DNA from: a virus
Virus record (IMG/VR): IMGVR_UViG_3300030333_008666
Span: 1-64,000 of that record
Strand: one strand, 5' to 3'
DNA: 64,000 nucleotides
Part shown: piece by piece, positions 1 through 64,000 of the stretch
Position numbering within the stretch: position 1 is the stretch's first letter
Layout of the letters: each line of letters opens with the position of its first letter
Program-made: the position numbers and the translations under genes
Notes under the pieces: model-generated
Told to the model about the DNA's origin: nothing
Databases searched by the model: none
What the model saw: the letters and a program-made list of their open reading frames with translations, nothing else

Positions 1-3000
1 TCACCTCAAAGTTTCGCATAAAGTCTGAATGGCTGTATGTTTTATAAAAATCGTTATCAGAACTGTCGGAAATTGACGACCCTGTTAATGTTAGCCAATC
101 AGTGACGGTTGCTTGGAAGTTGCCATTCTTTTCATCAATATATGTATCCATCAATTCGCTGATTCTAAACTCTGGAACAAGGGAGAAATTTTTCCCGTGG
201 GCGCGCAAGTCTGTAATATATTCATCATACGAATCATAAAATGGTCGAGAGCCTGCACCAGACATAAACATTGAGCCGGTGCCGGTATATGGTGCAGTGC
301 CATTCATAAAAGTATACTTAGGATTAGAAGCACCATGTTTCATTGAATACGGTCTGACATATGCTGGGCCGGGGCGCAACATGTCCTTGAGCGACCCTGA
401 GTGGAAAAATACGTATTGATTCATCAACACCCCTTCTGATCCTGTGCCAAAAAGGGGCAGGCTTTGCAGGTAACCACTGCCAGGTAGACCATCGCGCGAG
501 GATGCATCAAATGGCCAAATACTCTGATTAAGCGTCGAGAAACCAAGTATGTTTGTCGCCAGAGATTCGTTTCGCTCATCGCGTGTTGGTTTCCAGAAGT
601 CGCATGCATAACTGTCTCGACCTCTGATTGTTTGCAGTGTTGCTTTGCTCTCTTTTGGCCAAACTGTCTCAGTGTAAGTTAAGTACCTGAATGCTTTGAC
701 TGGATTGTCTTTTGGTAATGGTGCCGTGGTGTTATATAGATTCAACAACATGCTGTACGCTTCTGCGCGCTCTTTCTTGAGGTTCAAGCGCTGATTTAAC
801 TCTTCTGATGTAAAGTAGCCGAGATTATTGGCATATGAGTATTCTGCAACAAGAGTTTGAACTTGGCCGTCTTCTTCGACGTCAAGCACATGTTTAAGCA
901 TGCCGCCGTCATTAATTGTGACAACAGGCTCGGTGTATTGTGATATTGTGTCTCCGCGCATGCCGACCACTTTAAGCTTTTTGCTCACGTCATTCTCGTC
1001 TGTGAAAGTTACAGTCTTTATAGTTGGAGGATCCTGAATAGAAAGTATGTTATTATTCTTTTGATATCTCACAACTGGATGATTGCCTGTTCTTACCTGC
1101 TTCCACGATGGCCATCCGTATGGGCCTTGGCGATGTTGGATAATAAAAGGAAGAATGTTCGATTGCCAATCTGTATGAGTGTTGGACCAGGCGTACATAG
1201 TGCCATCATATTTTGGCCTATATCTATTATAAAAATCCTGATGAGAAATCTGACCGTTATCTACATTTGGGTACCCTAAGAAATTTTGACTGGATGTCAT
1301 TATTTCCGATATGATCGTATTCAACCCAACAAAGTCTAGGGGCAGGACGGGATATTCAGTCGAGTCTGAGGCCTTTTTATCGGGGCCGGCGACATGTTGT
1401 CCGTTTTCGCCGCCGGCGATAAACAGATAGGCACCGCGATCACTAGCGCTTAAAAACGTGATGTCGGTAGAGGCCAAGCTGGCGTTACTGTGATCTGGTT
1501 GTGAATATTGGTATTGGGCGCTTCCGGAATAGCCCTCTATGAGACTTGCGGTAATCCATGCGTATTGCAGATCTGTTCTTGGTATTGCATGCTGGACGTA
1601 CCAATTGTCAGTGCTGGCTGTCCCATGCACTGCTGGCCCTTTGTTTGCGTGACCACCGCCTGCGTATACAATTGAGGCAGGTCCGCTATAACCTAATCGC
1701 TGCAGTGTGTTACGGTTGACTTTGTGAAAAGAGGCACTTGGTTCGTGCCACTCGCTATGATAACCAAACTGTGAAGTGTGTGCTTGGAGCAGAGACTGCA
1801 AGTGCTGTCTGACTGTTTGATTTCTCCATGGGAGTGCATTGTGCACTGCGTACTCTTCAGCTTCAACATCCAAGTAACCACGAGACATAACTTCTGCACC
1901 ACCGGGTGCGGAGAATCGATTAACAATAATTGATTTTGTTGATGTCGATGAGCGATCTGGCAAAGTGAAGTCATAAGCACCTTGAATGGTTGTTGAAGTA
2001 TGTGAACTACCTGTGATTCCATCGCTCTTAACAAAGAAGCGGTTATTTTCTCTTCGGCCGCTAGTTTGTACAATTTCGTAATTGTGACTGTAATTTCCTA
2101 AAACTGTAACCATCGTATCGCTGCCCGATATTGAACTGGTCTGTCTGATGTTACTTATATTTAATGGTCGTTTTGCTAGCCCATCGCGCGTGTGTCGCGC
2201 CATTGGTAGATGCGGGCCCGGATGGTGTAAAACGTAGTACGTGGCATCATCCGCGGTCGCCCACGCCTCTGGGCGTGTTTCGATATCATCCAGGCCGTGC
2301 CGAGAAGAAGATATATTCAAGGGTGCATGGCGATGCTGATTTCCGCCAACATGCTGATTTGTGAAGGGACCCTGCGCTGGTGTTTCATATTTTGAGCCGT
2401 ATGCGTCATGATGCACGTTTACGAACCTCATTGATTCGCCCTGACCTATTGTAAAGGCGTTGAGAGAGGCGGCCGCTGCGGAGGAACTCACAATGTTAAA
2501 TGGCACAAATCGATCCGTGTCCCAATCGTAAGTTGTATTTTCAGCATGCGGGTCTAAGGGCGGAAATATGGCAACCCAGTTGTTTAAAAATTTCCTATCT
2601 TTTTCAAAATCCGCACGAAGGGGGCCGCGTTGAGAATCTGCTGGTGCACGGTCATCATAGCACGAGGCAGACTGAAACGTTTGATTAGATATCCAAACCG
2701 AATGCCGGTTAGCGAGCGCGGTGGGATTAGGAAGGCCCTTAATTTGAATGTTCTCTTTAAAGAACAGTGGGTTCTTTTTATTATCAAAGTTCGTGCCGCC
2801 GTGGATCTGGCGTGTCTTTTCAACTCGAAAGCGATGTGGTTTTGAGAATCTTCGCAGCGCGTATGTTGAACCCGAAACCGTCGTTGTTGTGTAAGATTCT
2901 AGCACCCTTGCCTTGTTGCCATCCAACACGGCATTGCCTGAAGAGAGCTTGTCGCCGTCGTTTCGCTCGGAGCGTTCTTTCCACCAGAGACAATTTCGAT

Positions 3001-6000
3001 CTTGTTCACCTTTAGTTAAACCGGACAAAGGAGCGTGACCGTCGCGCCAGTTATAGAGCAACTCATTAATGCCGAACAGGCTTGTTTCGGGGTCATCTTT
3101 TTTCATCTCCATTGTTGGAAACTTATTCTGATATTTGTTGCGCTCAAGCACATGACTCTCGATCATCGTTCGAAGCTCGCCTGAGTGGGTGGCGCTAGCG
3201 GGGAATAGTTGCAGCAACATTGTTCCCAATGCATTATCAAACCACTTGTAATATTCAATATACTTTTCTAAATCCGGCGTGTTTTCGACCGACTCATAGA
3301 ACAATTGGCGCAATTTAGCCATTTCTTTGTAGTCTTGGCGATATCGATAGACCGGCTCACCAATTAGATTGTTAAAATCAACGATTGTGGCAAAGAAATT
3401 TATCATCTCTTCTGATATCGACTGGTACATGCTCTTCTCAATTGAAAAGAAATATTTAACTGGGCGAGTGTCTTTTGTGAATATTGTGTCACGGTCAGTT
3501 GTGATGCTGACCAATTCACTAGAGTTCATAACTTCCGGCAAGAGCTGCTTTGCAGTGTATATAAAGTCGCGACTGACAGAGTTCTTTTTGTTTGCCAGGA
3601 ATCCGTCGCCGCGGCCGGTGTGATGCCTTTTTGTTACCTCGCTAAGCCAGCCATAGCGACTAGTCATCGCAGAGGATCCGGATGAGACATCTGGAACATA
3701 AAACTGACCCGAGGTATTAGAGCCTGTAACCACTTCAAAATCCCAATTTAAAGCAAGTGTTTCAATCTTTGGCACGTTTGTGGTGATTTGATCGTTCTCA
3801 TAGAAATATGTATTTTGATACGGATGACGCACGCCAATATTTGCAGGATCTTTCGAGTGTGCACGAAGCTCATCGTCTTCTAACTTAGAAAGCCAGGCAC
3901 GTGCGCTACCAATCCGAACGTCACACTGGGTCAGCGTCGATCCAGTAAAATTAGTCTTGTGGGCGCCGACATACATTCGTTTGTGTGTTTTAAGGAACGT
4001 TACAGCTTGGGCGTGTGTGATTGTTCCAGAGACTGCAAATTCCTCTTCAATTGTGTCTAGTTTTGTCGTTAAGCCCTGAAATTCGACAGTGTATGTTGCG
4101 CCAGAACCAGAAGTAAAGGGCACTTCATCTGCCCATGGGTGCCTCGTTGGATACAGCTTTATGGCAAAGTTCCACTTCTTGTTGTTGTACACATCGTAGA
4201 AAACACTACTGGTCAACGAAGGAAGGATGCCGTTGGAGCTAGTTAAAATAAATTTGGCATCTGCGGCGGTCGCATTGGCAGCGTGTGATCCGGCCGGTAT
4301 GCTCCGCACCGCATACACTTGAAAGTTTGCGGAGTCTGTCGAGTGCCACGTTAAATCATGCTGGTCGGAAGTTTGTTTTGGTGTGTGCATTCCGAAGAGC
4401 GAAGAAGAAAGCGTTGGAAAATTCGATCTAGAACCGGTTGATTGCAGTGCACGTGCTTTTGGGAAATATATTTCAGCTTCGTAAGTGTGGGCCAAACCAG
4501 AGTCTGACTGCTCTTCTAGTGCACCTGAGATATACGATATGGAATACGGATCCAAGCTGGAGGTGTATTGATAAACCGACCCATTCCATCGGTCCACATG
4601 AGCGAGATCTACATATGTTCGCCTTGTAACAGTTTGATTATATGTGTCCTCCAACTTATAAGTTGCATTATCTGCATAAAGATTGATTTTTATTAACTCA
4701 TCATCGATTCCAAAACAGCGAATGAAGTTTCGCATTGAGTTTTCAGTACCCTTAGTCTTGAAGATATACGTTAGATTATTGTAAATGTTCTTGTATATTA
4801 AGTTCTTAACATCACTCAGTTTTTCTTTATAGTTTTCTATCTCCGACCTTGATCGAATCTCTTCCAAAGTGGTAGCTTCAGTGAAAATATCTTCGGTAAT
4901 GAACCCCATCGAGCTTAAGAGCTGTTTAGAAAACGGCAGCGGTTTTTGAGAAGCTGAAATATAAGATGTGTTTTTTATTGAAGGTAAAGCGCCGATCTGC
5001 ACGTGTAACGTATCCAAATAGCTGGCCATTGTTTGCGTCAATCTAATCAACTCACCTTTTCCACCACCGTTGTTTTCTTCGCCCTCTAGTATCCAAGCTG
5101 GAAGGCTATGATATAAAGAGCCGGCGTTTGAGTGATCGTGGATTTTTCCGCGAGCCATCGAAGAGGTGAGATAAGAATTTACGTCCGGATGGGACGCATA
5201 AAGGATTGGATCTTTAAACTCTGAAAGAGAAGCTGTGGCTTCCACTATAGCAGAATTCGTACTTCTAGAAGACGTGGAATACCCAGTCCACGTTCCGTTA
5301 GATATACGACCAGAGTAGTCCAAGACCGAACTGTCAATTGTGCTATCACCGGTAACACCCTCGTTAAATTTATAATAAACGCCTAGTTTTGTATTTGCAT
5401 CATCAGTGTTTGTTCCGGCGCCGATTTGTGTAAACCAGTGTCGGCCGATCTCTTTTGCCGTGCGTTCTGTCTTCCAAAAGCGAAATTCATCAATAGATCC
5501 AGAAAGTTTGCCGTATCCGTCAATTTTTGCGGAAGATCCCAAGCCCGCTGTTTCGGCGCGAGTAAGAGAGGGTCGTCGAGCGGCGCCGATATTAGCGACC
5601 AAGGACCCAGTGATTTCATTTGTTGTTGTGTCTGCGGATTGGCCAACATACACGCCGTCTTTGTAAAATTTTGAAACTAAATTAGAGCCGTCGTTTTTAA
5701 AGCTCACAGCCAGGTGATGCCATTGGTCATCCAATGATATAAAACCTGAAGGGGAAAGGCATACGTTATATACAGACCCCGAAGAGAGGTATACACCCAT
5801 GAAGCCCGGAGCGGCAGACAGGTGCACCATATTCATTCGACCATAGGCGCCGGCCGTGTCATCACCATTCCAAACGTCAAAAATTGTCTCTAGGAATGAT
5901 TCGCCGGTACTCAATGCGGCGGCTTTCTTTAACCAGAACTCAATTGTAACACCCTCGTTAAAATCCATGGCCAAATTATTTGTGCGATTTTTATCAGCGT

Positions 6001-6502
6001 CATAAATATTTGCATATCCGCTCTTCCAGGTACCAGACGTGTCTTTAATGTCCTTGTATTGATTTCGAGTTGAAGTGTGTGGGCCCCCTTGAAACTGGAT
6101 ATATTCGGGTGAGTCGGATAGGCCGAAATTGTTAACCTGAGAGCCGACAATTGTTCCCCATCCAGTTGGTGAAAAAAGTGCATACCCGTTTGTGCGCGGA
6201 TATTCGTTATCGAAGATATGGTTGTCTAGAAAAGAAGAGCTATTGTGCCACGCTGCTTTTTCATAAAGCGAGCCATCATATGGATATGTTTGGTAAATTC
6301 TCTTGATTGAATCTTCATAATACTGTTCGGCCGATCCAAACTTTGCGAAATTTTCCGGTTTTGAGAAGTCAATCTGAGGTATAAATCGGTTTGCATCGCG
6401 TAATTCTGCTTCAACGTGCTTTGTAGATTCAACATCTTCGCTAGCTTCGAAATTGCCAAGTTTTTGAAATTTGCCAGATTCGAAAAGTTTTTTAATGGTC
6501 AT
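1..6502 (-). CDS. Giant LamG-containing virion protein, partial (runs off left edge)
   Basis: One minus-strand frame is open from an ATG at 6502 to the left edge, about 2167 codons, with no stop in the window. It starts 5 nt after the DNRLRE-like gene stops, in the tail operon. Around residues 165-365 there is a concanavalin/LamG-like region (Laminin_G_3 type): it contains FNEGVTIEFWLKK, then a QWHHLAVSFKNDG strand pair, then GSIDEFRFWKTERTAKEI. The rest is rich in Ser, Gly, Asn and aromatic residues, as is common in tail-fibre or baseplate-associated proteins, and I recognise no further family. Position after gp25 and the baseplate J protein suggests an exposed tail or baseplate part that binds carbohydrate. 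The binding role is inference from LamG. Total length is unknown. Confidence 0.85.
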   Translation of the reverse strand, partial: MTIKKLFESGKFQKLGNFEASEDVESTKHVEAELRDANRFIPQIDFSKPENFAKFGSAEQYYEDSIKRIYQTYPYDGSLYEKAAWHNSSSFLDNHIFDNEYPRTNGYALFSPTGWGTIVGSQVNNFGLSDSPEYIQFQGGPHTSTRNQYKDIKDTSGTWKSGYANIYDADKNRTNNLAMDFNEGVTIEFWLKKAAALSTGESFLETIFDVWNGDDTAGAYGRMNMVHLSAAPGFMGVYLSSGSVYNVCLSPSGFISLDDQWHHLAVSFKNDGSNLVSKFYKDGVYVGQSADTTTNEITGSLVANIGAARRPSLTRAETAGLGSSAKIDGYGKLSGSIDEFRFWKTERTAKEIGRHWFTQIGAGTNTDDANTKLGVYYKFNEGVTGDSTIDSSVLDYSGRISNGTWTGYSTSSRSTNSAIVEATASLSEFKDPILYASHPDVNSYLTSSMARGKIHDHSNAGSLYHSLPAWILEGEENNGGGKGELIRLTQTMASYLDTLHVQIGALPSIKNTSYISASQKPLPFSKQLLSSMGFITEDIFTEATTLEEIRSRSEIENYKEKLSDVKNLIYKNIYNNLTYIFKTKGTENSMRNFIRCFGIDDELIKINLYADNATYKLEDTYNQTVTRRTYVDLAHVDRWNGSVYQYTSSLDPYSISYISGALEEQSDSGLAHTYEAEIYFPKARALQSTGSRSNFPTLSSSLFGMHTPKQTSDQHDLTWHSTDSANFQVYAVRSIPAGSHAANATAADAKFILTSSNGILPSLTSSVFYDVYNNKKWNFAIKLYPTRHPWADEVPFTSGSGATYTVEFQGLTTKLDTIEEEFAVSGTITHAQAVTFLKTHKRMYVGAHKTNFTGSTLTQCDVRIGSARAWLSKLEDDELRAHSKDPANIGVRHPYQNTYFYENDQITTNVPKIETLALNWDFEVVTGSNTSGQFYVPDVSSGSSAMTSRYGWLSEVTKRHHTGRGDGFLANKKNSVSRDFIYTAKQLLPEVMNSSELVSITTDRDTIFTKDTRPVKYFFSIEKSMYQSISEEMINFFATIVDFNNLIGEPVYRYRQDYKEMAKLRQLFYESVENTPDLEKYIEYYKWFDNALGTMLLQLFPASATHSGELRTMIESHVLERNKYQNKFPTMEMKKDDPETSLFGINELLYNWRDGHAPLSGLTKGEQDRNCLWWKERSERNDGDKLSSGNAVLDGNKARVLESYTTTTVSGSTYALRRFSKPHRFRVEKTRQIHGGTNFDNKKNPLFFKENIQIKGLPNPTALANRHSVWISNQTFQSASCYDDRAPADSQRGPLRADFEKDRKFLNNWVAIFPPLDPHAENTTYDWDTDRFVPFNIVSSSAAAASLNAFTIGQGESMRFVNVHHDAYGSKYETPAQGPFTNQHVGGNQHRHAPLNISSSRHGLDDIETRPEAWATADDATYYVLHHPGPHLPMARHTRDGLAKRPLNISNIRQTSSISGSDTMVTVLGNYSHNYEIVQTSGRRENNRFFVKSDGITGSSHTSTTIQGAYDFTLPDRSSTSTKSIIVNRFSAPGGAEVMSRGYLDVEAEEYAVHNALPWRNQTVRQHLQSLLQAHTSQFGYHSEWHEPSASFHKVNRNTLQRLGYSGPASIVYAGGGHANKGPAVHGTASTDNWYVQHAIPRTDLQYAWITASLIEGYSGSAQYQYSQPDHSNASLASTDITFLSASDRGAYLFIAGGENGQHVAGPDKKASDSTEYPVLPLDFVGLNTIISEIMTSSQNFLGYPNVDNGQISHQDFYNRYRPKYDGTMYAWSNTHTDWQSNILPFIIQHRQGPYGWPSWKQVRTGNHPVVRYQKNNNILSIQDPPTIKTVTFTDENDVSKKLKVVGMRGDTISQYTEPVVTINDGGMLKHVLDVEEDGQVQTLVAEYSYANNLGYFTSEELNQRLNLKKERAEAYSMLLNLYNTTAPLPKDNPVKAFRYLTYTETVWPKESKATLQTIRGRDSYACDFWKPTRDERNESLATNILGFSTLNQSIWPFDASSRDGLPGSGYLQSLPLFGTGSEGVLMNQYVFFHSGSLKDMLRPGPAYVRPYSMKHGASNPKYTFMNGTAPYTGTGSMFMSGAGSRPFYDSYDEYITDLRAHGKNFSLVPEFRISELMDTYIDEKNGNFQATVTDWLTLTGSSISDSSDNDFYKTYSHSDFMRNFEV

Positions 6503-6507
6503 TGGTT

Positions 6508-7983
6508 TTACTCTACCCTAAACTTAAATTCTTCAGACTGTTCCCAATATTTGCTATTAATGCTGTACAGCAACTTAATACCATACGCGTATCCCGCTTC
6601 TAACATTGACATATCTAAGTCAAAATAGCTTCCAGAGACATCATAAGAAAGGCGAGTGTGATTTAAACTTCCCGTTCCATAGCCGATAATCTCCTTATCA
6701 TCAACAATTCTAAAAATTTTAAAAAACGCATCATCCACAATATCAACCGGTATTTCAGTGGAAGACTTAGTGTAAATAGTTGGATTCCATTGTTTTTTTC
6801 GCGTGAATATTCGGAATCTTGCACTCTCTTGGCGTGAATAAGCCGACTTTAAATTTGTTATACTAGAGACGTAATCGGAATGGGGGCGAGTGTCGCCTAT
6901 TCCTTTGTTGTCGACAACGAACGAGCTTGTGTGCAAGACCCCTTCAATGGTGCCACCACCACCGCCGCCGCCAGTGTTCGAACCACTATACCAACGATCA
7001 TAAACAACGCTAGCGGTCGTACTAAGTGCAAATGAAGCCGAATATACTCCAGTTGAGACGAACCCGCCTGTCACTGCGTTTTCACAAACAACCAAGGCTC
7101 CGGCGCCGGTCGGAGTAAGCACTTCGCCATTTGCACCAGAGGTATATAATTTAACATATATGTTTCCTGTGCCTATGCTGGGAATGTTTTTTAACTGCCC
7201 GTTAATGTTATTGTAAAGATAAAGTGTGTTTAGGTTATCGGCCGGCGTGGCTAATGAACTACTGACAAAGAAATTGCCGCGGTTGTCCTTTTCCGAGCTA
7301 TCCCAGCGCGCTTCAAGTGTGGGGCGTTTAAAGAAATATTCACTGCCTCTCGCGAAGAAACGTTTTGTGTAATAAGATCTTGTCTCTGTTTCGTGGCTGC
7401 CGGATAATTTAACTCCAAACCCATAATTATTCTTCGTGCCGGCCAACCACTGCTCGACCAGGTGAGTTACGTCAACCTCAAGATCTTCCACGCCGGTTTC
7501 AAAGTCAACATCAAACGATGAAGATGAGTCGACCCAGTAATCTCCACCCTCGGCGGTCCACAGGACAGGCCCTGCGGCGCCGCTGCTAGCAGTTACCCAG
7601 TTGGCATTGTCTAAATCGGTATATCCCTCCATATCCAAGCCTAGGCCCTCTCTCCACGAGCGAGACACAGCGGTGACTGTCATGGTGAAATTTGTTGGCG
7701 TTGTTTGTGCATGTTCTGCGTTAAAGAGACGCAAGTAAAAACTAACGCTGCCGCTAGCCGGAATATAATCGCTGGCGCGATCCGAGGCGATATCTGTTGT
7801 CGAGAATTGAACCAGGGAACGTGCAGCTTCCGCAGAACCTGACGCTGCCTGCGCATAGATAGAAAACACTTCCATTGTATCAGAAGCACCCATGTTCCCG
7901 TCTGTGCCGCGAGTGATCATATCAGCCTTATATGCATTGGTGATTGTTGTGTCTGCGGTTGCGGTATATCTCTTAATGGCCAT
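6508..7983 (-). CDS. DNRLRE-like tail/baseplate protein
   Basis: 491 residues. The N-terminal ~230 residues look like a DNRLRE-type carbohydrate-associated fold: an early strand with DTTITNAY, a central SRSWREG, then DVTHLVEQWLAGTKNNYGFG and a closing KRPTLEARW. This is the usual order of conserved strands in that family. A polyglycine run (seven Gly, near residue 345) separates it from a C-terminal beta-rich half ending in a segment that resembles a fibronectin-like strand set. Its ATG overlaps the stop of the baseplate J gene by one base (TAATG), so translation is probably coupled. Position suggests a tail or baseplate accessory protein that contacts glycans. DNRLRE assignment is by eye and moderate. 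Confidence 0.75.
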   Translation of the reverse strand: MAIKRYTATADTTITNAYKADMITRGTDGNMGASDTMEVFSIYAQAASGSAEAARSLVQFSTTDIASDRASDYIPASGSVSFYLRLFNAEHAQTTPTNFTMTVTAVSRSWREGLGLDMEGYTDLDNANWVTASSGAAGPVLWTAEGGDYWVDSSSSFDVDFETGVEDLEVDVTHLVEQWLAGTKNNYGFGVKLSGSHETETRSYYTKRFFARGSEYFFKRPTLEARWDSSEKDNRGNFFVSSSLATPADNLNTLYLYNNINGQLKNIPSIGTGNIYVKLYTSGANGEVLTPTGAGALVVCENAVTGGFVSTGVYSASFALSTTASVVYDRWYSGSNTGGGGGGGTIEGVLHTSSFVVDNKGIGDTRPHSDYVSSITNLKSAYSRQESARFRIFTRKKQWNPTIYTKSSTEIPVDIVDDAFFKIFRIVDDKEIIGYGTGSLNHTRLSYDVSGSYFDLDMSMLEAGYAYGIKLLYSINSKYWEQSEEFKFRVE

Positions 7984-9779
7984 TACTTAATCACCCCTTT
8001 AATATCTTCCAGAGGATTTAAAATCTCAAAAATAATATCTTCGGACGCATAAATATACCTGCCATCAGGAGACGTTTGCTCTCTGATATCATAAGCAACA
8101 TCTGAATAACTGCCGCCGGTTTTATTATTGACATTGACAAAAGTTGTGTCTGTGACCCCTTCAACACCGTTTATTATTCTGTAAATCTCAGTTATAGAGA
8201 AAGCTTCTCCAATTTCTGCTTTTTTTGCAAAATGTTCATCTAACACAAGCATGATTTGGGATAACACGTGTTGTTTTGTGTAACCAACATCGGCCATGGC
8301 CGTGAATTCGATACCTAAGTTAACAATTTTAGCATCGAGTATATCGATAGAGTCATTAATCATTCTGTAGCCATTTAACCAGGTTGCCAAATTGCTTTTT
8401 ATTGTAGTGTGTGCAGATGTTAGATTCCCAAATGAATCCTCAGAGGTAATATACATATTTAAATTTCTACGAAGAGCGTCATGATCTTGCACGATGGCGC
8501 ATCTTTTTATCGCCCCAAATTGTGCCGGCAGGGCATATGCCAGCATCTTATAATCCTGGCTTGTCACTGCGCGGTTTTGTGTCGAGAATGTGCCGGCAAC
8601 ACGGTGTTTAAGCTCATCCAAAGTCGGGAAAGAAACATCGCCGACAATTGGCTCTGCGTTCATGACCTCCAGGCTGTCTATGACATCGGCAGTTTTTTGT
8701 CCATTTGTTGCATCATCTGGAAATAAGAAGATTGGTGAAACAACTTCGACCAGCGAGCCGGCGCTAGCATTAACATTGTTTCTTGTGTTTGTTCTCATTG
8801 TGATTGTGAGTGTTGTGTTGGCTGGCGATATGCCAAACTTGTCTGACTGTACCAACTTAGATGGATCTAAACTAACTTCCGGAGTATAGCTTTTTCCATG
8901 CTTCTTCATTATCACAGTTTGAGGATTTTCAATTGATTCTGACTCTATTTCTGTTTCTGACCCGTAGCCAAACTGCAAGAACGTTTCGGGCCCATTCCGT
9001 TCGACAACGAATCGACGAGGAACAGTTGTGGCTTTTAATAGAGACCGCGGCTCTAGCGATGTGGTCTTTTTTCTGTTTAAGACCGGCTGATAAACGGTAT
9101 TCTGCGATAAGTACTCAACTTCAAAGTATTCATGCCCCTCGCTATCAAAGACACTGATCACCTCGGCAACATTGTTACCTGGAAGTGGTACCTTGAGGAA
9201 GCGCTCGAAGGCGCCAACGGTAGGCTGTGTTGTGAGAATCTCACCAGACATGACTTGTCCGTAGGCACGCACCGCATAATATGTCGGCACCCCGGACGAG
9301 TCCTGCGCGGCGACGACAATCTCATTGTTACTATTTGAAAAATCTACATCCTCTGTTAACAAAAAACGATTTCCGGAAGTCGTGCTAAATGCAGAACCCC
9401 TACGGAGCGTTGGTAAGTAATCTGTATCTGGGCTTTGGCCTGTGACACCTGTTGGCGCCACGATGTAAAATGTTGCTGTTCCAAAAGATGACGGCGATGG
9501 GTTGTGTTTATATCCCGTCTGCTTAGCCAGCTTAAGAACATTGTTGTACTCCGTGGCTGTTTCTAAGAAAGATTCGTTCGCTTGGTAGTCGAGGTAAAAA
9601 GAAAGTATATCCCCAACATACGCAACCGTATCCAACATGAGCGAACCAAAAGAAGCTTCATTAAAGTCTTTAAAAGAGTTTGGATAGTAACGACGAGCGT
9701 GCTCAACTAAATCTGACTTTATGGATTCAAAGTCGCGACTCGTATATCGAATTGGGACGTTTTTAATTTTCTTTGTCAT
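7983..9779 (-). CDS. Baseplate wedge protein, baseplate J/gp6-like
   Basis: 598 residues. The N-terminus has the typical opening of T4-like baseplate J/gp6 proteins: IRYTSRDFESIKSDLVEHA, then SFGSLMLDTVAYVGDILSFYLDYQANESFLETA. The C-terminal half carries the features of this group, including SQDYKMLAYALPAQFGAIKR and a region predicted to be strand-rich. In T4, gp6 forms the inner ring joining the wedges of the baseplate. It lies next to the gp25-type gene, as in other contractile tails, with a 43-nt gap holding an AATTAGCTAATT palindrome and an AAGGAAA ribosome-binding site. Confidence 0.9.
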   Translation of the reverse strand: MTKKIKNVPIRYTSRDFESIKSDLVEHARRYYPNSFKDFNEASFGSLMLDTVAYVGDILSFYLDYQANESFLETATEYNNVLKLAKQTGYKHNPSPSSFGTATFYIVAPTGVTGQSPDTDYLPTLRRGSAFSTTSGNRFLLTEDVDFSNSNNEIVVAAQDSSGVPTYYAVRAYGQVMSGEILTTQPTVGAFERFLKVPLPGNNVAEVISVFDSEGHEYFEVEYLSQNTVYQPVLNRKKTTSLEPRSLLKATTVPRRFVVERNGPETFLQFGYGSETEIESESIENPQTVIMKKHGKSYTPEVSLDPSKLVQSDKFGISPANTTLTITMRTNTRNNVNASAGSLVEVVSPIFLFPDDATNGQKTADVIDSLEVMNAEPIVGDVSFPTLDELKHRVAGTFSTQNRAVTSQDYKMLAYALPAQFGAIKRCAIVQDHDALRRNLNMYITSEDSFGNLTSAHTTIKSNLATWLNGYRMINDSIDILDAKIVNLGIEFTAMADVGYTKQHVLSQIMLVLDEHFAKKAEIGEAFSITEIYRIINGVEGVTDTTFVNVNNKTGGSYSDVAYDIREQTSPDGRYIYASEDIIFEILNPLEDIKGVIK

Positions 9780-9822
9780 ACAATTGTGTTTCCTTATAGA
9801 ATAATTAGCTAATTCTTAATAT

Positions 9823-10209
9823 TTAAGCACTCACAGCAAGGACATTTACAATATTAAGTGGAATTATGCGATAACTTATTACTATTCTTAAAGAAATCGC
9901 AGTTGCAGTATGGGCTCTCGTGTCTTCATTGTTAGCAATCTCAACCCTCTGGATTTCAATGAAGGGCATGTATGCGTCGACCTGGGCCATGATTTTTTGA
10001 ATTATCTCATCCCTCAATAGTGGCGTGTAATTCTCAAACAAATAATTTCGGAGACCAACCCCAAACGACGGATCCATCACTCGCTCACCGGGTGCGGTCA
10101 GCACCAAATTTTTAAAATTTTGAGCAGCTGCATCAGCGTGATTCTGATTTAAAGTGTGACCACCGTCTGGAGACATTGACAATGGGAGCTTTGGTGAAAT
10201 ACCTATCAT
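9823..10209 (-). CDS. Baseplate wedge protein gp25-like (GPW/gp25 family)
   Basis: 128 residues, the normal size for GPW/gp25. It shows the core signature of the family: AAQNFKNLVLTAPGERVMDP followed by FGVGLRNYLFENYTPLL, then a helix ending in IQKIMAQVDAYMPFI and two strands. gp25 proteins sit at the inner baseplate and contact the sheath and the wedge. The gene starts 3 nt after the stop of the 2913-residue gene and is followed by the baseplate J gene, the same neighbourhood as in many contractile tails. Confidence in the family is high. Confidence 0.93.
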   Translation of the reverse strand: MIGISPKLPLSMSPDGGHTLNQNHADAAAQNFKNLVLTAPGERVMDPSFGVGLRNYLFENYTPLLRDEIIQKIMAQVDAYMPFIEIQRVEIANNEDTRAHTATAISLRIVISYRIIPLNIVNVLAVSA

Positions 10210-10212
10210 TTT

Positions 10213-13200
10213 CTATTCTTTCCTCTTCTCGATTGAGTCTTTAATTAATGCCATGCGATTTCGCCCAACGACACCACCATTTGCAGTAATCGAAGGGGGA
10301 CGCCAATGATTTTCTTCATAGTTGAGAATGGCCTCTCTAGCGACCGATATCTGCTGAGATGTAGCTGAAAATACGTTTGTCGGCTTAAGACCTAATTTTA
10401 TGGCGGTCATGATCATAGTGTATATAGTCAGATAAGAAGGGATTGGTTTCATGTTTCCTTCAATAAAGTATTTCAGCGCGGGCTGAGCAGAAAGGCCCGC
10501 CATAAGGTCGGATTTTGCAACATTTTCCAGATAGTGGGCAACGGGCCCGTGTTCAAAATTGCCGATTGTAGAACTGGTCATAGCTAGCGTGCCCATTGGC
10601 CCTTCAGCTGGTAGCTCATAATCAAACAACGGCATTGAGTAAAGTTTGCGATGTTTTAAAATTCCGTCTTTGTCCTTTGCTTTGCATCGATAGACAAGTG
10701 CCTTTTCTTTAATCAAACTCTCGATAATGTTATCCCCGCCAAAATCAGGTACCTGGCTTGTGGAGTTAAGAAGGGCTTCTATGGAGCTTTCACTGCCATC
10801 GGGAGCAGAAGCAGGGAAGACATAAGACAAACGCATGCCATAATTCCATGGGTGACCTGTCGATTCTGTTGGTGACGCACTAAACAGAGCAGTCACCGGG
10901 ACCGCCCCCATGTTGTTGTCCACAGAAGTTTTTTCTGATCTTTTAAAAAGCCATGCCTTGCGTGCGTATGCTGCCTTAGCTCCCGATGCGTTTAATTTCT
11001 TTTTAATTTTTGCCGGCAATTTGTTGACGGGAATCCAATTGGTATAATATGCATATTCGGGTCCGCCCAGCCCCCAGGAAGATTGCTGCGCACCCGGGTC
11101 TGTTTCCAGAGCGTTAAGAAGACTTGTCACCCCACCTTTTGTTTTGTAAAATTTTCCAAATTCTGCAGATTGCCCACTGTTTTTAAATTCCTCTATCCCG
11201 TTGAGAAGATCCTTTTTCCAATCCGTGATATTTGGAGGATAATCCTCTGCAAGTGTGGCGGTGTTTGTAATCCAGGCGCCCTCGGCCGGCGAATCCCATG
11301 AGTCGAATTCTGTCCCACTAGTAACACCGAGTTCGTTTATACAGAAATACCGAGCCTCGCCGGCGACGAGCGATACGGAATTCAAATCATTGAAAACCTC
11401 CCACTGTGAAGCAACATAATCAACAGACACGTACGGTTGTGCAGCGGGGGTCTCAAACGTACGGGCAGCCAATTCGGTCAAGTACTCCTGAAAGGCTACT
11501 GGGTTTACGGCGCCCTGGAGTACATTTTTATTACCAAGCTCATCCAAGTCAATATTAGCGTCCTGTTTGCCGAATCGACCATTAACAAAAGCGGCTTTTG
11601 CGTCTAAGACTGATTTTTTCATTTCATCGTTCACTTCCCAAAGTGGCGTATTGCCGTTGTGTGCTCTTGGGTATGCTCGAATATATGTCTCTAATATAAG
11701 ACCGCCCGTTTCACTCACCATTTCCGCTGTCAAAGTACACTCTGGGCTCTTATTTCCTTCCCCTTCCGCATCAGGCAAATAGGATGCGGGAACATTGCGT
11801 ATTGGTAAAATTTCTAAAAGATCCTCAATATAGCCCTTAACTCCCGGCTCAAACGACTCGGCAGTTGTTTCATCTTCATCCTCTTCTGAGAATAAGTCGG
11901 TTAAACCTGGAGACATTATTTCAACTTGTTCGCGAAATAGAAAAGCTAGTGGATCTTCTATGTCTGCATCGGTGAGCACAGCATAATCAGCTGTTGCGAT
12001 TCGTGCGCGCACGAGGCGAGCGGCGTATTGCACAAAATCTGCGTAGTCGTTCCCCAGGCGGCGCCTTAAATTATCTTTCATTATGTCAATCATGTGTGGT
12101 TCATTGAGTGCTACGTCCGGAGAGATCTCCGAAAAAACAAACAAACCCATGAATGCGGACTCTGCAACTGTTAATTTTATCTCACTAGCAACAGTTGATT
12201 CTAAAAGGGCAAGGCTCATTGCGCGGTCGGGGCCCTGGGTTGGCTGCAAGTCGTCTCTTCTTTCTCTTATATTCACTTTCACAGAATCTGTATCAAAAAT
12301 AGAAGTAGCGGTTGGATCCGTAGGATCTGGCAGAAGTTGCAAATTTTCAAGATTCTTATAGATCGGATATACCGGCGGATTGGCCGTAAGATCACTTTCC
12401 CCCTCAGTCACAAACAAGCTCGAATTAGCAATAATCTCAGCATATGAAGCCAGGAAAGACTTCATTAGACCGCCAAAATAATGCTTTGTGTTGGCCTGCA
12501 CTGTGTTTGCAATATAATCAGAAACAATACCAGCGAGGCTCGAATCGACAGAATCGGCAGCCAATGAAGGATTCGCGACCATGGTACCAAGAAGGTTTAA
12601 GCCCAGCGCGGCAGAGAGAAACTCTTCTGGATTCTGGGCGGCTTCTCTTATGTTGTTTGAAACCACCCTTCCATCAGGAGCCTCAATAAGAAACTGGTAG
12701 CCGCCTGTTTTTAAAGATTTAATAACAAACCAATATGATAAGGCGCTTGGCACTATTGCACCAGAAGGTAGCACTGTCGGCGACATTGGCAAGCGAATAG
12801 CAATAAATGTTTGACCCTGATCGTCGGAGCGTATGTGTATGTTTTCTTCGATATTTTTAAGCTCTTGAGAAATTAATTCAATTGCCGACACCGGCTCGAT
12901 CTGTGGCTCGCCGGGTGGCTTCGGTTCCGACGCTGGGACAAATGAAATTGTGGTTTGTGCCTGCAAGAAGCTTCTTTTGAGACTTAGCACCTCCTCATCA
13001 AACCGCATGCTCACAGGGTCGTAAAATACATCAATCATGTCGTTTATTGCTTCGTTGATAGCTTCGTTGGAGTCCTTAGCATCCTCGACAGCCTCTTTCA
13101 TCGCAGTGTCGTATTCCTCTTTCTTCATCAGATTTCCGGCGCCAGCCATCAGCAGCTTCTTAAGACGATTCATTTTCTTTTCGCGCTGTCTTTCAGAAAC

Positions 13201-16200
13201 CCCCTCTAGAGTGTTAGGTGGAAAACGATCTGCCAGGATCTCTTCCAACTGCTCATTAATAATGGCGCACAAATCTTCTACAGGGCCAGGCTCGTCCGAT
13301 TCTTCCAGCGGAGTATCATCAACAACCTCACCAATGCTTATGTAAATGTCCATTACGTTGCCGGCATGAAAACCGAGTGGAAGTGATTCTTTATTATTTT
13401 CAATAGCGGTTGCTATCGCAGCTTCAGCTGCTGGCGGGGTTTCTCCGGTTAACACCTTGCAGATGTCTGCTAAGTCCAAAAACCCGAGAGATTCTGCAGT
13501 GACAGCTTGTACGGCTCTGAGTTGTGTATCTTGAACACCTTTGGCTAAGGCACTTGTCTTCTTTTTTCCAGCTAATAGAGCCTTGTCAGCAAAGCTTGGC
13601 TCTTCGCCAGCGCTCGCCGCGGCTTCAGCATCGGCATCATCCGATGCCGGTGGTGGCGGCTCATTGTATTTCGAAGGTTTATCTATCTCAGTTTGCATTG
13701 CTTCAATCGCTTCATTTTTTACGCGCTGAGCTTTTTGCAAACTGCACGCTAGGTTGTTCAGCAGTTTATTTAGCGCTTCCGAAATTTGTTCGCAGACCTG
13801 CCCTACTGCATTCATTATAGATTTTTTTGCTAGCATGATTCCAACCGACATAACTGTTTCAAGCACTGATTCTATCATGTCAGTGACTGCCGGATCAATA
13901 GTTCTGGGCATTTTGGGTGGTTTGATCAACTTAAGTGGAACTTTTGGTTTTTTAACCTTCGGTGTGTTTTTCTTTAACAAGGCGGCGAATACATCATCGC
14001 ACTTATAAGCATCCACAAGACGGCCAAAGTCAATTTGATCATAGAAATCCGCATCGGAGTTGACGCCGGGCTCGTCAAAATTAGCGGTTATTTTCCTGAT
14101 TAAGTCGTCTTTGTCGACTACTGTGCCATTTATATATCTGAGTAATTTGTTTCGAGTGTGTATACCATTCTTATCTCCACCTACTCGAAATATCTTATCC
14201 CATGGCAAATTCTCATCCAGAAGTTGGTCAAATTTATCGTTTGTTCTGAATAGCTTCCACACTTCCTCAAACCATTGTCGAGTCAGGAAGCTGTCGTAAC
14301 CTGCCAGTTTGCTTTTTTCTATCATCTTGCTTATATTTGACTGGTTGGCGCGCTCTTTGACGGCGCCGTCGTCGAATTCGGCCAATAGCCCCTCGGGAGA
14401 TTCAAACGCTTGTGTGGCATTCCAAGCCGCAACAACGTAATCTATAAGATGCTTGCCCGTGTACTTCTTCAACACAATGTCTAATTCATTGATTTCCGAT
14501 TTTGCAGTGGTCACTGCAACATCTAGTGGGTCTTTCGCCTGTTTCGAAAGATTAAAATACCACGACTCCAAAGACACCATGAGTTCGCTATGAGTCGAAA
14601 AAAGCTCTGTCCAGTCCATTCTTTTATTGTTCCACAGGTGTGTGCTACAATTCATTTGAATGTGTTGCATTAAGTTGACTATATTTGTACTGTGACTGTT
14701 TAATATGCCCGGGAATCCCCAAAGGGCACCGCCGGAATCAGCTGTCTTTGATTTTTTATCACTCGGGAAATACGTCGCTCCGAAACTCAATTCGGCTGAG
14801 TTTTTGTTGACTTCCTCAGTCATCTCTTTTCTCATCTCTGCTGCTAATTTGCGTTTTTGTTTTTTTGTAAGTTTCTTAGTCTTCCCATCGGCGCCGGCAG
14901 TATTGCTCTGAATCGTGTCAAAGTGGTTTAAAAGCTCCTTTTTGACCAGCGCTTTCCATTCTTTGACTGACAATGCGGAATCTACCGCGGTTCTTGTCAG
15001 TTCGGCATCATAAAACATTTCTCTGGGAATCTCTTTATTTTTGTTGTTTTCTCCCAATTCAACTCCGATGTTAAAGAACATCTTCATGAAATCTTTCGGG
15101 GTCATACCCAAGCCCTTTCGTGCGCCATCGATAGGCTGATCTGAATTTAGTATATAATCCCAGAAAGACCCGGAGCGCTTGCCAGTCATCCACCAAAAAT
15201 CATCAATGGTCCCCTTGTTGCTGTCAGGGTCAACACTCTCAAAATTCAAAGTCGTCTTAAGATTTTCTGGGTCTGTGAAAAGTTCCCTTGCAAAAGCGCC
15301 GTGCACGGCATCGCCATCAATAGAAGCGAAGACCGGACCTTCTGTCTTTTTCAGCTCTGGTACCTCGCAGGCTGGAAAGATTGTTGTTTTGGAAGCACCC
15401 AAAGCTGCAGCAGAGGCTGGGCGATGGAAGAAACGAATCAGGCCGTTGTCAGTTTTTTTCATTTCCGTCTTTATGTCATCGTCAAGGGCACCGTAGATTG
15501 GATTCAATGCGTCGTTGCCCAAAAACAAGTTCACCATCACACTTGTAATCGCATCGGCCTGCAAAAATGGAACTGCTTTTGTGAAATCTGCAACTTTATA
15601 GATCCCTTCTTTCTTGAGCTTGGCCCAGCGCGCATATGCCATGTGGCCCAAATGACCAACAGCCACCTTATATGCGGCCTTAAGTGTCCATTTGTCCGAA
15701 CCTCGTTCATCTTTTGGCAAGACGGGTGAATTCCACCAACTGTTCATGTCGACCTTGTAGTTCTCAGGCTTCTTTCCATTCTTTGCACTGGCGGTCACTT
15801 TAAAGGGTTTAATTCCTCGATTGGCCTCCTCGTAAATACATTTAGCGATAATTGAAATTGTAATATCTTGCGGCCAATATTTAATATACGGAGTTAACCA
15901 GTGCAGTATCTTGTCATAGTATTTTACTTGATATATTTCTTTGTTGCCTGATGTTTCTATGCCGGCGTTTGCAAAGGCGGTTTCCTGTTGAAAATTTAAT
16001 TTGGCTTCGTTTAGAAGAATCCTCTCTAGTGTTCCTTGGCCGGCAGCATTTTCAATGATCTCTCCCCCTTCGGAAATGTTCGATTTCGCGGGGTTTGTGT
16101 TCCAATATATGCCACGTTTTTTAATCAGGGGGCCCCAAAATTCCTCAAGAAGAGCTTTTTCGGGTACCAACGCCTGAAGAGAGGCGCCTAAAAGGGTTGC

Positions 16201-18954
16201 AACGCCATAGGTGTTTAGGTTTATAAACACTTCCTTCCAAATTGCAGGAGGTATCAATTCTGTTAAATTTCGCGTGCAAAGATCCTCATAAAATGCATTA
16301 TCAAATTTGTTAGATCTATAATCAAGGCTGGATAGAATTTTCTCCATGCGCCCTACAGGTAGGTGCAAACTAGCCAACACACCTGATTTGATTTTGCTAA
16401 TCTCTGAAGCCTCTAGACAGAGTTGGAATTCACTCATGTTCTGTTCGCGAATGTCCATTTTGTACTTTTCTATCATAGCAAGATAGCTGCGCAAAGTGGT
16501 GAAATCAATCTTATTGAAAATCAAAGAATAGGCTTCCTCAACTTCTGATATCTCGCTACAACCTTCTATAAAGGCCGATGTGGCCGTATCACCGATATAT
16601 TCGCGCTGATTCCGGCGCATTGCCATCACGTCAGCCCTATATTTCGGATCGATCAACTCCTTCTCAAAAGCTAAATCCGTTGCTGTCTTAACATATTTGT
16701 TGTTCAGAAATTCGCCGGAAAATTTCTCTCTTGGCTCGCGAGGCTTTTTTAGTGCAGGTTTTATTATTGGTACCGGCGCTAAAAAATTCAGCAAATAATC
16801 AATCCACAGACCATCTTCGCCGGCTAATTGCCTTGGCTGCTGCACAAGCTCTCCTGGTGCCGGTGGGCCAGTCTCAGTAAAGCTCTGCCTGATGGTTTCT
16901 GGGAGTTTCTCTGGTGTTAATTTTTCCGGACGAATCCACTGCTCGTGATAATGAATAGAAGATAAAACTTCCGTCCTCTTTAAAGTCGGATCTTTCTGAA
17001 GTACATTAAGGCCTGTTGTCAAGACTCTGCCATTAAAGTATACAGATCTAAGGGTCCACGATGCAGATTGAATGATTGCATTCTTTGATAAACTTAAATC
17101 AGTTGGTGGCTTAACCTCAAAGACAAATTCTAGTATTCCGTTGTCTGCATATATATAAGTTGGCTTCTTTTTAGCGGCTGCATCCAGGTTGTCCGTGGGT
17201 GGCGCAGCTTGGGTTTTGGCAGATTTTTCATCTTTTTCTTTGGATTGTTTCAGTGCCCAAGCTTTACGCTCTGCAAACAACTCCTGCATAAACACACTGG
17301 GTTCCTCGGCACCTGCCGCATGTTTTGTACCAGACTCTGCTTCCTTTTTTAAGAGCTTTTCCTTTTGGCTGGCTGCCGAGGGGTCTTTCTCTACCTCTCC
17401 ATCTTCAACGGATTGCTTATATGCCTCTACTTCACTGGCGCTTGGAAGGGCGACATCATTTTGGACTAAGAAGCTTCCAATGAGATTGTAGAATTTCTTT
17501 ATATGATTAGGTATTTGTTTAAGCGGATACGGGTTTTGCATGTATCCGAAATCACCAGGGACGTTATAAAATGCCTGAAGACCTGCAGCTTCGAAGCGAG
17601 AATTAACTTCTTTAATTTTTGCTGCCAAGTCTTGAAGCTCTGTGACAAACTTTATGGTCTCAAACGAACAAGTGTAATACTTAATGTCACCATCCGCGTC
17701 GTTGTAGCCCATATGCGCATTCGGTTCTCTAAACTCCCACTGCTGTAGGTCTTCGATTGGATAAGAAAACAAGAGATATAAAGGCGCACCCTCTTTCTTG
17801 ACGTCTATTTCCCAATCTTCATAATTAAGTTTAGCGGACTTTCCGGGGTCGTTGATCATTCCAGCTTTTTTCGTAGGTTTCCCCATGATATCAATATCGA
17901 TGTCTTCTTCGGGATCTGCAATTTGCGGCATCTTTTTATAATAAAAGTCTGCGAGCGCTTCCATCGCTTTGGCTCTTTCGCCCATCACCAAGAGCTTAAA
18001 ACTAGTTTCCTCGGCGGGCAATGATGTATGTTTTGTCTTAATGCTGATATAAGCCAAACCAGTAGAAGGATCGAGTATCGGCTTTCCTTCTTTAGTAAGC
18101 CACCATTCCTTTTCAAAAATTCCCGGCAACTCTTTGTGATAAAATGCACCCTCGGTAAACTTTTCAAACTCAGCCTTGGTAACGCTGCTTTTTGCTTTTT
18201 TCAGAGCAGCTAGAGAGAAAAGTTCTCCTTTTGCATCGCGAACTTGAGTACTTTGTTGCCCCTGAAAGAAAACTTTTGTGACAAACCGGGCCTGCTTGCC
18301 GAACACACCATCGACGGACATGCGACCTCTTCTGACGGGGTTATTCTTGACTTTTAGGGTAGCTGCTATGGCGGTACCATCGGGACTCTCATTAAGGAAC
18401 GTTTGCCATTTTTTAACCAATTGGCCTTTTTTCTTATATTTTAATGGCCATTGAGCAGCTGCTTTTTTCGCTGCCTGTTCTTTTGCTGCGGCTTCTTTTT
18501 TACTTTTAGCCTCTTTTTTGGCGTTTGCACTCTTTGCACTCTTTTTTCCTGTGGCTATTGCATCGGCGTTGCCGCCGGCCGTATACAGCGCTTGTTCCAT
18601 TTCTGCTTGTTTCTTTTGTGCCTCCAGATCCGCAATGTCCTCCTGCTCGTCCATCGCAGCTTCCTTTTCGGCGTTGGCATCGATATACGGGTTTTTGTGC
18701 TTTGCCTTCGAATCATCTAACCAGACACGTTTCTCGTTGGCGCGCGCGGCCTGAAAAGTTGGAGGGCTGCCGGTTGGGTCCCACTTGCTCAAATACCTAA
18801 CATAAGCTTTGATTTGCTTCGGAGAAAAACCTTCGACCACTATATTGCCTATCCCGCCGGAGTCAATCGCGAAGGATTGCTTAACCACGCCGTATTTTTC
18901 TTTTTCTTCCTTGGTTGGTTCTGGTAATGTATATTCGGACTTAAATTCGCTCAT
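10213..18954 (-). CDS. Giant 2913-residue virion/tail protein with a peptidoglycan-binding-like domain
   Basis: A single 8.7-kb frame. Residues ~90-165 are an Ala/Lys/Glu-rich coiled-coil-like stretch. Next comes a PG_binding_1-like segment around residues 170-240: GQLVKKWQTFLNE, then MSVDGVFGKQARFVTKVFFQ. The remainder is mostly alpha-helical, with low-complexity Lys/Ala linkers and a more hydrophobic stretch around residues 1650-1720. I recognise no other family. It lies between the spike/hub genes and gp25, so it is almost certainly part of the tail or baseplate. A tape measure, a very large hub or an ejected protein are all possible. Internal lysozyme activity is not evident. Start: ATG 10 nt after the upstream stop, with an AAAGGTT-like ribosome site. 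Confidence 0.8.
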   Translation of the reverse strand: MSEFKSEYTLPEPTKEEKEKYGVVKQSFAIDSGGIGNIVVEGFSPKQIKAYVRYLSKWDPTGSPPTFQAARANEKRVWLDDSKAKHKNPYIDANAEKEAAMDEQEDIADLEAQKKQAEMEQALYTAGGNADAIATGKKSAKSANAKKEAKSKKEAAAKEQAAKKAAAQWPLKYKKKGQLVKKWQTFLNESPDGTAIAATLKVKNNPVRRGRMSVDGVFGKQARFVTKVFFQGQQSTQVRDAKGELFSLAALKKAKSSVTKAEFEKFTEGAFYHKELPGIFEKEWWLTKEGKPILDPSTGLAYISIKTKHTSLPAEETSFKLLVMGERAKAMEALADFYYKKMPQIADPEEDIDIDIMGKPTKKAGMINDPGKSAKLNYEDWEIDVKKEGAPLYLLFSYPIEDLQQWEFREPNAHMGYNDADGDIKYYTCSFETIKFVTELQDLAAKIKEVNSRFEAAGLQAFYNVPGDFGYMQNPYPLKQIPNHIKKFYNLIGSFLVQNDVALPSASEVEAYKQSVEDGEVEKDPSAASQKEKLLKKEAESGTKHAAGAEEPSVFMQELFAERKAWALKQSKEKDEKSAKTQAAPPTDNLDAAAKKKPTYIYADNGILEFVFEVKPPTDLSLSKNAIIQSASWTLRSVYFNGRVLTTGLNVLQKDPTLKRTEVLSSIHYHEQWIRPEKLTPEKLPETIRQSFTETGPPAPGELVQQPRQLAGEDGLWIDYLLNFLAPVPIIKPALKKPREPREKFSGEFLNNKYVKTATDLAFEKELIDPKYRADVMAMRRNQREYIGDTATSAFIEGCSEISEVEEAYSLIFNKIDFTTLRSYLAMIEKYKMDIREQNMSEFQLCLEASEISKIKSGVLASLHLPVGRMEKILSSLDYRSNKFDNAFYEDLCTRNLTELIPPAIWKEVFINLNTYGVATLLGASLQALVPEKALLEEFWGPLIKKRGIYWNTNPAKSNISEGGEIIENAAGQGTLERILLNEAKLNFQQETAFANAGIETSGNKEIYQVKYYDKILHWLTPYIKYWPQDITISIIAKCIYEEANRGIKPFKVTASAKNGKKPENYKVDMNSWWNSPVLPKDERGSDKWTLKAAYKVAVGHLGHMAYARWAKLKKEGIYKVADFTKAVPFLQADAITSVMVNLFLGNDALNPIYGALDDDIKTEMKKTDNGLIRFFHRPASAAALGASKTTIFPACEVPELKKTEGPVFASIDGDAVHGAFARELFTDPENLKTTLNFESVDPDSNKGTIDDFWWMTGKRSGSFWDYILNSDQPIDGARKGLGMTPKDFMKMFFNIGVELGENNKNKEIPREMFYDAELTRTAVDSALSVKEWKALVKKELLNHFDTIQSNTAGADGKTKKLTKKQKRKLAAEMRKEMTEEVNKNSAELSFGATYFPSDKKSKTADSGGALWGFPGILNSHSTNIVNLMQHIQMNCSTHLWNNKRMDWTELFSTHSELMVSLESWYFNLSKQAKDPLDVAVTTAKSEINELDIVLKKYTGKHLIDYVVAAWNATQAFESPEGLLAEFDDGAVKERANQSNISKMIEKSKLAGYDSFLTRQWFEEVWKLFRTNDKFDQLLDENLPWDKIFRVGGDKNGIHTRNKLLRYINGTVVDKDDLIRKITANFDEPGVNSDADFYDQIDFGRLVDAYKCDDVFAALLKKNTPKVKKPKVPLKLIKPPKMPRTIDPAVTDMIESVLETVMSVGIMLAKKSIMNAVGQVCEQISEALNKLLNNLACSLQKAQRVKNEAIEAMQTEIDKPSKYNEPPPPASDDADAEAAASAGEEPSFADKALLAGKKKTSALAKGVQDTQLRAVQAVTAESLGFLDLADICKVLTGETPPAAEAAIATAIENNKESLPLGFHAGNVMDIYISIGEVVDDTPLEESDEPGPVEDLCAIINEQLEEILADRFPPNTLEGVSERQREKKMNRLKKLLMAGAGNLMKKEEYDTAMKEAVEDAKDSNEAINEAINDMIDVFYDPVSMRFDEEVLSLKRSFLQAQTTISFVPASEPKPPGEPQIEPVSAIELISQELKNIEENIHIRSDDQGQTFIAIRLPMSPTVLPSGAIVPSALSYWFVIKSLKTGGYQFLIEAPDGRVVSNNIREAAQNPEEFLSAALGLNLLGTMVANPSLAADSVDSSLAGIVSDYIANTVQANTKHYFGGLMKSFLASYAEIIANSSLFVTEGESDLTANPPVYPIYKNLENLQLLPDPTDPTATSIFDTDSVKVNIRERRDDLQPTQGPDRAMSLALLESTVASEIKLTVAESAFMGLFVFSEISPDVALNEPHMIDIMKDNLRRRLGNDYADFVQYAARLVRARIATADYAVLTDADIEDPLAFLFREQVEIMSPGLTDLFSEEDEDETTAESFEPGVKGYIEDLLEILPIRNVPASYLPDAEGEGNKSPECTLTAEMVSETGGLILETYIRAYPRAHNGNTPLWEVNDEMKKSVLDAKAAFVNGRFGKQDANIDLDELGNKNVLQGAVNPVAFQEYLTELAARTFETPAAQPYVSVDYVASQWEVFNDLNSVSLVAGEARYFCINELGVTSGTEFDSWDSPAEGAWITNTATLAEDYPPNITDWKKDLLNGIEEFKNSGQSAEFGKFYKTKGGVTSLLNALETDPGAQQSSWGLGGPEYAYYTNWIPVNKLPAKIKKKLNASGAKAAYARKAWLFKRSEKTSVDNNMGAVPVTALFSASPTESTGHPWNYGMRLSYVFPASAPDGSESSIEALLNSTSQVPDFGGDNIIESLIKEKALVYRCKAKDKDGILKHRKLYSMPLFDYELPAEGPMGTLAMTSSTIGNFEHGPVAHYLENVAKSDLMAGLSAQPALKYFIEGNMKPIPSYLTIYTMIMTAIKLGLKPTNVFSATSQQISVAREAILNYEENHWRPPSITANGGVVGRNRMALIKDSIEKRKE

Positions 18955-18963
18955 GATAAACCT

Positions 18964-19959
18964 TTAATTCGTGTTGTTCCATTGGCTGTTGAACCAATCT
19001 GCACCAGTATTCTCACAGTGGTTTAATTTAAAATTTCCCACCTTTTCTTTTAGTTTTGTACAGTCCATTTGGGTTTTCCTAACAAGATCAGAGTACGGCT
19101 TTGGTATGCCGGTCAACAGATCCGTCGACGGACTCGTGGGTGCACCCTTATTCCCAACATGAGTGTGCGACTGGACATACTTGTTTATTTGATTCTGATA
19201 AGTTACCAATCCAAACACTACACCGGACAAGGCGGAGACTGTATCTGCCAGCGCTTTCAGTGTTTTAGCCAGAGACTTCCCTTTCACTAGCGGCTGTAAA
19301 TCTTGATCATCGTTTCCTGCAATTAAGTCAATTCCAACACAACTGGTTACAGGGCCACCCTGTGAGTTCTTTTCATCTGTTCTCGTTATTAACTTAATGC
19401 CTTCTCTTGCGATTATTCTCACATTGTCGGCCTTAACAGCAACTGCTGATTTTGCAACTGCGTTTCCAACACTCCCTGTCGCTAGAAAAAAATTATTGTC
19501 GACATCTGTCTTCTGACTTATGTATATGCGAGCAGCATCAGCGTCAAAATTTCGGTCGACCCAAGCTGGCTCAGTCATATTGCTGGTTAATTCGGCAGAC
19601 CCCAACCCAACAACAAGGTCAAGAGCAGAGGCGCCAGTATCGCCCAACCCACCGTAGCCGCTAGCTCGGTGCGAAGGTCGGTCCCTTCCCATGATAACAT
19701 GCGTATCGTTCGCCGAAGAGAGCCTCTTTTCATTTGGCAGATCAATGAAGTTAACAATGCCTTCAATGCGCGCTGCGCCGGCGACGCCTTCCATGTGCGT
19801 CTTGGATAGGGGGTCTAAACCCTCAAGGCGGCGCCTAGTTTCGGGATCAACACCCTCAACATCGACTGCTTTTTTTGTAAAGCGAACCCCACTATCTTCT
19901 AGTGCTTTTTTGGCGCCCTCTGCCTGTTGTCTCTCGTTATAATCTCTCTCGTCGCTCAT
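18964..19959 (-). CDS. Baseplate spike-associated protein
   Basis: 331 residues, start overlapping the hub gene by 4 nt. The middle part contains AARIYISQKTDVDNNFFLA and AVKADNVRIIAREGIKLIT, a pattern of repeated short strands seen in central-spike or spike-adjacent proteins of contractile tails. The C-terminus has SHTHVGNKGAPTSPSTDLL, recalling the HTHxG motifs of spike proteins, and ends with a Cys-containing helix pair. No enzyme motif is visible. With the hub gene upstream and the giant protein downstream it is most likely part of the membrane-piercing or hub assembly. The exact equivalent in T4 is uncertain. Confidence 0.7.
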   Translation of the reverse strand: MSDERDYNERQQAEGAKKALEDSGVRFTKKAVDVEGVDPETRRRLEGLDPLSKTHMEGVAGAARIEGIVNFIDLPNEKRLSSANDTHVIMGRDRPSHRASGYGGLGDTGASALDLVVGLGSAELTSNMTEPAWVDRNFDADAARIYISQKTDVDNNFFLATGSVGNAVAKSAVAVKADNVRIIAREGIKLITRTDEKNSQGGPVTSCVGIDLIAGNDDQDLQPLVKGKSLAKTLKALADTVSALSGVVFGLVTYQNQINKYVQSHTHVGNKGAPTSPSTDLLTGIPKPYSDLVRKTQMDCTKLKEKVGNFKLNHCENTGADWFNSQWNNTN

Positions 19960-22900
19960 TGTTTATCTTTGCCTGATTTTGCCTTCTTCTTCTTCTTTTT
20001 GTCGTTCGGGTTCTCTGGCTTTTCCTCTTTCTTGTCCTTCTTGCTGGCTTCCTTGCCGGGTTCCTTTGGCTTTTCGTCGCCCTTTGGTGTTGGCATGCCG
20101 TTTTCATCCAGCTTGCCATTTTTAAAAGTTTTTCGGCTTGTCAAATGCGACTTTAGAGAACACTTCGCTAGATGCGGCCATTTCTTCAAGGCTTCTTTTG
20201 CCATCCATGCGGCTGGAACGGGAGAATGTTGAAATTTGGTTCTGCCGCGGCCTTTGTTGCCGTCACCACCTGCGATATATTGAGCCCAGATTGAAGCGTA
20301 GAAAGCTGTTTTTTGAGCCATACCCTTGGTGCGACAAATAACGTAATGTTCTATAAATGTTCCATCAGCGTGTGTGGGCCAACGGCCGTGCGAGGTTATC
20401 CCCTGTTGTGATGCTGCTTTTCCATTAACACCTCCCTTTCTCCAGTATCCTGTGGTGCCGCCGGTATTAGGATAATGTCCCCACTTAAAACTATTTGAGC
20501 CGGCTGGGTGTGAAGGAAACTTCATTGGAATCTTAAGCCCCTCCTCTGGCGGTGACTTCGATAAGTATTTAATCAACCTATAGACATTTTCACACTGAGT
20601 TATTGAAGGGCAAACATAGTGTTTATATTGTGCGCAGCGGGCTTCTGTGTTTAAGATGTAAGGGTGTTTTGGCAAGCCGGGGCCCATGCAGATCATATTA
20701 TTCCCTGCGCAAAGCAAAGCTGATTTTTTAAGCGAGGTTTTATATTTCCCCAAAGCCCATGGCAGTTGCACCTCAATTCCTATTGCAATGGAGTTGCACC
20801 AAGTAGCATGAGAACTTCTCCACATAACTGAATTGAGAGATTGATACGTTGTTCCGTTGCGCGACATCCAAAATTGAACGTTTGGTGTCAATTTAGCTTT
20901 GTGTATTCTTTTTTTATTGGCGCCAGGAGTAGGGCCGGGATAGCCGCCGGCCGTGGTGTGAATTACAAAAAGCGTTTTAATTGGATTCTTTTTCATATCC
21001 CACGTTCTCTCTTCAAATTCGCCTTTTTTCACTCGGGCAGGTCCCCAGCCGATTGGGGCGCGACGAGCAGATTTAACAAAGGGCAGCTTCACCGTTGGTT
21101 CGAACTCCTCCACTTTGTAGTTGCTCTTTTTAATAACGTTGCCGGCAGATCCGCCGCCTGCGGCCGCGGTACCATCGCCGCCTCCAAGTTGTCCGCAGTT
21201 AACTGCGCCGGCGCCGGCAGCTGCAGCTGTCTCGGACATTGGCTGTGTTGTGTCGGGGCCATGAGATGATTCTTTGAGTTTTGTTTTCCACTTTTCATTC
21301 TCGGTCGCCAGCTTTTGCTTCTCTTTTTGTCGCTCTTGTATATATTCTTTCAACGCTTGCTGTTCTTTAGATATTGCTGGGGTGCAAGGGTCATTGGCTG
21401 ATGCCGGCCGATCCGACCTACAGATATGCTGCAGTTCTTTCCAGCGTTCATCCTTTTCCTTCAATTCTTTATCTAGCTCGTCATCTTTAATCAAGTTCAT
21501 GACGATGGCCGCAGCATACACACTGGGGTCTTTTGTTTGCTCTCCGCTAGCAGCTTCGACTGATTGTGGTTTTTTTGGATCAGGCTTGGCGCCTTTTTCT
21601 TTTGCCATCTTGTTCACTTTGGCTTTAATATCCTCCATGGTGGCAATGTATTTGTTTTTTTCGTCGATTTTAAGCTTGTATGCTTCCTTCTGGGTTTTAT
21701 CTTGGTCTTTAAAGTTTTGTGGCCACTGCTGATAAGGGCCATGATTTTTTGTATTTATTTCTTTAAACTTTTCCATTGTCGCCCATAATGTTTCCGCTTG
21801 CTCAATGGCCTTATTTCGGTTTGCACGAGCCTCAACATAGGTATCTACAAGTTGCGCTACGGCCGGTGGAGTCTTGGCTGCCGTTTGTTTTGTCTTGGCG
21901 CTTGGCTTTTCAGTGCCGGCCGGATGCTCTTTGGTGTTGGAGCTGTCACCAGTCTTTTTTGGTTTTGGTGGGTCCTTCTTTGTAACTTTACTAGTATCTT
22001 GACCAGCTGCCACTTCTTTTGTTTTCACTTCAGCAATGTTAAGTTCGTTTCCTTTTGTGGTTCCCGCGTTGCGAATAACATCCCAGCGAGTGTCCTTGCC
22101 CCATTCATCAAAATGGTGATCTGCATTGTTCCAATCCCACCAGATAACAGCACCATCAGTGTAATCCATATAGAGTATTTCTTCTATCATCCTAGAAGGT
22201 GGCTTAGGACCGTGCGGTCTTACATCCCCACCTTTCCATCGGTTAAATCCCTTTCCGTAGGCGCCCATGCCAACATATACTGGCGAAAAACCAGCATCGC
22301 GGTGGCCTTTTATTTGTGTTTTGTGGAAATTGAAATCTTTATTAGTTTTGCCGCGGGCAGTATACACCTGCGGAATTGCAAAAATCTTAACATTCATCCC
22401 TGCTCTTTTCCCGGCTAGTGCAAATAAATTGTACCAGCCGCCGGGATCCTGACTACTTGATGGTTTTGCTTTTTTTGTATTAAAGCTCCACTTGTGCCGG
22501 CCATAGGGGACAATCTTAGAAAAACTAGTGAAACCAACCGAAAAGCCCGCATTATGGACCTCTTTTGTAAAGTGGTCAGCAAATTTTCTTATATGGCCCC
22601 AAGATAGCTTTTCAGTCGACTTTTCGGACCAAGTTTTCCCCTGTGCGACTCTATAAAACGTCTTTTCAGGATCGGTTATAATACCTGCACAACCCATAGC
22701 TTTTGCATATTTTATTGAAATTGCTGTATATTGCTCTGGGGCTTTTAAGGCACCATAGCCCGTTCCAGACCACAAAAAGGGTACAATGCCAACCTTGCGC
22801 AGCGCTTCGGCAGTTGCAACCATTTTTGCAAGTCTCTTTTTCCCCTTGGCTCCTTTTGTGCCGCTGATAACGGCGCCGTTTGCGGGAAGACGCAGCGCCA

Positions 22901-23789
22901 CCCAGCTTAGGCCAGCCCAAGCGGCTGTTTTCGCTAATTTTTCTGGAGTTTGTCCCCACTGTGCGCGATCATAAGTGAAGTGCGACTTGCCCTTTGGGCG
23001 CATGCGCTTGCCAACCAACGAAGGAAGTGGGCCGCGCCTGGGCAGTGGTGGAAGACCAGCGTTTGGCAGAGCAAATGATTTACCCGAAAATGCTAAGCCG
23101 TCCTTTCTATAATCTTTTCCGCCGCGGTCGGGTGTAGCCGGAGTGCCACCAAGTGGAGCACCAACACAAGGAAAAACGCCGGCGCCTTTTACCGCGCTCT
23201 GAATCATTGATCCAACCCAATCCGAAACAGGACTGACGTATACTCCTGTTGTTCTCTCATTGTTAACTTGGTAGTCGACCCAAACTAGATCGCCCACTTT
23301 TGGCTCTGGCAATGATGAATTTATTGCTGTAAAGACTGGGTGCATTTCAATAAGTTCCTCATCAGATGCATCGGGACTTAGTGGATTCTTGGGCGCCGGA
23401 AGGAATTCCAACTCTGGAATTCTGGCTCGTATTTGTACCAATTTTACCGCTGCGTTGCTATCACTGGTCGGATTTGTTTGTTCGACAATTGCACCGACCG
23501 AACCTTGGGCGCTGTCTGTGTCTTGTTTTGTTTTTTGAATCTTTAAAACTTCCGCCAAAAAAGGACCGGCAGTGTCCAAGTTACCTTGTTTATTAAAGTT
23601 CCTCGCAGCTTCAGTCCACATTTGGGCTGCGTCACCATTCTCGCTATACTTTCTACGAAAGGGGTCTTTTTTAAGAATACCAGCATTTAAGGAGCCGGCT
23701 GGGCGTGGGTATTGCCCCATGTCTCCAGTGGCTTGTTCTTTTGTTGTTGTGGTTGCAGTTTTCTTTATTTCCTTTTTTTTATCGGCCAC
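19956..23789 (-). CDS. Baseplate hub/tail lysin: OB fold, TIM-barrel region and N-acetylmuramoyl-L-alanine amidase domain
   Basis: 1277 residues in several blocks. Residues ~90-210: a gp5-type OB-fold segment (VQIRARIPELEFLP, then EPKVGDLVWVDYQVNN). Residues ~265-600: a probable TIM barrel with FTYDRAQWGQTPEKLAKTAA, VGIVPFLWSGTGYG and GAVIWWDWNNADHH, possibly a glycoside hydrolase-like fold. Residues ~600-870: a Lys/Pro-rich, coiled-coil-prone linker. Residues ~930-1180: an Amidase_2 domain with IKTLFVIHTTAGG (first zinc His), VQFWMSRNGTTYQSL and SSHATWCNSIAIGIEV. The C-terminus is Lys/Glu-rich. In T4, gp5 joins an OB fold to a lysozyme. Here two different catalytic-type modules appear to be joined for digesting peptidoglycan during entry. 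The amidase is clear, the barrel activity is not. Confidence 0.85.
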   Translation of the reverse strand: MADKKKEIKKTATTTTKEQATGDMGQYPRPAGSLNAGILKKDPFRRKYSENGDAAQMWTEAARNFNKQGNLDTAGPFLAEVLKIQKTKQDTDSAQGSVGAIVEQTNPTSDSNAAVKLVQIRARIPELEFLPAPKNPLSPDASDEELIEMHPVFTAINSSLPEPKVGDLVWVDYQVNNERTTGVYVSPVSDWVGSMIQSAVKGAGVFPCVGAPLGGTPATPDRGGKDYRKDGLAFSGKSFALPNAGLPPLPRRGPLPSLVGKRMRPKGKSHFTYDRAQWGQTPEKLAKTAAWAGLSWVALRLPANGAVISGTKGAKGKKRLAKMVATAEALRKVGIVPFLWSGTGYGALKAPEQYTAISIKYAKAMGCAGIITDPEKTFYRVAQGKTWSEKSTEKLSWGHIRKFADHFTKEVHNAGFSVGFTSFSKIVPYGRHKWSFNTKKAKPSSSQDPGGWYNLFALAGKRAGMNVKIFAIPQVYTARGKTNKDFNFHKTQIKGHRDAGFSPVYVGMGAYGKGFNRWKGGDVRPHGPKPPSRMIEEILYMDYTDGAVIWWDWNNADHHFDEWGKDTRWDVIRNAGTTKGNELNIAEVKTKEVAAGQDTSKVTKKDPPKPKKTGDSSNTKEHPAGTEKPSAKTKQTAAKTPPAVAQLVDTYVEARANRNKAIEQAETLWATMEKFKEINTKNHGPYQQWPQNFKDQDKTQKEAYKLKIDEKNKYIATMEDIKAKVNKMAKEKGAKPDPKKPQSVEAASGEQTKDPSVYAAAIVMNLIKDDELDKELKEKDERWKELQHICRSDRPASANDPCTPAISKEQQALKEYIQERQKEKQKLATENEKWKTKLKESSHGPDTTQPMSETAAAAGAGAVNCGQLGGGDGTAAAGGGSAGNVIKKSNYKVEEFEPTVKLPFVKSARRAPIGWGPARVKKGEFEERTWDMKKNPIKTLFVIHTTAGGYPGPTPGANKKRIHKAKLTPNVQFWMSRNGTTYQSLNSVMWRSSHATWCNSIAIGIEVQLPWALGKYKTSLKKSALLCAGNNMICMGPGLPKHPYILNTEARCAQYKHYVCPSITQCENVYRLIKYLSKSPPEEGLKIPMKFPSHPAGSNSFKWGHYPNTGGTTGYWRKGGVNGKAASQQGITSHGRWPTHADGTFIEHYVICRTKGMAQKTAFYASIWAQYIAGGDGNKGRGRTKFQHSPVPAAWMAKEALKKWPHLAKCSLKSHLTSRKTFKNGKLDENGMPTPKGDEKPKEPGKEASKKDKKEEKPENPNDKKKKKKAKSGKDKQ

Positions 23790-24098
23790 TTACGACGTCT
23801 CCTGTATAATGTCAAAAAGCTCCGACTTGTCAGCCTCTGAAAGATTTTCCGACGCCTTGTTCTTCTTTTGCAGAAGTGCTGAAACTTTGACCAGTTGCTC
23901 GTTTGAGCGTTGCAGCGTTTCTACGTACTTTGCCGCAATTATGCCTAGATTTTTATGTGCTTCTGAAGTTGATGTGTTTTTTATTTCAGACATCAAATCA
24001 ACCAACAGATTGTTGGTGATTGCTCGATCATCTCTTATATTGCGAATCGCTTCACTTAAGAAAGATTCGATATCCTCTACATTATCTCGTTGTCCCAT
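23790..24098 (-). CDS. Small helical protein of unknown function
   Basis: 102 residues, acidic and almost wholly helical (DNVEDIESFLSEAIRNIRDD, then YVETLQRSNEQLVKVSALLQ). It is coiled-coil-prone in its second half. The start lies inside the end of the sigma-factor gene (22-nt overlap) and the stop abuts the hub gene, so it is probably translated with both. No known domain is recognised. Possible roles are a small baseplate component, a chaperone, or a partner of the sigma factor. None can be chosen from sequence. Confidence 0.7.
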   Translation of the reverse strand: MGQRDNVEDIESFLSEAIRNIRDDRAITNNLLVDLMSEIKNTSTSEAHKNLGIIAAKYVETLQRSNEQLVKVSALLQKKNKASENLSEADKSELFDIIQETS

Positions 24099-24787
24099 TT
24101 GCGCTTAAATTCCCTATACTTAACTCTCATCTTATTCAAGTTGTTAACAACCTGCTTTGTGTTGAGGCCTGTAATTTCTCTTATGTATAGGTAAATAGCT
24201 TTTTTATTAAAAATTTCTATGTTGTTGGAGTTTTCAAATAAAATTTTAATTGCGCTTAAGACCTTCTTCTCGTTATCTTTTAAGTTGACTTTTTCCCATT
24301 GTTCAATTTCCTTGTAGAGGTGCAGCCAAAATTCTTTATCCGCTCTTTTGTCAAAGTAATCATTGTGCGCAACCATCTGCTCGTGCTCAATATCCTTTTT
24401 GAGATCCTCATAATGAACCTCCCGGCGAGTTTGTTGTGCATTCTTCTTAACCTTGTGAATGAACCAGTTCTTGGTTATAATACTGAAATATGAAAAAGCT
24501 TTTGAGCCTCTATCCGGATCAAATTTGTCTAGGATCGTGGTAAGCCATATCTTACACTCTTCCTTTAGGCTGTCAATGTTTGGCAAAGTATTAAACTTGT
24601 AAGTGTAAATGATCTTATCGACCATCTCGTCAAAAACGGGCCCTATGTAATCAATATACAACCGTGTTCGAATCTTAACATCTTTTGTTGCTGCATATTG
24701 TACAATTGCGTCCTGATGGACCTTTGTAAAATAATGATTCTTTTTTGAACGTTTTCTTGGCAAACCTCTACTCTTCCTCCATTTCAA
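24077..24787 (-). CDS. Late-transcription sigma factor, gp55-like
   Basis: 236 residues. The N-terminus is basic (KSRGLPRKRSKKNHYFTK). The centre has a sigma region-2-like segment: CKIWLTTILDKFDPDRGSKA, then FSYFSIITKNWFIHKVKKNA, with the FDPxRG and aromatic helix typical of phage-type and group-4 sigma factors. A C-terminal helix-turn-helix-like part follows (LYIREITGLNTKQVVNNLNK). T4 gp55 directs host RNA polymerase to late promoters with TATAAATA at -10, and one such octamer occurs in this window near 59150. No gp33 or gp45 is visible here. The gene overlaps both neighbours, so it is embedded in the same operon as the tail genes. Confidence 0.8.
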   Translation of the reverse strand: MKWRKSRGLPRKRSKKNHYFTKVHQDAIVQYAATKDVKIRTRLYIDYIGPVFDEMVDKIIYTYKFNTLPNIDSLKEECKIWLTTILDKFDPDRGSKAFSYFSIITKNWFIHKVKKNAQQTRREVHYEDLKKDIEHEQMVAHNDYFDKRADKEFWLHLYKEIEQWEKVNLKDNEKKVLSAIKILFENSNNIEIFNKKAIYLYIREITGLNTKQVVNNLNKMRVKYREFKRKWDNEIM

Positions 24788-25082
24788 ACTCTTCTTCTAG
24801 TTCGTCTTCTTCAAGAACAATTGAATCTGAATATATTGACTTGTATGATCGCAACTCCGTTTGAAATTGGCGTGTGTGGTTCATCAAGTGCATTAAAGTT
24901 TCGTCGCCGAAAAACATATCCGAATTGTATACTTGTTCCGTGTGTTCGCTAAGCTGATCAACAGACTCTAGAAGGTCATCTGTATTCTCTGCAATAAAAA
25001 ACATTTTTCTTAACAGGAAGAACACATATGCTAACAAGAGCGCATTTGATATCAACGATATAATAACTACTATCTCTAACAT
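24768..25082 (-). CDS. Small protein with one N-terminal transmembrane helix
   Basis: 104 residues. The first ~25 residues form one hydrophobic helix (EIVVIISLISNALLLAYVFF) followed by Arg/Lys, so the protein is probably anchored in the inner membrane with the rest in the cytoplasm. The C-terminus is very acidic (ELEEEFEMEEE). No enzyme motif. It overlaps the sigma gene by 20 nt and the FmdB-like gene by 7 nt. Function is unknown. A membrane-attached regulatory or lysis-related role is possible but not supported. Confidence 0.7.
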   Translation of the reverse strand: MLEIVVIISLISNALLLAYVFFLLRKMFFIAENTDDLLESVDQLSEHTEQVYNSDMFFGDETLMHLMNHTRQFQTELRSYKSIYSDSIVLEEDELEEEFEMEEE

Positions 25083-25351
25083 TCTTTCTTATAATCCTTG
25101 TTTTGAACGGCGCGCTTGTGACCCTTAAGATCCTCTGCGGCTTCCTCTATGAACGAATTCACTAACTCGCCCGGCTTTCCTTTGGAGTCCCCAGGAGAAC
25201 TGTCTGTCTTCAATGTAAGAAAATGAGATGGCAAGCGAACAAGGGATCCCTCTGTATTACACTTCTCGCAATCCAACAGCTTCTCTTTCATTGAGTGTCG
25301 AACTTCAATGCGAGCATTACACTCGCGGCAAGAATAGGTATAAAAGGGCAT
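25076..25351 (-). CDS. FmdB-like zinc-ribbon protein
   Basis: 91 residues from the ATG at 25351. The longer frame to 25402 would overlap the upstream gene, while this start leaves a 4-nt gap after its stop. The N-terminus MPFYTYSCRECN and the pair C8-x2-C11 and C28-x2-C31 form the zinc ribbon of the FmdB/CxxC_CxxC_SSSS family of small putative regulators. The C-terminal half is Lys-rich. Such proteins occur in bacteria and in many phages. Their function is not well established. Location next to the sigma-factor gene fits a transcription role, but that is inference. Confidence 0.8.
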   Translation of the reverse strand: MPFYTYSCRECNARIEVRHSMKEKLLDCEKCNTEGSLVRLPSHFLTLKTDSSPGDSKGKPGELVNSFIEEAAEDLKGHKRAVQNKDYKKEC

Positions 25352-25355
25352 GGTG

Positions 25356-25601
25356 TTAGTCCGTGGCTGGAATGTTAAGATCATCGTCGCCCTCGTCATC
25401 ATATGTGCCGTGTAGGACGGGCGGGTTCATCACCATTAACCCGTTTTCAGATAGGCGAAATTTAAACTCGCTCAGAAGTGGCACGATGTCCTGCTGGTTC
25501 ATTAAAGAACGTTGCAAAGCCATCATAATGGCCCCTAACGCTTGACTCGATAAAGTCATGTCTTTGGTTTCGGTTTTTTTTGCGGTTGTTTTACTGCTCA
25601 T
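25356..25601 (-). CDS. Small conserved-looking protein of unknown function
   Basis: 81 residues: a Lys/Thr N-terminus, a helical middle (QALGAIMMALQRSLMNQQDI) and an acidic C-terminus with DDEGDDD. The start overlaps the HAD gene by 11 nt. No domain recognised. It is placed at the border between the sugar cluster and the regulatory genes. Coding is supported by tight spacing on both sides. Confidence 0.6.
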   Translation of the reverse strand: MSSKTTAKKTETKDMTLSSQALGAIMMALQRSLMNQQDIVPLLSEFKFRLSENGLMVMNPPVLHGTYDDEGDDDLNIPATD

Positions 25602-25908
25602 TGCTTTTCTCCTCTTTTTTAAAATATTCTAAAGCATTAATCGACTTGTCGTCGATATATAAATCATAATGAGGCTTTCCCAATATCAGATCGTGATGCT
25701 TCGCGCCCCACTCTTTTAGTTGTGCGGCGGTTAGATCATACCAGTCCAACTTGGTTACACTTCCTCTCGCGGTCCAATAAACAATGGTATTCCCCTCGTC
25801 AAAGAGGCGATTAATTGTAGCCACATTATCCAAGATCGGCTGTGCCGTCTCGTATTTCCCCTGCGTGTTGTTGCAAATAGTGCCATCAATATCAACGAAT
25901 ATAATCAT
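25591..25908 (-). CDS. Small HAD-type phosphatase
   Basis: 105 residues, a minimal HAD fold without a cap. Motif I is FVDIDGTIC (nucleophile D6, acid/base D8), motif II is the WTARGS region, and motif IV is DLYIDDKS. A conserved Lys lies between them (LGKPHYD). It directly follows the HldE-type nucleotidyltransferase and kinase genes, with overlaps of 4 nt. In bacteria the HldE pathway needs a HAD phosphatase (GmhB) between kinase and nucleotidyltransferase steps, so this protein may fill that role. It is shorter than GmhB (about 190 residues), so the substrate is uncertain. Confidence 0.75.
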   Translation of the reverse strand: MIIFVDIDGTICNNTQGKYETAQPILDNVATINRLFDEGNTIVYWTARGSVTKLDWYDLTAAQLKEWGAKHHDLILGKPHYDLYIDDKSINALEYFKKEEKSNEQ

Positions 25909-26294
25909 TTTTTCTCCAATATGTTCGTTGTCGAGTATCCAGATATACGGTCAAAGAAATTAACTTTCCCTGCATATTCACCGCCGACAACTTCTTTCCC
26001 CTTCCAATCCGAACCTACAACAAGTATATCAGGTTTGAGATTTTTTATTAAGGATTCTAGCGCATTTCTTGAATCAAATTCAAGCACTTCATCGATGTAA
26101 GTTATTGATTCTAACACGAATTTTCTATCTTCTAGATTATTAAAGGGGCGATCTGACCCTTTATCTGCTTTCACTTTCTCATCTGTATCTAGGCCGACTA
26201 ACAAGCGATCTCCGAGGGAACTAGCATACTTAAAAAGCTCTATGTGGCCGCGGTGCAACACATCAAAACAGCCATTTGTCCATACTGTTCTCAT
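25905..26294 (-). CDS. HldE C-terminal-type nucleotidyltransferase
   Basis: 129 residues from the ATG at 26294 (overlaps the kinase stop as ATGA). The cytidylyltransferase-like fold is clear: TNGCFDVLHRGHIELFKYA with HxGH, then GLDTDEKVKADKG, and the C-terminal ISGYSTTNIL seen in HldE/RfaE proteins. In HldE this domain transfers AMP to D-glycero-beta-D-manno-heptose 1-phosphate. Here the two HldE domains are separate genes in the order kinase then transferase. It could use another sugar phosphate or glycerol phosphate, but the GYSTT motif and neighbours favour heptose. Confidence 0.82.
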   Translation of the reverse strand: MRTVWTNGCFDVLHRGHIELFKYASSLGDRLLVGLDTDEKVKADKGSDRPFNNLEDRKFVLESITYIDEVLEFDSRNALESLIKNLKPDILVVGSDWKGKEVVGGEYAGKVNFFDRISGYSTTNILEKK

Positions 26295-27037
26295 ATGATG
26301 CTGACGCCTCTCTTTTGTACAACTGCTGTGGCACACTCGTTTGCAAAGGTAATTGCGGAATTGATGTCATTCTTGCGCAAAAAGTTAACAGTCAGTGCTG
26401 CGATAAAAGTGTCACCAGCGCCTGAAGAATCCTTCATTTCCACTGGGGAAACTGGAAACTTTTCTCCTTTGTGCATGCATCCTTCCGATCCGAGGGTTAC
26501 AATCAATTTTTCGTACATTTCTGCGCTTATCAAGTGCTTTGTGCGCGCATGTTCAAAATAATTAATTTTTATATACTTGATATCATCCGCCCAGTTGCCC
26601 AGAAGCCGCTTCGTATCCAAAAACACATTGTCGTGCAGTTTTGAAATCTCTTGAATTTTCTCCTCGTTCAAGAAACCTTTGCAGTAATCTGAAACGATTA
26701 CGGCACCATATTCGCCGAAGTCTCTTTTTCTGACTTCTGCCATGTCAACCGGCCGGACGTTTTCTTCGTTTTCATCGATGCGCAAAAGCATTTGATTCGT
26801 CTTATCGTCGATGAATCTAGACTTCTTTACACTCTCCCAATCTGCATTTGTGATAATATCGACATCAACACCCAGTGAGAGTACGTTGTTCATAACGTGC
26901 ATCGCCATGCCGGGGCTTTCGACAGTCCTTAGTGAATTAAAAACTGGCACTGGTGCATCCGGACAAAGCCGGTCACAGCGACCGTAATTAAAAACATCCC
27001 TGCAGCTTTCGCCTATGACTAAGATTCGCTTTTCCAT
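26291..27037 (-). CDS. PfkB-family sugar kinase, HldE N-terminal-like, short
   Basis: 248 residues. N-terminal ILVIGESCRDVFNYGRCDRL, then CPDAPVPVFNS, and near the C-terminus the PfkB signature SSGAGDTFIAALTVNFLRK. This matches the kinase half of HldE, which phosphorylates heptose 7-phosphate at C1. Compared with that domain (about 310 residues) roughly 40 residues are missing between SLGVDVDIIT and the LLRID segment. Since the ATP-site motif is intact, the enzyme may be active with a changed lid. It overlaps neighbours on both sides by 1-4 nt. Confidence 0.8.
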   Translation of the reverse strand: MEKRILVIGESCRDVFNYGRCDRLCPDAPVPVFNSLRTVESPGMAMHVMNNVLSLGVDVDIITNADWESVKKSRFIDDKTNQMLLRIDENEENVRPVDMAEVRKRDFGEYGAVIVSDYCKGFLNEEKIQEISKLHDNVFLDTKRLLGNWADDIKYIKINYFEHARTKHLISAEMYEKLIVTLGSEGCMHKGEKFPVSPVEMKDSSGAGDTFIAALTVNFLRKNDINSAITFANECATAVVQKRGVSII

Positions 27038-28044
27038 TACCTAGATAAAAATTTCCTTCCTTTTGAGACGCGATGGCGCCAATATTCGAGAAGATCAGCC
27101 ATTGTCTTTTCGAATGGTATTGTTGGCTCCCAACCTGTATGTTTTTTAAACTTTGTTGTATCCGGCACCTGCAGATCTGCATCTATTGGTCGAAGTCTTT
27201 CCGGGTCGGTTACAATTTCAATGTTTTTAACTGTCGACAAACCCACGAGATGATCCAACATATCACCCACAGTGCAAGAGTATGTGCCGCCAATGTTGTA
27301 GTATTCACCGGCAATGGGATTCCTTGTTACCAAAAGATAATACGCCCTCACCGCATCTCTAACATCTGACCACGTTCGAAGCGAATCAAGGTTGCCGACT
27401 TTGATGGCTGGTGGGAGCATGCCGGCCTCGATCATAGCAATTTGCTTCGCAAAAGTTGACTCTGCAAATACGTCGCCGCGGCGTGGGCCAGTGTGTGTAA
27501 ACATGCGAGTTGTCATGATAGTCATATCATAAGCTTCCGCATAATAACGGCCAACCAAATCCGTGCCAACTTTAGATATAGCATATGGAGATGCTGGATG
27601 GAACGATACTTCTTCATTAATTGGCAAGAATTCTTTTGGCACTCTTCCAAATACCTCAGACGATGCGCAAACATGTACGACTGGTTTAAGATCTTGTTGT
27701 CGGAGCGCCTCCAAGAGCTTTGCTGTGCCGAGTATATTTGTTTCCAGGGTCTCCAGCGGCGCCGTAAAACTAGTTTGCGGATAGCTTTGTGCAGCCAGGT
27801 GAAAAACATAATCTGGTGCACTGTCTTTTAATGCGCCTTGTATGCTGGCGAAATCGTTAAGATCTCCGTAGATCAGCTGCAGTTGTTCTTTTTTATTAAT
27901 TGTTTCGAACAGATGCTCAAGGTTCTCTAGATTGTCATTCCATCGACAAAAGCCGTAGATCTTCCAGTCGGTGTTCTCCAGTAGAAAATCTGCCAGATGA
28001 GAACCTACCATGCCGGTGATGCCTGTTATAAACGCCTTTTTCAT
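27037..28044 (-). CDS. GDP-mannose 4,6-dehydratase / GDP-4-keto-6-deoxymannose reductase family
   Basis: 335 residues, extended SDR. Rossmann motif TGITGMVGSHLADFL, then HLAAQSYPQTSF, CASSEVFGRVP, the YAISK catalytic pair, TGPRRGDVFAESTFAKQIAM and C-terminal GWEPTIPFEKTMADLLEYWR. The RRG/FAKQIA and LRTWSDVRDAVRAYYLL parts are characteristic of Gmd/Rmd enzymes acting on GDP-mannose. Dehydratase versus 4-reductase cannot be separated by eye. As dehydratase it would feed the ColD-like and Fcl-like enzymes encoded upstream with GDP-4-keto-6-deoxymannose, the path to colitose, fucose or perosamine-type sugars. Confidence 0.8.
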   Translation of the reverse strand: MKKAFITGITGMVGSHLADFLLENTDWKIYGFCRWNDNLENLEHLFETINKKEQLQLIYGDLNDFASIQGALKDSAPDYVFHLAAQSYPQTSFTAPLETLETNILGTAKLLEALRQQDLKPVVHVCASSEVFGRVPKEFLPINEEVSFHPASPYAISKVGTDLVGRYYAEAYDMTIMTTRMFTHTGPRRGDVFAESTFAKQIAMIEAGMLPPAIKVGNLDSLRTWSDVRDAVRAYYLLVTRNPIAGEYYNIGGTYSCTVGDMLDHLVGLSTVKNIEIVTDPERLRPIDADLQVPDTTKFKKHTGWEPTIPFEKTMADLLEYWRHRVSKGRKFLSR

Positions 28045-29003
28045 AGTAAGTTCTCTCGGTACCAGTCTAGGGTCATATCGATTCCCTTGTCTAAAGAAAT
28101 CTTAGGCTCCCAACCAAAATCTTGTTTTGCCTTTTCGCAATCCAAAAAGAGGCTAGTTTTTATTGTTGGCTGTGAGAGATCTTTTTTAAGCTCAAGCTCT
28201 TTCCCGCTCGCTTTGATGATCTTTTTAACCAATGAGTCAATTGTCACAGCCTCACCCAAACCAACATTGTAAAGCTCGTAAGGTGTTTGTTGTTGCTTGA
28301 TTGCTGCATCAATAAACGCGATCAAATCGTCAACGTGCAGAAGGTCTCTCTTCTCTTCGCCAGTTCCCCACATTGTAACTTCATTCTCTGCTGTCATCAC
28401 TTTGGTGACGGTAGCCCCGAACACGTGGCTCTTTTCCAAGTCATATTTATCATGAGGGCCGTAGATGTTTGAGTGCCTCAATACCGTGTGTTTGGTTCTG
28501 CCCAATCTAGAGTAAAACTCGCACATTTTTTCAATATAAACTTTAGTGTTTCCGACTCCAAAATACTTTGATAGTAACTCATCATTGCTGTTAAAGTCAC
28601 TCTCTTTCAATGCATCATCAGATGGCTGGTACATAACAGTGCAACTAGGAAATATAAAGTGCTCTACGCCATTTTCGTATGCGCTGCGCAAGAGCAAAGA
28701 ATTCATGACCGCATTATCTGTGACGTGAATGTAGGGCTTTGTTGTGATATCCTTTGCGCCGCTGGTAGTTGCAGCAAACTGCAAGACGATATCAACGTCT
28801 CGCGTTACATATTCTACATACTGCGGCACATTCAAATCTGCATATATCCACCTAACATTTGGATATTCAGCGCGCAACTTAAGGCCGGCGCCTTTAAAAT
28901 ATGTCGCATGTAGATCATATTCTTTATGCTTGGAATAATACTCCAAAAGATTTCTTCCAATAAAACCAGTGGCACCGCAAAGCAATATTGTTTTTTTACT
29001 CAT
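28041..29003 (-). CDS. GDP-L-fucose synthase/ColC-like extended SDR, catalytic Tyr apparently replaced
   Basis: 320 residues. N-terminal LLCGATGFIGRNLLEYY, LQFAATTSGAKD, FPSCTVMY and the C-terminal GWEPKISLDKGIDMTLDWYR place it with Fcl (WcaG) and colitose synthases, which epimerise C3/C5 and reduce C4 of GDP-4-keto sugars. At the usual YxxxK site I read VGNTKVYIEKMCEFY: if the Lys before VYIEK is the catalytic Lys, the Tyr four residues earlier is Val. Canonical activity is therefore uncertain. It shares overlaps of 4-8 nt with its neighbours. Possible partner of the ColD-like enzyme. Confidence 0.75.
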   Translation of the reverse strand: MSKKTILLCGATGFIGRNLLEYYSKHKEYDLHATYFKGAGLKLRAEYPNVRWIYADLNVPQYVEYVTRDVDIVLQFAATTSGAKDITTKPYIHVTDNAVMNSLLLRSAYENGVEHFIFPSCTVMYQPSDDALKESDFNSNDELLSKYFGVGNTKVYIEKMCEFYSRLGRTKHTVLRHSNIYGPHDKYDLEKSHVFGATVTKVMTAENEVTMWGTGEEKRDLLHVDDLIAFIDAAIKQQQTPYELYNVGLGEAVTIDSLVKKIIKASGKELELKKDLSQPTIKTSLFLDCEKAKQDFGWEPKISLDKGIDMTLDWYRENLL

Positions 29004-29742
29004 TTATATTCTCACTATAAAATTCTTCTATAACTTCTTCCGACGTTTTGTTAACCTCTGGTAAAATATTCACTATTCTTGAATTCGACAGGCGTGATGG
29101 GGTCATGTAAATATAATTCCCAAAACTAGCCTCGCTGTCAAACTTTTGGTCAATATCTGATAAAAATACCTCGGTGGATGACACAAAATCTACAACTCCC
29201 GTCGTCTCATCATATAAAACTTTCGAAAGCACCTTTAGTATATCACTTTGCAGGATATAATTAAAGTTTGATGACCCTGCCAAGCTCAATTTTGTATTTT
29301 TTTCAAACAATAGTTTAGTTAATGAATTCGGGCGCATAGAGTTTCCCACTATCGCTGAACATCTCAAGATTAATGGCTTAGTCGCGTGCTCTTGTACAAC
29401 GCTCTCTGCCATGAGTTTGGTGAGTTTATAATTGGTAGACTCGGGTCGATAAACATCAATTGAAGAAAAATATATAAACTTTCTATGTGGTATTTCTGTC
29501 AACTCTTTTGTTAACAAAATATTATCCTGCAAATACTGGTACCAGTCTCCAATGTGTCTTTTTGAGTTAAATGCGCAGTGTACTATTGCATCAAAGCAAT
29601 TATTGCGATAATCTAAAAGCACCTGCGTGCGATTCTCTCTTGTTAGAGCGACACACCCTAAGTTTTGCGACAGGTATTTTCCCAAGCCGCTAGAGGCGCC
29701 TGTAATTAATATATTATTTTTTAAAGGCGTTGAATCTTTCAT
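28996..29742 (-). CDS. Short extended-SDR nucleotide-sugar reductase/epimerase
   Basis: 248 residues from the ATG at 29742. The longer frame to 29910 runs far into the upstream gene, while this start lies just before the Rossmann motif NNILITGASSGLGKYL. Catalytic residues are present as FSSIDVYRP and NYKLTK (YxxxK). The chain is shorter than most sugar epimerases (300 or more residues), so the C-terminal substrate domain is small. Overlaps the upstream epimerase by 29 nt. A role as a 4-keto reductase in dideoxysugar synthesis fits the neighbourhood. Substrate not known. Confidence 0.7.
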   Translation of the reverse strand: MKDSTPLKNNILITGASSGLGKYLSQNLGCVALTRENRTQVLLDYRNNCFDAIVHCAFNSKRHIGDWYQYLQDNILLTKELTEIPHRKFIYFSSIDVYRPESTNYKLTKLMAESVVQEHATKPLILRCSAIVGNSMRPNSLTKLLFEKNTKLSLAGSSNFNYILQSDILKVLSKVLYDETTGVVDFVSSTEVFLSDIDQKFDSEASFGNYIYMTPSRLSNSRIVNILPEVNKTSEEVIEEFYSENINE

Positions 29743-30691
29743 CAATAGTTTCCTTGTTTGCCTCAAACCAAGAGATGGTCTCCTCAATCCCTTTTTCGAT
29801 GGAAGTTTCAATATTGAAACCCTTGCTGGTTGCGCGGGTAGTGTCCAAAATTCGCAACTTATCTCCAGATGGTTTTGTTGTATCCCACTTAACTTGGATA
29901 TCTTTGCCACACTTCGCTACGATAATATCAACAATTGTTTTAATGCTAATTCCCGTGCCGGAACCCAAGTTAACTGGAACATTTACTTTGTTTTGTACCA
30001 TGTGCATCATTCCACGAGCAACATCGCGCGAGTGGATGAAATCGCGAATTGCAGAGCCATCGCCCCAAACTTCTAAAACATCGTTTTCGTGCGCCTTGCG
30101 AATCAACGAGGGGATCACCATGGCATTCTCGGGGTCAAAGTTATCATAAGGTCCGTAAACATTTGCGGGGCGCACAATAGATACGCAGTCCCAACCATAC
30201 TGAATCTTATAAGCTTCTGCTTGAAGTTCGCCTATTCGCTTAGCCCAGCCTGCAAACCTATCGTTTTCAGAAGGAAAAGTTTTCCATACATCGTCTTCGC
30301 GAAAGACTTCGGCCGGGTGATACACACCAACACTACTGGTGTAGAGATACCACTTAACTCCAGTCCTTCGAGCCGCTTCCATCATATTCGTGTTAAACTG
30401 TAGCATTGGCACCATAAAATCTGCAGGTTGCTCCTTGCACATTTTTGGAGATCCCTTAACCCCGGCAAGATTAAAAACATAATCCATGCCGCGGCAGGAT
30501 TCAACACAATTTCCAAAAGAGGTTAGATCTGCATACAGATGTTCAACACCATTTGGCGTGTCCTTGGGCGGATCTAGTGATACAATATAAACCTGTGCAC
30601 CTTGCTCCAATAACAAGGAGACTAACTGACGGCCAATCATACCTGAGCCGCCTGTAACTAAAACTTCTTTATCTTTAAAACTAACAGTCAT
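29714..30691 (-). CDS. GDP-L-fucose synthase/ColC-like extended SDR
   Basis: 325 residues. VLVTGGSGMIGRQLVSLLLE, FNLAGVKGSP, LYTSSVGVYHP, VRPANVYGPYDNFDPENAM and the Fcl-like KPSGDKLRILDTTRA are visible. These fit GDP-fucose synthase or GDP-colitose synthase. The YxxxK site reads FAGWAKRIGELQAEAY, so the residue four before Lys appears to be Ala, with Phe one earlier. This second Fcl-like paralogue also seems to lack the canonical Tyr. It overlaps the ColD-like gene by 11 nt, which supports action on the ColD product. Confidence 0.77.
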   Translation of the reverse strand: MTVSFKDKEVLVTGGSGMIGRQLVSLLLEQGAQVYIVSLDPPKDTPNGVEHLYADLTSFGNCVESCRGMDYVFNLAGVKGSPKMCKEQPADFMVPMLQFNTNMMEAARRTGVKWYLYTSSVGVYHPAEVFREDDVWKTFPSENDRFAGWAKRIGELQAEAYKIQYGWDCVSIVRPANVYGPYDNFDPENAMVIPSLIRKAHENDVLEVWGDGSAIRDFIHSRDVARGMMHMVQNKVNVPVNLGSGTGISIKTIVDIIVAKCGKDIQVKWDTTKPSGDKLRILDTTRATSKGFNIETSIEKGIEETISWFEANKETIDERFNAFKK

Positions 30692-31844
30692 TTAATTTCT
30701 CGCATAAGTTAATGATCTGCTTCGACAGCAGATCGGGATGATTTCCGACGTAAAGGCCAAAATCATGAATATGATCAGTGGCTTCAAGCTCTCCAACCAC
30801 CTTGTAGTTATATTTTTGTAAATATGGCTGACGTGCTTGGTTTCCGCCGCCTGCAGTGCCAACACGATACTCTACGCCTTCCTGTTCTAACAGTGCGCAC
30901 ACATTATCAAAAAGCTCAGTATCTTTTGCGTTTAACACAAGAGGCAAAGCAAAATTACTATTCCCGACCTGATCATATTCAACAAAATATTTTTCTGGGT
31001 CTAGGGAAGATAACCAAAGGGCAAGATTGTTTTTCCTAGCCTCAATGTTGTAATCCAAACGCTTCATTTGCTCCAAGCCCAAAACAGCATTAAACTCACT
31101 GTTTCTCATGTTATATCCCGGCACAGCAAAAGTGAAAAGCGGATTCAAGTCCGGATATTTTACCTTATATTCTGCTTGCATCTTAGGTGATGCCTCTCGG
31201 GTCATGCCGTGCGAGCGATATAACTTAATGAGATCATACACTTCATCGTCGTTCGTGCAAACAACGCCACCTTCGACAGTGGTGATGTGATGGCCAAAAT
31301 AAAATGAAAAATTCGACATCAAGCCAACATTACCGACCAAAGTACCTTCGTGTCGGGCACCGTGAGATTCGCAACAGTCCTCAAGTAAAGCAATTTTATT
31401 AGTGCGCGCAGTGTTAATGATTTCCTCGCTGAGAGCGTTGAACCCAAGCGCATGGACCAATAAAATTCCAACAGTGTCCTTTGTTATCGCCTCTCTAATG
31501 TTTTCGGCAGTAATTGCCATGTTTGTTAAATCAACGTCGACAAAGACCGGAGTGAAGCCCAAGTTGACAAGAGGGGCGATGTCAGAAACCCAGCCGATGG
31601 GCGGGACAATAACTTCACCTAAGCCGCGCTGCTCTTTAAGCACAGAGGCCATAATGTAATTGGCACTAGCTCCAGAGTTAACAAAAACTGTGTGCTTTAC
31701 TCCCAGCCACTCAGACCACTTTTTCTCAAATTCGCGAACAAATTTGGATTGAGTGAATCTCACATTCGGGGTTTTAAGGAATTTTATAAGTGCTTTTTTA
31801 TCTGATTCTGTGATGTTGTCGTTTATTAATGGCCACTTGAACAT
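30681..31844 (-). CDS. ColD-like GDP-4-keto-6-deoxymannose 3-dehydratase (DegT/AHBA fold)
   Basis: 387 residues, fold type I PLP family. FVNSGASANYIMAS and LLEDCCESHGARHEG are the usual PLP-site segments. At the place of the Schiff-base Lys the sequence is FYFGHHITTVEGG (His185/186), the hallmark of ColD and E1 dehydratases, which use PMP/PLP to remove the C3 hydroxyl rather than to transaminate. No iron-sulfur Cys cluster is present, unlike E1, so ColD is the better match. Expected product: a 3,6-dideoxy-4-ketohexose on GDP. Its stop overlaps the Fcl-like gene and a split transketolase gene pair precedes it. Confidence 0.85.
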   Translation of the reverse strand: MFKWPLINDNITESDKKALIKFLKTPNVRFTQSKFVREFEKKWSEWLGVKHTVFVNSGASANYIMASVLKEQRGLGEVIVPPIGWVSDIAPLVNLGFTPVFVDVDLTNMAITAENIREAITKDTVGILLVHALGFNALSEEIINTARTNKIALLEDCCESHGARHEGTLVGNVGLMSNFSFYFGHHITTVEGGVVCTNDDEVYDLIKLYRSHGMTREASPKMQAEYKVKYPDLNPLFTFAVPGYNMRNSEFNAVLGLEQMKRLDYNIEARKNNLALWLSSLDPEKYFVEYDQVGNSNFALPLVLNAKDTELFDNVCALLEQEGVEYRVGTAGGGNQARQPYLQKYNYKVVGELEATDHIHDFGLYVGNHPDLLSKQIINLCEKLNDC

Positions 31845-31853
31845 TTTCGCCTC

Positions 31854-32414
31854 CTATTTCTGATTATAATAATCTCCATACTCTACGATTAAAGTCGATT
31901 TTCCATCTTCGCGAAGATAAGCTTTTTCGTAAGCCGGCATAATTTCTTCTGGTTCTGTCAATAGTACAACCTCAACATTGTCGCGGAGCATGTCCTTAAA
32001 CGCAGTCGTATAGTCTTGCGTATGCTGTACGCCACCGTTTAAAGGATCAGTGGATCCAATCGACGTGCGCACGATTACGCGGGGCATCATTGTTCCCTTT
32101 GTCATGATATTTATTTTATCCAAATGGTTAACCAGTTGGTTTGCCGCCAGTAAAAGGAAGTCAAACCGAGGATAGCAAGTCACCGGGACGAGACCTCTGA
32201 GGCCCATCCCAATTGACATTCCCATTTGCACATCCTCAAATACCGGCGTTTCGATCTTCTTGTGTTCCGGTACGGTTGCCAAAGTGTTAAAAATCGCGTT
32301 ACCAGAGAATGCAACTGATTGTCCCAGAAAAACTGTGTTTTCCTTTGATGCTAACCATTCCATTGACTTTATTAGTTCGTCTTTATATTTAAGTGTTTCG
32401 TTTTCGGGTGCCAT
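31854..32414 (-). CDS. Transketolase/E1-beta-like ThDP enzyme, C-terminal (pyrimidine-domain) subunit
   Basis: 186 residues. ENTVFLGQSVAFSGNAIF, PVFEDVQMGMSIGMGL and VTCYPRFDFLLLAANQLVNH follow the pattern of the pyrimidine-binding domain of transketolase and 2-oxoacid dehydrogenase E1-beta, including the Glu in FED that activates thiamine diphosphate. The lipoyl-interaction and C-terminal domains seen in full E1-beta proteins are absent. It sits 8 nt after the partner gene at 32423. Together they would form one heteromeric ThDP active site that transfers a two-carbon unit. Next to the ColD-like gene, the acceptor may be a keto-sugar nucleotide (inference). Confidence 0.78.
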   Translation of the reverse strand: MAPENETLKYKDELIKSMEWLASKENTVFLGQSVAFSGNAIFNTLATVPEHKKIETPVFEDVQMGMSIGMGLRGLVPVTCYPRFDFLLLAANQLVNHLDKINIMTKGTMMPRVIVRTSIGSTDPLNGGVQHTQDYTTAFKDMLRDNVEVVLLTEPEEIMPAYEKAYLREDGKSTLIVEYGDYYNQK

Positions 32415-32422
32415 AGTATCTC

Positions 32423-33055
32423 CTAAAATAATATCCAGTTGCCGGTGCCGTGGTGTGGGAATCCCCTCAGATAAGAATAATATATTACGTCATCAGGGAT
32501 ATCCTTTTTTCCACCCCAGGCAGCATCGGTTGGCGTGTTTGTGCTCATATTGTTATCTTCAACAACAAATTGAATTGGCAAATTAAAATTTTTCGCATAC
32601 TTGTATGTTTCATGGAACACGCCAGTTTCATATGTCATATCCCCAACAAAGCACCAAACGCGAACTTCACCTGCCAAGTCCTGTCGTTGAAGCGCCAATG
32701 CGGTGCCCATTGCGATTGGAACAACGCCGCCAACAATAGAAGAAGAATAAAAATTGTGATCTGCGCTGTTGACGCTCATGCTCTTACCTTCCACAATCTG
32801 ATCTTTTAAGTTGTCCCATGGTACATCATGCAATAGTGCATGGTAGTGATTTCGCCAACTTGAAAAAACCCAATCACCTGGGCGAACATATTGAAATATT
32901 TCAATTAATTCATCTTCATTGCCTTTCGATAAATGCACCGGAGCCTTGATGGTTCCTGCTTCGTAAATTTCTTTAATCTCTTCCTCGAAGCGAATAAGAT
33001 CTTCTTTTGTTAGCGTTATGTCTCTCTCTTTCTTGAGATAATGTGGTATTTTCAT
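32423..33055 (-). CDS. Transketolase/E1-alpha-like ThDP enzyme, N-terminal (PP-domain) subunit
   Basis: 210 residues from the ATG at 33055, which overlaps the stop of the RmlC-like gene by 1 base (TAATG). The thiamine pyrophosphate motif is WCFVGDMTYETGVFHETYKY followed by VVEDNNMS: GDM replaces the usual GDG and the metal-binding Asn is present. SSWRNHYHALLHDVPWD and GGVVPIAMGTALALQ are also typical of E1-alpha/transketolase N-terminal domains. The C-terminal end is short. Partner of the gene at 31854. Both are too small to be separate pyruvate dehydrogenase subunits, and no E2 or E3 gene is present. Confidence 0.8.
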   Translation of the reverse strand: MKIPHYLKKERDITLTKEDLIRFEEEIKEIYEAGTIKAPVHLSKGNEDELIEIFQYVRPGDWVFSSWRNHYHALLHDVPWDNLKDQIVEGKSMSVNSADHNFYSSSIVGGVVPIAMGTALALQRQDLAGEVRVWCFVGDMTYETGVFHETYKYAKNFNLPIQFVVEDNNMSTNTPTDAAWGGKKDIPDDVIYYSYLRGFPHHGTGNWILF

Positions 33056-33558
33056 TATTTGTCCCTTTTTTGTAAAATTGGATTTTTTGTTGGCCAATCA
33101 ATCCCTACCCGAGTATCGTTCCATTTCAAAGTAAATTGATCGGCAACATCTGAATACTCGCCTGGATAGCACAGCTTGTAACTAAACACACACTTTGGGC
33201 TCAGTACATAAAAGCCGTTTCCAAAGCCCGGTGGGAGCAAAACATGTTTGCGATTTTCACCGCTTAACATTGTCCAACCCCACTTAAGGTAAGTGCCTGA
33301 TTCTACTCTATTATCAACTACAACAAAATATATTTCTCCATGTATGCAACTCACATACTTCCAGGTTTTGAAATCACCATGAATGCCTCGCAACACCCCG
33401 CGGCGGGATGAAGATAGTTTATCGTGTGAAAAGTTCAGATCTTGTGGGTAGTCCCCACTGCCCTCTTTCCACGTTGTCCAGATGCTGCCACGGTAATCGG
33501 TATAAGCGTCTGGCTGATATATGACAACTTCATCAAAGGCGCTTTCAAGCTCAAACAT
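33055..33558 (-). CDS. RmlC-like dTDP-sugar epimerase (cupin)
   Basis: 167 residues. The RmlC pattern is clear: YTDYRGSIWTTW, GVLRGIHGDFKTWKYVSCIH with the catalytic His in RGIHGD, GEIYFVVVDNR, LLPPGFGNGFYVLS and FSYKLCYPGEY. Such enzymes epimerise C3 and/or C5 of 4-keto-6-deoxy nucleotide sugars. The usual KxxR neighbourhood differs from standard RmlC, so a single-site epimerase (for example a 3- or 5-epimerase, or a 3,4-ketoisomerase relative) is possible. Abuts both neighbours by 1 nt. Confidence 0.82.
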   Translation of the reverse strand: MFELESAFDEVVIYQPDAYTDYRGSIWTTWKEGSGDYPQDLNFSHDKLSSSRRGVLRGIHGDFKTWKYVSCIHGEIYFVVVDNRVESGTYLKWGWTMLSGENRKHVLLPPGFGNGFYVLSPKCVFSYKLCYPGEYSDVADQFTLKWNDTRVGIDWPTKNPILQKRDK

Positions 33559-33962
33559 TACCAGCTAATTTCCCAATCTTTAAACTCGGCAGCTAAGCAG
33601 TCAATTTTGTAATCTTTGCGACCACCAGCAATTTCTTGAATTTTATTTTTTGCAGTGTTGCGTATTCCATTCAGCCCGTGAGTTAACTCAAGGTTGTTGC
33701 CGTCTTTAATGCCTTTTCTGTAATTTGATTCATTATGCCATATATGCAAATTCATCTGCGATAGAACGACGACTGCCCGAATCATATCCGCATCAATAAC
33801 GCCGTCATGCTCTTCTAAGCAGATCTGAATATCATGCAAGATGTCGGCGATCTCTTTTGCATATTCCTCTTTGTGCTCTGGTATAAACACTTCTTTAAGT
33901 TGCACAATGGAGAGTCGATCAATCAACTCAGAGAATGTTGGTAGGTATTTTCTTTCAGTCAT
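33558..33962 (-). CDS. Unknown helical protein associated with the sugar cluster
   Basis: 134 residues, mostly helical. Visible motifs are FSELIDRLSIVQLKEVFIPE and LHIWHNESNYRKGI. The pattern recalls small uncharacterised proteins (DUF4254-like) seen in polysaccharide loci, but I cannot confirm this. No catalytic motif or signal peptide. It overlaps the GT10-like gene by 8 nt and abuts the RmlC-like gene, so it is translated with both and may assist glycosyl transfer. Confidence 0.6.
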   Translation of the reverse strand: MTERKYLPTFSELIDRLSIVQLKEVFIPEHKEEYAKEIADILHDIQICLEEHDGVIDADMIRAVVVLSQMNLHIWHNESNYRKGIKDGNNLELTHGLNGIRNTAKNKIQEIAGGRKDYKIDCLAAEFKDWEISW

Positions 33963-34881
33963 TTTCTAATTCCGGAATTGTTTTAAACAGGTTCTTAGCG
34001 AAAGTATCGTCCATGGAAATGTATTCTTTTGCTAATTCAAAGTTTTCCTTAACATATTCTAACCTATCGTAGTACTCTTTTTCAGATAAATTATCAAGAA
34101 TATTAATTAACTCCGGGCCAGTGTTAAATTGTAGCATGCCCTTCTCATTAAAATATTCTCCGATATTATCGCAACCCCAAAAGATTGGGATTGTGCCTTG
34201 TCTAAACACGTCGACCAGCGTTTCCGTAAAATAATTGTTATCCTTTGAATTCATTATGGTAATACTAAAAAAATAATCCTGTAGGGGCTCGTTCTTGCCC
34301 TCTCTAATCGCTCCGGCGGTATGACCACTAATACTCTTCCCAAAGGGCTTGTAGGCCCCTCCCCACAAGTCTACGGGGTATTTATCTTTAATAGCATTCA
34401 CTACGATATGCCGAAGGCGGTGGCCGCGGGCAATTTTCTGACGAGAAGCGATCAAAGATAACATTTTTGTTTTCTTGTGAATGCCCATATCCTCATCTGA
34501 AACTCTGGAAGTTCCGATTAGGTTTTTAACATATTTTGGGCCGCGAGCTAGGAGCTTTTCATCGAAGGTGAAAATATAATCAAACTTGTCTTCCAGCGCC
34601 AAAACGTTATCATAGGCAAATGGGTGAATCTCTCGACACTCAACCAGCCAAGCAACTTTGTATTTCGTTTCCACTGCATCAACCCACGGAGAGTGAATAT
34701 CTTTATCTGTAAAGACTGTCACACCATCGAACTTGGGAAAACCCATACCTGTGCCTTGCTTAACCCAGTCAATGTACTTTGGTTCAAACTCGCTAGAGAA
34801 GTTGTGAAATCCCCAAAACTCATCATAGTGTGGGGGTGCCAAACTATCGAAGAGATTTATTTTAATCTTTTTATCAGTCAC
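33955..34881 (-). CDS. GT10-like glycosyltransferase (fucosyltransferase-type)
   Basis: 308 residues. The C-terminal third has the GT10 signature: DYFFSITIMNSKDNNYFTET, then LVDVFRQGTIPIFWG. In alpha-1,3/4-fucosyltransferases this segment binds GDP-fucose. The N-terminal part (LFDSLAPPHYDEFWGFHNFS) is less typical. Cytosolic, without TM segment. Since the cluster makes Fcl/ColC-type sugars, a GDP-linked deoxyhexose donor is a natural guess. Acceptor unknown. Overlaps neighbours by 8 nt on each side. Confidence 0.8.
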   Translation of the reverse strand: MTDKKIKINLFDSLAPPHYDEFWGFHNFSSEFEPKYIDWVKQGTGMGFPKFDGVTVFTDKDIHSPWVDAVETKYKVAWLVECREIHPFAYDNVLALEDKFDYIFTFDEKLLARGPKYVKNLIGTSRVSDEDMGIHKKTKMLSLIASRQKIARGHRLRHIVVNAIKDKYPVDLWGGAYKPFGKSISGHTAGAIREGKNEPLQDYFFSITIMNSKDNNYFTETLVDVFRQGTIPIFWGCDNIGEYFNEKGMLQFNTGPELINILDNLSEKEYYDRLEYVKENFELAKEYISMDDTFAKNLFKTIPELEND

Positions 34882-35248
34882 CTTTTATAACCCTGTAACT
34901 ATCTTCATCGAAATGCTGTGTTGAAAACTCAAACAGCTCCGAATCTTCCAATGCAACCATCTGATGGCGAAGGCCAACATAGATGTGAAAGTTGTCACCG
35001 GGCTTTAAAACCAGTTGATTGGCTGTTGTTATGTCATCATCTTCTGAATAGTATATCATCATCTTGCCGGATTGCAAATAAAACACCTCGTCTTTGACCT
35101 TGTGATAATGCCACGAACATCTTTTTCCACTTTCGAAAAAAAGCAGCTTGCCGCAATACTCTGGCTTGTTGACAATCCATTTCTCATAGCCCCAGCCTTT
35201 TTCAACAAACTTAATTGGCTCTTGAAGTTCTTTTAATTCTCTTACCAA
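34874..35248 (-). CDS. Cupin-domain protein
   Basis: 124 residues. A single cupin: KGWGYEKWIVN, SWHYHKVKDEVFYLQSGKMM with metal ligands HxH, then E, and a later GLRHQMVAL with the fourth ligand. The WGYEKW opening resembles the C-terminal cupin of GDP-mannose pyrophosphorylase/phosphomannose isomerase type II and small KDO- or nonulosonate-locus cupins. It may isomerise a sugar phosphate or act as a sugar-binding regulator. Overlaps neighbours by 7-8 nt. Confidence 0.75.
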   Translation of the reverse strand: MVRELKELQEPIKFVEKGWGYEKWIVNKPEYCGKLLFFESGKRCSWHYHKVKDEVFYLQSGKMMIYYSEDDDITTANQLVLKPGDNFHIYVGLRHQMVALEDSELFEFSTQHFDEDSYRVIKGD

Positions 35249-36057
35249 ACCGTTTTACCTCCATCAATAACCATATTCTCGCCAGTCATATAAGAGCTAG
35301 CTTCAGAGCACAAGAACACAATTGCCCCCTTATACTCATCAATATGGGCCATTCTTCCCATAGGAATAATATTAGAAAGCTTCTCAACGAAGTTCTCTGG
35401 GTGATTATTAAACACTCCTGTTGGGCTTAAGCAGTTTACACGAATATTCTTTTTGGCAAAGTAAACCGCAAGATATTTTGTCATGCCGATGATCCCCCAC
35501 TTCGCAGCAGAATAGGTAATTGGCTTCACGTTCTGCTCACTCTCCTCTACGCCATCTTTCCTGTAAATTCTCTGATCTGGGGCAATAACGCCCAAGTCTG
35601 AGGAAATGTTCAATATTGTCCCACCACCAGTCTCAAGCATCTTATTTGCGACAACCTGTGAGCAGAAGAAAGTGCCGTTAAGAGCGGCGTTAATACCCTC
35701 GAACCAATACTCGGGCGTCATTGTTTCAAAGCGACTAGATGGTGTCAAGCCGGCTTCCTTTTTGACTTTGGGATCTTTTGCAGCGTTGTTAATAAGAATG
35801 TCAATTCTGTCGAAATTATCGACAACAGATTGAATTGATTGCTTGTCTGTTACATCCATATGATATGCAACAGCGCAGTCTTTCTCGTATTTTTTATTCA
35901 AGGCAGCAGCTTTCTCATCTGCTCTCTCTTTGTGGTGATCTGTTATAATTACTTGTGCCCCATACTCAATGAGCGCTTCCGCATGCTTGGGTCCAAGAAG
36001 GCCGCCGGCCCCTGTTATAAGTGCCGTTTTGCCAGTTAAATCAAATACATTTTTCAT
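35242..36057 (-). CDS. Short-chain dehydrogenase/reductase
   Basis: 271 residues, classical SDR. TGAGGLLGPKHAEALIEYG (TGxxxGxG-like), INNAAKDP (NNAG-like), SSDLGVIAP and YSAAKWGIIG (YxxxK), IRVNCLSPTGV, and a C-terminal MTGENMVIDGGKTVW. It probably oxidises or reduces a keto sugar or acid with NAD(P)H. Similar SDRs occur in nonulosonate loci beside neuB/neuA, which lie downstream of the same block here. Substrate not visible. Overlaps the TIM-barrel gene by 17 nt. Confidence 0.82.
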   Translation of the reverse strand: MKNVFDLTGKTALITGAGGLLGPKHAEALIEYGAQVIITDHHKERADEKAAALNKKYEKDCAVAYHMDVTDKQSIQSVVDNFDRIDILINNAAKDPKVKKEAGLTPSSRFETMTPEYWFEGINAALNGTFFCSQVVANKMLETGGGTILNISSDLGVIAPDQRIYRKDGVEESEQNVKPITYSAAKWGIIGMTKYLAVYFAKKNIRVNCLSPTGVFNNHPENFVEKLSNIIPMGRMAHIDEYKGAIVFLCSEASSYMTGENMVIDGGKTVW

Positions 36058-36811
36058 TATAAACCTCTTCCAATGTTCGCTTGTGTGTTTTAATTGTTGT
36101 TATTTCATTGCCGCGGGCTTCTCTAGCTGTTTGCAACGTGTATACTCCATTATAGCCTTTTTCTTTTAAAAAATTAAAGACTTGTTTAAAGTTTGTGTCT
36201 CCGCTGAGAGGTACTACCGTTTGTGCATCGAACGTTCGATCCTTCAGGTGCACATTCTTAACCTTCTCATACACCAAAGAAAGATATTCCCCATGATCAA
36301 AACCGCAAGAAGTTATGTTTCCTGTATCATATGTTATAAAAAAATTATCAGCCAATGAAACGATCTCCAACAAGTGGGAAGCTTCCAGCTCTGCTTCAAA
36401 TAAAAAATTTATTTCTGGAAAATTGACAGCGTATTCTTTTATCAGATTGCAAAACTTTTCCCTGGTTTTTGAATCTTTCATGCTGCTCTTTTCCAGCAGG
36501 GGTATTGTGACATGCTTAATACCATTTTTTGTGGCTGCTTTGCATATTGGTGTTAAATTGTCCTTCAAGTAGTTGTTATCTATGATCTTTTCGTCGACGA
36601 GGTTGTCGGCACAAATAGCGAAAATCGGATACTCGGAGACATCCTCGTGGAATATGGGGTTCGTATCAAAATACTTCGACGTTACAATCCACTCGACGTG
36701 GTTTAAACCAAGCTCATTTAAAAGCAGAAACTCTCTTTTCCAGTCTTTTGGGCACTCCTGAAAACCCTCAACGGGTGGAGAAAGACGACCTTGGATTATT
36801 CCTACTCTCAC
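36041..36811 (-). CDS. TIM-barrel sugar phosphate isomerase/epimerase family
   Basis: 256 residues. The xylose-isomerase-like/AP endonuclease 2 fold is suggested by MRVGIIQGRLSP, LNELGLNHVEWI, FEAELEASHLLEIV, FITYDTGNITSCGFD, NVHLKDRTFD and YTLQTARE. Metal-binding Glu/Asp/His residues lie in E-A-E, D-T-G-N and H-L-K-D. These enzymes isomerise or epimerise sugars or dehydrate inosose. Placed between the SDR and the VOC gene with 4-17-nt overlaps, it may act on the same small sugar or keto acid intermediate. Confidence 0.78.
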   Translation of the reverse strand: MRVGIIQGRLSPPVEGFQECPKDWKREFLLLNELGLNHVEWIVTSKYFDTNPIFHEDVSEYPIFAICADNLVDEKIIDNNYLKDNLTPICKAATKNGIKHVTIPLLEKSSMKDSKTREKFCNLIKEYAVNFPEINFLFEAELEASHLLEIVSLADNFFITYDTGNITSCGFDHGEYLSLVYEKVKNVHLKDRTFDAQTVVPLSGDTNFKQVFNFLKEKGYNGVYTLQTAREARGNEITTIKTHKRTLEEVYNEKCI

Positions 36812-37242
36812 TTCATCTCCTCAACCATTTCAAACCACGTCCCATCTGGGTCTTTGCAGAAAAACACCTTTGCGCGACCATCTGGTGATAATGTTGGTTT
36901 GTTAATTGTTTCAATACCCTCTGATTTTAATGTCTCATAAAGAGAGTCCGCATCCGAGACAGTTAAAGCGACGTGAGAGCAGCCAACTTTCGTTATAAAT
37001 GCAGCTTCGTTGTCTTCTGGGTGGGATTTAAATTGTAATAATTCCAGCATATTGCCGTCCTGCAAAGTCATTTTAACAGTACGCACCTTTGTATTTTTTA
37101 GCCCAAGAAAGGTGTCGATATATTTGCCCTCCTCAACCTGATCTTTTTTGATTTCAAAGCCCAAAATTTTTGTATAAAAATTAATTGACCGATCAATATC
37201 TTTCACAACAATGCCAACATGTCTTCCGGAAACTTTTATCAT
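36808..37242 (-). CDS. VOC/glyoxalase-superfamily metalloenzyme
   Basis: 144 residues. Two betaalphabetabetabeta repeats: RHVGIVVKDIDRSINFYTKI and CSHVALTVSDADSLYETLKS. Likely metal ligands are the His of RHVGIV, Glu in LELLQF, His of SHVAL and Glu in TWFEMVEE. Family members include glyoxalase I, methylmalonyl-CoA epimerase and dioxygenases. With the sugar neighbours, an epimerase or isomerase is plausible, but the reaction cannot be read. Overlaps the methyltransferase and the TIM-barrel gene by 4 nt each. Confidence 0.78.
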   Translation of the reverse strand: MIKVSGRHVGIVVKDIDRSINFYTKILGFEIKKDQVEEGKYIDTFLGLKNTKVRTVKMTLQDGNMLELLQFKSHPEDNEAAFITKVGCSHVALTVSDADSLYETLKSEGIETINKPTLSPDGRAKVFFCKDPDGTWFEMVEEMK

Positions 37243-37958
37243 TTTTTAGCCACGGCCATCAACATAACCTCTTTAGAGAATCTAACATATTTATTAAGAC
37301 CCGCAGAGGGAGACCACGGTACCGGATCCAATGGAGCATACGGTATTGGCAAATAAGAAAAGAGTTTAGAAAAATATTTCAACCAGGGAAATTTCCAAAG
37401 AGTTGGAAGTTGGTAAAAATACTTCACTTCAACTTCAGCAAAGCCGGCCATCTTTAACGCATCTTCTAAGGAAGCTCTCGTAAAGGGTGTTACGTGTGTG
37501 TGATCGATATAAAACGCGTTTTTATAGTTGTGGGCCCAGCTTGGTGTCATAATCACAGCAGTGCCGTCATCGCTCAATGACTCGTAAGCAACTTTAAGCA
37601 AGCCCATGGGATTGTTCATGTGTTCTATAACTGATTTGCTGAAAACAAAATCATAGGATTTCCAGAGTTCACCTGGAGTTATTCCTTCTTCGAGATTGGT
37701 GGCGTAGACCTCATAGTCACTCAAAAGTTCAACGGTGCGCGGAGAAATATCAATGCCAGTGGGCTCGAAGCCCAAATCAGAAAACACCTTAACATATTCG
37801 CCGCGGCCGCAACCCAGATCTAAAATTTTTCCCGTTTTCCCAAACACATCTTTTAGCAGATGCTTTCCGAAGAGAAAAGGATACTCGCCATATGGCGCCT
37901 TCTCTTCCGAGTATGTTACATCCAAATATTCTGCTGAATTTAATATTGTTTTACTCAT
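37239..37958 (-). CDS. SAM-dependent methyltransferase, class I
   Basis: 239 residues. The SAM motif is ILDLGCGRGEYVKVFSDLGF with acidic ribose contact GIDIS; then FVFSKSVIEHMNNPMGLLK (post-I/II) and a C-terminal region suggesting a cap (YLPIPYAPLDPVPWSP). It is related to methyltransferases that act on sugars, phospholipids or quinones. In this cluster O- or C-methylation of a sugar nucleotide or glycan is likely. Overlaps the aminotransferase gene by 8 nt. Confidence 0.83.
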   Translation of the reverse strand: MSKTILNSAEYLDVTYSEEKAPYGEYPFLFGKHLLKDVFGKTGKILDLGCGRGEYVKVFSDLGFEPTGIDISPRTVELLSDYEVYATNLEEGITPGELWKSYDFVFSKSVIEHMNNPMGLLKVAYESLSDDGTAVIMTPSWAHNYKNAFYIDHTHVTPFTRASLEDALKMAGFAEVEVKYFYQLPTLWKFPWLKYFSKLFSYLPIPYAPLDPVPWSPSAGLNKYVRFSKEVMLMAVAKK

Positions 37959-39213
37959 CCTGCTTCACTCCTTTAATGCTAGTTTCTATCACATCGAACG
38001 CTTCATCGATTGCCTCTAGAGAAATTGTCAGTGGGGGTGCTAGCTTAATTGCGTTCTTAAACGTACAAACTGGCAAGACACCATTCCTAATACACTCCTT
38101 CACTATTGCTGTCGACTCGGGCGCTTCTTTGGTTATAATACCCGTAACCATTCCTTTAGTGTTTATATTTGTTATAATATCATATTCGAGGAGTTTTTTA
38201 GACCTTTTTTCAAAAAGGTCGCACTTAGCCTGAAAATCTCTGTGAAACTCCTCACTTGTTAAAAATTCAATGTTCGCTTTAGAGGCGGCGCAACAGACAG
38301 CATTGCCAGAGTGGGTACCACCAACAACTGCTTTTTTATCAACATCCACCAGCTCCTCTTTTGCTAATATTGCTGCCATTGGAAGAGATGAAGAAATTCC
38401 TTTTCCCAGACAGATTAAGTCTGGTTTTATATAATCGCCATAAGTCATATAGCCATACAATTCACCCATTCTATAAAACCCCGACTGTATTTCATCAAAA
38501 CAAACCAGTATGCCATTTTTTCTAGCGAACTCATATAAATCTTTTATGTATTTTTCAGGGTACATCCAAGCGCCCCAGCCCTGATAAGTTTCCAGGAAGA
38601 AAGCTGCAATATCTTTAGGATCACCCAAGGTCGATGGGTCAAACTCCTCGTTATTATATGGAAAATCAACAAAAACTATATCGTCATCGTGCAAGTTGGA
38701 CCAATCAGTGCTAGTTGCGCTACCACAAAGCATATCAGAGCCAAGTGTTCGACCATGGTAACTCCCATTAAAGGTGACAATATACTTTCTCTTATTTTTC
38801 TTTGCCCAAAATTTTATTAACTTACTGGCAATATCAGTTATTTCCGATCCCGAATTTAATAAGACAACTTTTTCGAAGTGGTCTGGGGATATTGCCAGGA
38901 GCTTTTCGATGAACTCATATCTGATTTCTGTATTATACAAGAATGCAAACATCAACTCGTCTGTTTGCTTTTTTATGGCTTCACATATATGGGGGTTGGA
39001 GTGACCCGCATTAGCAACAAAAATACCTGACGTCATGTCGATCCACTGGTTATTGTCCCTGTCGAAGATGGAAAAGTCTTTTGCGCGGTGCCAAACAACT
39101 GGCATTTGATTGCTCAGAGCTATTGATTCATATTTCTGCTTCTTTGCTGTTAAATTTGTACTCTGCAAAGTAAAGTTCTCGGAAATCTTTCGATGTTTTG
39201 TGTTAATTCTCAT
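37951..39213 (-). CDS. Class III PLP aminotransferase
   Basis: 420 residues. Class III signature: MTSGIFVANAGHSNPHICEA, LNSGSEITDIASKLIKFW, FNGSYHGRTLG, VCFDEIQSGFYRMGELYGY (PLP-phosphate and Asp contacts) and the Schiff-base Lys in LICLGKGISSSLPMAAILA. Homologues include glutamate-1-semialdehyde aminomutase and acetylornithine/4-aminobutyrate aminotransferases. It directly follows neuA, so an amino group may be placed on a keto sugar or nonulosonate-like acid. Substrate not visible. Overlaps on both sides. Confidence 0.85.
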   Translation of the reverse strand: MRINTKHRKISENFTLQSTNLTAKKQKYESIALSNQMPVVWHRAKDFSIFDRDNNQWIDMTSGIFVANAGHSNPHICEAIKKQTDELMFAFLYNTEIRYEFIEKLLAISPDHFEKVVLLNSGSEITDIASKLIKFWAKKNKRKYIVTFNGSYHGRTLGSDMLCGSATSTDWSNLHDDDIVFVDFPYNNEEFDPSTLGDPKDIAAFFLETYQGWGAWMYPEKYIKDLYEFARKNGILVCFDEIQSGFYRMGELYGYMTYGDYIKPDLICLGKGISSSLPMAAILAKEELVDVDKKAVVGGTHSGNAVCCAASKANIEFLTSEEFHRDFQAKCDLFEKRSKKLLEYDIITNINTKGMVTGIITKEAPESTAIVKECIRNGVLPVCTFKNAIKLAPPLTISLEAIDEAFDVIETSIKGVKQDE

Positions 39214-39908
39214 TTTTCTTGACCCTTGCCGAAATGCAACTCCAGCAGATTAAATTGTTCTTGAGTGTCGATCTCTATCACACTTTCAGTGACGTACGGA
39301 GATATCTTTTCGCCATATGTTGAACCACCATCAACTGTTGATTTTTTTATTATATCAATGTATCCGTTTGGATGATAGGCCACAGGGAATCTCTGTCGGG
39401 GGAGGTCCGCATAATCTTTGATACCCTCGAAATCTTCAAACAAGCCAACACAAAATCCGTCCGCATTGATTTTAAAAAATTTATATGGTGACTCAGGGAG
39501 AGCATGCATAGAACGAAGACCTGTGGCGTCCTGAACGAGCGCTCGACCATAATATACAGCAATTGCATCATCTAGAGTTTTTGGATTTCTAATTGGTGTC
39601 GTTGGTCGAATAAAGGCAACTTCGCTGACGTCTATCTGGGAAAAGAAGTGTTCAAGTACCCCGAGGTCAGGAGACTCATCTTTTGACAACTCTGCGGGTC
39701 TTAAAAATGGCACCTCTGCGCCATAATGCTTTGAAATAGCTGCTATTTCTTCATCTTCGGTGGAAACAATAATCCGCCCAATTCTAGCACTTGCTTGACA
39801 GGCTTTTATTGAGTGCGCAATCAAAGGTATTCCGCCTAGTAATTTTATATTTTTCCTAGGAACACCCTTGCTCCCGCCCCGGGCGGGTATCAGCGCCGTC
39901 ATTGCCAT
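39210..39908 (-). CDS. neuA: NeuA-like CMP-nonulosonate cytidylyltransferase
   Basis: 232 residues. N-terminal IPARGGSKGVPRKNIKLLGG is the CTP-binding loop of NeuA/KdsB-type enzymes, followed by IVSTEDEEIAAISKHYGAEV, FLRPAEL and IRPTTPIRN. The C-terminal PVAYHPNGYIDIIKKS matches NeuA/SpsF and LegF-type proteins. It would activate a 3-deoxy-2-ketoaldonic acid to the CMP sugar. It lies 2 nt from neuB and overlaps the aminotransferase gene. This is one of only two nucleotidyltransferases for sugars in the cluster (the other is the HldE-type protein). Confidence 0.87.
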   Translation of the reverse strand: MAMTALIPARGGSKGVPRKNIKLLGGIPLIAHSIKACQASARIGRIIVSTEDEEIAAISKHYGAEVPFLRPAELSKDESPDLGVLEHFFSQIDVSEVAFIRPTTPIRNPKTLDDAIAVYYGRALVQDATGLRSMHALPESPYKFFKINADGFCVGLFEDFEGIKDYADLPRQRFPVAYHPNGYIDIIKKSTVDGGSTYGEKISPYVTESVIEIDTQEQFNLLELHFGKGQEK

Positions 39909-39910
39909 AA

Positions 39911-40750
39911 TTAAAGAGTATCAACAGTGCGAAGCTTCTTGGCAATTTGCAATTCTACCTCTGTTACTCGCTTAACACCGTCGCCTAGGCTTTTTTCAAT
40001 CTCACGAATATATTGAGTAAGTTTTCGCAGCCCACCAACTTCCAAAGAGGATGCCTGATCTGAGCCATACATCGAGCGATCCAATGTGATGTGCCTTTCA
40101 ACACTAGTTGCGCCCAAGGTAACAGCTGCACAAGTCACAATGATTCCAACTTCGTGGCCACTATATCCAACATCACAATTAAAAGTTTCTTGCAAAGTTT
40201 GGATCGTTCTCAGGTTGGCATCTTCTGTTTTCATTGGATAACTACTGTTGCAGTGCATAAGCTCAAACGGACAATTCGCATCCTTGAAAATCTTAACTGC
40301 ATCTGTAATCTGCTCCAGTGTGCTCATCCCTGTAGAAATAAAAGTGTGGCGACCCTCCTCTGCAATTGCTTCCAGCAGTTTTCGATGCGTCAACATTGCA
40401 GATGCCACCTTATTATATTTTAAATTATAATTGCGAATGAACAATTGACTTTCTACATCCCAAGCGGATGCCGTCCACTCGATGCCTTTAGAGCGACAAT
40501 AACGGTCGATCTCATCGTAATCTTTTTTGGTGAATTCGAGACCAAGCTTCTGCTCGCGGTTGGTGGTGCCCCATGGGCTTTCGCGTGGACGATCTAGATC
40601 TGCCGCAGAATAAACAGCCTCGACTGTTCTTTTTTGAAATTTAACCAACTGACAATCGCTCTCAACAGCTGCGTCGATTAGTTGCTTGGCGATGTTCAAA
40701 TCGCCGTTGTGATTGATGCCGATTTCAGCAATAATAAAAGTCTTACTCAT
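39911..40750 (-). CDS. neuB: NeuB-like nonulosonate synthase lacking the SAF domain
   Basis: 279 residues. IAEIGINHNGDLNIAKQLID, QLVKFQKRTVEAVYS, the VGYSGHEVGI loop and VERHITLDRSMYGSDQASSL define NeuB (condensation of PEP with an acetamido or hydroxy sugar). Typical bacterial NeuB is ~340-350 residues with a C-terminal antifreeze-like SAF domain. Here the protein ends just after the barrel (KRVTEVELQIAKKLRTVD). No NeuC-type epimerase lies in the window. Substrate may be a hexose or another aldose rather than ManNAc. A possible promoter and a hairpin lie in the 83-nt gap upstream. Confidence 0.87.
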   Translation of the reverse strand: MSKTFIIAEIGINHNGDLNIAKQLIDAAVESDCQLVKFQKRTVEAVYSAADLDRPRESPWGTTNREQKLGLEFTKKDYDEIDRYCRSKGIEWTASAWDVESQLFIRNYNLKYNKVASAMLTHRKLLEAIAEEGRHTFISTGMSTLEQITDAVKIFKDANCPFELMHCNSSYPMKTEDANLRTIQTLQETFNCDVGYSGHEVGIIVTCAAVTLGATSVERHITLDRSMYGSDQASSLEVGGLRKLTQYIREIEKSLGDGVKRVTEVELQIAKKLRTVDTL

Positions 40751-40833
40751 TTTTTTTCCTTAGTGAAAACAAGGGGAAACACCCTTTGTGCTTAATTGTT
40801 ATTTTAACATATTCTACAATTGTTTTAAAAAAA
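40751..40833 (-). promoter_or_regulatory. Intergenic region with possible promoter and hairpin upstream of neuB
   Basis: An 83-nt A/T-rich gap inside an otherwise overlapping operon. On the minus strand it reads a weak TTAAAA-17-TAAAAT pair (about 40821-40793), then an imperfect stem-loop at 40770-40788 with six of seven pairs, followed by a short T run, and the neuB ribosome site AAGGAAAA. The hairpin could end upstream transcription or stabilise the 5' end of the neuB message. Both readings are weak by eye. Confidence 0.3.
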
Positions 40834-41784
40834 TTATTTAATTGAAAGAGGGCCCTTCTCAAAAGAATCGTACCAAGCGCCAGGATGTAAATTGACAATC
40901 TTTACGCCCTTCTTTTTGGCGCTAGCATTGACAATGTTAAAATCATTCAACACATGGTTCCCTATAACCTTCCAATGGCCTACGGCGCCTGGGGGGATAA
41001 ACCTTTCTGAATTTTGATTGTTTTTTGCATAGCCGGTGGTATAATCTAAATCAACTCCCGCAAGATAAATTGGATTACACCCCATTAATATAGCGAAAGA
41101 CAGAGCAAAAACCGCAACAGTGCATCCGGTGCCATAGTGCTTATCAAAACCCGTGTATTCCTGAAGCTCTTCCTGAAGGGTTTTGCGGCTTGAGTCAATC
41201 CTGTGGCAGCACTTTTTTGTTTTCGACCATGCTGCACATGGATAGTTCATAAAAACAGGATCGCATCTCACCTTCTCATAAGCGGCTCGATCAGCTGGCT
41301 GCCACATGTACGGATTGTTCCCATAAAAAGAATATTCTAAGCTTTGGCGTGCTTCGAAGAACTTTCGAAAATTATTAAGTATTTTTGTGCACGTATGCCC
41401 TTTGAAGTGTCTTGTATCATATGGTAAATAATCAAACTTGCCCAGCTGGTCGATGAGATCATAATCAGTCATGTCAGCATTGTCGGCGAAAAGAACCGGC
41501 ACGTTAAAAACATTATAAGCATCGGCAGGGTATCCTTGATACTGCCACCAGCCATCGTTTAACAGTCCAGACTTTAAAGTGAACTCTCCGTTTGATATAA
41601 CCCAGTAATCTGGCTTGGTTTCAAAATAATCGAACCAGTTATTAACTGAGATTCTTAGCAGTTTGTCTTCCATTTGCAGTTTTTGTATTTGCTCTTTAAA
41701 CGGATCGATGCTCGGGCCATGGCCTGCAATTACACATGGTTTACCTTTGTGTTTGTCAATTATATCCTTGTATGATAACTTCAT
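40834..41784 (-). CDS. DUF115/GT42-like glycosyltransferase
   Basis: 316 residues from the ATG at 41784, preceded by GGGAGG, which fits better than the longer frame to 41850 that would run into the RmlB-like gene. The N-terminal PCVIAGHGPSIDPF and the C-terminal GTGCTVAVFALSFAILMGCN followed by PIYLAGVDLDY are the two signatures of DUF115-type and CstII-like (GT42) proteins, which use CMP-nonulosonates in flagellin or LPS glycosylation. A link with the NeuB/NeuA genes just downstream is natural. The middle part has many Trp and Tyr residues (YSFYGNNPYMWQ). No TM segment. Confidence 0.78.
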   Translation of the reverse strand: MKLSYKDIIDKHKGKPCVIAGHGPSIDPFKEQIQKLQMEDKLLRISVNNWFDYFETKPDYWVISNGEFTLKSGLLNDGWWQYQGYPADAYNVFNVPVLFADNADMTDYDLIDQLGKFDYLPYDTRHFKGHTCTKILNNFRKFFEARQSLEYSFYGNNPYMWQPADRAAYEKVRCDPVFMNYPCAAWSKTKKCCHRIDSSRKTLQEELQEYTGFDKHYGTGCTVAVFALSFAILMGCNPIYLAGVDLDYTTGYAKNNQNSERFIPPGAVGHWKVIGNHVLNDFNIVNASAKKKGVKIVNLHPGAWYDSFEKGPLSIK

Positions 41785-41794
41785 GTGTGCCTCC

Positions 41795-42739
41795 CTACCA
41801 TTTAAAATTCTCTTTATAATACTTGACAATGGCAGGCAGTTCTTTATCAAAAACTCTTTGAGGAGCCCAACCTAAGCCTCTAAGTTTAGTGTCGTCAAGA
41901 GCATAGCGAACGTCCTGACCTTTTCTTTTGTAAGAGAAGTCAATCCACTCGGTGTCTTTTGAGGGCTTGTAAGTATTAATAATTTTATTCACAGTCTCCA
42001 GATTGGTTTGTTCAAAGCCGCCAGCCACATTGTATATTTCGTTCATTTTTCCAGATTCAATGATGGTCATAACTGCCGCTGCTGTGTCATCTGCATGGAG
42101 CCAGTTTCTAATTGGTGTACCATCATTATGAAGTCGAATCTTCTTTTTTCGATTTAAATTTTTAACTGACAAGGGTATTAATTTTTCTGGATATTGTCCT
42201 ATTCCGTAATTGTTGGTGGGCCTTAAGATAATATAATTTATATCATATGTTCTGGCCCAAGCTAGCACCAGCATGTCAGCCGCGGCTTTGGCGGCCGAGT
42301 ATGGATTGCTGGGCTTAAGCATATCTGTCTCTACGTGCGCACCATGATCAATATCTCCGTAAACCTCATCTGTGCTGAAGTGGAAAAAGATTGGGCGACT
42401 GCCAACGTTAACTGGTTTAAATCGTATGAGATCTAGCAGGTTCTTTGTGCCAATAATATTACTATCAATAAATTCATCACTGTTGATTATGCTATTCCCC
42501 ACGTGGGACTCAGCGGCGGTATTAATCACATAATCACAATCATACAAATGTTTTAAATCTTTAATGTCAGTATTTTCAAATCTGAACGTTTTATAGGCCT
42601 CAAATTCTTTTAAATATTCTACATTTGCAGCGTAGGTGCATTTATCTACACCATATACTCTCCAGCCCATCTGCAGACATTTTCGAGTGACATAGGAGCC
42701 AATAAATCCTAAACAACCAGTGATATAGACAATTTTCAT
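41795..42739 (-). CDS. RmlB-like NDP-glucose 4,6-dehydratase
   Basis: 314 residues. Extended SDR with ITGCLGFIGSYVTRKCLQMG, NTAAESHVGNSI, the catalytic FSTDEVYGDI and YSAAKAAADML, ILRPTNNYGIGQYPEKLIPL and WLHADDTAAAV. These are typical of dTDP- and CDP-glucose 4,6-dehydratases, producing the 4-keto-6-deoxyglucose nucleotide. It overlaps by ATGA with the E1/RfbH-like gene, which uses the CDP form, so CDP-glucose is the likeliest substrate. No RmlA/RfbF-type nucleotidyltransferase is in the window, so the host would supply the NDP-glucose. Confidence 0.87.
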   Translation of the reverse strand: MKIVYITGCLGFIGSYVTRKCLQMGWRVYGVDKCTYAANVEYLKEFEAYKTFRFENTDIKDLKHLYDCDYVINTAAESHVGNSIINSDEFIDSNIIGTKNLLDLIRFKPVNVGSRPIFFHFSTDEVYGDIDHGAHVETDMLKPSNPYSAAKAAADMLVLAWARTYDINYIILRPTNNYGIGQYPEKLIPLSVKNLNRKKKIRLHNDGTPIRNWLHADDTAAAVMTIIESGKMNEIYNVAGGFEQTNLETVNKIINTYKPSKDTEWIDFSYKRKGQDVRYALDDTKLRGLGWAPQRVFDKELPAIVKYYKENFKW

Positions 42740-44085
42740 TTAAAAAACTCCTTCACGGTTTCCTCAATATAATCAAGCTTTTCTTCTGTTATACCGGCAT
42801 AAGTGCCTAGAAAAAAAGAGTTTTTTGTAACTTCGTGCGCAATCGGGAAACGCTCTTTTAAGTTATTGTACTTTTGAGCCAGGCCCTGATACCCGGGATG
42901 ATATAGAATGTTGCCAGAGAAGTACGAGCGAGTCTGAATCTTTGCTCTTTCCAAATGAGAGACAAGTTCGTATTTTGTGAATTTATCATTCTCCTTAACT
43001 GTTAGCAAAAAAGCAAACCAGTCTGGATCTGAATGAGGAGTTGCCTTTGGCAAGTGAAGATATTGTTCATACGGTTTAAAAATCTTTGTGAGTCGATTAA
43101 AGTTTTCCTTCCGAGACTCGTGAAATCCATCAATCTTTTTCATCTGCTCAAGGCCAATGGCCGCTTGTAATTCAAGTGGTTTTAAGTTATATCCGATCTC
43201 ATCAAAAACATACCTATGATCGTATTTAATCTCTGGTGCGCCGGGTAGCCAACCTCGAAAACGATTGCCGCATGCGGTTCCACACATGACATTGCCGGGT
43301 TTCTGACTGTTACAATAACATGCTCGACCCCAATCGCGAAAACTAGCCAATACCTGTCTTAATTTGGCAGAATCAGCAGCGACATAGCCACCCTCTCCGA
43401 GTGTGATATGATGGGCAGGGTAGAAAGAACACGTAGACATAGCACCAAAAGATCCAAGCTTTTTATCTTTATAAGTTGAGCCTAGAGCATCACAACAGTC
43501 TTCTAAAAATATCAAATCATATTTTTCAACCAAGTGCATCAACCTATCCATGTCTGGTGGATTTCCCAAAACATGAGCGAAAACAATGCCTTTGATGTCT
43601 CTATGAAGGTCGTTGCGCAATTGTCTCTCCACTTGATCTAGATCCAAATTCAAGCTTGGAAGTGTAACGTCAACAAATACTGGCTCAAAGCCGCACTGAA
43701 TTAGTGGATTCAACGTTGTTGGGAAACAAACGACAGGGGTAATGAATTTGTCTCCCTTTTTTAAAGGGAATCGCTTCTGGATGTATTTATCAGAAGATGT
43801 AAGCGCTGCCATCATTAAAAGATTAGCGGAGCTTCCAGAATTTGTCAGCACACCATCTTTCTTTCCTAAATGCTTGGCAAACGATGTTTCGAATTGACGA
43901 CCCTTTGATCCTAAAATCAACCAGCCGTCTAGTATCGCATCAACCGCTGCAACATACTCATCGCTAGAAAACATTGGACCCGAATAGGATACCCAATCTT
44001 GACCAGCAACAAAAGATTCCTGCTTCTCTGTGGCAACATATTGCTTTACCAGTGCTCTAATTTGATCTAGTATTTCTTGACTCAC
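42736..44085 (-). CDS. rfbH: CDP-4-keto-6-deoxyglucose 3-dehydratase (E1, RfbH-like, [2Fe-2S])
   Basis: 449 residues. LTNSGSSANLLMMAAL, FLEDCCDALGSTY and SFYPAHHITLGEGG: His replaces the PLP Lys as in E1. The [2Fe-2S] ligands are present as C198-x57-C256-x1-C258-x9-C268. Characterised E1 has C-x57-C-x1-C-x7-C, so the last spacing is two longer. The motif ASFRDWGRACYC and DHRYVFDEIGYNLKPLELQA agree with E1. The enzyme needs an E3-type reductase, not visible here, so the host may supply electrons. Product: CDP-3,6-dideoxy-4-keto-hexose, the acceptor of YerE in yersiniose synthesis. Confidence 0.9.
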   Translation of the reverse strand: MSQEILDQIRALVKQYVATEKQESFVAGQDWVSYSGPMFSSDEYVAAVDAILDGWLILGSKGRQFETSFAKHLGKKDGVLTNSGSSANLLMMAALTSSDKYIQKRFPLKKGDKFITPVVCFPTTLNPLIQCGFEPVFVDVTLPSLNLDLDQVERQLRNDLHRDIKGIVFAHVLGNPPDMDRLMHLVEKYDLIFLEDCCDALGSTYKDKKLGSFGAMSTCSFYPAHHITLGEGGYVAADSAKLRQVLASFRDWGRACYCNSQKPGNVMCGTACGNRFRGWLPGAPEIKYDHRYVFDEIGYNLKPLELQAAIGLEQMKKIDGFHESRKENFNRLTKIFKPYEQYLHLPKATPHSDPDWFAFLLTVKENDKFTKYELVSHLERAKIQTRSYFSGNILYHPGYQGLAQKYNNLKERFPIAHEVTKNSFFLGTYAGITEEKLDYIEETVKEFFK

Positions 44086-44936
44086 ACTAACTCCATGAAT
44101 GTTTTTTCTATACCCGTTTGTAACCCATCAAGGGTAATATTATTTTCTTTAACTATCTGATGTAGCACTGAGCCAGAACCAGTATATGATTTTCCCATTT
44201 TGCTACTTTTGACAATCACTTGACCGGTCATGTTCTTTTGTGCATATACCAACTCAGCAACATCTTTCAATGTCTTCTTGGGACCATTATAACACATATT
44301 AACATCCGTTGGTAATTCTTTTGTTTCAAAATTGTTTATATAAACCTCAACAACTTTACACAAATCACCAACATAAAAATAATCCATCTTTTTGTCTTCT
44401 TCTATGACCATCTGTTGACTTTTCAAGCACCTAGTAATTGCAGTTTTTACTAGGCGAGTAGAGTTCTCTTTTGGGCCAAAACATCCAAAAAGTCTTAAGT
44501 TCACCATATTTTCATTGCGTAAGACATTTTTTGCCACAATCCGCTTCGACATCCCGTAATAATCAACTGGAAAGCGAGTGGATAACTCATTTTCCTTGAG
44601 ATTTTCGATACTTAGTGCTCTGTTGAATTCAGCGCCAGAAGCAAAGTTTATAAGCAGTTTAAAGCGATCTTTTTGGCGCTTTAAATTGTCAAACATGTGT
44701 ATGTTGTCAACAAAGTCTTGTTCAGCATCTTCTCTAATTCGACTGCCGCCTTTAACGGCGCAATGCAAAATGACATCGACTTTGTTTTTAATAAAAAAAT
44801 TACTAACAGAAGGCAGACTACAAAAATCTAAATTGCTTCGATTTGCCAGAAAGAGTTTATATCCCTTATCTGAAAAATGTTCTGTCAGTTCCCTTCCTAA
44901 AAATCCATTACACCCAGTGATTAAGATGTTTGTCAT
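44082..44936 (-). CDS. NAD(P)-dependent sugar epimerase/4-keto reductase
   Basis: 284 residues, extended SDR: ILITGCNGFLGRELTEHFSD, ILHCAVKGGS, INFASGAEF (Ser), YYGMSKRIVAKNV (YxxxK) and NLRLFGCFGPKENSTRLV. These fit the RfbJ/YerF-type reductases that reduce the 4-keto group of dideoxyhexoses. It overlaps both the E1-like gene and panB by 4 nt. By position it would be the reductase that finishes the E1 or E1/YerE-type product. YerF identity is inference. Confidence 0.78.
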   Translation of the reverse strand: MTNILITGCNGFLGRELTEHFSDKGYKLFLANRSNLDFCSLPSVSNFFIKNKVDVILHCAVKGGSRIREDAEQDFVDNIHMFDNLKRQKDRFKLLINFASGAEFNRALSIENLKENELSTRFPVDYYGMSKRIVAKNVLRNENMVNLRLFGCFGPKENSTRLVKTAITRCLKSQQMVIEEDKKMDYFYVGDLCKVVEVYINNFETKELPTDVNMCYNGPKKTLKDVAELVYAQKNMTGQVIVKSSKMGKSYTGSGSVLHQIVKENNITLDGLQTGIEKTFMELV

Positions 44937-45910
44937 TTATTTCCATCAAACAGTGGGGGCTCATCTGGAAATGGCTCCACTTTCCGAACGACCGTGTTCG
45001 GAGTGACACAATGGTTGGTTGGAAACCCTTGATCAGTTTCATAAATAATTCTTTCATGTTTCCAGTTTCCACCGCCAAGCAGCTTCTCTAATTCACTCTC
45101 TTTGATCGCATAAAAATTTTCCTCTGCAGGAAATTTGCCAGACCTCACCTCGGCCGCATATTCCTTGAGCGCTGACTGCATGATTTGACCAGCTTCGCAG
45201 TATCTTTTCACAAATTTGGACTTAAATTCCCAGAAGAGACCCATCAGATCATGAAAAATAACAAGTTGGCCGTCCACTTTATCTCCAGCACCAATGCCAT
45301 ATACTGGGATTGATAATTCTCCAGCTATCATAGCAGCGGATTCACGAGGCATTCCCTCTAAAAGTAGAAAGTTGCAACCAGCGTCCTGCAATGCCAGTGC
45401 TTGCCCCAGAATAATTTCAGCTTGTTTTGCCGTCTTTCCTTGTACTCGATAGCCGCCAAGTTTAGCTCTGGTGTGTGGTGTGAGGCCCAGGTGGCTCATA
45501 ACCATAATCCCAGAATCAGCAATTGCTTTAATTCTCTCCACCATCGCCCCTTCTACCTTAACACAGTCCATTCCCGCTCTAACGAACCTTCCAGCATTAT
45601 ATACTGCCTCTTCGTTGGAAACCTGATAAGACATATAAGGCATATCACCAACCAGAAATGCATTTTTAGCTCCGCGGGAGACTGCCTCGCACGCACTAAT
45701 CATTTGATCCATTGTTACGGGGATTGTTGTTTTATGACCCAAGGTGGTCATCCCTAGGGAATCACCGACCAATATCGCATCTACGCCGGCGCCATCTGAT
45801 ATTACCGCCTGGGGATAATCATACGCCGTCGTCATAACTGTTTTGATGCCTTCTTTTTTTTGCCTTCTTAGTTTAAGGATTGTTACTTTATTTTTTTCAT
45901 CTGCTGGCAT
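44933..45910 (-). CDS. panB: PanB homologue (ketopantoate hydroxymethyltransferase family) with C-terminal extension
   Basis: 325 residues. Nearly all PanB landmarks are visible: MTTAYDYPQAVISDGAGVDA, ILVGDSLGMTTLGHKTTIPV (metal Asp), AFLVGDMPYMSYQ (second Asp), GLTPHTRAKLGGYRVQGKT, LLLEGMPRES (catalytic Glu) and IPVYGIGAGDKVDGQLVIFH. PanB adds a hydroxymethyl group from methylene-THF to 2-ketoisovalerate, on the route to CoA. Typical length is about 265, so ~55 residues after the core (from about 270) are additional and have no known domain. No PanC, PanE or IlvC/D gene is here. In this cluster it may act on a sugar-linked keto group. It starts 9 nt after the ThDP enzyme gene. Confidence 0.9.
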   Translation of the reverse strand: MPADEKNKVTILKLRRQKKEGIKTVMTTAYDYPQAVISDGAGVDAILVGDSLGMTTLGHKTTIPVTMDQMISACEAVSRGAKNAFLVGDMPYMSYQVSNEEAVYNAGRFVRAGMDCVKVEGAMVERIKAIADSGIMVMSHLGLTPHTRAKLGGYRVQGKTAKQAEIILGQALALQDAGCNFLLLEGMPRESAAMIAGELSIPVYGIGAGDKVDGQLVIFHDLMGLFWEFKSKFVKRYCEAGQIMQSALKEYAAEVRSGKFPAEENFYAIKESELEKLLGGGNWKHERIIYETDQGFPTNHCVTPNTVVRKVEPFPDEPPLFDGNK

Positions 45911-45919
45911 ATTCGCTCC

Positions 45920-47701
45920 TTATTCTTCCTCTAGTGGTGCCACAATCATATTCTTGTGAAACTCTTCTCTATCTAAAAATGGGTACATATCTTCAAGTGG
46001 CTTTGAGATGATTCTACCATCAGGAAGTTTTTTCGAACTTATTGTTGGTGAAACCATGTCCCACTTTTTGCAAATTACTTCACAAATCACCGGCCCATCA
46101 TATTTTAACACCTTTTTGATAGTTTTTTTAAGAGCTTTTGTCTTCGAAACTTTAAAGTACTTGATTCCATAGGCTTTTGCAATCTTCTTCAGATTTGGAA
46201 AAGAAACACCAGATTCCTTATCTGTGCCTATGAACCGATTATTAAAAAATTTTCTTTGTGTAGTCCGAATTGATAGATACCCATGGTTGTTCCACACAAA
46301 TGTTTTAATTGGCAGATTTTCATGTACTATGGTTTGCAGCTCTTGAATGTTTGTTTGAAACGAGCCATCTCCAGTAATTCCAACAACTTGGCCGGCACCT
46401 CTTGCGAAACTAACGCCAATGCTTGCCGGTATCGTAAAGCCCATATCTGCTTGGGCGCCTGATGTTATGTGTCTCTGTTGTTTTCTTATCTGCAAGGCTT
46501 GGGCTGGAACATAATATGCTGAACCTGCATCTGAAACAACTACTTCATCTTTGCCAGTGCTTTGAGCGAGATACTTCATAAAGCCATATAAACTTATCCC
46601 ACCTGTATCATCCTCGTGTTCCTTCAAGAAGATTGGCCAAAGGTCTTTCCACTGTTCACATGTTTTCGCCCATTTCGCTGGCGCTTTACCCAACTCAACG
46701 TTTTCTAAGAACTTTTTTGCATCCGAGTGAACGAAGTGATCAATTTTAACTGTGTCTTTTTGATGTTCTAGGGCGTCAACGTCAACAACAACCAATTTTG
46801 CTTCCCGAGCAAACAGTTCATAGCGATATCCCGTAACCGGCACACTCAGACGCGTACCAATTGCCAATATCAAGTCTGCATTTTGCATGGCAAAGTTGCC
46901 GGCACGAGAACCTTTTATGCCAATCCTTCCAATGTTCAGAGGGTGGTCGGTTGGTAACAGGTCGACGCCTAAAAATGTGCTAACAACTGGCACCTTGTGC
47001 TTTTCAATGAAGTTTTTAAATTTATTTACTGCGCCGGATAATCGTATGCCGTTTCCAGCTAATATAATTGGCCTCTCAGCCTTATAGAAAAGTTCTTCGG
47101 CGCGCTTAAGATCAGCAGCAATAGGGGCGATTTTTTCTTTTTCCGGCGGTGTATATCTTTTTAGTTTAGATGGGTCAATATCAGTGCCTTGCACGTCTAA
47201 TGGTATATCTATCCAAACTGGACCGGGACGTCCAGTGGTAGCTTCATTTATCGCCTTATCCAAGTGATAAGCAATGGTTTCTGGGTCATTTATCATGACT
47301 GCGTATTTTGTCATAGATTTTACCATTGCAATGGCATCTGCCTCTTGGACACCAAACTGTCTCAGCGGCAAATCAATATTATGAGTTGTTTGAGCTTTGT
47401 TAACTTGTCCTGAAATGAAGAGTGTTGGTAGATTGTCTTGCCATGCATCTAAAAGACCAGTGAGGGCATTAGATGCTCCACAGCCAGTTGTCACCATTGC
47501 GACGCCAATCTTATGGCTATATTTTCCATACCCAACAGCTGCCATGGCGCTAGCCTGCTCGTGATGATTGCAAACTGCTTTAAGATGTGGGTGTTTAGCC
47601 ACGCAATCGTTCAAATACATTGCGCCGCCGCCAGTGACAGTGAATACGTGCTCAACGCCAAGTTGATAGATTCTATCCGCTATGTAATCAACTAGTCTCA
47701 T
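45920..47701 (-). CDS. YerE/acetolactate synthase-like ThDP carboligase
   Basis: 593 residues with the full three-domain layout. N-terminal VFTVTGGGAMYLND and NHHEQASAMAAVGYGK (catalytic Glu48), a central domain (AERPIILAGNGIRLSG, NIGRIGIKGSRAGNFAM), and the C-terminal ThDP site GITGDGSFQTNIQELQT followed by WNNHGYLSIRTTQ. ALS catalyses pyruvate decarboxylation and acetyl transfer. YerE adds an acetyl branch to CDP-3,6-dideoxy-4-ketohexose. With the E1-like gene two places downstream, a YerE role is favoured over acetolactate for branched-chain amino acids. No regulatory small subunit is present. Overlaps the GT2 gene by 14 nt. Confidence 0.87.
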   Translation of the reverse strand: MRLVDYIADRIYQLGVEHVFTVTGGGAMYLNDCVAKHPHLKAVCNHHEQASAMAAVGYGKYSHKIGVAMVTTGCGASNALTGLLDAWQDNLPTLFISGQVNKAQTTHNIDLPLRQFGVQEADAIAMVKSMTKYAVMINDPETIAYHLDKAINEATTGRPGPVWIDIPLDVQGTDIDPSKLKRYTPPEKEKIAPIAADLKRAEELFYKAERPIILAGNGIRLSGAVNKFKNFIEKHKVPVVSTFLGVDLLPTDHPLNIGRIGIKGSRAGNFAMQNADLILAIGTRLSVPVTGYRYELFAREAKLVVVDVDALEHQKDTVKIDHFVHSDAKKFLENVELGKAPAKWAKTCEQWKDLWPIFLKEHEDDTGGISLYGFMKYLAQSTGKDEVVVSDAGSAYYVPAQALQIRKQQRHITSGAQADMGFTIPASIGVSFARGAGQVVGITGDGSFQTNIQELQTIVHENLPIKTFVWNNHGYLSIRTTQRKFFNNRFIGTDKESGVSFPNLKKIAKAYGIKYFKVSKTKALKKTIKKVLKYDGPVICEVICKKWDMVSPTISSKKLPDGRIISKPLEDMYPFLDREEFHKNMIVAPLEEE

Positions 47702-48455
47702 TTAAAGTGTCGTCTTTGGCGGTGGGGGACCATTTTCGTGCCCAATATTCGCGGATGATATGATCGTAGCTTTTCTGCTCACGGTGCATACCCCACGTGG
47801 CTTGACCTTGGTGCCACCTGTAGTAATACCCCAGCCACTTGGGTATGGGATAAATAAAAACATCACTATCGGCTAAATTAAAATACAGATCATAATCTGC
47901 GGCTCCCAGATAATCTGCAGCGTTCCAAGTTAAGAGACCTTGATCATATAATTTACGACTAAAAACAACTGTCGGTGTGTTGACTGGACATTTCTCAAAT
48001 AAGCTGTTTTTAAATTCCGCCATACTCTTATATGAATGACCAACATCTTGCATCATATTGCCAGTATGCCCTTCGACACCTCTTATTGGACTCTGCAAGC
48101 ACAGCACCGTATCTGGCTTTGCAAGAAAATATTTCATGAAGTTTGAAACATAATCCGGAGCGATATAATCATCTGCCCCTAATATTGTTATGTAATCACC
48201 AGTGGATTGTTGGAGTGCCTCTTGCACTGGTTCTTCCCACGAATGGCGATACAAATTGGGCGCCGTTGCAGTTACGAGTGATTCATTTTGTGAAGCTAAT
48301 TTCTTTATAACAGCTAAACTGCCATCTGTGCTCTCATTATCAACAACAATAACTTCAACATTGTCATAAGTCTGTGCTAAAGCCGAAGAAACACTTTGTT
48401 CAATCCACGACTCTGCATTAAAGCACGGTATAATAATTGTCACGCGGGGTTTCAT
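47688..48455 (-). CDS. GT2 family glycosyltransferase
   Basis: 255 residues. GT-A fold: VTIIIPCFNAESWIEQSVSS, VIVVDNESTDGS, the DxD-type motif ITILGADDYIAPDYV, and a C-terminal GYYYRWHQGQAT. It transfers a sugar from a nucleotide donor to an unknown acceptor. No membrane segment, so the acceptor is likely cytoplasmic. Overlaps the next gene by 4 nt and the ThDP enzyme by 14 nt. Confidence 0.88.
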   Translation of the reverse strand: MKPRVTIIIPCFNAESWIEQSVSSALAQTYDNVEVIVVDNESTDGSLAVIKKLASQNESLVTATAPNLYRHSWEEPVQEALQQSTGDYITILGADDYIAPDYVSNFMKYFLAKPDTVLCLQSPIRGVEGHTGNMMQDVGHSYKSMAEFKNSLFEKCPVNTPTVVFSRKLYDQGLLTWNAADYLGAADYDLYFNLADSDVFIYPIPKWLGYYYRWHQGQATWGMHREQKSYDHIIREYWARKWSPTAKDDTLNETS

Positions 48456-49288
48456 TCAAAAACTCTCCGGATCTTGTCGGCAATCTCTGTTCGTCGGGCT
48501 CTCATCAGTTCAATCAGTGGCTTTCCCTTAAGGCTGAACCACTCCTCATGTGAAGCCCCTACGAGCGAATTTGTATAAACCTTCATACCTGCCATTCGCG
48601 CCTCAACAACAATGCGAGACAGTGTTTCAGGCGTGGAAGGAAAAAAGGCCAGTGACTCATTAGCAGTCAAGGCTGTTAAAAACTCTTGATAACTTGCGCT
48701 TTTTACCAGTTGATAATTTATTTTTTTTGCTTTGCAATATTTTATAGCCAGGCCAGTATTCTTCGATGGAATAAGAGAATCCATGATGGAGCACTTGGGC
48801 GCCTTCTCTTTTTCTGACATTATCTCCAAAAGATCTAAAGCGGATTCGGACCACAGGTTGCCAGATAAATTAATTATATTGTCTAAGTTTAGATTTTTTT
48901 TTATTACGCCAGCATGAAAGCCCGACTGGCACAATATTGCAGCTGCAGATTTATAAAACTCTAGGTTTACAATCTCTTCTGCAGGTGCCTTAAGGTCTTT
49001 CCACTGGCCTGGGTTGCGGCTTTTTAAGTACTTGTGATCATGTTCATAAATAACATATTTGCAATCCAGCAAGGCGCGCTTACTTTCTTCTGAAAGTTTT
49101 ATAAAATTTGATACGATATAATTACTGTCTTTATTTTCGTTAATATATTCCGGTGTTAGTTCTTCCGAGTGCACAGCGGAAACTTTTTCCCCCTGTATGT
49201 GCAAAAGCTTAATGACTTCCATGTCATTTAGTTCCGCGCCACCGTTGATCTCGTGCGCAAAGAAATCAGCCGAATAAACAAATTCCAC
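48452..49288 (-). CDS. GT4-like/GT-B glycosyltransferase, divergent
   Basis: 278 residues. The N-terminal FFAHEINGGAELNDMEVIKL recalls the glycine-rich acceptor loop of GT4 enzymes, and the C-terminal SLAFFPSTPETLSRIVVEARMAGM resembles the E-x7-E/donor-site segment, here with ETLSRIVVEA. The protein is shorter than a full GT-B (about 350-400), so one Rossmann domain seems reduced. Overlaps neighbours by 1-4 nt. Confidence 0.7.
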   Translation of the reverse strand: MEFVYSADFFAHEINGGAELNDMEVIKLLHIQGEKVSAVHSEELTPEYINENKDSNYIVSNFIKLSEESKRALLDCKYVIYEHDHKYLKSRNPGQWKDLKAPAEEIVNLEFYKSAAAILCQSGFHAGVIKKNLNLDNIINLSGNLWSESALDLLEIMSEKEKAPKCSIMDSLIPSKNTGLAIKYCKAKKINYQLVKSASYQEFLTALTANESLAFFPSTPETLSRIVVEARMAGMKVYTNSLVGASHEEWFSLKGKPLIELMRARRTEIADKIRRVFE

Positions 49289-50553
49289 TAGGCATGAACC
49301 TCTGCATTAAAATCTTCTAACCAACCCTCTAGGTCGTGTTCCTCTTCCGCATATACATTATCTGCAAAACTTTTATATTGTTGTTCCGCGGCGAATTTCT
49401 TTAATACGTGCTTTTGCAATGCCGCCGACTGTTTCTTAAACCGGCCGTGGTCCTTCAGCACTTCACGAAGACGCATTTTATAGCTCCCCTGTTTTGGGAA
49501 GGACCATTGAGAGTCGGCTTGGATTACTCCATCCCATACCGCTTCTTTTTGCACTGGGCCAATAGTGTAGTCAACAGACGCGAACATTGATTTATTTTTT
49601 TCTTTGCCTTTTTTCTTACTCTTAACTGGCATACACATGAAATCCATGTGACCACTCCAAGGTTGAGCGATTACAGGAAGCCCATTATATGCGGCCTCAA
49701 ACGTTGGCAAGCCAAACCCTTCAGCATTGGATATGGAAATTAGAGCCTTTACTTTTGGATGTTGGTAGAGTCCTGTCATTTCCTCTGCTGACATATCCCC
49801 GTGCAATAAATAAATTTTACATTTTCGATTCGGATACTCACTCAGCAATTGTGAAATTTTATTTTCAGTAAATCGCCTATCGCCCAAAGAATTGTTTCGA
49901 TGGCTTGTTTTAACAATGAGGCCCACCTCTTGATCGATGAATTCTTCCACAAATCCGACTATAGTATTTTCTAGATTTTTTCTGGGGCCCCACTGGCTTA
50001 CAGTGAGAAAATTAAAATCTGTCTTAAGATTTAAGTCTAGGTTTGCCGCCTCGTAGTGGCGCACTGGATAATTTACAACTTCAACCGGCGTGCTGTTTTT
50101 CAATAAAAAATTCTGACCTGTTTGGTTGTTAGTTGCGTGATAAGAAGTGTTATCAAACCCATACTTAGCGTGATTGGAAATTACAATTATCTTATCCATG
50201 AGGTGCGACTTCTCAATCCAGCCAGGTGCGATGCGGTCGGATTCAATGCCAGCGGTGTAGCCGACATTTACCGGTGCGATTTTTTGCCACTCGTTGGGAA
50301 TTGTCACTTGCAGCGAGATATCAAACTGGCCTCCTTGTTGTTGGTATTGATTTGTTTTTAACAGAAGTTCATCGAGCCACTTTCGCTCTTCGGAAAAACT
50401 CACAATCCAACCGGTTTGCCCCCAGTTGATATTTTGCAAATAAATATCAAAACGTTCTTCATATGCGCGCAAAGACCGCAAAGCAAATCGACACTGCTCT
50501 CCGTAGCCGCTTCGACTTAATGCGGGGCCCACAACTAATACTTTCTTTCTCAT
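49288..50553 (-). CDS. GT4 family glycosyltransferase
   Basis: 421 residues, GT-B fold. VLVVGPALSRSGYGEQCRFA (acceptor loop), VGYTAGIESDRIAP, ILTVSQW-type segment LTVSQWGPRKNLENTIVGF, and the donor site ISNAEGFGLPTFEAAYNGLP with the EGFGLP-x-E pattern. This is a clear GT4 signature. Cytoplasmic or peripheral. Abuts the next gene by 1 nt. Confidence 0.87.
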   Translation of the reverse strand: MRKKVLVVGPALSRSGYGEQCRFALRSLRAYEERFDIYLQNINWGQTGWIVSFSEERKWLDELLLKTNQYQQQGGQFDISLQVTIPNEWQKIAPVNVGYTAGIESDRIAPGWIEKSHLMDKIIVISNHAKYGFDNTSYHATNNQTGQNFLLKNSTPVEVVNYPVRHYEAANLDLNLKTDFNFLTVSQWGPRKNLENTIVGFVEEFIDQEVGLIVKTSHRNNSLGDRRFTENKISQLLSEYPNRKCKIYLLHGDMSAEEMTGLYQHPKVKALISISNAEGFGLPTFEAAYNGLPVIAQPWSGHMDFMCMPVKSKKKGKEKNKSMFASVDYTIGPVQKEAVWDGVIQADSQWSFPKQGSYKMRLREVLKDHGRFKKQSAALQKHVLKKFAAEQQYKSFADNVYAEEEHDLEGWLEDFNAEVHA

Positions 50554-51815
50554 GCAACCTCTCTCAATTCCCAGGATTTATATTTCTTTCTCTCTCCCCA
50601 GGAACCATATTCTTTGTAAATTGTGGTGAATATCTCTTCCCACTTTTCAATATATCCTTCAAAATTATAATTTTTTTCCACATGGGCGCGGCCCTTGGCC
50701 CCTAACGCTGCGCGCTCTTCTTTGGTCATGTTATACATCTTAACCAGCGCGTCAACAACATCCTTTTGTGCAAGACGGTCTTCGTAAATCCATGGGATCG
50801 GCTGAGAACCAATAATAGCTCTAGAAGCTGGTTCAATGCCAATACCAAACCATTCTTCGCCGTCTGTAACTTGCTCTTGCAGGCCACCAGTCATTGTTAC
50901 GATTATGGGAGTCTCACAAGCCAGAGATTCAAAAGTCGCCAGACCAAAACCTTCGGCATCGGCAATGTTAATTGTGCAATCTGCAAGATTATAAACCTTC
51001 GCCATTACTTCTGACGGTACCTTTCTCTGAGAGAAGACCACTTGTTCTTCTGTTAGGTCCAAGTGTCGTACAATTTCGATCAAATCTTGACCGTTTGGAT
51101 CTTTGGGTTCTGTGTGCATGACGAGCATGGCTTTATCATGACCAATCACATCCAAGAAGTCTTTGAACCAAAAAATTAAGCTACCGCTTTGCTTCCGGCG
51201 GGCATTTCGATTGTTCCAAAAGAAAACTACTTTATCTTTTGCCGCTTCTCCAAATATTTCCTCTTTAAACTTCGCCGTTTCCTCTTCTGGGAGTTTTTTG
51301 AAAATCTCTGTATCGACAGCATGTGGTAAATATTCACTGTCACCTGCAGGGGAGACTTCCTCTACGATCTTCTGGGTGACTTTTGAAATGGTGACGATTT
51401 TATCCGTCGAATCATAAAACGTTTTATTGAACGTAGGTGCTGGGAAATTATCCCAAACATGATAGTAAACCATTGGAACGCATGCTCTAATTTCATGCTC
51501 CATATCCCACAACCAGCCATAAAATCTAGGGTCTGTCATAAACCAAAGAATATCGGGCTTTTCAGTTTGTAGGACCGAGCGAACCATTTCTGGTGTGCCA
51601 TATGAATTGACCGGTATAATTGTCCAATCATCTTTAAATTCTTCAGTTCTCACTGGGCGATAATCATCATGTTTAATCGCGCCTCCGAAACTGATAAATG
51701 AGAACTTCCCAGTACGAAGCATGGCTTCGATTATGTACTTTGTCTGCAAACCAACCCCGGATGAAGAAAACGGATGGTCGCTAATTGTGAATATTTTAAT
51801 TTTTTTGTCTGTCAA
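50550..51815 (-). CDS. GT4 family glycosyltransferase (probable TTG start)
   Basis: 421 residues from the TTG at 51815. SSSGVGLQTKYIIEAMLRTG (acceptor loop), VVFFWNNRNARRKQSGSLIF, and donor site NIADAEGFGLATFESLACET. A longer frame starts with GTG at 51857 but has no Shine-Dalgarno and lies inside the nuclease gene. The TTG is 10 nt after the nuclease stop and preceded by GAGAGGA, so I prefer it. First of three GT4-type genes in a row, and the first gene of the sugar block. Confidence 0.85.
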   Translation of the reverse strand: MTDKKIKIFTISDHPFSSSGVGLQTKYIIEAMLRTGKFSFISFGGAIKHDDYRPVRTEEFKDDWTIIPVNSYGTPEMVRSVLQTEKPDILWFMTDPRFYGWLWDMEHEIRACVPMVYYHVWDNFPAPTFNKTFYDSTDKIVTISKVTQKIVEEVSPAGDSEYLPHAVDTEIFKKLPEEETAKFKEEIFGEAAKDKVVFFWNNRNARRKQSGSLIFWFKDFLDVIGHDKAMLVMHTEPKDPNGQDLIEIVRHLDLTEEQVVFSQRKVPSEVMAKVYNLADCTINIADAEGFGLATFESLACETPIIVTMTGGLQEQVTDGEEWFGIGIEPASRAIIGSQPIPWIYEDRLAQKDVVDALVKMYNMTKEERAALGAKGRAHVEKNYNFEGYIEKWEEIFTTIYKEYGSWGERKKYKSWELREVA

Positions 51816-51825
51816 TTTATCCTCT

Positions 51826-52605
51826 CTATGGACAATGTTTTGTCCTGTGAAACTCACAGCTTGAACAAGCTAACCTATTCTTTGTATATTTTTTTCTTGT
51901 AATATTATAAAGGGCTGTTGTCAAAAATTTAATAGCGTTTTGTGTTTTTTTATTTCCGCTAGTAACTCGAAAAAACTCTACGTTATTTTTCTTGGCAGTT
52001 CGCTTAAGTAAAGCAAAGTGAGTTTCAATATTTTTGGGGTCAATTCCGTGCTTAATCGCAAAATAATATTTATAAAAAGTTAACTGATATGTGGTCATTC
52101 TATCGCTTTTGCGGCGCGCATCCCAGCCCCAAGAACAAGTTTTCCAGTCGACAATGTGATATTTGCCATCCGGAGTCTTAAAAACCGCGTCAATGAATCC
52201 CTTAAAGTCATATTGTTCATCGGTGAAATCTCGAATGGGTTCCAGTATTTGTTCTTCTGTAGAAACGATCTCGTACTCTTCTCCAAAATAATCCTCGACC
52301 GCGGACATCACCTGGGTTGATAAAGATCTACCCTGATCGAACATTTCGACTATTAAGGCTTTTCGCTTATCTAAGTCTTCCGGAAGGAGATCAAGTTCTT
52401 CGCGAAAATACTCTTTAAAAGACGACGGAGCCTCATCCTCAGTGAGTCGATCTAGCAAGAGACCCTCGCACACTGAGTGAAGGGCTGTTCCGAAGGCAGT
52501 GTATTCGTTTCCTTTGAAAAGCCTAAGTTTATCGATGTACGTTAATTTATGATAAAACGCGCACCGGTCCCAATTCTTCAACGCAGAAAAAGACACATGT
52601 GACAT
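51826..52605 (-). CDS. Cas4/RecB-like PD-(D/E)XK nuclease with a four-Cys iron-sulfur site
   Basis: 259 residues. The nuclease core is FKGFIDAVFKTPDGKYHIVD followed by WKT: D in FIDAVF, then (D)WK for the D-x-(D/E)xK pair. Two Gln/Tyr residues follow in TYQLTFYKYYF (QxxxY). Cysteines at 15, 247, 250 and 258 (CSSCEFHRTKHC near the end) match the iron-staple arrangement of Cas4 and AddB-type nucleases. This suggests DNA end processing or recombination. There is no CRISPR array or other Cas gene in the window, so Cas4-like does not mean CRISPR here. T4-like phages often encode such exonucleases. Confidence 0.85.
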   Translation of the reverse strand: MSHVSFSALKNWDRCAFYHKLTYIDKLRLFKGNEYTAFGTALHSVCEGLLLDRLTEDEAPSSFKEYFREELDLLPEDLDKRKALIVEMFDQGRSLSTQVMSAVEDYFGEEYEIVSTEEQILEPIRDFTDEQYDFKGFIDAVFKTPDGKYHIVDWKTCSWGWDARRKSDRMTTYQLTFYKYYFAIKHGIDPKNIETHFALLKRTAKKNNVEFFRVTSGNKKTQNAIKFLTTALYNITRKKYTKNRLACSSCEFHRTKHCP

Positions 52606-52612
52606 AACTAAC

Positions 52613-52915
52613 CTACTTACTTGATTTTGTCTTTGTTGTTGTTTTTGTTGTTGTTTTTCTCACCGGGCGGGCGGCAGCTGCTTTTTCACGCAAAGCAAAG
52701 ATCCACTTACCCTTTCTTTTCGAATCTTCCTCATAATTCGAAACGACGGCGGGTTCAATGACAGACTTAATGTCATATCCCTGTGAAGCTGCCCAACTCT
52801 TAACAAAGTCCGTATTGTACCTCTGTTTATCTGTAGCTAACTTTGCAGGCTTGAGCGTCACTGTTACGGTAAGCTCGGTCTTGTCGCTGTTAACTTTATG
52901 TTTTGGTTTAAACAT
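52613..52915 (-). CDS. Lys/Thr-rich protein of unknown function
   Basis: 100 residues. A beta-strand-like start (ELTVTVTLKPAKL), a WAASQGYDI motif and a C-terminus of repeated KTTTKTTTKTK units. At DNA level the tail is a GTT/GTTTTT-type low-complexity stretch around 52620-52660. No known domain. It lies 2 nt from the HExxH gene and 7 nt from the nuclease gene and is likely part of the same operon. Function is unknown, and basic residues would suit nucleic-acid binding. Confidence 0.65.
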   Translation of the reverse strand: MFKPKHKVNSDKTELTVTVTLKPAKLATDKQRYNTDFVKSWAASQGYDIKSVIEPAVVSNYEEDSKRKGKWIFALREKAAAARPVRKTTTKTTTKTKSSK

Positions 52916-52916
52916 T

Positions 52917-53594
52917 TTAAAAATCTCCTTCTTCCTTGATTCTTTCTATTTTATTATACACTTGTGTGCTAATTTTTTTCACGTATGTTCTATCGCCTAA
53001 AAAATATTCTTCAAATGCGCATGCAAAATACTCTCTCAAAGATGTGATTGCATACGGCGAAACAAAAAGCCCCATGGATAAACTTATCAGTGTTGGATAC
53101 CCAACAAACTGATGTAAATAAGTATCCATGTCTTCTGAATATTCTGGGTTTTGAAACAACATCGGAGATGGCGCATAACCTTCTTCATGTAATATTCTAT
53201 ACAGAGTGTTTCGCTTAGCTAGAAACTCACGTTCAATCAAGCCGTCGCTATAAATATTATCCTTTGCGAACTCTTCAACTGCGTGAGCCACCTCATGAAC
53301 AACGTCATCGATTAGATCGAGCGCATCGTCCTGTCTGTTTGTGACATAAATTGCACCGTCTTTATACATGGCATTTACTGAGCGCTCATCAAACTCCTCC
53401 AAGTGACTAATATAAATTGCATCAATGGCTTGGCAAAAGCTCTTTGGGAGAAGTGCTTCCAACTTTTCAAGAACCAGAGGTAAGTTAATATTCTCTGGGA
53501 GTTCATGAACTACATAAACAGGGGCGTGAAACAAGTATTGCTCTTTGCTTTTTTGTTTCGCCTTGTTTGCTGCTTTTTTTATATACTCATGCAT
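52917..53594 (-). CDS. HExxH zinc-metallopeptidase-like protein
   Basis: 225 residues from the ATG at 53594, which overlaps the upstream gene by 8 nt. A zinc motif is clear: DDVVHEVAHAVEEFAKD (HEVAH with a following Glu-rich helix). The third metal ligand is probably an acidic residue in LIEREFLAKR downstream. No signal peptide, so it acts in the cytoplasm. It resembles small phage peptidase-like proteins often left unannotated. Target unknown. A role in processing a phage or host protein is possible. Confidence 0.7.
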   Translation of the reverse strand: MHEYIKKAANKAKQKSKEQYLFHAPVYVVHELPENINLPLVLEKLEALLPKSFCQAIDAIYISHLEEFDERSVNAMYKDGAIYVTNRQDDALDLIDDVVHEVAHAVEEFAKDNIYSDGLIEREFLAKRNTLYRILHEEGYAPSPMLFQNPEYSEDMDTYLHQFVGYPTLISLSMGLFVSPYAITSLREYFACAFEEYFLGDRTYVKKISTQVYNKIERIKEEGDF

Positions 53595-53877
53595 TCTGTT
53601 GTTTGTTATGTTGTTTAAAGAGCTTCTCGCCCTCTTCAACATCCGTTAACGCTTGTCGGTATCCACGAATAAAATTTTCCTCGGCAACAACTAGAAGAAA
53701 ATCTGGAAACTCTTCAGCAACGACTTGAATAATCATTTCAACATTCACTTCTTCGTTGTCCGGACCTAGTTTGTTTCCTACATAATCAACTAGCCAATCC
53801 TTTAAGGGTGAATCCTTTTCAACCGGCTTAAGCAAGTCTGGATTTTCAACAACATCGTTTTTATTTTCATTACTCAT
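53587..53877 (-). CDS. Small acidic protein of unknown function
   Basis: 96 residues, acidic, helical (EEVNVEMIIQVVAEEFPDFL, then GYRQALTDVEEGEKLFKQ). It is the first gene behind a consensus-like promoter (53895-53923) and has an AAGGAG ribosome site. No known domain. Tight position suggests a unit shared with the HExxH protein. Confidence 0.7.
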   Translation of the reverse strand: MSNENKNDVVENPDLLKPVEKDSPLKDWLVDYVGNKLGPDNEEVNVEMIIQVVAEEFPDFLLVVAEENFIRGYRQALTDVEEGEKLFKQHNKQQNA

Positions 53878-53894
53878 ATAATTTTCTCCTTTAT

Positions 53895-53923
53895 ATATTA
53901 AAGCATTTTAACATACGTGTCAA
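53895..53923 (-). promoter_or_regulatory. Sigma-70-type promoter TTGACA-17-TAATAT
   Basis: On the minus strand TTGACA lies at 53923-53918 and TAATAT at 53900-53895, with a 17-nt spacer. This is a full -35 consensus and a 5/6 -10 match. It sits in the 62-nt gap after phoH and before the 96-residue gene. Few other gaps exist downstream for about 12 kb, so it may drive the nuclease and much of the sugar cluster as host RNA polymerase transcripts, that is early or middle expression. Confidence 0.7.
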
Positions 53924-53939
53924 GCAATATTTAATTTTT

Positions 53940-55277
53940 TTATAATACTTCGGAAGCTAGTGTCGCGACGGGCGACCTCTCTCCTTTAGATAGCGTTACG
54001 TGCCCTGAAAGCTCGTATGGTTTGAATTTCTCCACGGCGTAAGTTAGACCGTTTGATGTAGCATCAATGTAAACATTGTCGATTTGTTCTATATCTCCAC
54101 ATAAAACAATCTTGGTATCATCTCCGACACGTGTAATAATTGTTTTAAGTTCGTGCATTGTTAAGTTCTGAGCTTCATCGATAATAATGAACGCGTTAGA
54201 AATTGATCGGCCGCGGATGTATGTCAGCGCTTCAATTTCAATGGTGCCGTTATCGATATACAACTGGAGTGTGTCGCGATCATTGCCCATTAAAAATCGT
54301 AAATTATCTTGTATTGGAGCAATCCACGGTAGCATCTTCTCCTCTAGGGTACCCGGGAGATATCCAATATCTTTCCCGACCGGTTGAATTGGCCTTGAAA
54401 CAATTAAGTTTCGATATGAACCACCAGAAGATGTAGGCTCAAGCACCTGACACAACCCACAAGCCAGACTTAACAATGTCTTTCCTGAGCCGGCTCGGCC
54501 AATAAGGGTGACGATTGGCACATTCGGATCCAACAAGAGATCCATAGCATATGCCTGCTCTTTATTGCGAGGTTGTACACCCCATACGCCCTTTTTATTA
54601 TAAGAGTTTGAAATCTTCTTTAATGGGGTCATGTTATTTTTATATTTGGCTAATGCTGTCTTTTTAGAATTCGTTTCTGATTCCAATAAAATATACTGAT
54701 TTGGGAAAACGGCGTGATCTGGACCGGTGAGATCGGTGATGTGTGCCTCTTCTCCTGAATAAAAAGAATCAATTGCGGCTTCTGGTACAACGAGCTTACT
54801 AAAGCCACTGTAAATTTGAACCTTATCCTTGACCACTTGTGCTAGATTGTAATCTTCACATAAAAGACCAATAGCGTCGCACTTAACTCTCATATTAATA
54901 TCATTCGAGACAACGATGACCTCACTGGAAGGGTTGCTTCTTTGCTCTGTGAGAGCAGTGCCAATGATTTGATTGTCTGGGTTTTCGTCTTCGAAGCCAT
55001 CTGGCAAATCCCTGGGGTCGAATGTTTTCGCTGAAATTATCCCAGAAGAGTCTGAGAGTTGTACCCCTTGGTGCAAATTTCCCTGTGTGCGCAATTGATC
55101 TAAAGTTCGAATAACATGGCGCGCGTTGGTGCCAACGCCGTCTTGTCGCTTTTTGTGCTTATCTATTTCCTCTAAAACTTTTAAAGGAATGACAATATCA
55201 TTTTCTCCGAACTTTAAGATAGAATTGGCGTCAGTGAGGTAAACACTGGTATCAAGAACATAAATTTTTTTCTGCAT
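53940..55277 (-). CDS. phoH: PIN-PhoH (PhoH2-type) ATPase
   Basis: 445 residues. N-terminal PIN domain: YVLDTSVYLTD, ILKFGENDIVIPLKVLEEID, VIVVSNDINMRVKCDAIG. C-terminal PhoH ATPase: Walker A LIGRAGSGKTLLSLACG (near 260) and Walker B AFIIIDEAQN with sensor-like VLCGDIEQID. PhoH2 proteins join RNase-type PIN and helicase-like ATPase parts. Phage copies are common in marine T4-like phages and are often tied to phosphate or RNA stress, though the phage function is not settled. Start ATG with GAGGA upstream. Confidence 0.95.
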   Translation of the reverse strand: MQKKIYVLDTSVYLTDANSILKFGENDIVIPLKVLEEIDKHKKRQDGVGTNARHVIRTLDQLRTQGNLHQGVQLSDSSGIISAKTFDPRDLPDGFEDENPDNQIIGTALTEQRSNPSSEVIVVSNDINMRVKCDAIGLLCEDYNLAQVVKDKVQIYSGFSKLVVPEAAIDSFYSGEEAHITDLTGPDHAVFPNQYILLESETNSKKTALAKYKNNMTPLKKISNSYNKKGVWGVQPRNKEQAYAMDLLLDPNVPIVTLIGRAGSGKTLLSLACGLCQVLEPTSSGGSYRNLIVSRPIQPVGKDIGYLPGTLEEKMLPWIAPIQDNLRFLMGNDRDTLQLYIDNGTIEIEALTYIRGRSISNAFIIIDEAQNLTMHELKTIITRVGDDTKIVLCGDIEQIDNVYIDATSNGLTYAVEKFKPYELSGHVTLSKGERSPVATLASEVL

Positions 55278-55412
55278 AAATCCTCAGTATAAGTATGTGT
55301 ATGTTAACAGTTTTTCGCTAAATTTAATCAATTTTATCCACAAGAGTTCCAGTAAAAAATAACAATTGTTCTAAATGTGTTATAGTTATTAATGTAGGGA
55401 GGAGCGAACTAT
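55278..55412. promoter_or_regulatory. Divergent intergenic region between phoH and the protease gene
   Basis: 135 nt between a minus-strand and a plus-strand gene, so it must hold promoters in both directions or one read-through. On the plus side GGGAGGAG precedes the protease ATG and a TATAGT hexamer lies about 25 nt upstream. The region also has a 10-bp palindrome AACAATTGTT. I do not see a clear -35 for either direction. Confidence 0.45.
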
Positions 55413-56207
55413 ATGAAAATAAAACAGCTTTTTACGATCTTTGTAATTTTCTTCTGCACTACTTCCTGTTCCGTACTTCAAAAAAATCATCACACCTCTG
55501 TCTATGATATCTTACCTAGAGACTCTTTCACCTTTATTAACAAGTCCCTTATTATAAAATCTTGCTTTAATGGTGTGTGTGCTGAGAAAGAGTATGGAGC
55601 TTCAGGTTCAGGTGCTTCTGTTGCTAAAAATAAATTTGGTACATACATTATAACCGCAGCGCATATTTGTGAAGATAAAAACGTTCCAACAGATCCTACA
55701 ATTTCCTCCTCTAGTACTTATCAAATAATCAGCATGAAAGGTGAGAAGCACAAAGCAGAAGTCATATCCACCATTTATGAGAAGGGGGTAGATATTTGTA
55801 TGCTGTTTGCTAAAGGGGTGTACATAGACCCTGTTGAAATAGCTGACCGCGCACCTAAAGCTGGTGATAAAATTTACAACCTAGCCGCCCCATACAGCAT
55901 TGGAAGTCCCGGGGCTGTACCAATTATGGAAGGACGATACATAGGGGAAGTTTCCAAAGGCTTGATTGCATACTCAGTGCCGGCAGCGCCGGGAAGTTCC
56001 GGGTCTGGTCTTTTTAACACAAGAGGCGAGCTAGTTGGCGTGCTTTATGCGGTTTATTGGAAATTTCACAACATCTGCTTGAGCAATGACTTTGATATTA
56101 TGAAGGATTTTATCGCAAAAACAGTCGAAGAATATAACAGGATACTTAAAATAGATGTTGGCGTTACTCAAGAGCTACAAAAACCCTTGGACCTTCTCAA
56201 GCTTTAA
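55413..56207 (+). CDS. Secreted trypsin-like serine protease, possible lipoprotein
   Basis: 264 residues, the only plus-strand gene. N-terminal signal KIKQLFTIFVIFFC followed by TTSC (Cys19). This is a weak lipobox because the -3 residue is Thr. The chymotrypsin-like triad is His84 (IITAAHIC), Asp127 (GVDICML) and Ser196 (PGSSGSGLF). A conserved disulfide-like Cys pair occurs early (CFNGVC). Product likely goes to the host periplasm or envelope. Possible uses are superinfection exclusion, envelope protein cleavage or stress response. It has a strong GGGAGGAG ribosome site and its own promoter region, so it may be expressed on a different schedule from the rest. Confidence 0.87.
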   Translation: MKIKQLFTIFVIFFCTTSCSVLQKNHHTSVYDILPRDSFTFINKSLIIKSCFNGVCAEKEYGASGSGASVAKNKFGTYIITAAHICEDKNVPTDPTISSSSTYQIISMKGEKHKAEVISTIYEKGVDICMLFAKGVYIDPVEIADRAPKAGDKIYNLAAPYSIGSPGAVPIMEGRYIGEVSKGLIAYSVPAAPGSSGSGLFNTRGELVGVLYAVYWKFHNICLSNDFDIMKDFIAKTVEEYNRILKIDVGVTQELQKPLDLLKL

Positions 56208-56529
56208 TTTTCTTCCATACAAGTATACCCGAAGTATTTCGAACTTCTCTCAAATTCCTTCTTGCATATAAAGCCGGCATTATACTTTCTGATGATAAAA
56301 GTCTTTGTATCTCGTCTTCTGTAAAATTAAGAATGTTATTGCAAAAGGTTTTTACTTTTTCTTCGAGTATATCTTTTGTTAAATGTGGCGTCGAATATCG
56401 AGCCTTGAAACCCTCTTTGGATCCATGGGAGATTGACATCGCGATTAGATGACCTGCGCCGTGAGCAGAGAAATTGATATCCAACTCTAGGTTATTTGGA
56501 GTGCATATAAATTTCTTGCTTAAATTCAC
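56197..56529 (-). CDS. Small protein of unknown function
   Basis: 110 residues, convergent with the protease gene (3' ends overlap by 11 nt). Contains SAHGAGHLIAMSISHGSKEG, a Gly/His-rich strand or loop, and a C-terminal basic segment ARRNLREVR. No known domain, no signal peptide. It follows the GAPDH-like gene by 5 nt and is likely in that operon. Confidence 0.6.
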   Translation of the reverse strand: MNLSKKFICTPNNLELDINFSAHGAGHLIAMSISHGSKEGFKARYSTPHLTKDILEEKVKTFCNNILNFTEDEIQRLLSSESIMPALYARRNLREVRNTSGILVWKKIKA

Positions 56530-56534
56530 GTGAG

Positions 56535-57614
56535 TTAGACCTCTGTGAATAAATAGGGGTCAAATAAGTTCATATACTCTGCGTACTTTTCTCCATGAAT
56601 TGCATGAAGTGAAGCTGCGGCACTGCTTAATAAAGAGTTGCCATCTTGTGGCGTAAAACAAAAGCCGGTAATCCGAGTTTTCCCACTGTTCCGATCAATC
56701 ATCAACGTTGGTACTGAAACTATAGTTTGATTGAAAATTCTCCCATAATATCCATGATCTCGACCAAACGAAAACACGCGGTTGGAAGATGTCTTATCGG
56801 TTAAACCGATAAATTTATTATTTGCAAAACAATTCAACACATCCTTTTCATTTGCCAGAGCGTTAATCTCAATAACAAAACGAATTACATGCATATATTG
56901 CGAATTAAGTTTAAGAGCGCTCGAACGTATATTTAAACTACGGCCAAGAGTGGCTAATAGATCATGTGCATCTCTTGCATGGTGAGTGCCATATGCTTGG
57001 TCGGTGTGTTTACCAACATGCGGAGAAGCCACAAACGATGCAATTTGACTAATATCGTTTGCTCGTCGAATGCAGGTGAAATCTCCAAAGTGTATATCTG
57101 ATAAATCTGACTGCAATGATAGAGATTTCAACAAACATGCAATGTTGTGTGTGTTGCAGCTAACAACTTGTATGAAGTTTGGAGATTTCTCCATCAGTGC
57201 AGAATCGTTAATACCATAAGCATATGGCATGCCAAATCCTTTTTCACTGCCCTGAGCAATAAAAACTTTTTCTGGATTTTCTTCTGCATGTTGAGAATAA
57301 AATAGATCTTTTGCTTCGTTGCCGGCAGGTGTGCAATCAATAACAACGTCGGCCGCGTCTAATGCCTCAAGATGTTTCAATACCGGCTTGTGACCTAGGG
57401 CGCGAAACTGATCTTCTTTTTCTGGATCTACAACCAGATGCGCACCTCTTGCGATTAGGCTATTGACTTTTGCGACTTCATCCTTAAGTGGCCGGCGCTT
57501 GTGAAAATATACTTCACCAATATCCAGTTCTTTTCTCATGTCGGACAAGAGCCCAACAAGGGGCTCTCCAATTGTACCCGTACCTACAATTAAAATATTT
57601 TTCTTATTTGACAT
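56535..57614 (-). CDS. Type II GAPDH-like NAD(P)-dependent dehydrogenase
   Basis: 359 residues from the ATG at 57614 (11-nt overlap with def, GAGG upstream). Rossmann motif ILIVGTGTIGEPLVGLL, then VIDCTPAGNEAKDLF and FIAQGSEKGF, and catalytic-type VVSCNTHNIACLLKSL with Cys153. These match archaeal (type II) glyceraldehyde-3-phosphate dehydrogenases, including the SCNT-type site. Differences: the chain after residue 200 diverges, and the SCNTT Thr is His here. The reaction is oxidation of an aldehyde phosphate if the active site is retained. Its location beside tmRNA and deformylase is unusual. Could also be a related erythrose-4-phosphate or aspartate-semialdehyde dehydrogenase-like protein. 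Confidence 0.75.
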   Translation of the reverse strand: MSNKKNILIVGTGTIGEPLVGLLSDMRKELDIGEVYFHKRRPLKDEVAKVNSLIARGAHLVVDPEKEDQFRALGHKPVLKHLEALDAADVVIDCTPAGNEAKDLFYSQHAEENPEKVFIAQGSEKGFGMPYAYGINDSALMEKSPNFIQVVSCNTHNIACLLKSLSLQSDLSDIHFGDFTCIRRANDISQIASFVASPHVGKHTDQAYGTHHARDAHDLLATLGRSLNIRSSALKLNSQYMHVIRFVIEINALANEKDVLNCFANNKFIGLTDKTSSNRVFSFGRDHGYYGRIFNQTIVSVPTLMIDRNSGKTRITGFCFTPQDGNSLLSSAAASLHAIHGEKYAEYMNLFDPYLFTEV

Positions 57615-58044
57615 CCTTAACCTCAAAATCATACATTGTTTTACCCAGTAAGTGGGAAATTTCATGCTGTACGCATACACATTCTAACATATTCCATGGA
57701 CCAAAATGAAGGAGATTATCAAAATTATTTGCAGCGACGTGAATCTCTCTATATCTCTTTGTAATCACTGCTTTTCCCGGGAAGGAAAGACAAGCTTCGT
57801 TAAAATAAATCTCAGCTTCATTGGCTGGCGTATATTTTGGATTCATGAACCATAGGGGTTTTGTGACGTTAACAACGCACACAGATTTATTAATACCAAT
57901 TTGATTAGCTGCTAGCCCAATGCCATTTTCCTGCTTGGAAAGCGTTTCAAATAGAATGTCAGCTATTTCTTTTCCCTCGTTTAAATCATCGACAAGTTCA
58001 CAGGGTGTAGTCAGTAAATGTTCGCTGGTGATTATATCATACAA
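57604..58044 (-). CDS. def: Peptide deformylase
   Basis: 146 residues, short as in phage and some bacterial PDFs. Motif 1 GIGLAANQIG (41-50), motif 2 NEACLSFPG with Cys85 (the usual form is EGCLS), motif 3 QHEISHLLG with His127-Glu128-His131. These are the metal ligands and catalytic Glu, so the enzyme should remove formyl from nascent chains. The C-terminal helix of type 1 PDF is short. Deformylases are common in marine phages. Encoded between a basic small ORF and the GAPDH-like gene. Confidence 0.93.
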   Translation of the reverse strand: MYDIITSEHLLTTPCELVDDLNEGKEIADILFETLSKQENGIGLAANQIGINKSVCVVNVTKPLWFMNPKYTPANEAEIYFNEACLSFPGKAVITKRYREIHVAANNFDNLLHFGPWNMLECVCVQHEISHLLGKTMYDFEVKDVK

Positions 58045-58047
58045 ACT

Positions 58048-58299
58048 TTATTTTTTCTTTTTCCGAGTGGATTTTTTGGGTTTAGCTGCTTTCTTTTCTT
58101 TCCAAAACACTACAGCGAAGATCTCGCCGGCCGCTTTTGGGGCGGCGCCTGGACCACCTTTGGCTGATGGGTGGCGCCTAATCTTTACTAGTTGATCAGA
58201 ATCTTGTTTAAGCATTTGCTCTTTCTTCTTCGAAGCTTCTTCGTACGTAAAGAAAGTTGCGGCGCGCTGCCACGTTTTTGTTTTTACTTCTTCTTCCAT
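58048..58299 (-). CDS. Small basic protein of unknown function
   Basis: 83 residues from the ATG at 58299 with AAGGAG 6 nt upstream. Sequence features: acidic N-terminus, aromatic helix (WQRAATFFTYEEASKKKEQM), a RRHPSAKGGPGAAPKAAG loop, a strand IFAVVFWKE and a poly-Lys tail. The two-part arrangement suggests a small nucleic-acid-binding or ribosome-associated protein. Function unknown. Confidence 0.65.
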   Translation of the reverse strand: MEEEVKTKTWQRAATFFTYEEASKKKEQMLKQDSDQLVKIRRHPSAKGGPGAAPKAAGEIFAVVFWKEKKAAKPKKSTRKKKK

Positions 58300-58312
58300 G
58301 TGGATCTCCTTT

Positions 58313-58474
58313 TCAATCACAGAGTAGGGTTTTTTTATTTTCCTTGACCTTTTGTTCTTCTAATTGCTCTTCGTATTGCAATTTAGCCAAGTGGGGATAT
58401 TTCTCGAAAAGTTCTGGTAGAGTTAAATTTTCCTTGCGTTGGATTTCTGATATTGTTTGTGCTATTTTTCCCAT
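58313..58474 (-). CDS. Small protein of 53 residues, unknown function
   Basis: ATG at 58474, stop at 58313. The product begins MGKIAQTISEIQRKENLTL and continues with helical ELFEKYPHLAKLQYEEQLEE. A ribosome site AAAAAGGTAAGATC precedes the start and the gene lies directly behind the tmRNA 3' end (about 22 nt) and 14 nt before the next gene. No known family. Function cannot be assigned. Support for coding is good spacing and an intact frame. Confidence 0.55.
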   Translation of the reverse strand: MGKIAQTISEIQRKENLTLPELFEKYPHLAKLQYEEQLEEQKVKENKKTLLCD

Positions 58475-58495
58475 GATCTTACCTTTTTAAGTTTG

Positions 58496-58928
58496 TGGAG
58501 GTGCCCGGTACTGCCCCGGGGTCCAAAAAGTTACCACAATCACCGTTAACCAAGAAAGAATTCCACCACCTGAATCCATGCCACCCACAGTCGAAACTGC
58601 AGGGATTTCCATTTGCTGCTCTTATGGCGACAGCTGCCAGAATATATAGTCACACGAACTACAAAGAGCGCTCAACCGGTTTTAAGATCTTTTTAATGAT
58701 CACAGTTAAGCTAGGTTATTCGAACCCTTGAAAACTAATGTATGGTATCGTACACATTACCGATTCAGCTTTGTTAATAAAGCGCTGACAGCTTCAGATT
58801 AAGCAGCAATTGCGTAATCAATTTCAACGTTATCGTTGGCAATTATAAAGTTTGAGTTTTTTTATCGTGTCACTCTCACGATCTTGCGTTGATTATGTAT
58901 AAAATTTTGTCGAAACTATTTCACCCCC
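58496..58928 (-). ncRNA. ssrA: Phage-encoded one-piece tmRNA
   Basis: About 433 nt on the minus strand. The 5' end GGGGGTGAAATAGTTTCGAC pairs with CACCTCC at 58497-58503 into a 7-bp acceptor stem that keeps G3-U70, the alanine-charging identity. Tag frame at 58840-58799 gives ANDNVEIDYAIAA then TAA. The tag ends in the usual Ala-Ala and begins like E. coli ANDENYALAA. The T stem is CCCGG/CCGGG with a 7-nt loop GGCAGTA, which lacks the common TTC. CCA is not encoded (ACA after CC). It would free stalled ribosomes and mark peptides for host ClpXP-type proteolysis. A strong promoter lies 220 nt upstream. The exact 3' end is by eye. Confidence 0.9.
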
Positions 58929-59148
58929 ATAAAAACATAGAAAGTGTTGATTCTTCACACCAACAAAGCTAGGCGCCTTTTCACTGGGCAGGGACCATTT
59001 TCCGCTAACATACCCCCTTCAAGAGAGCCATTGAAGGTTTTCGTCAATTAATTTAAATTCTTTACTTTCTATATTAAGTAGAACTTATCTGCCTTTCATT
59101 TTCCTTAACTCAATATAATTCCTACATCTTTAGCGATGCAGCACTATA
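58929..59148 (-). other. Leader between the promoter and tmRNA
   Basis: About 220 nt from the -10 region to the tmRNA 5' end. No ORF with a ribosome site and no tRNA is obvious. A 7-bp hairpin CCTTCAA/TTGAAGG with an 8-nt loop lies at 59017-59037 and a GGTCCCTGCCC/GGCGCC-rich part at about 58970-59000. It could be a processed 5' precursor of tmRNA or contain a small RNA. Nothing is certain. Confidence 0.4.
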
Positions 59149-59177
59149 TTTATATTAAATTATAACTTATATGTCAA
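59149..59177 (-). promoter_or_regulatory. ssrA promoter: Promoter TTGACA-17-TATAAA with T4-late-like TATAAATA
   Basis: Minus strand: TTGACA at 59177-59172, 17-nt spacer, TATAAA at 59154-59149, continuing as TATAAATATAG. It matches sigma-70 in both hexamers (6/6 and 5/6), while the octamer TATAAATA is the T4 late -10 consensus. It lies just after the stop of the Fis-like gene and points to tmRNA, so tmRNA and the following five genes can be transcribed from it. The dual reading (early and late) is inference. Confidence 0.75.
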
Positions 59178-59183
59178 GTTTTT

Positions 59184-59522
59184 TCACTCTTTTTCGAAAT
59201 ATTCTTCAGTTTTATATTTTTTAAGAAGATGGCGGAGGTCTGCTGGTAGGATTCCTAAGAGACGAGCGGCTTCTCTTTTTGTCTTCGTAGAAGAAAGGGC
59301 AAATTTCAAAAGAGCGTCTTGTACAACGCTTCGAAGAGAGTACCAGATTGGAATTCCAAACATTTTTGAATTAAACTGAGAGGCTGCTAATTCCAATTTC
59401 ACACTTAATAATTCTTCTAAACTGAGGGAATTAATAGCTATTTCAGTTTCTTCACTTAAGCGACCCTCTGATCGTAGATTCTTAACCAAACTATACGCTT
59501 CATTTTTTCCTTTGATGTTCAT
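59184..59522 (-). CDS. Fis-type helix-turn-helix protein
   Basis: 112 residues. The C-terminal ~45 residues contain KTKREAARLLGILPADLRHL, the HTH of Fis and NtrC-type regulators. The N-terminal part is helical (SLEELLSVKLELAASQFNSK). It is likely a DNA-binding regulator or nucleoid-type protein of the phage. No strong ribosome site before its ATG, and a 130-nt A/T-rich gap lies upstream. Confidence 0.8.
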   Translation of the reverse strand: MNIKGKNEAYSLVKNLRSEGRLSEETEIAINSLSLEELLSVKLELAASQFNSKMFGIPIWYSLRSVVQDALLKFALSSTKTKREAARLLGILPADLRHLLKKYKTEEYFEKE

Positions 59523-59652
59523 ATGTTATAAAATAGTTTATTAATAAGAGAATTATTTTCTTTATTTCTTTTTGAAATTCCTATACACTGGGTGGGAAGG
59601 CGGTCATTAAAATCCTTTGCTAATTAAATTTAAATTTCTAATTTCTAAAATT
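59523..59652 (-). other. A/T-rich spacer with an eight-codon ORF
   Basis: 130 nt. On the minus strand an AAAGGATTTTA ribosome site precedes a short ATG frame of eight codons that ends before the Fis-like gene. No clear -35/-10 pair or terminator. The short frame could be a leader peptide but may be chance. Confidence 0.3.
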
Positions 59653-60417
59653 CTAAAGAGACAAACTGTCAGCTGAGCTGCCAGCTAAGTCAGCGCTGAC
59701 AGCATCTTTCTCTTGCTCATATTCTGGCGTCGTTGGCTCTTGCAAGCTAGCTTGAAGTTCATCTTCAAATTTATCAAAATAAAGTTTCAGGTTTGTAATT
59801 AAATAATCATAAAAAAGCTCGCGATCAGATTGATCACCCAAGCTTTCATAAGCGTCCAGTATATTTTTCTCAATTTTGTTATAGCTAGTGTAAGCAAAAT
59901 TTCTTCCTGTGACGTCCTCTCCTTCAATGCCAAACTCTTCTTTTTCATCTGGTGGTTCTTCTGCAGGGGGATCTATATCGATAAACTCTCCCGGGACGTC
60001 GTTGCTATCACCAACTGATACTTCTATATCTTCGGTCACAGCTTTCTTAATAACGTTATCAGGTGTCAAAGAATTGACAACAGCCTGCACTACATGCGCT
60101 CGAAACGATTTTCTTTGCTCCTCGCTAGTTGTCAGAGCTTTAAAGTCTTCTTCCAAAACTGGAATGACTTTCTTAAGAAGATCTTCTAGAACGTTAATTC
60201 CAGTGCTAGCATGTGCGGTTTCCGCAGGTACGTCTGTAGCTCCAGACTCTTTAATAAGGTCTCTGATAACCTTCCTCAGTTTATTTTCTTCAATTGTTTT
60301 TTTGTTAGCGGCATTTTCTTTCTTTTTTAGTAAAAGTTTAATAGCTCGTCTTACATGTTCGCGCAACCTTTGTTCTTTTTTTGCGCTTTCGATAAAATCT
60401 TTTCTGTTAATTTCCAT
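59653..60417 (-). CDS. Acidic helical protein of unknown function
   Basis: 254 residues. Basic helical N-terminus (AKKEQRLREHVRRAIKLLLK), an acidic linker with PAEEPPDEKEEF, and a conserved-looking C-terminal helix pair (YNKIEKNILDAYESLGDQSD and LFYDYLITNLKLYFDKFEDE). No enzyme motif. It resembles uncharacterised virion or scaffold-adjacent proteins of T4-like phages in overall layout. I cannot name it. It follows the ligase/NMNAT fusion by 13 nt and probably shares its transcript. Confidence 0.68.
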   Translation of the reverse strand: MEINRKDFIESAKKEQRLREHVRRAIKLLLKKKENAANKKTIEENKLRKVIRDLIKESGATDVPAETAHASTGINVLEDLLKKVIPVLEEDFKALTTSEEQRKSFRAHVVQAVVNSLTPDNVIKKAVTEDIEVSVGDSNDVPGEFIDIDPPAEEPPDEKEEFGIEGEDVTGRNFAYTSYNKIEKNILDAYESLGDQSDRELFYDYLITNLKLYFDKFEDELQASLQEPTTPEYEQEKDAVSADLAGSSADSLSL

Positions 60418-60430
60418 CTAACTCTCCAGT

Positions 60431-62764
60431 CTACTTAGATAAATAGTCTAAAACATCATCAATGATCTGGTCTTTTTCACGAATTAACGAATTTTTTGTT
60501 TCGCCTTCCTCTTCCTTGCCACCGCCCTCAACTGCGCCGGCGCTCATTGTTGAGTTTTCTTCCAGATCTTCCTCTTTTTCTTTGGTTTCGTTAATGTTGA
60601 ATATTTTAAATATATCCTCGATCATCTCCGAAACAACTTCTTGATCAACCTTGCTTTTAATTTTTTTAGTAACTGTAACAACTTGATCAATTTTGTTTTT
60701 AACCCGCTTGTCGCCGGAATCTCCTTCTTCTTCATCTTTTTCTTTGGAGTCATCTTTTTTATCTTTTTTCTTTTTGCCACTTGACCATTCTCCTGTTTGC
60801 CCATCATCGCGCATTGTCATAAAATTTTCACCTTCTTCAAGCTCTTGCTCAATCAGGCTTAAAACCTCGTCAGCACCGGTTGCTTCCTCTAGCGAAAGAT
60901 CAAAGACTGCACCTGAGCGATCCGGCTGTAGATTTGTCGCATCAACATTTAAAAGATTTAAAACATCAACCACTCGGCCGGCCGCTTTCACTTCTCTTGG
61001 TAAGTGCTTTTCCATAGTTAAAACATCTTCATTCTCGATAGCAGCGCGAAAATCAGTCGCGCTGAGCACTTCACCGGTCGGCGTAAATGCGAATCTCATT
61101 GGATCTAATATATTAACATATGGAGCGTATTTTTGTAAGTTTCCGGCAAATCTCTGGGCCGCGTCACCACCCTTTGTGCTAGCACCCATTATAACATTTT
61201 TGCCATGCATTTTTGGCTTGTTTCCGTATTCCATCGATGCTTGCACTGGAGAGTTGAACTCTGAAATTTCTACGTCAACATTAGCTAAGTTAGCAGCATC
61301 TAAATAAATTTGCCAAATTCTAGCGCTTAAGCCCGCAGAAATACTTGACAATTTTTCAGAATCTAGCTTTTTGTCGACTGGTGATATTAAAACTACCACT
61401 CTATCTGTTATCTCTGCATAGTGCTTGACCATATCCAAGTGCCCACGGTGTGGTGGCTTAAACTTACCAGGCAACAAAGCAACTGTTTCCAATCCTAGGT
61501 CTTCGGCCGTCTCTTCCTTCATTGGTTGTTCGCCCACACTTCCCTTTTTAAGTGGTGGCACATTTCCTCGACCATACTTAAACAAGCCTAAAAGTTGGTT
61601 AACCGGCGCAAAATTACCAGTAAATTTATACATTTGACCATCATATTCAAACACGAAACCTTCGACCACTGTATCAACATTGCTATGATGTTTAATTTTT
61701 TGTAATTGTTTGTACAAGACCTCGTGCGCGGCCGCTTGATAAGGTCCGGAATATTGTTGTATGTTTTTTATTGCGGTCTCCACTTCCCCGCGCAGAGTGG
61801 CTAACTCTTTTTCATTATCTAAGATATATGCGCTTTTAAGTCCTCGAAGTAATTCTACTGAAAAGTCGTGAATTGCGCTTTCAATCGGCCAAATGGCTTC
61901 GGCAATATATTTTTTACCCTCATTAACGACGGTTTTAATAGCTAATTTAGCATCTGCCGGCAGACCTTTTGTTATTTGCGGTAGCCCTAAAGCCCCCTCT
62001 TTCTTCAAAATTCTACCAACAATTTTTTCTTTTAAATCTTCAGATAGGTGTGGAAGTTTTCTGCTGACGTTAGAATATACATATTCACTCAAGAATTCTT
62101 CTATTGTCATACCTCCATCAAAACCGGCTTTTTTAAGCCGTTCTAAGGCTATGTTAAGGTCATGGTCGGTAGCCAGCTTGTTTAATTGTAAAACAGCCGT
62201 CCTACGTACCTTAAAAGACTCCCCAGCTAGCTTTTCTTCGAAGCGATCTATTGCCGAATCAAGAATCTTTGAATTCTCAGTGGCATCAACCACTTCTACT
62301 TGATTTGTTTCAGGGTTATATCTCTTGTGACCACTGTGGTGAATTGATACTGTGTTGCTGTCGTAATTTATAACATTGGACGCACCCGGTCCCTGAATTT
62401 CAGTGTTGTAGAAGATATCTCCATTCTCACCGAATATTGAGGCCAGTTCTGGTGGGGTTAAAACCTCTAAGGAAAGCTTAAACGCTCGAAAGGCATCTAC
62501 ATATACGCGCTTTACGCGTTCACCCCCTTTAAAGTCGCGTGCTTGTAGATCCTGCAGGCTCATTCCACCAGATGACATGTCTCCCTTGTTGCGCGCAGCA
62601 CGTGCCTCACCGTCGACATATCCCAAATATATATTATAACCGTCAGTCTTTTCAGTACCAACTAATTCACCACGTGAAGCCAAAGACAATATTTTTTTAA
62701 CATCATTGAATGTTAAATCCCTATTATCATAAAGATGCATCAAATGGCCAGCAACGCCACCCAT
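60431..62764 (-). CDS. Fusion of RNA-ligase-like nucleotidyltransferase and NMNAT-like adenylyltransferase domains
   Basis: 777 residues. Residues ~30-400 resemble a covalent nucleotidyltransferase/RNA ligase: LVGTEKTDGYNIYLGYVDGE with KxDG (Lys39), then GDIFYNTEIQGPG (motif III-like), and EGFVFEYDGQMYKFTG (motif IV/V-like). From ~428 a cytidylyltransferase-like domain: ALLPGKFKPPHRGHLDMVKH with HxGH, LISPVDKKLDSEKLS, GASTKGGDAAQRF, then LSATDFRAAI, as in NMN or nicotinate adenylyltransferases. The C-terminal ~140 residues are highly charged (Lys/Asp/Glu) and probably disordered. Possible roles: RNA or DNA end repair coupled to NAD synthesis. Phage KVP40 NatV is a different NMNAT fusion (with Nudix). 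Activities are inferred. Confidence 0.8.
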   Translation of the reverse strand: MGGVAGHLMHLYDNRDLTFNDVKKILSLASRGELVGTEKTDGYNIYLGYVDGEARAARNKGDMSSGGMSLQDLQARDFKGGERVKRVYVDAFRAFKLSLEVLTPPELASIFGENGDIFYNTEIQGPGASNVINYDSNTVSIHHSGHKRYNPETNQVEVVDATENSKILDSAIDRFEEKLAGESFKVRRTAVLQLNKLATDHDLNIALERLKKAGFDGGMTIEEFLSEYVYSNVSRKLPHLSEDLKEKIVGRILKKEGALGLPQITKGLPADAKLAIKTVVNEGKKYIAEAIWPIESAIHDFSVELLRGLKSAYILDNEKELATLRGEVETAIKNIQQYSGPYQAAAHEVLYKQLQKIKHHSNVDTVVEGFVFEYDGQMYKFTGNFAPVNQLLGLFKYGRGNVPPLKKGSVGEQPMKEETAEDLGLETVALLPGKFKPPHRGHLDMVKHYAEITDRVVVLISPVDKKLDSEKLSSISAGLSARIWQIYLDAANLANVDVEISEFNSPVQASMEYGNKPKMHGKNVIMGASTKGGDAAQRFAGNLQKYAPYVNILDPMRFAFTPTGEVLSATDFRAAIENEDVLTMEKHLPREVKAAGRVVDVLNLLNVDATNLQPDRSGAVFDLSLEEATGADEVLSLIEQELEEGENFMTMRDDGQTGEWSSGKKKKDKKDDSKEKDEEEGDSGDKRVKNKIDQVVTVTKKIKSKVDQEVVSEMIEDIFKIFNINETKEKEEDLEENSTMSAGAVEGGGKEEEGETKNSLIREKDQIIDDVLDYLSK

Positions 62765-62775
62765 AAGTTATCCCT

Positions 62776-62985
62776 CTATTTCTTTGAATCTTTAGTTGTG
62801 GAAGTCTTTTTGCTAGCTTTCGGCGCCGCTTTCTCTTCTTCGCGAATTAAAAGCTCCTCCTCTTGTTTTTCAGCAACTTCTTCCTTTTTTACCGGTGCCG
62901 GTTCTGCAGTGGCAGCTTCAGCTGCTTTTTTTGCTTCCTCTGCGGCAACAGCTGCAATTTTACGTAAACGATGTTTTTTAGCCAT
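62776..62985 (-). CDS. Small Lys/Ala/Glu-rich protein
   Basis: 69 residues: basic N-terminus (AKKHRLRKIAAVAAEEAKKA), Ala/Glu middle and a Lys/Ser/Thr tail. Low complexity and likely disordered or helical. A very strong ribosome site, AAAAGGAGGAAAAACC, precedes the ATG. Possible abundant small structural or DNA-associated protein. Function is not known. Confidence 0.65.
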   Translation of the reverse strand: MAKKHRLRKIAAVAAEEAKKAAEAATAEPAPVKKEEVAEKQEEELLIREEEKAAPKASKKTSTTKDSKK

Positions 62986-63002
62986 GGTTTTTCCTCCTTT
63001 TA

Positions 63003-64000
63003 TTAAGTAGTTGTTTGATCGGGATCGCCCCCGCTTGAGACAGAATAAGCCTTTCCGCGAGATCTTAAAGAAATCGGCCCCTTGACGGAAAGGGCTTGTG
63101 GTAATTTTGGTAGAGCAGCGGATTCAATTGGTCCCGACCCCGCGTCGACAATTTCAGTGCCGCCTGTGGGTGAGGTGCTACTCCATTCGTTATGCACGTT
63201 TTGGTGTAAGTTGATTACAAAATCGCCATCCGCAACCGGATGACCTCCCGCGGGCCCTGCATTTCCGGCGGCGCTAGCGAAACTTTCACTCTCATCTCTT
63301 ATAAAAAGAATATTATATGATGCACTCAATGGGCTAACATTGTCATTGGACCCAGGCCAGGAAACTTGCCCCTGTGGGACACTGGAAGACATTACTAAAT
63401 CCGTTCTAAGAGTGGTTTCACTTCCAATTGGAGTACCAGATGCTTGCGCGCCACCTGCAGCAAACCAACTCATGCCACGAATATTCCCACTGGTTCCCGG
63501 CATGGTGTTTTGTTTAACACCAATCGTTGCGCTGGTAAATCGACTTCCTCCGGTACCGCCGACAGTAAGATCGCCATAACGAAATTCGATATTTCCGTTT
63601 TCTTTCATTACGCATTGCATCTTTGCCTTGGTATAATTGGTAGCATCGTGTCCAAAGTGGCCCACAATGTGCCACTCAACAACTACTCGCTGTGGTGAAA
63701 CACCAGTCTGTATTTCATACTTAACATAGCCATCGGTGTGAGCGGTTTCTAAATCATCCCACCATGGAGCGAGTATGTTAGTGTTGTGCCCTGTTTGAAT
63801 GGCGGTGTTTGTATAAGCCAGCGCGCTGGTGGTGGAGTCCGATGCTTTAGTCAAAGCCACGTGGCCGTTGACATCTACGTTAAAATGTGAATAGCTGCCG
63901 GTTGAGAACGGAAAACTCCACGGAAAGGCGATATTTGAAGATGTGTATTCATCGTCTGCAGCGGTGGTTAATTGAGTTGGGCTGTTTAAAGTATAAAGGC
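63003..64000 (-). CDS. Virion-like beta-rich protein, partial (runs off right edge)
   Basis: The stop is at 63003 and the minus-strand frame is open to the right edge (332 codons seen). The start is not in the window, as the in-frame GTG at 63860 lies within the same open frame. Features: WSFPFSTGSYSHFNVDVNGH, ILAPWWDDLETAHTDGYVKY, VKQNTMPGTSGN and a Gly/Ser-rich tail. The pattern of a strand-rich PWWDD/YE region resembles nidogen-like or tail-collar-like adhesive domains of phage and bacterial surface proteins. Called a probable virion or tail-fibre protein. Confidence 0.65.
   Translation of the reverse strand, partial: LYTLNSPTQLTTAADDEYTSSNIAFPWSFPFSTGSYSHFNVDVNGHVALTKASDSTTSALAYTNTAIQTGHNTNILAPWWDDLETAHTDGYVKYEIQTGVSPQRVVVEWHIVGHFGHDATNYTKAKMQCVMKENGNIEFRYGDLTVGGTGGSRFTSATIGVKQNTMPGTSGNIRGMSWFAAGGAQASGTPIGSETTLRTDLVMSSSVPQGQVSWPGSNDNVSPLSASYNILFIRDESESFASAAGNAGPAGGHPVADGDFVINLHQNVHNEWSSTSPTGGTEIVDAGSGPIESAALPKLPQALSVKGPISLRSRGKAYSVSSGGDPDQTTT

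Follow-up and report, generated by a model that had tools for sequence, protein, structure and literature searches.

A study of the ETNP virome ranks viral pantoate transferase first in abundance among its vitamin-metabolism genes and reads it as a means of boosting CoA (PMC8940887). The window analysed here, 64,000 nucleotides of the IMG/VR record IMGVR_UViG_3300030333_008666, contains a gene for a homologue of PanB, an enzyme of vitamin B5 synthesis, next to a gene for a ThDP-dependent enzyme; the pair is located in the glycan operon of a myovirus. Does such a PanB serve vitamin supply at all? Our analysis suggests that PanB of marine phages, which nearly always adjoins a gene of an enzyme type known to attach carbon side-chains to sugars, probably provides the building block of an unusual, branched sugar of the surface and does not serve to raise the vitamin supply of the host. 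The genes concerned are the following:

41795..42739, (-), NDP-hexose 4,6-dehydratase-like protein, RmlB-like, below the equivalog cut-off
42736..44085, (-), RfbH-like sugar 3-dehydrase, proposed maker of the 3-deoxy-4-keto sugar acceptor
44082..44936, (-), protein of the SDR/epimerase family, putative ketoreductase (or epimerase) that would act after branching
44933..45910, (-), PanB homologue, 325 aa, complete (ORF list, family profiles, residues, structure model)
45920..47701, (-), predicted YerE-like ThDP-dependent carboligase, 593 aa (ORF list, family profiles, tree)
47688..48455, (-), gene preceding the ThDP gene, GT2 glycosyltransferase-like (translation read by eye)
48452..51857, (-), three more genes belonging to this syntenic block, of which two are group-1 glycosyltransferase-like (translation read by eye)

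The PanB homologue matches PF02548 with an E-value of 7.6e-98 (residues 8-263) and passes both the TIGR00222 'panB' equivalog model (280.7 bits, cut-off 207.55) and NF001452 (318.5, above its cut-off of 272). The original prediction had considered its metal and catalytic residues readable; indeed, Y25, D45, S46, D84, K112, E114, H136 and E181 of the E. coli enzyme are all kept, and the metal and catalytic residues among them (D45, D84, K112, E114, H136 and E181) are conserved at 100% in the viral rows. When the AlphaFold model was compared with 1o68/1m3u, TMt values of 0.84-0.86 were obtained. The protein shares its fold, full-length homology and metal and catalytic residues with known PanB (1m3u, 1o66/1o68, 1oy0; PF02548, TIGR00222), but it differs from them by a YerE/RfbH operon instead of panC/panD, by a C-terminal extension and by the changes V183M, I200Y and L213V. 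The extension, previously put at about 55 residues, runs about 58 residues past the family domain; it is conserved across the viral PanB family up to W283-K284, with a variable last tail, and residues 272-325 have a pLDDT <50 in the model. V183M and I200Y, which characterize the viral PanB clade, are also present in both YerE-linked Omnitrophota PanBs described below and are rare in 109 cellular PanBs, and L213V is a further clade-specific change. At the pocket positions I202, I212 and V214 of the E. coli enzyme, named in PMC7610986, viral PanB has Ile, Leu and Ile, which are not smaller, and it bears bulkier Met and Tyr nearby. The viral genes are under purifying selection (pN about 0.1-0.2, pS 0.77-0.90), and the closest cellular PanB found is at most 65% identical. 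A phosphonate-type reading, with a PEP mutase and a phosphonopyruvate decarboxylase, was rejected, since PEP-mutase structures match remotely whereas PanB matches over the full length.

PanB starts 9 nt downstream of the ThDP ORF, on the same strand, and overlaps the SDR gene by 4 nt, in agreement with its described position between an epimerase and a ThDP gene. The ThDP enzyme had been labelled 'ALS/YerE-like'. It scores 366.4 bits with TIGR00118 (biosynthetic ALS), below the cut-off of 538.35, and its best solved relative is 8rph (460.8 bits, nearly the whole length), which has a CDG motif and is identified here as JanthE. In a tree with IlvB/IlvI/Gcl as outgroup, JanthE lies in the same 67-row clade as the window protein, apart from ALS and Gcl. 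By these profile and tree comparisons the enzyme resembles YerE-like enzymes, not ALS, and only the second half of the label can be retained. Its catalytic Glu (E48) and GDG motif (G444-D445) are invariant in 60 viral rows; it differs in this motif from JanthE, which has CDG, and it is phage-encoded. At the acceptor-binding Arg/Trp positions of ALS it carries P288 and T481, the same as in 8rph, while Arg and Phe occupy these positions in 31 of the 60 viral partners, as in 5ahk. We therefore abandoned these positions as proof against ALS, an argument that holds for the window protein but fails for other viral ThDP lineages. With the YerE-like carboligases YerE, JanthE, PpYerE, ErwE and MMAR_2332 it shares a deoxy-keto-sugar gene context; a PanB partner for such enzymes is unmentioned in the review PMC12247030. 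A comparison of the ThDP protein with plasmids at 1e-80 gave no match.

The remainder of the operon is consistent with deoxy-sugar synthesis. The RfbH-like protein passes NF011936 (480.2, cut-off 423), has His225 where the PLP lysine would be and possesses the Fe-S cysteines Cys 256, 258, 268 and 272; this sugar 3-dehydrase signature (His for the PLP Lys) was found in 55/55 clustered DegT-type genes near viral PanBs. Of the 68 related viral loci, 39 have an SDR of the same gene cluster. Against such a synthesis, no 3-dehydrase reductase partner, sugar nucleotidylyltransferase or nucleotide identity was found within the window. Concerning pantothenate synthesis, tblastn at 1e-3 with the E. coli proteins PanC, PanD, PanE, IlvC, IlvD, IlvH and IlvN detected none of them in the whole 73,646-bp record, possibly a fragment, which bears out the reported absence of IlvC, IlvD and PanE. 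None was found around the 68 viral relatives either, where an IlvE-like protein occurs only in L011/L013. The same search does recover PanC at cellular panB loci, namely at 29 of 80.

Co-occurrence of panB and yerE-like genes in other genomes had been proposed as a check, and we observed that in viruses the linkage is near-obligatory. Among 102 viral contigs that encode PanB, 100 carry an adjacent YerE-like gene in the same orientation, which is more than chance would give; both gene orders occur, the median gap is 1-2 nt, and 95 of the 100 have a gap of -4 to 150 nt. Whereas all viral PanBs from the first scan group in a single clade, their ThDP partners are spread over a minimum of three YerE-like lineages (four in the best tree), all separate from IlvB/IlvI/Gcl, and the pair has thus been rebuilt repeatedly. 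In addition, locus L292 carries a second PanB type, 44-48% identical, in the same slot, with a YerE 69% identical and the gene order of the window. The panB of Microcystis phage MaAM05 lies near panC and suf genes, possibly on a bacterial contig, and was not counted in the PanB-YerE module. The Prasinovirus PanB (PMC6851583), first taken as a lead, was also dropped, since none of the contigs could be recognised as belonging to such a virus and no connection emerged.

The pair also exists in cells, in two Omnitrophota genomes, one with the locus order RfbF-RfbH-CDP-dehydratase-like-YerE-PanB; both genomes have panC and a second PanB homologue elsewhere, the YerE-linked PanB being an extra copy. 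A ThDP neighbour was found for 0/80 of the nearest cellular PanBs, 29 of which have panC nearby, and within 1.5 kb of 0/28 other Omnitrophota PanB loci. The sampling of further phyla, which covered Desulfomonile-phylum and Nitrospinota-phylum genomes, gave 16 YerE-like loci, none with PanB, one of these loci being cut at a contig end. Two Gemmatimonadota PanBs (L080 and L084) were rejected as members of the module, having no ThDP gene nearby and, for L084, ordinary amino-acid genes around.

In syntenic viral clusters lacking PanB, the slot that follows YerE holds, at 5 loci, a divergent putative HpcH-type aldolase; such an aldolase adjoins YerE in 6 cellular loci and never occurs together with PanB in these loci. 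The assignment is remote (PF03328 26.5-32.5 bits versus a threshold of 25; profile E of 5.7e-6 to YfaU), and the two metal-binding acids, E126 and D155, are invariant. PanB and HpcH both yield 4-hydroxy-2-oxo acids.

The PanB of E. coli is known as a class II 2-oxo-acid aldolase with promiscuous activity (PMC7610986), and the YerE-like enzyme ErwE does not accept pyruvate as acyl donor but favours 4-hydroxy-2-oxobutanoate and acids longer than it (PMC12247030). We consider it likely, from gene content and homology, that the product of the phage operon is a C-branched deoxy sugar and that PanB supplies the donor of the ThDP enzyme. We infer the substrates, the order of the steps and the final glycan as follows. 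The NDP-hexose 4,6-dehydratase and the RfbH-type 3-dehydrase would give an NDP-3,6-dideoxy-4-keto-hexose. PanB, with methylene-THF or formaldehyde, would hydroxymethylate a small 2-oxo acid, for which pyruvate, 2-oxobutanoate or 2-oxoisovalerate are candidates. The resulting 4-hydroxy-2-oxo acid would be decarboxylated by the YerE-like enzyme, which would join its acyl carbanion to the keto sugar at C4. The side-chain ketone may then be reduced by the SDR, and glycosyltransferases would put the branched sugar on a surface or virion glycan. Erwiniose is similar, its ThDP donor being a hydroxylated 2-oxo acid and its acceptor CDP-4-keto-3,6-dideoxyglucose (PMC12247030); the difference from the pathways of erwiniose and caryophyllose, which are longer-branched sugars, is that here the hydroxy-2-oxo acid is proposed to come from PanB (or HpcH). 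Our literature search returned no paper tying PanB to 4-hydroxy-2-oxobutanoate, or viral PanB to acetolactate synthase. Against a donor-making aldolase, however, neither PanB nor HpcH lies beside the ThDP gene in 23 of 80 viral YerE-like loci, three of which end at a contig edge, and in 38 of 46 cellular ones, where the flanks cover only 1.5 kb.

The original prediction had tied PanB to the YerE-like gene and the glycan operon, which our results support, and had suggested that it may act after the ThDP enzyme, by hydroxymethylating the acetyl branch of the nucleotide sugar. The gene linkage fits this order equally and a bulky substrate could be handled with the help of the C-terminal extension, but all the metal- and 2-oxo-acid-binding residues are kept, a divergent putative 2-oxo-acid aldolase of the HpcH type can replace PanB in the slot, the characterised relative takes 4-hydroxy-2-oxo acids as donors and the viral pocket is not enlarged at the three positions compared. 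The retained site, the slot exchange and the donors of ErwE make it more likely that PanB acts on a free 2-oxo acid before the ThDP step; we regard the later action as improbable and the order as probably reversed. What counts against our proposal is that PanB scores above the cut-off of the curated panB equivalog, so that it may do no more than produce ketopantoate. Closer to our proposal, ketopantoate made as in textbooks could itself serve the ThDP enzyme as donor, and the branch would then be 3-hydroxy-2,2-dimethylpropanoyl. This special case of the donor pathway agrees with the intact active site and the equivalog score, but the literature consulted documents no donor in which a quaternary carbon adjoins the ketone, and V183M and I200Y suggest a different 2-oxo acid; we judge it unlikely.

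An increase of host CoA, also put forward originally, would make PanB an auxiliary metabolic gene for ketopantoate, with ThDP adjacency incidental or with the ThDP enzyme as an acetolactate synthase feeding the same pathway. The equivalog score and the interpretation given for the ETNP oxygen-minimum-zone virome (PMC8940887) speak for it; yet the Pan and Ilv genes searched are missing from the record and the relatives, the ThDP protein falls short of the ALS model and groups elsewhere, the linkage was rebuilt with different YerE-like enzymes and the YerE-linked cellular PanB is an extra copy. These results disfavour it, and we hold it to be very improbable.

We see about even chances for a wider reading of the donor pathway, drawn from these comparisons, in which phages and a few bacteria would have recruited a lineage of vitamin-B5 enzymes as an aldolase dedicated to making donors for YerE-type sugar branching. 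Its 2-oxo-acid specificity would have changed, and the products would be undescribed branched deoxy sugars on phage-modified host surfaces or virions. The two Gemmatimonadota PanBs without ThDP fall within the YerE-linked PanB superclade, which counts against the donor pathway. If the wider reading is true, an example of such a sugar would be a 4-C-(3-hydroxyacyl) 3,6-dideoxyhexose, and most viral 'PanB vitamin genes' would be glycan genes. The ETNP viral 'pantoate transferase' (PMC8940887) probably belongs to the same family as the viral PanB studied here, the two being likened by name alone; in contrast to the CoA reading, the gene context in IMG/VR points to surface-sugar synthesis. The locus names concrete candidate enzymes for making branched sugars and offers a testable rule: where a YerE-like enzyme is uncharacterised, the aldolase next to it may predict its acyl donor.

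The PanB homologue lies in a glycan operon on the minus strand of the window, whose genes from the GT2-like gene through RmlB overlap their neighbours or stand 9 nt apart. In transcription order the operon reads:

Upstream of the ThDP gene, minus strand: glycosyltransferase-like genes
47701..45920, minus strand: ThDP enzyme
45910..44933, minus strand: PanB, directly after the ThDP enzyme
44936..44082, minus strand: SDR
44085..42736, minus strand: RfbH
42739..41795, minus strand: RmlB-like dehydratase
Then, in this order: PF01973 protein, NeuB-like protein, cytidylyltransferase, class-III aminotransferase

The virus contig of the record is 73,646 bp long and, like T4-like myoviruses, also encodes baseplate-wedge and PhoH-like proteins; a 2913-aa ORF (10213..18954, minus strand) adjoins the baseplate-wedge protein. 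The genes at 37239..41850 (minus strand), encoding a short NeuB-like protein (279 aa), a PseF-like cytidylyltransferase, a class-III aminotransferase, a methyltransferase and the PF01973 protein, form a possible nonulosonic acid branch. A split transketolase-like pair (31854..33097, minus strand; PF02779 below cut-off, and PF00676), adjoined by a DegT aminotransferase (30681..31844), is a second ThDP-dependent C-C bond-forming system of the same glycan cluster; similar pairs stand immediately before PanB in two other loci (L004, L055).

PanB, whose metal and catalytic residues had originally been noted as readable, matches its family in full and keeps all of its active site; its C-terminal extension runs about 58 residues past the family domain, the last ~54 being of low confidence in the structure model. 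In E. coli numbering, the viral clade and both YerE-linked PanBs of Omnitrophota share V183M, I200Y, L213V and altered residues at 208 and 234, which are rare among 109 cellular PanB sequences; Q142H is found in viruses only. By strand alternation, residues 183 and 200 are expected to point to the side where 181, 202, 212 and 214 lie. The window protein carries Ile 202, Leu 212 and Ile 214; Leu 212 and Ile 214 recur in roughly one in four cellular PanBs.

Judged by sequence, the ThDP enzyme is YerE-like. Its closest solved relative is 8rph (460.8 bits over 585 residues), followed by 5ahk (267 bits), deposited as acetolactate synthase, which we take to be YerE of Pseudomonas protegens (Hampel et al. 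2018). We identified 8rph as JanthE because its aligned sequence has CDG where GDG is expected, a motif given in a review as a feature of JanthE (PMC12247030). A tree that takes IlvB, IlvI and Gcl as its outgroup separates these three from JanthE, 5ahk and every YerE-like sequence, viral or cellular. Some YerE-like enzymes lie within open frames of about 860-890 aa (L154, L156, L159, L236); another (L186, 8953..11523, minus strand; 856 aa) carries ~250 extra N-terminal residues without a Pfam match.

Co-occurrence of panB with yerE-like genes in other genomes had been proposed as a check. With the window PanB as query, a scan of IMG/VR recovered 68 loci, each with a ThDP gene; a second scan, run from a mixed alignment, added 34 contigs, of which 32 have one. 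Thus 100 of 102 viral PanB contigs carry a ThDP gene, the contig lists of the two scans having been compared by hand; the order is ThDP-PanB in 71 and the reverse in 29. The linkage is general, and extends to two Omnitrophota genomes. In one exception (L244) PanB adjoins PanC and PanD, and in the other (L246) the stretch stops about 260 nt past PanB.

The PanBs of the first scan form one clade (SH-aLRT 95, quick method) and their ThDP partners do not; on the ThDP tree the virus label changes at least three times by starred branches, and four times on the best tree. PanB and ThDP lineages have thus been re-paired independently. A further PanB type, set apart by an inserted stretch of some 30 residues, makes up a separate clade (100) with its copies in L261, L271, L290, L292, L299 and L307; for L293 the match values were identical to those of L290. 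PanB and ThDP are computed to lie more than 600 nt apart in L261, L271, L290, L293 and L307, the ThDP match being split in L290, L293 and L307.

Scanning with the ThDP alignment gave 80 viral loci: PanB occurs in 52, an HpcH-type protein directly after YerE in 5, neither in 23 and both together in none. Likewise, 46 cellular YerE-like loci hold an HpcH-type protein in 6, PanB in 2 and both in none. The HpcH assignment is remote, three proteins exceeding the Pfam cut-off, and the Glu and Asp aligned to the family metal ligands are invariant. Two loci (L373, L378) keep the window's order of GT1a-like, gp48-like, GT2-like and YerE genes, then an HpcH-type protein with a ferredoxin-like gene in PanB's place, then SDR. 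In two YerE clusters that lack both PanB and HpcH (L370, 5761..8385; L377, 5780..8389), this slot is taken by genes of DJ-1/PfpI and of Ldh_2, a 2-oxo/2-hydroxy acid dehydrogenase family.

We fetched 30 YerE-like loci from 285 Omnitrophota genomes; in L178 and L182 the adjoining PanB shares 56% and 64% identity with that of the window. The fuller locus of this pairing (L183) reads:

Gene 1: glucose-1-phosphate cytidylyltransferase (330 bits, cut-off 300.25)
Gene 2: RfbH (644.5 bits, cut-off 423)
Gene 3: CDP-glucose 4,6-dehydratase-like protein (the CDP model scores highest, below its cut-off)
Genes 4 and 5: YerE, then PanB

Among 238 Omnitrophota genomes in which PanB gave a match at 1e-50, three are listed with two matches (G236, G253, G285); G253 and G285 hold the YerE-linked copies, and each of these two has one panC elsewhere in the genome. 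The other copy in G285 is on a separate contig and 45% identical; for G253 the other copy comes from the match count. A further 28 PanBs of Omnitrophota have no ThDP gene within 1.5 kb, and none occurs in the flanks, fetched to at most 9 kb, of the 80 closest cellular PanBs; panC is present at 29 of these 80. A Clostridiaceae locus (L073) has two PanB homologues 7 kb apart (positions 1959 and 9001; 42% and 52% identity to the window PanB).

A 4-hydroxy-2-oxo acid is the outcome common to PanB and HpcH (PMC7610986), and the YerE-like ErwE refuses pyruvate and prefers 4-hydroxy-2-oxo acids (PMC12247030). Because of this shared outcome and this preference, gene content suggests that PanB would act before the ThDP step, supplying its 4-hydroxy-2-oxo acid donor, and not after it on a ketone branch as originally proposed. 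As to the acceptor, one cluster of DegT-type genes has 55 members in the 68 viral loci; all 55 have His at the PLP lysine position of aminotransferases, and about two thirds have three Fe-S cysteines in register, the fourth being unaligned. This is the sugar 3-dehydrase type established for RfbH/ColD enzymes. Such enzymes make 3-deoxy-4-keto sugars, a class of acceptor that YerE is known to use, and a sugar 3-dehydrase would supply such a sugar to the YerE-like enzyme.

Each enzyme family of the module is already known. In the searchable literature, the main ErwE paper being outside its scope, we found no description of PanB as a donor-maker in sugar branching or of its linkage to YerE-like genes. 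A viral pantoate transferase, judged by its name probably of the window PanB family, was reported earlier and interpreted as boosting CoA (PMC8940887).

In 13 viral loci (L015, 4754..6292, and 12 others) a 512-aa radical SAM protein with a B12-binding domain type is encoded near PanB, directly upstream in several; either the acid or the sugar may be what it methylates. NeuB-like genes occur near cellular YerE-like genes in L167, L168, L171, L229, L230, L232 and L234; NeuB products are 4-hydroxy-2-oxo acids too.
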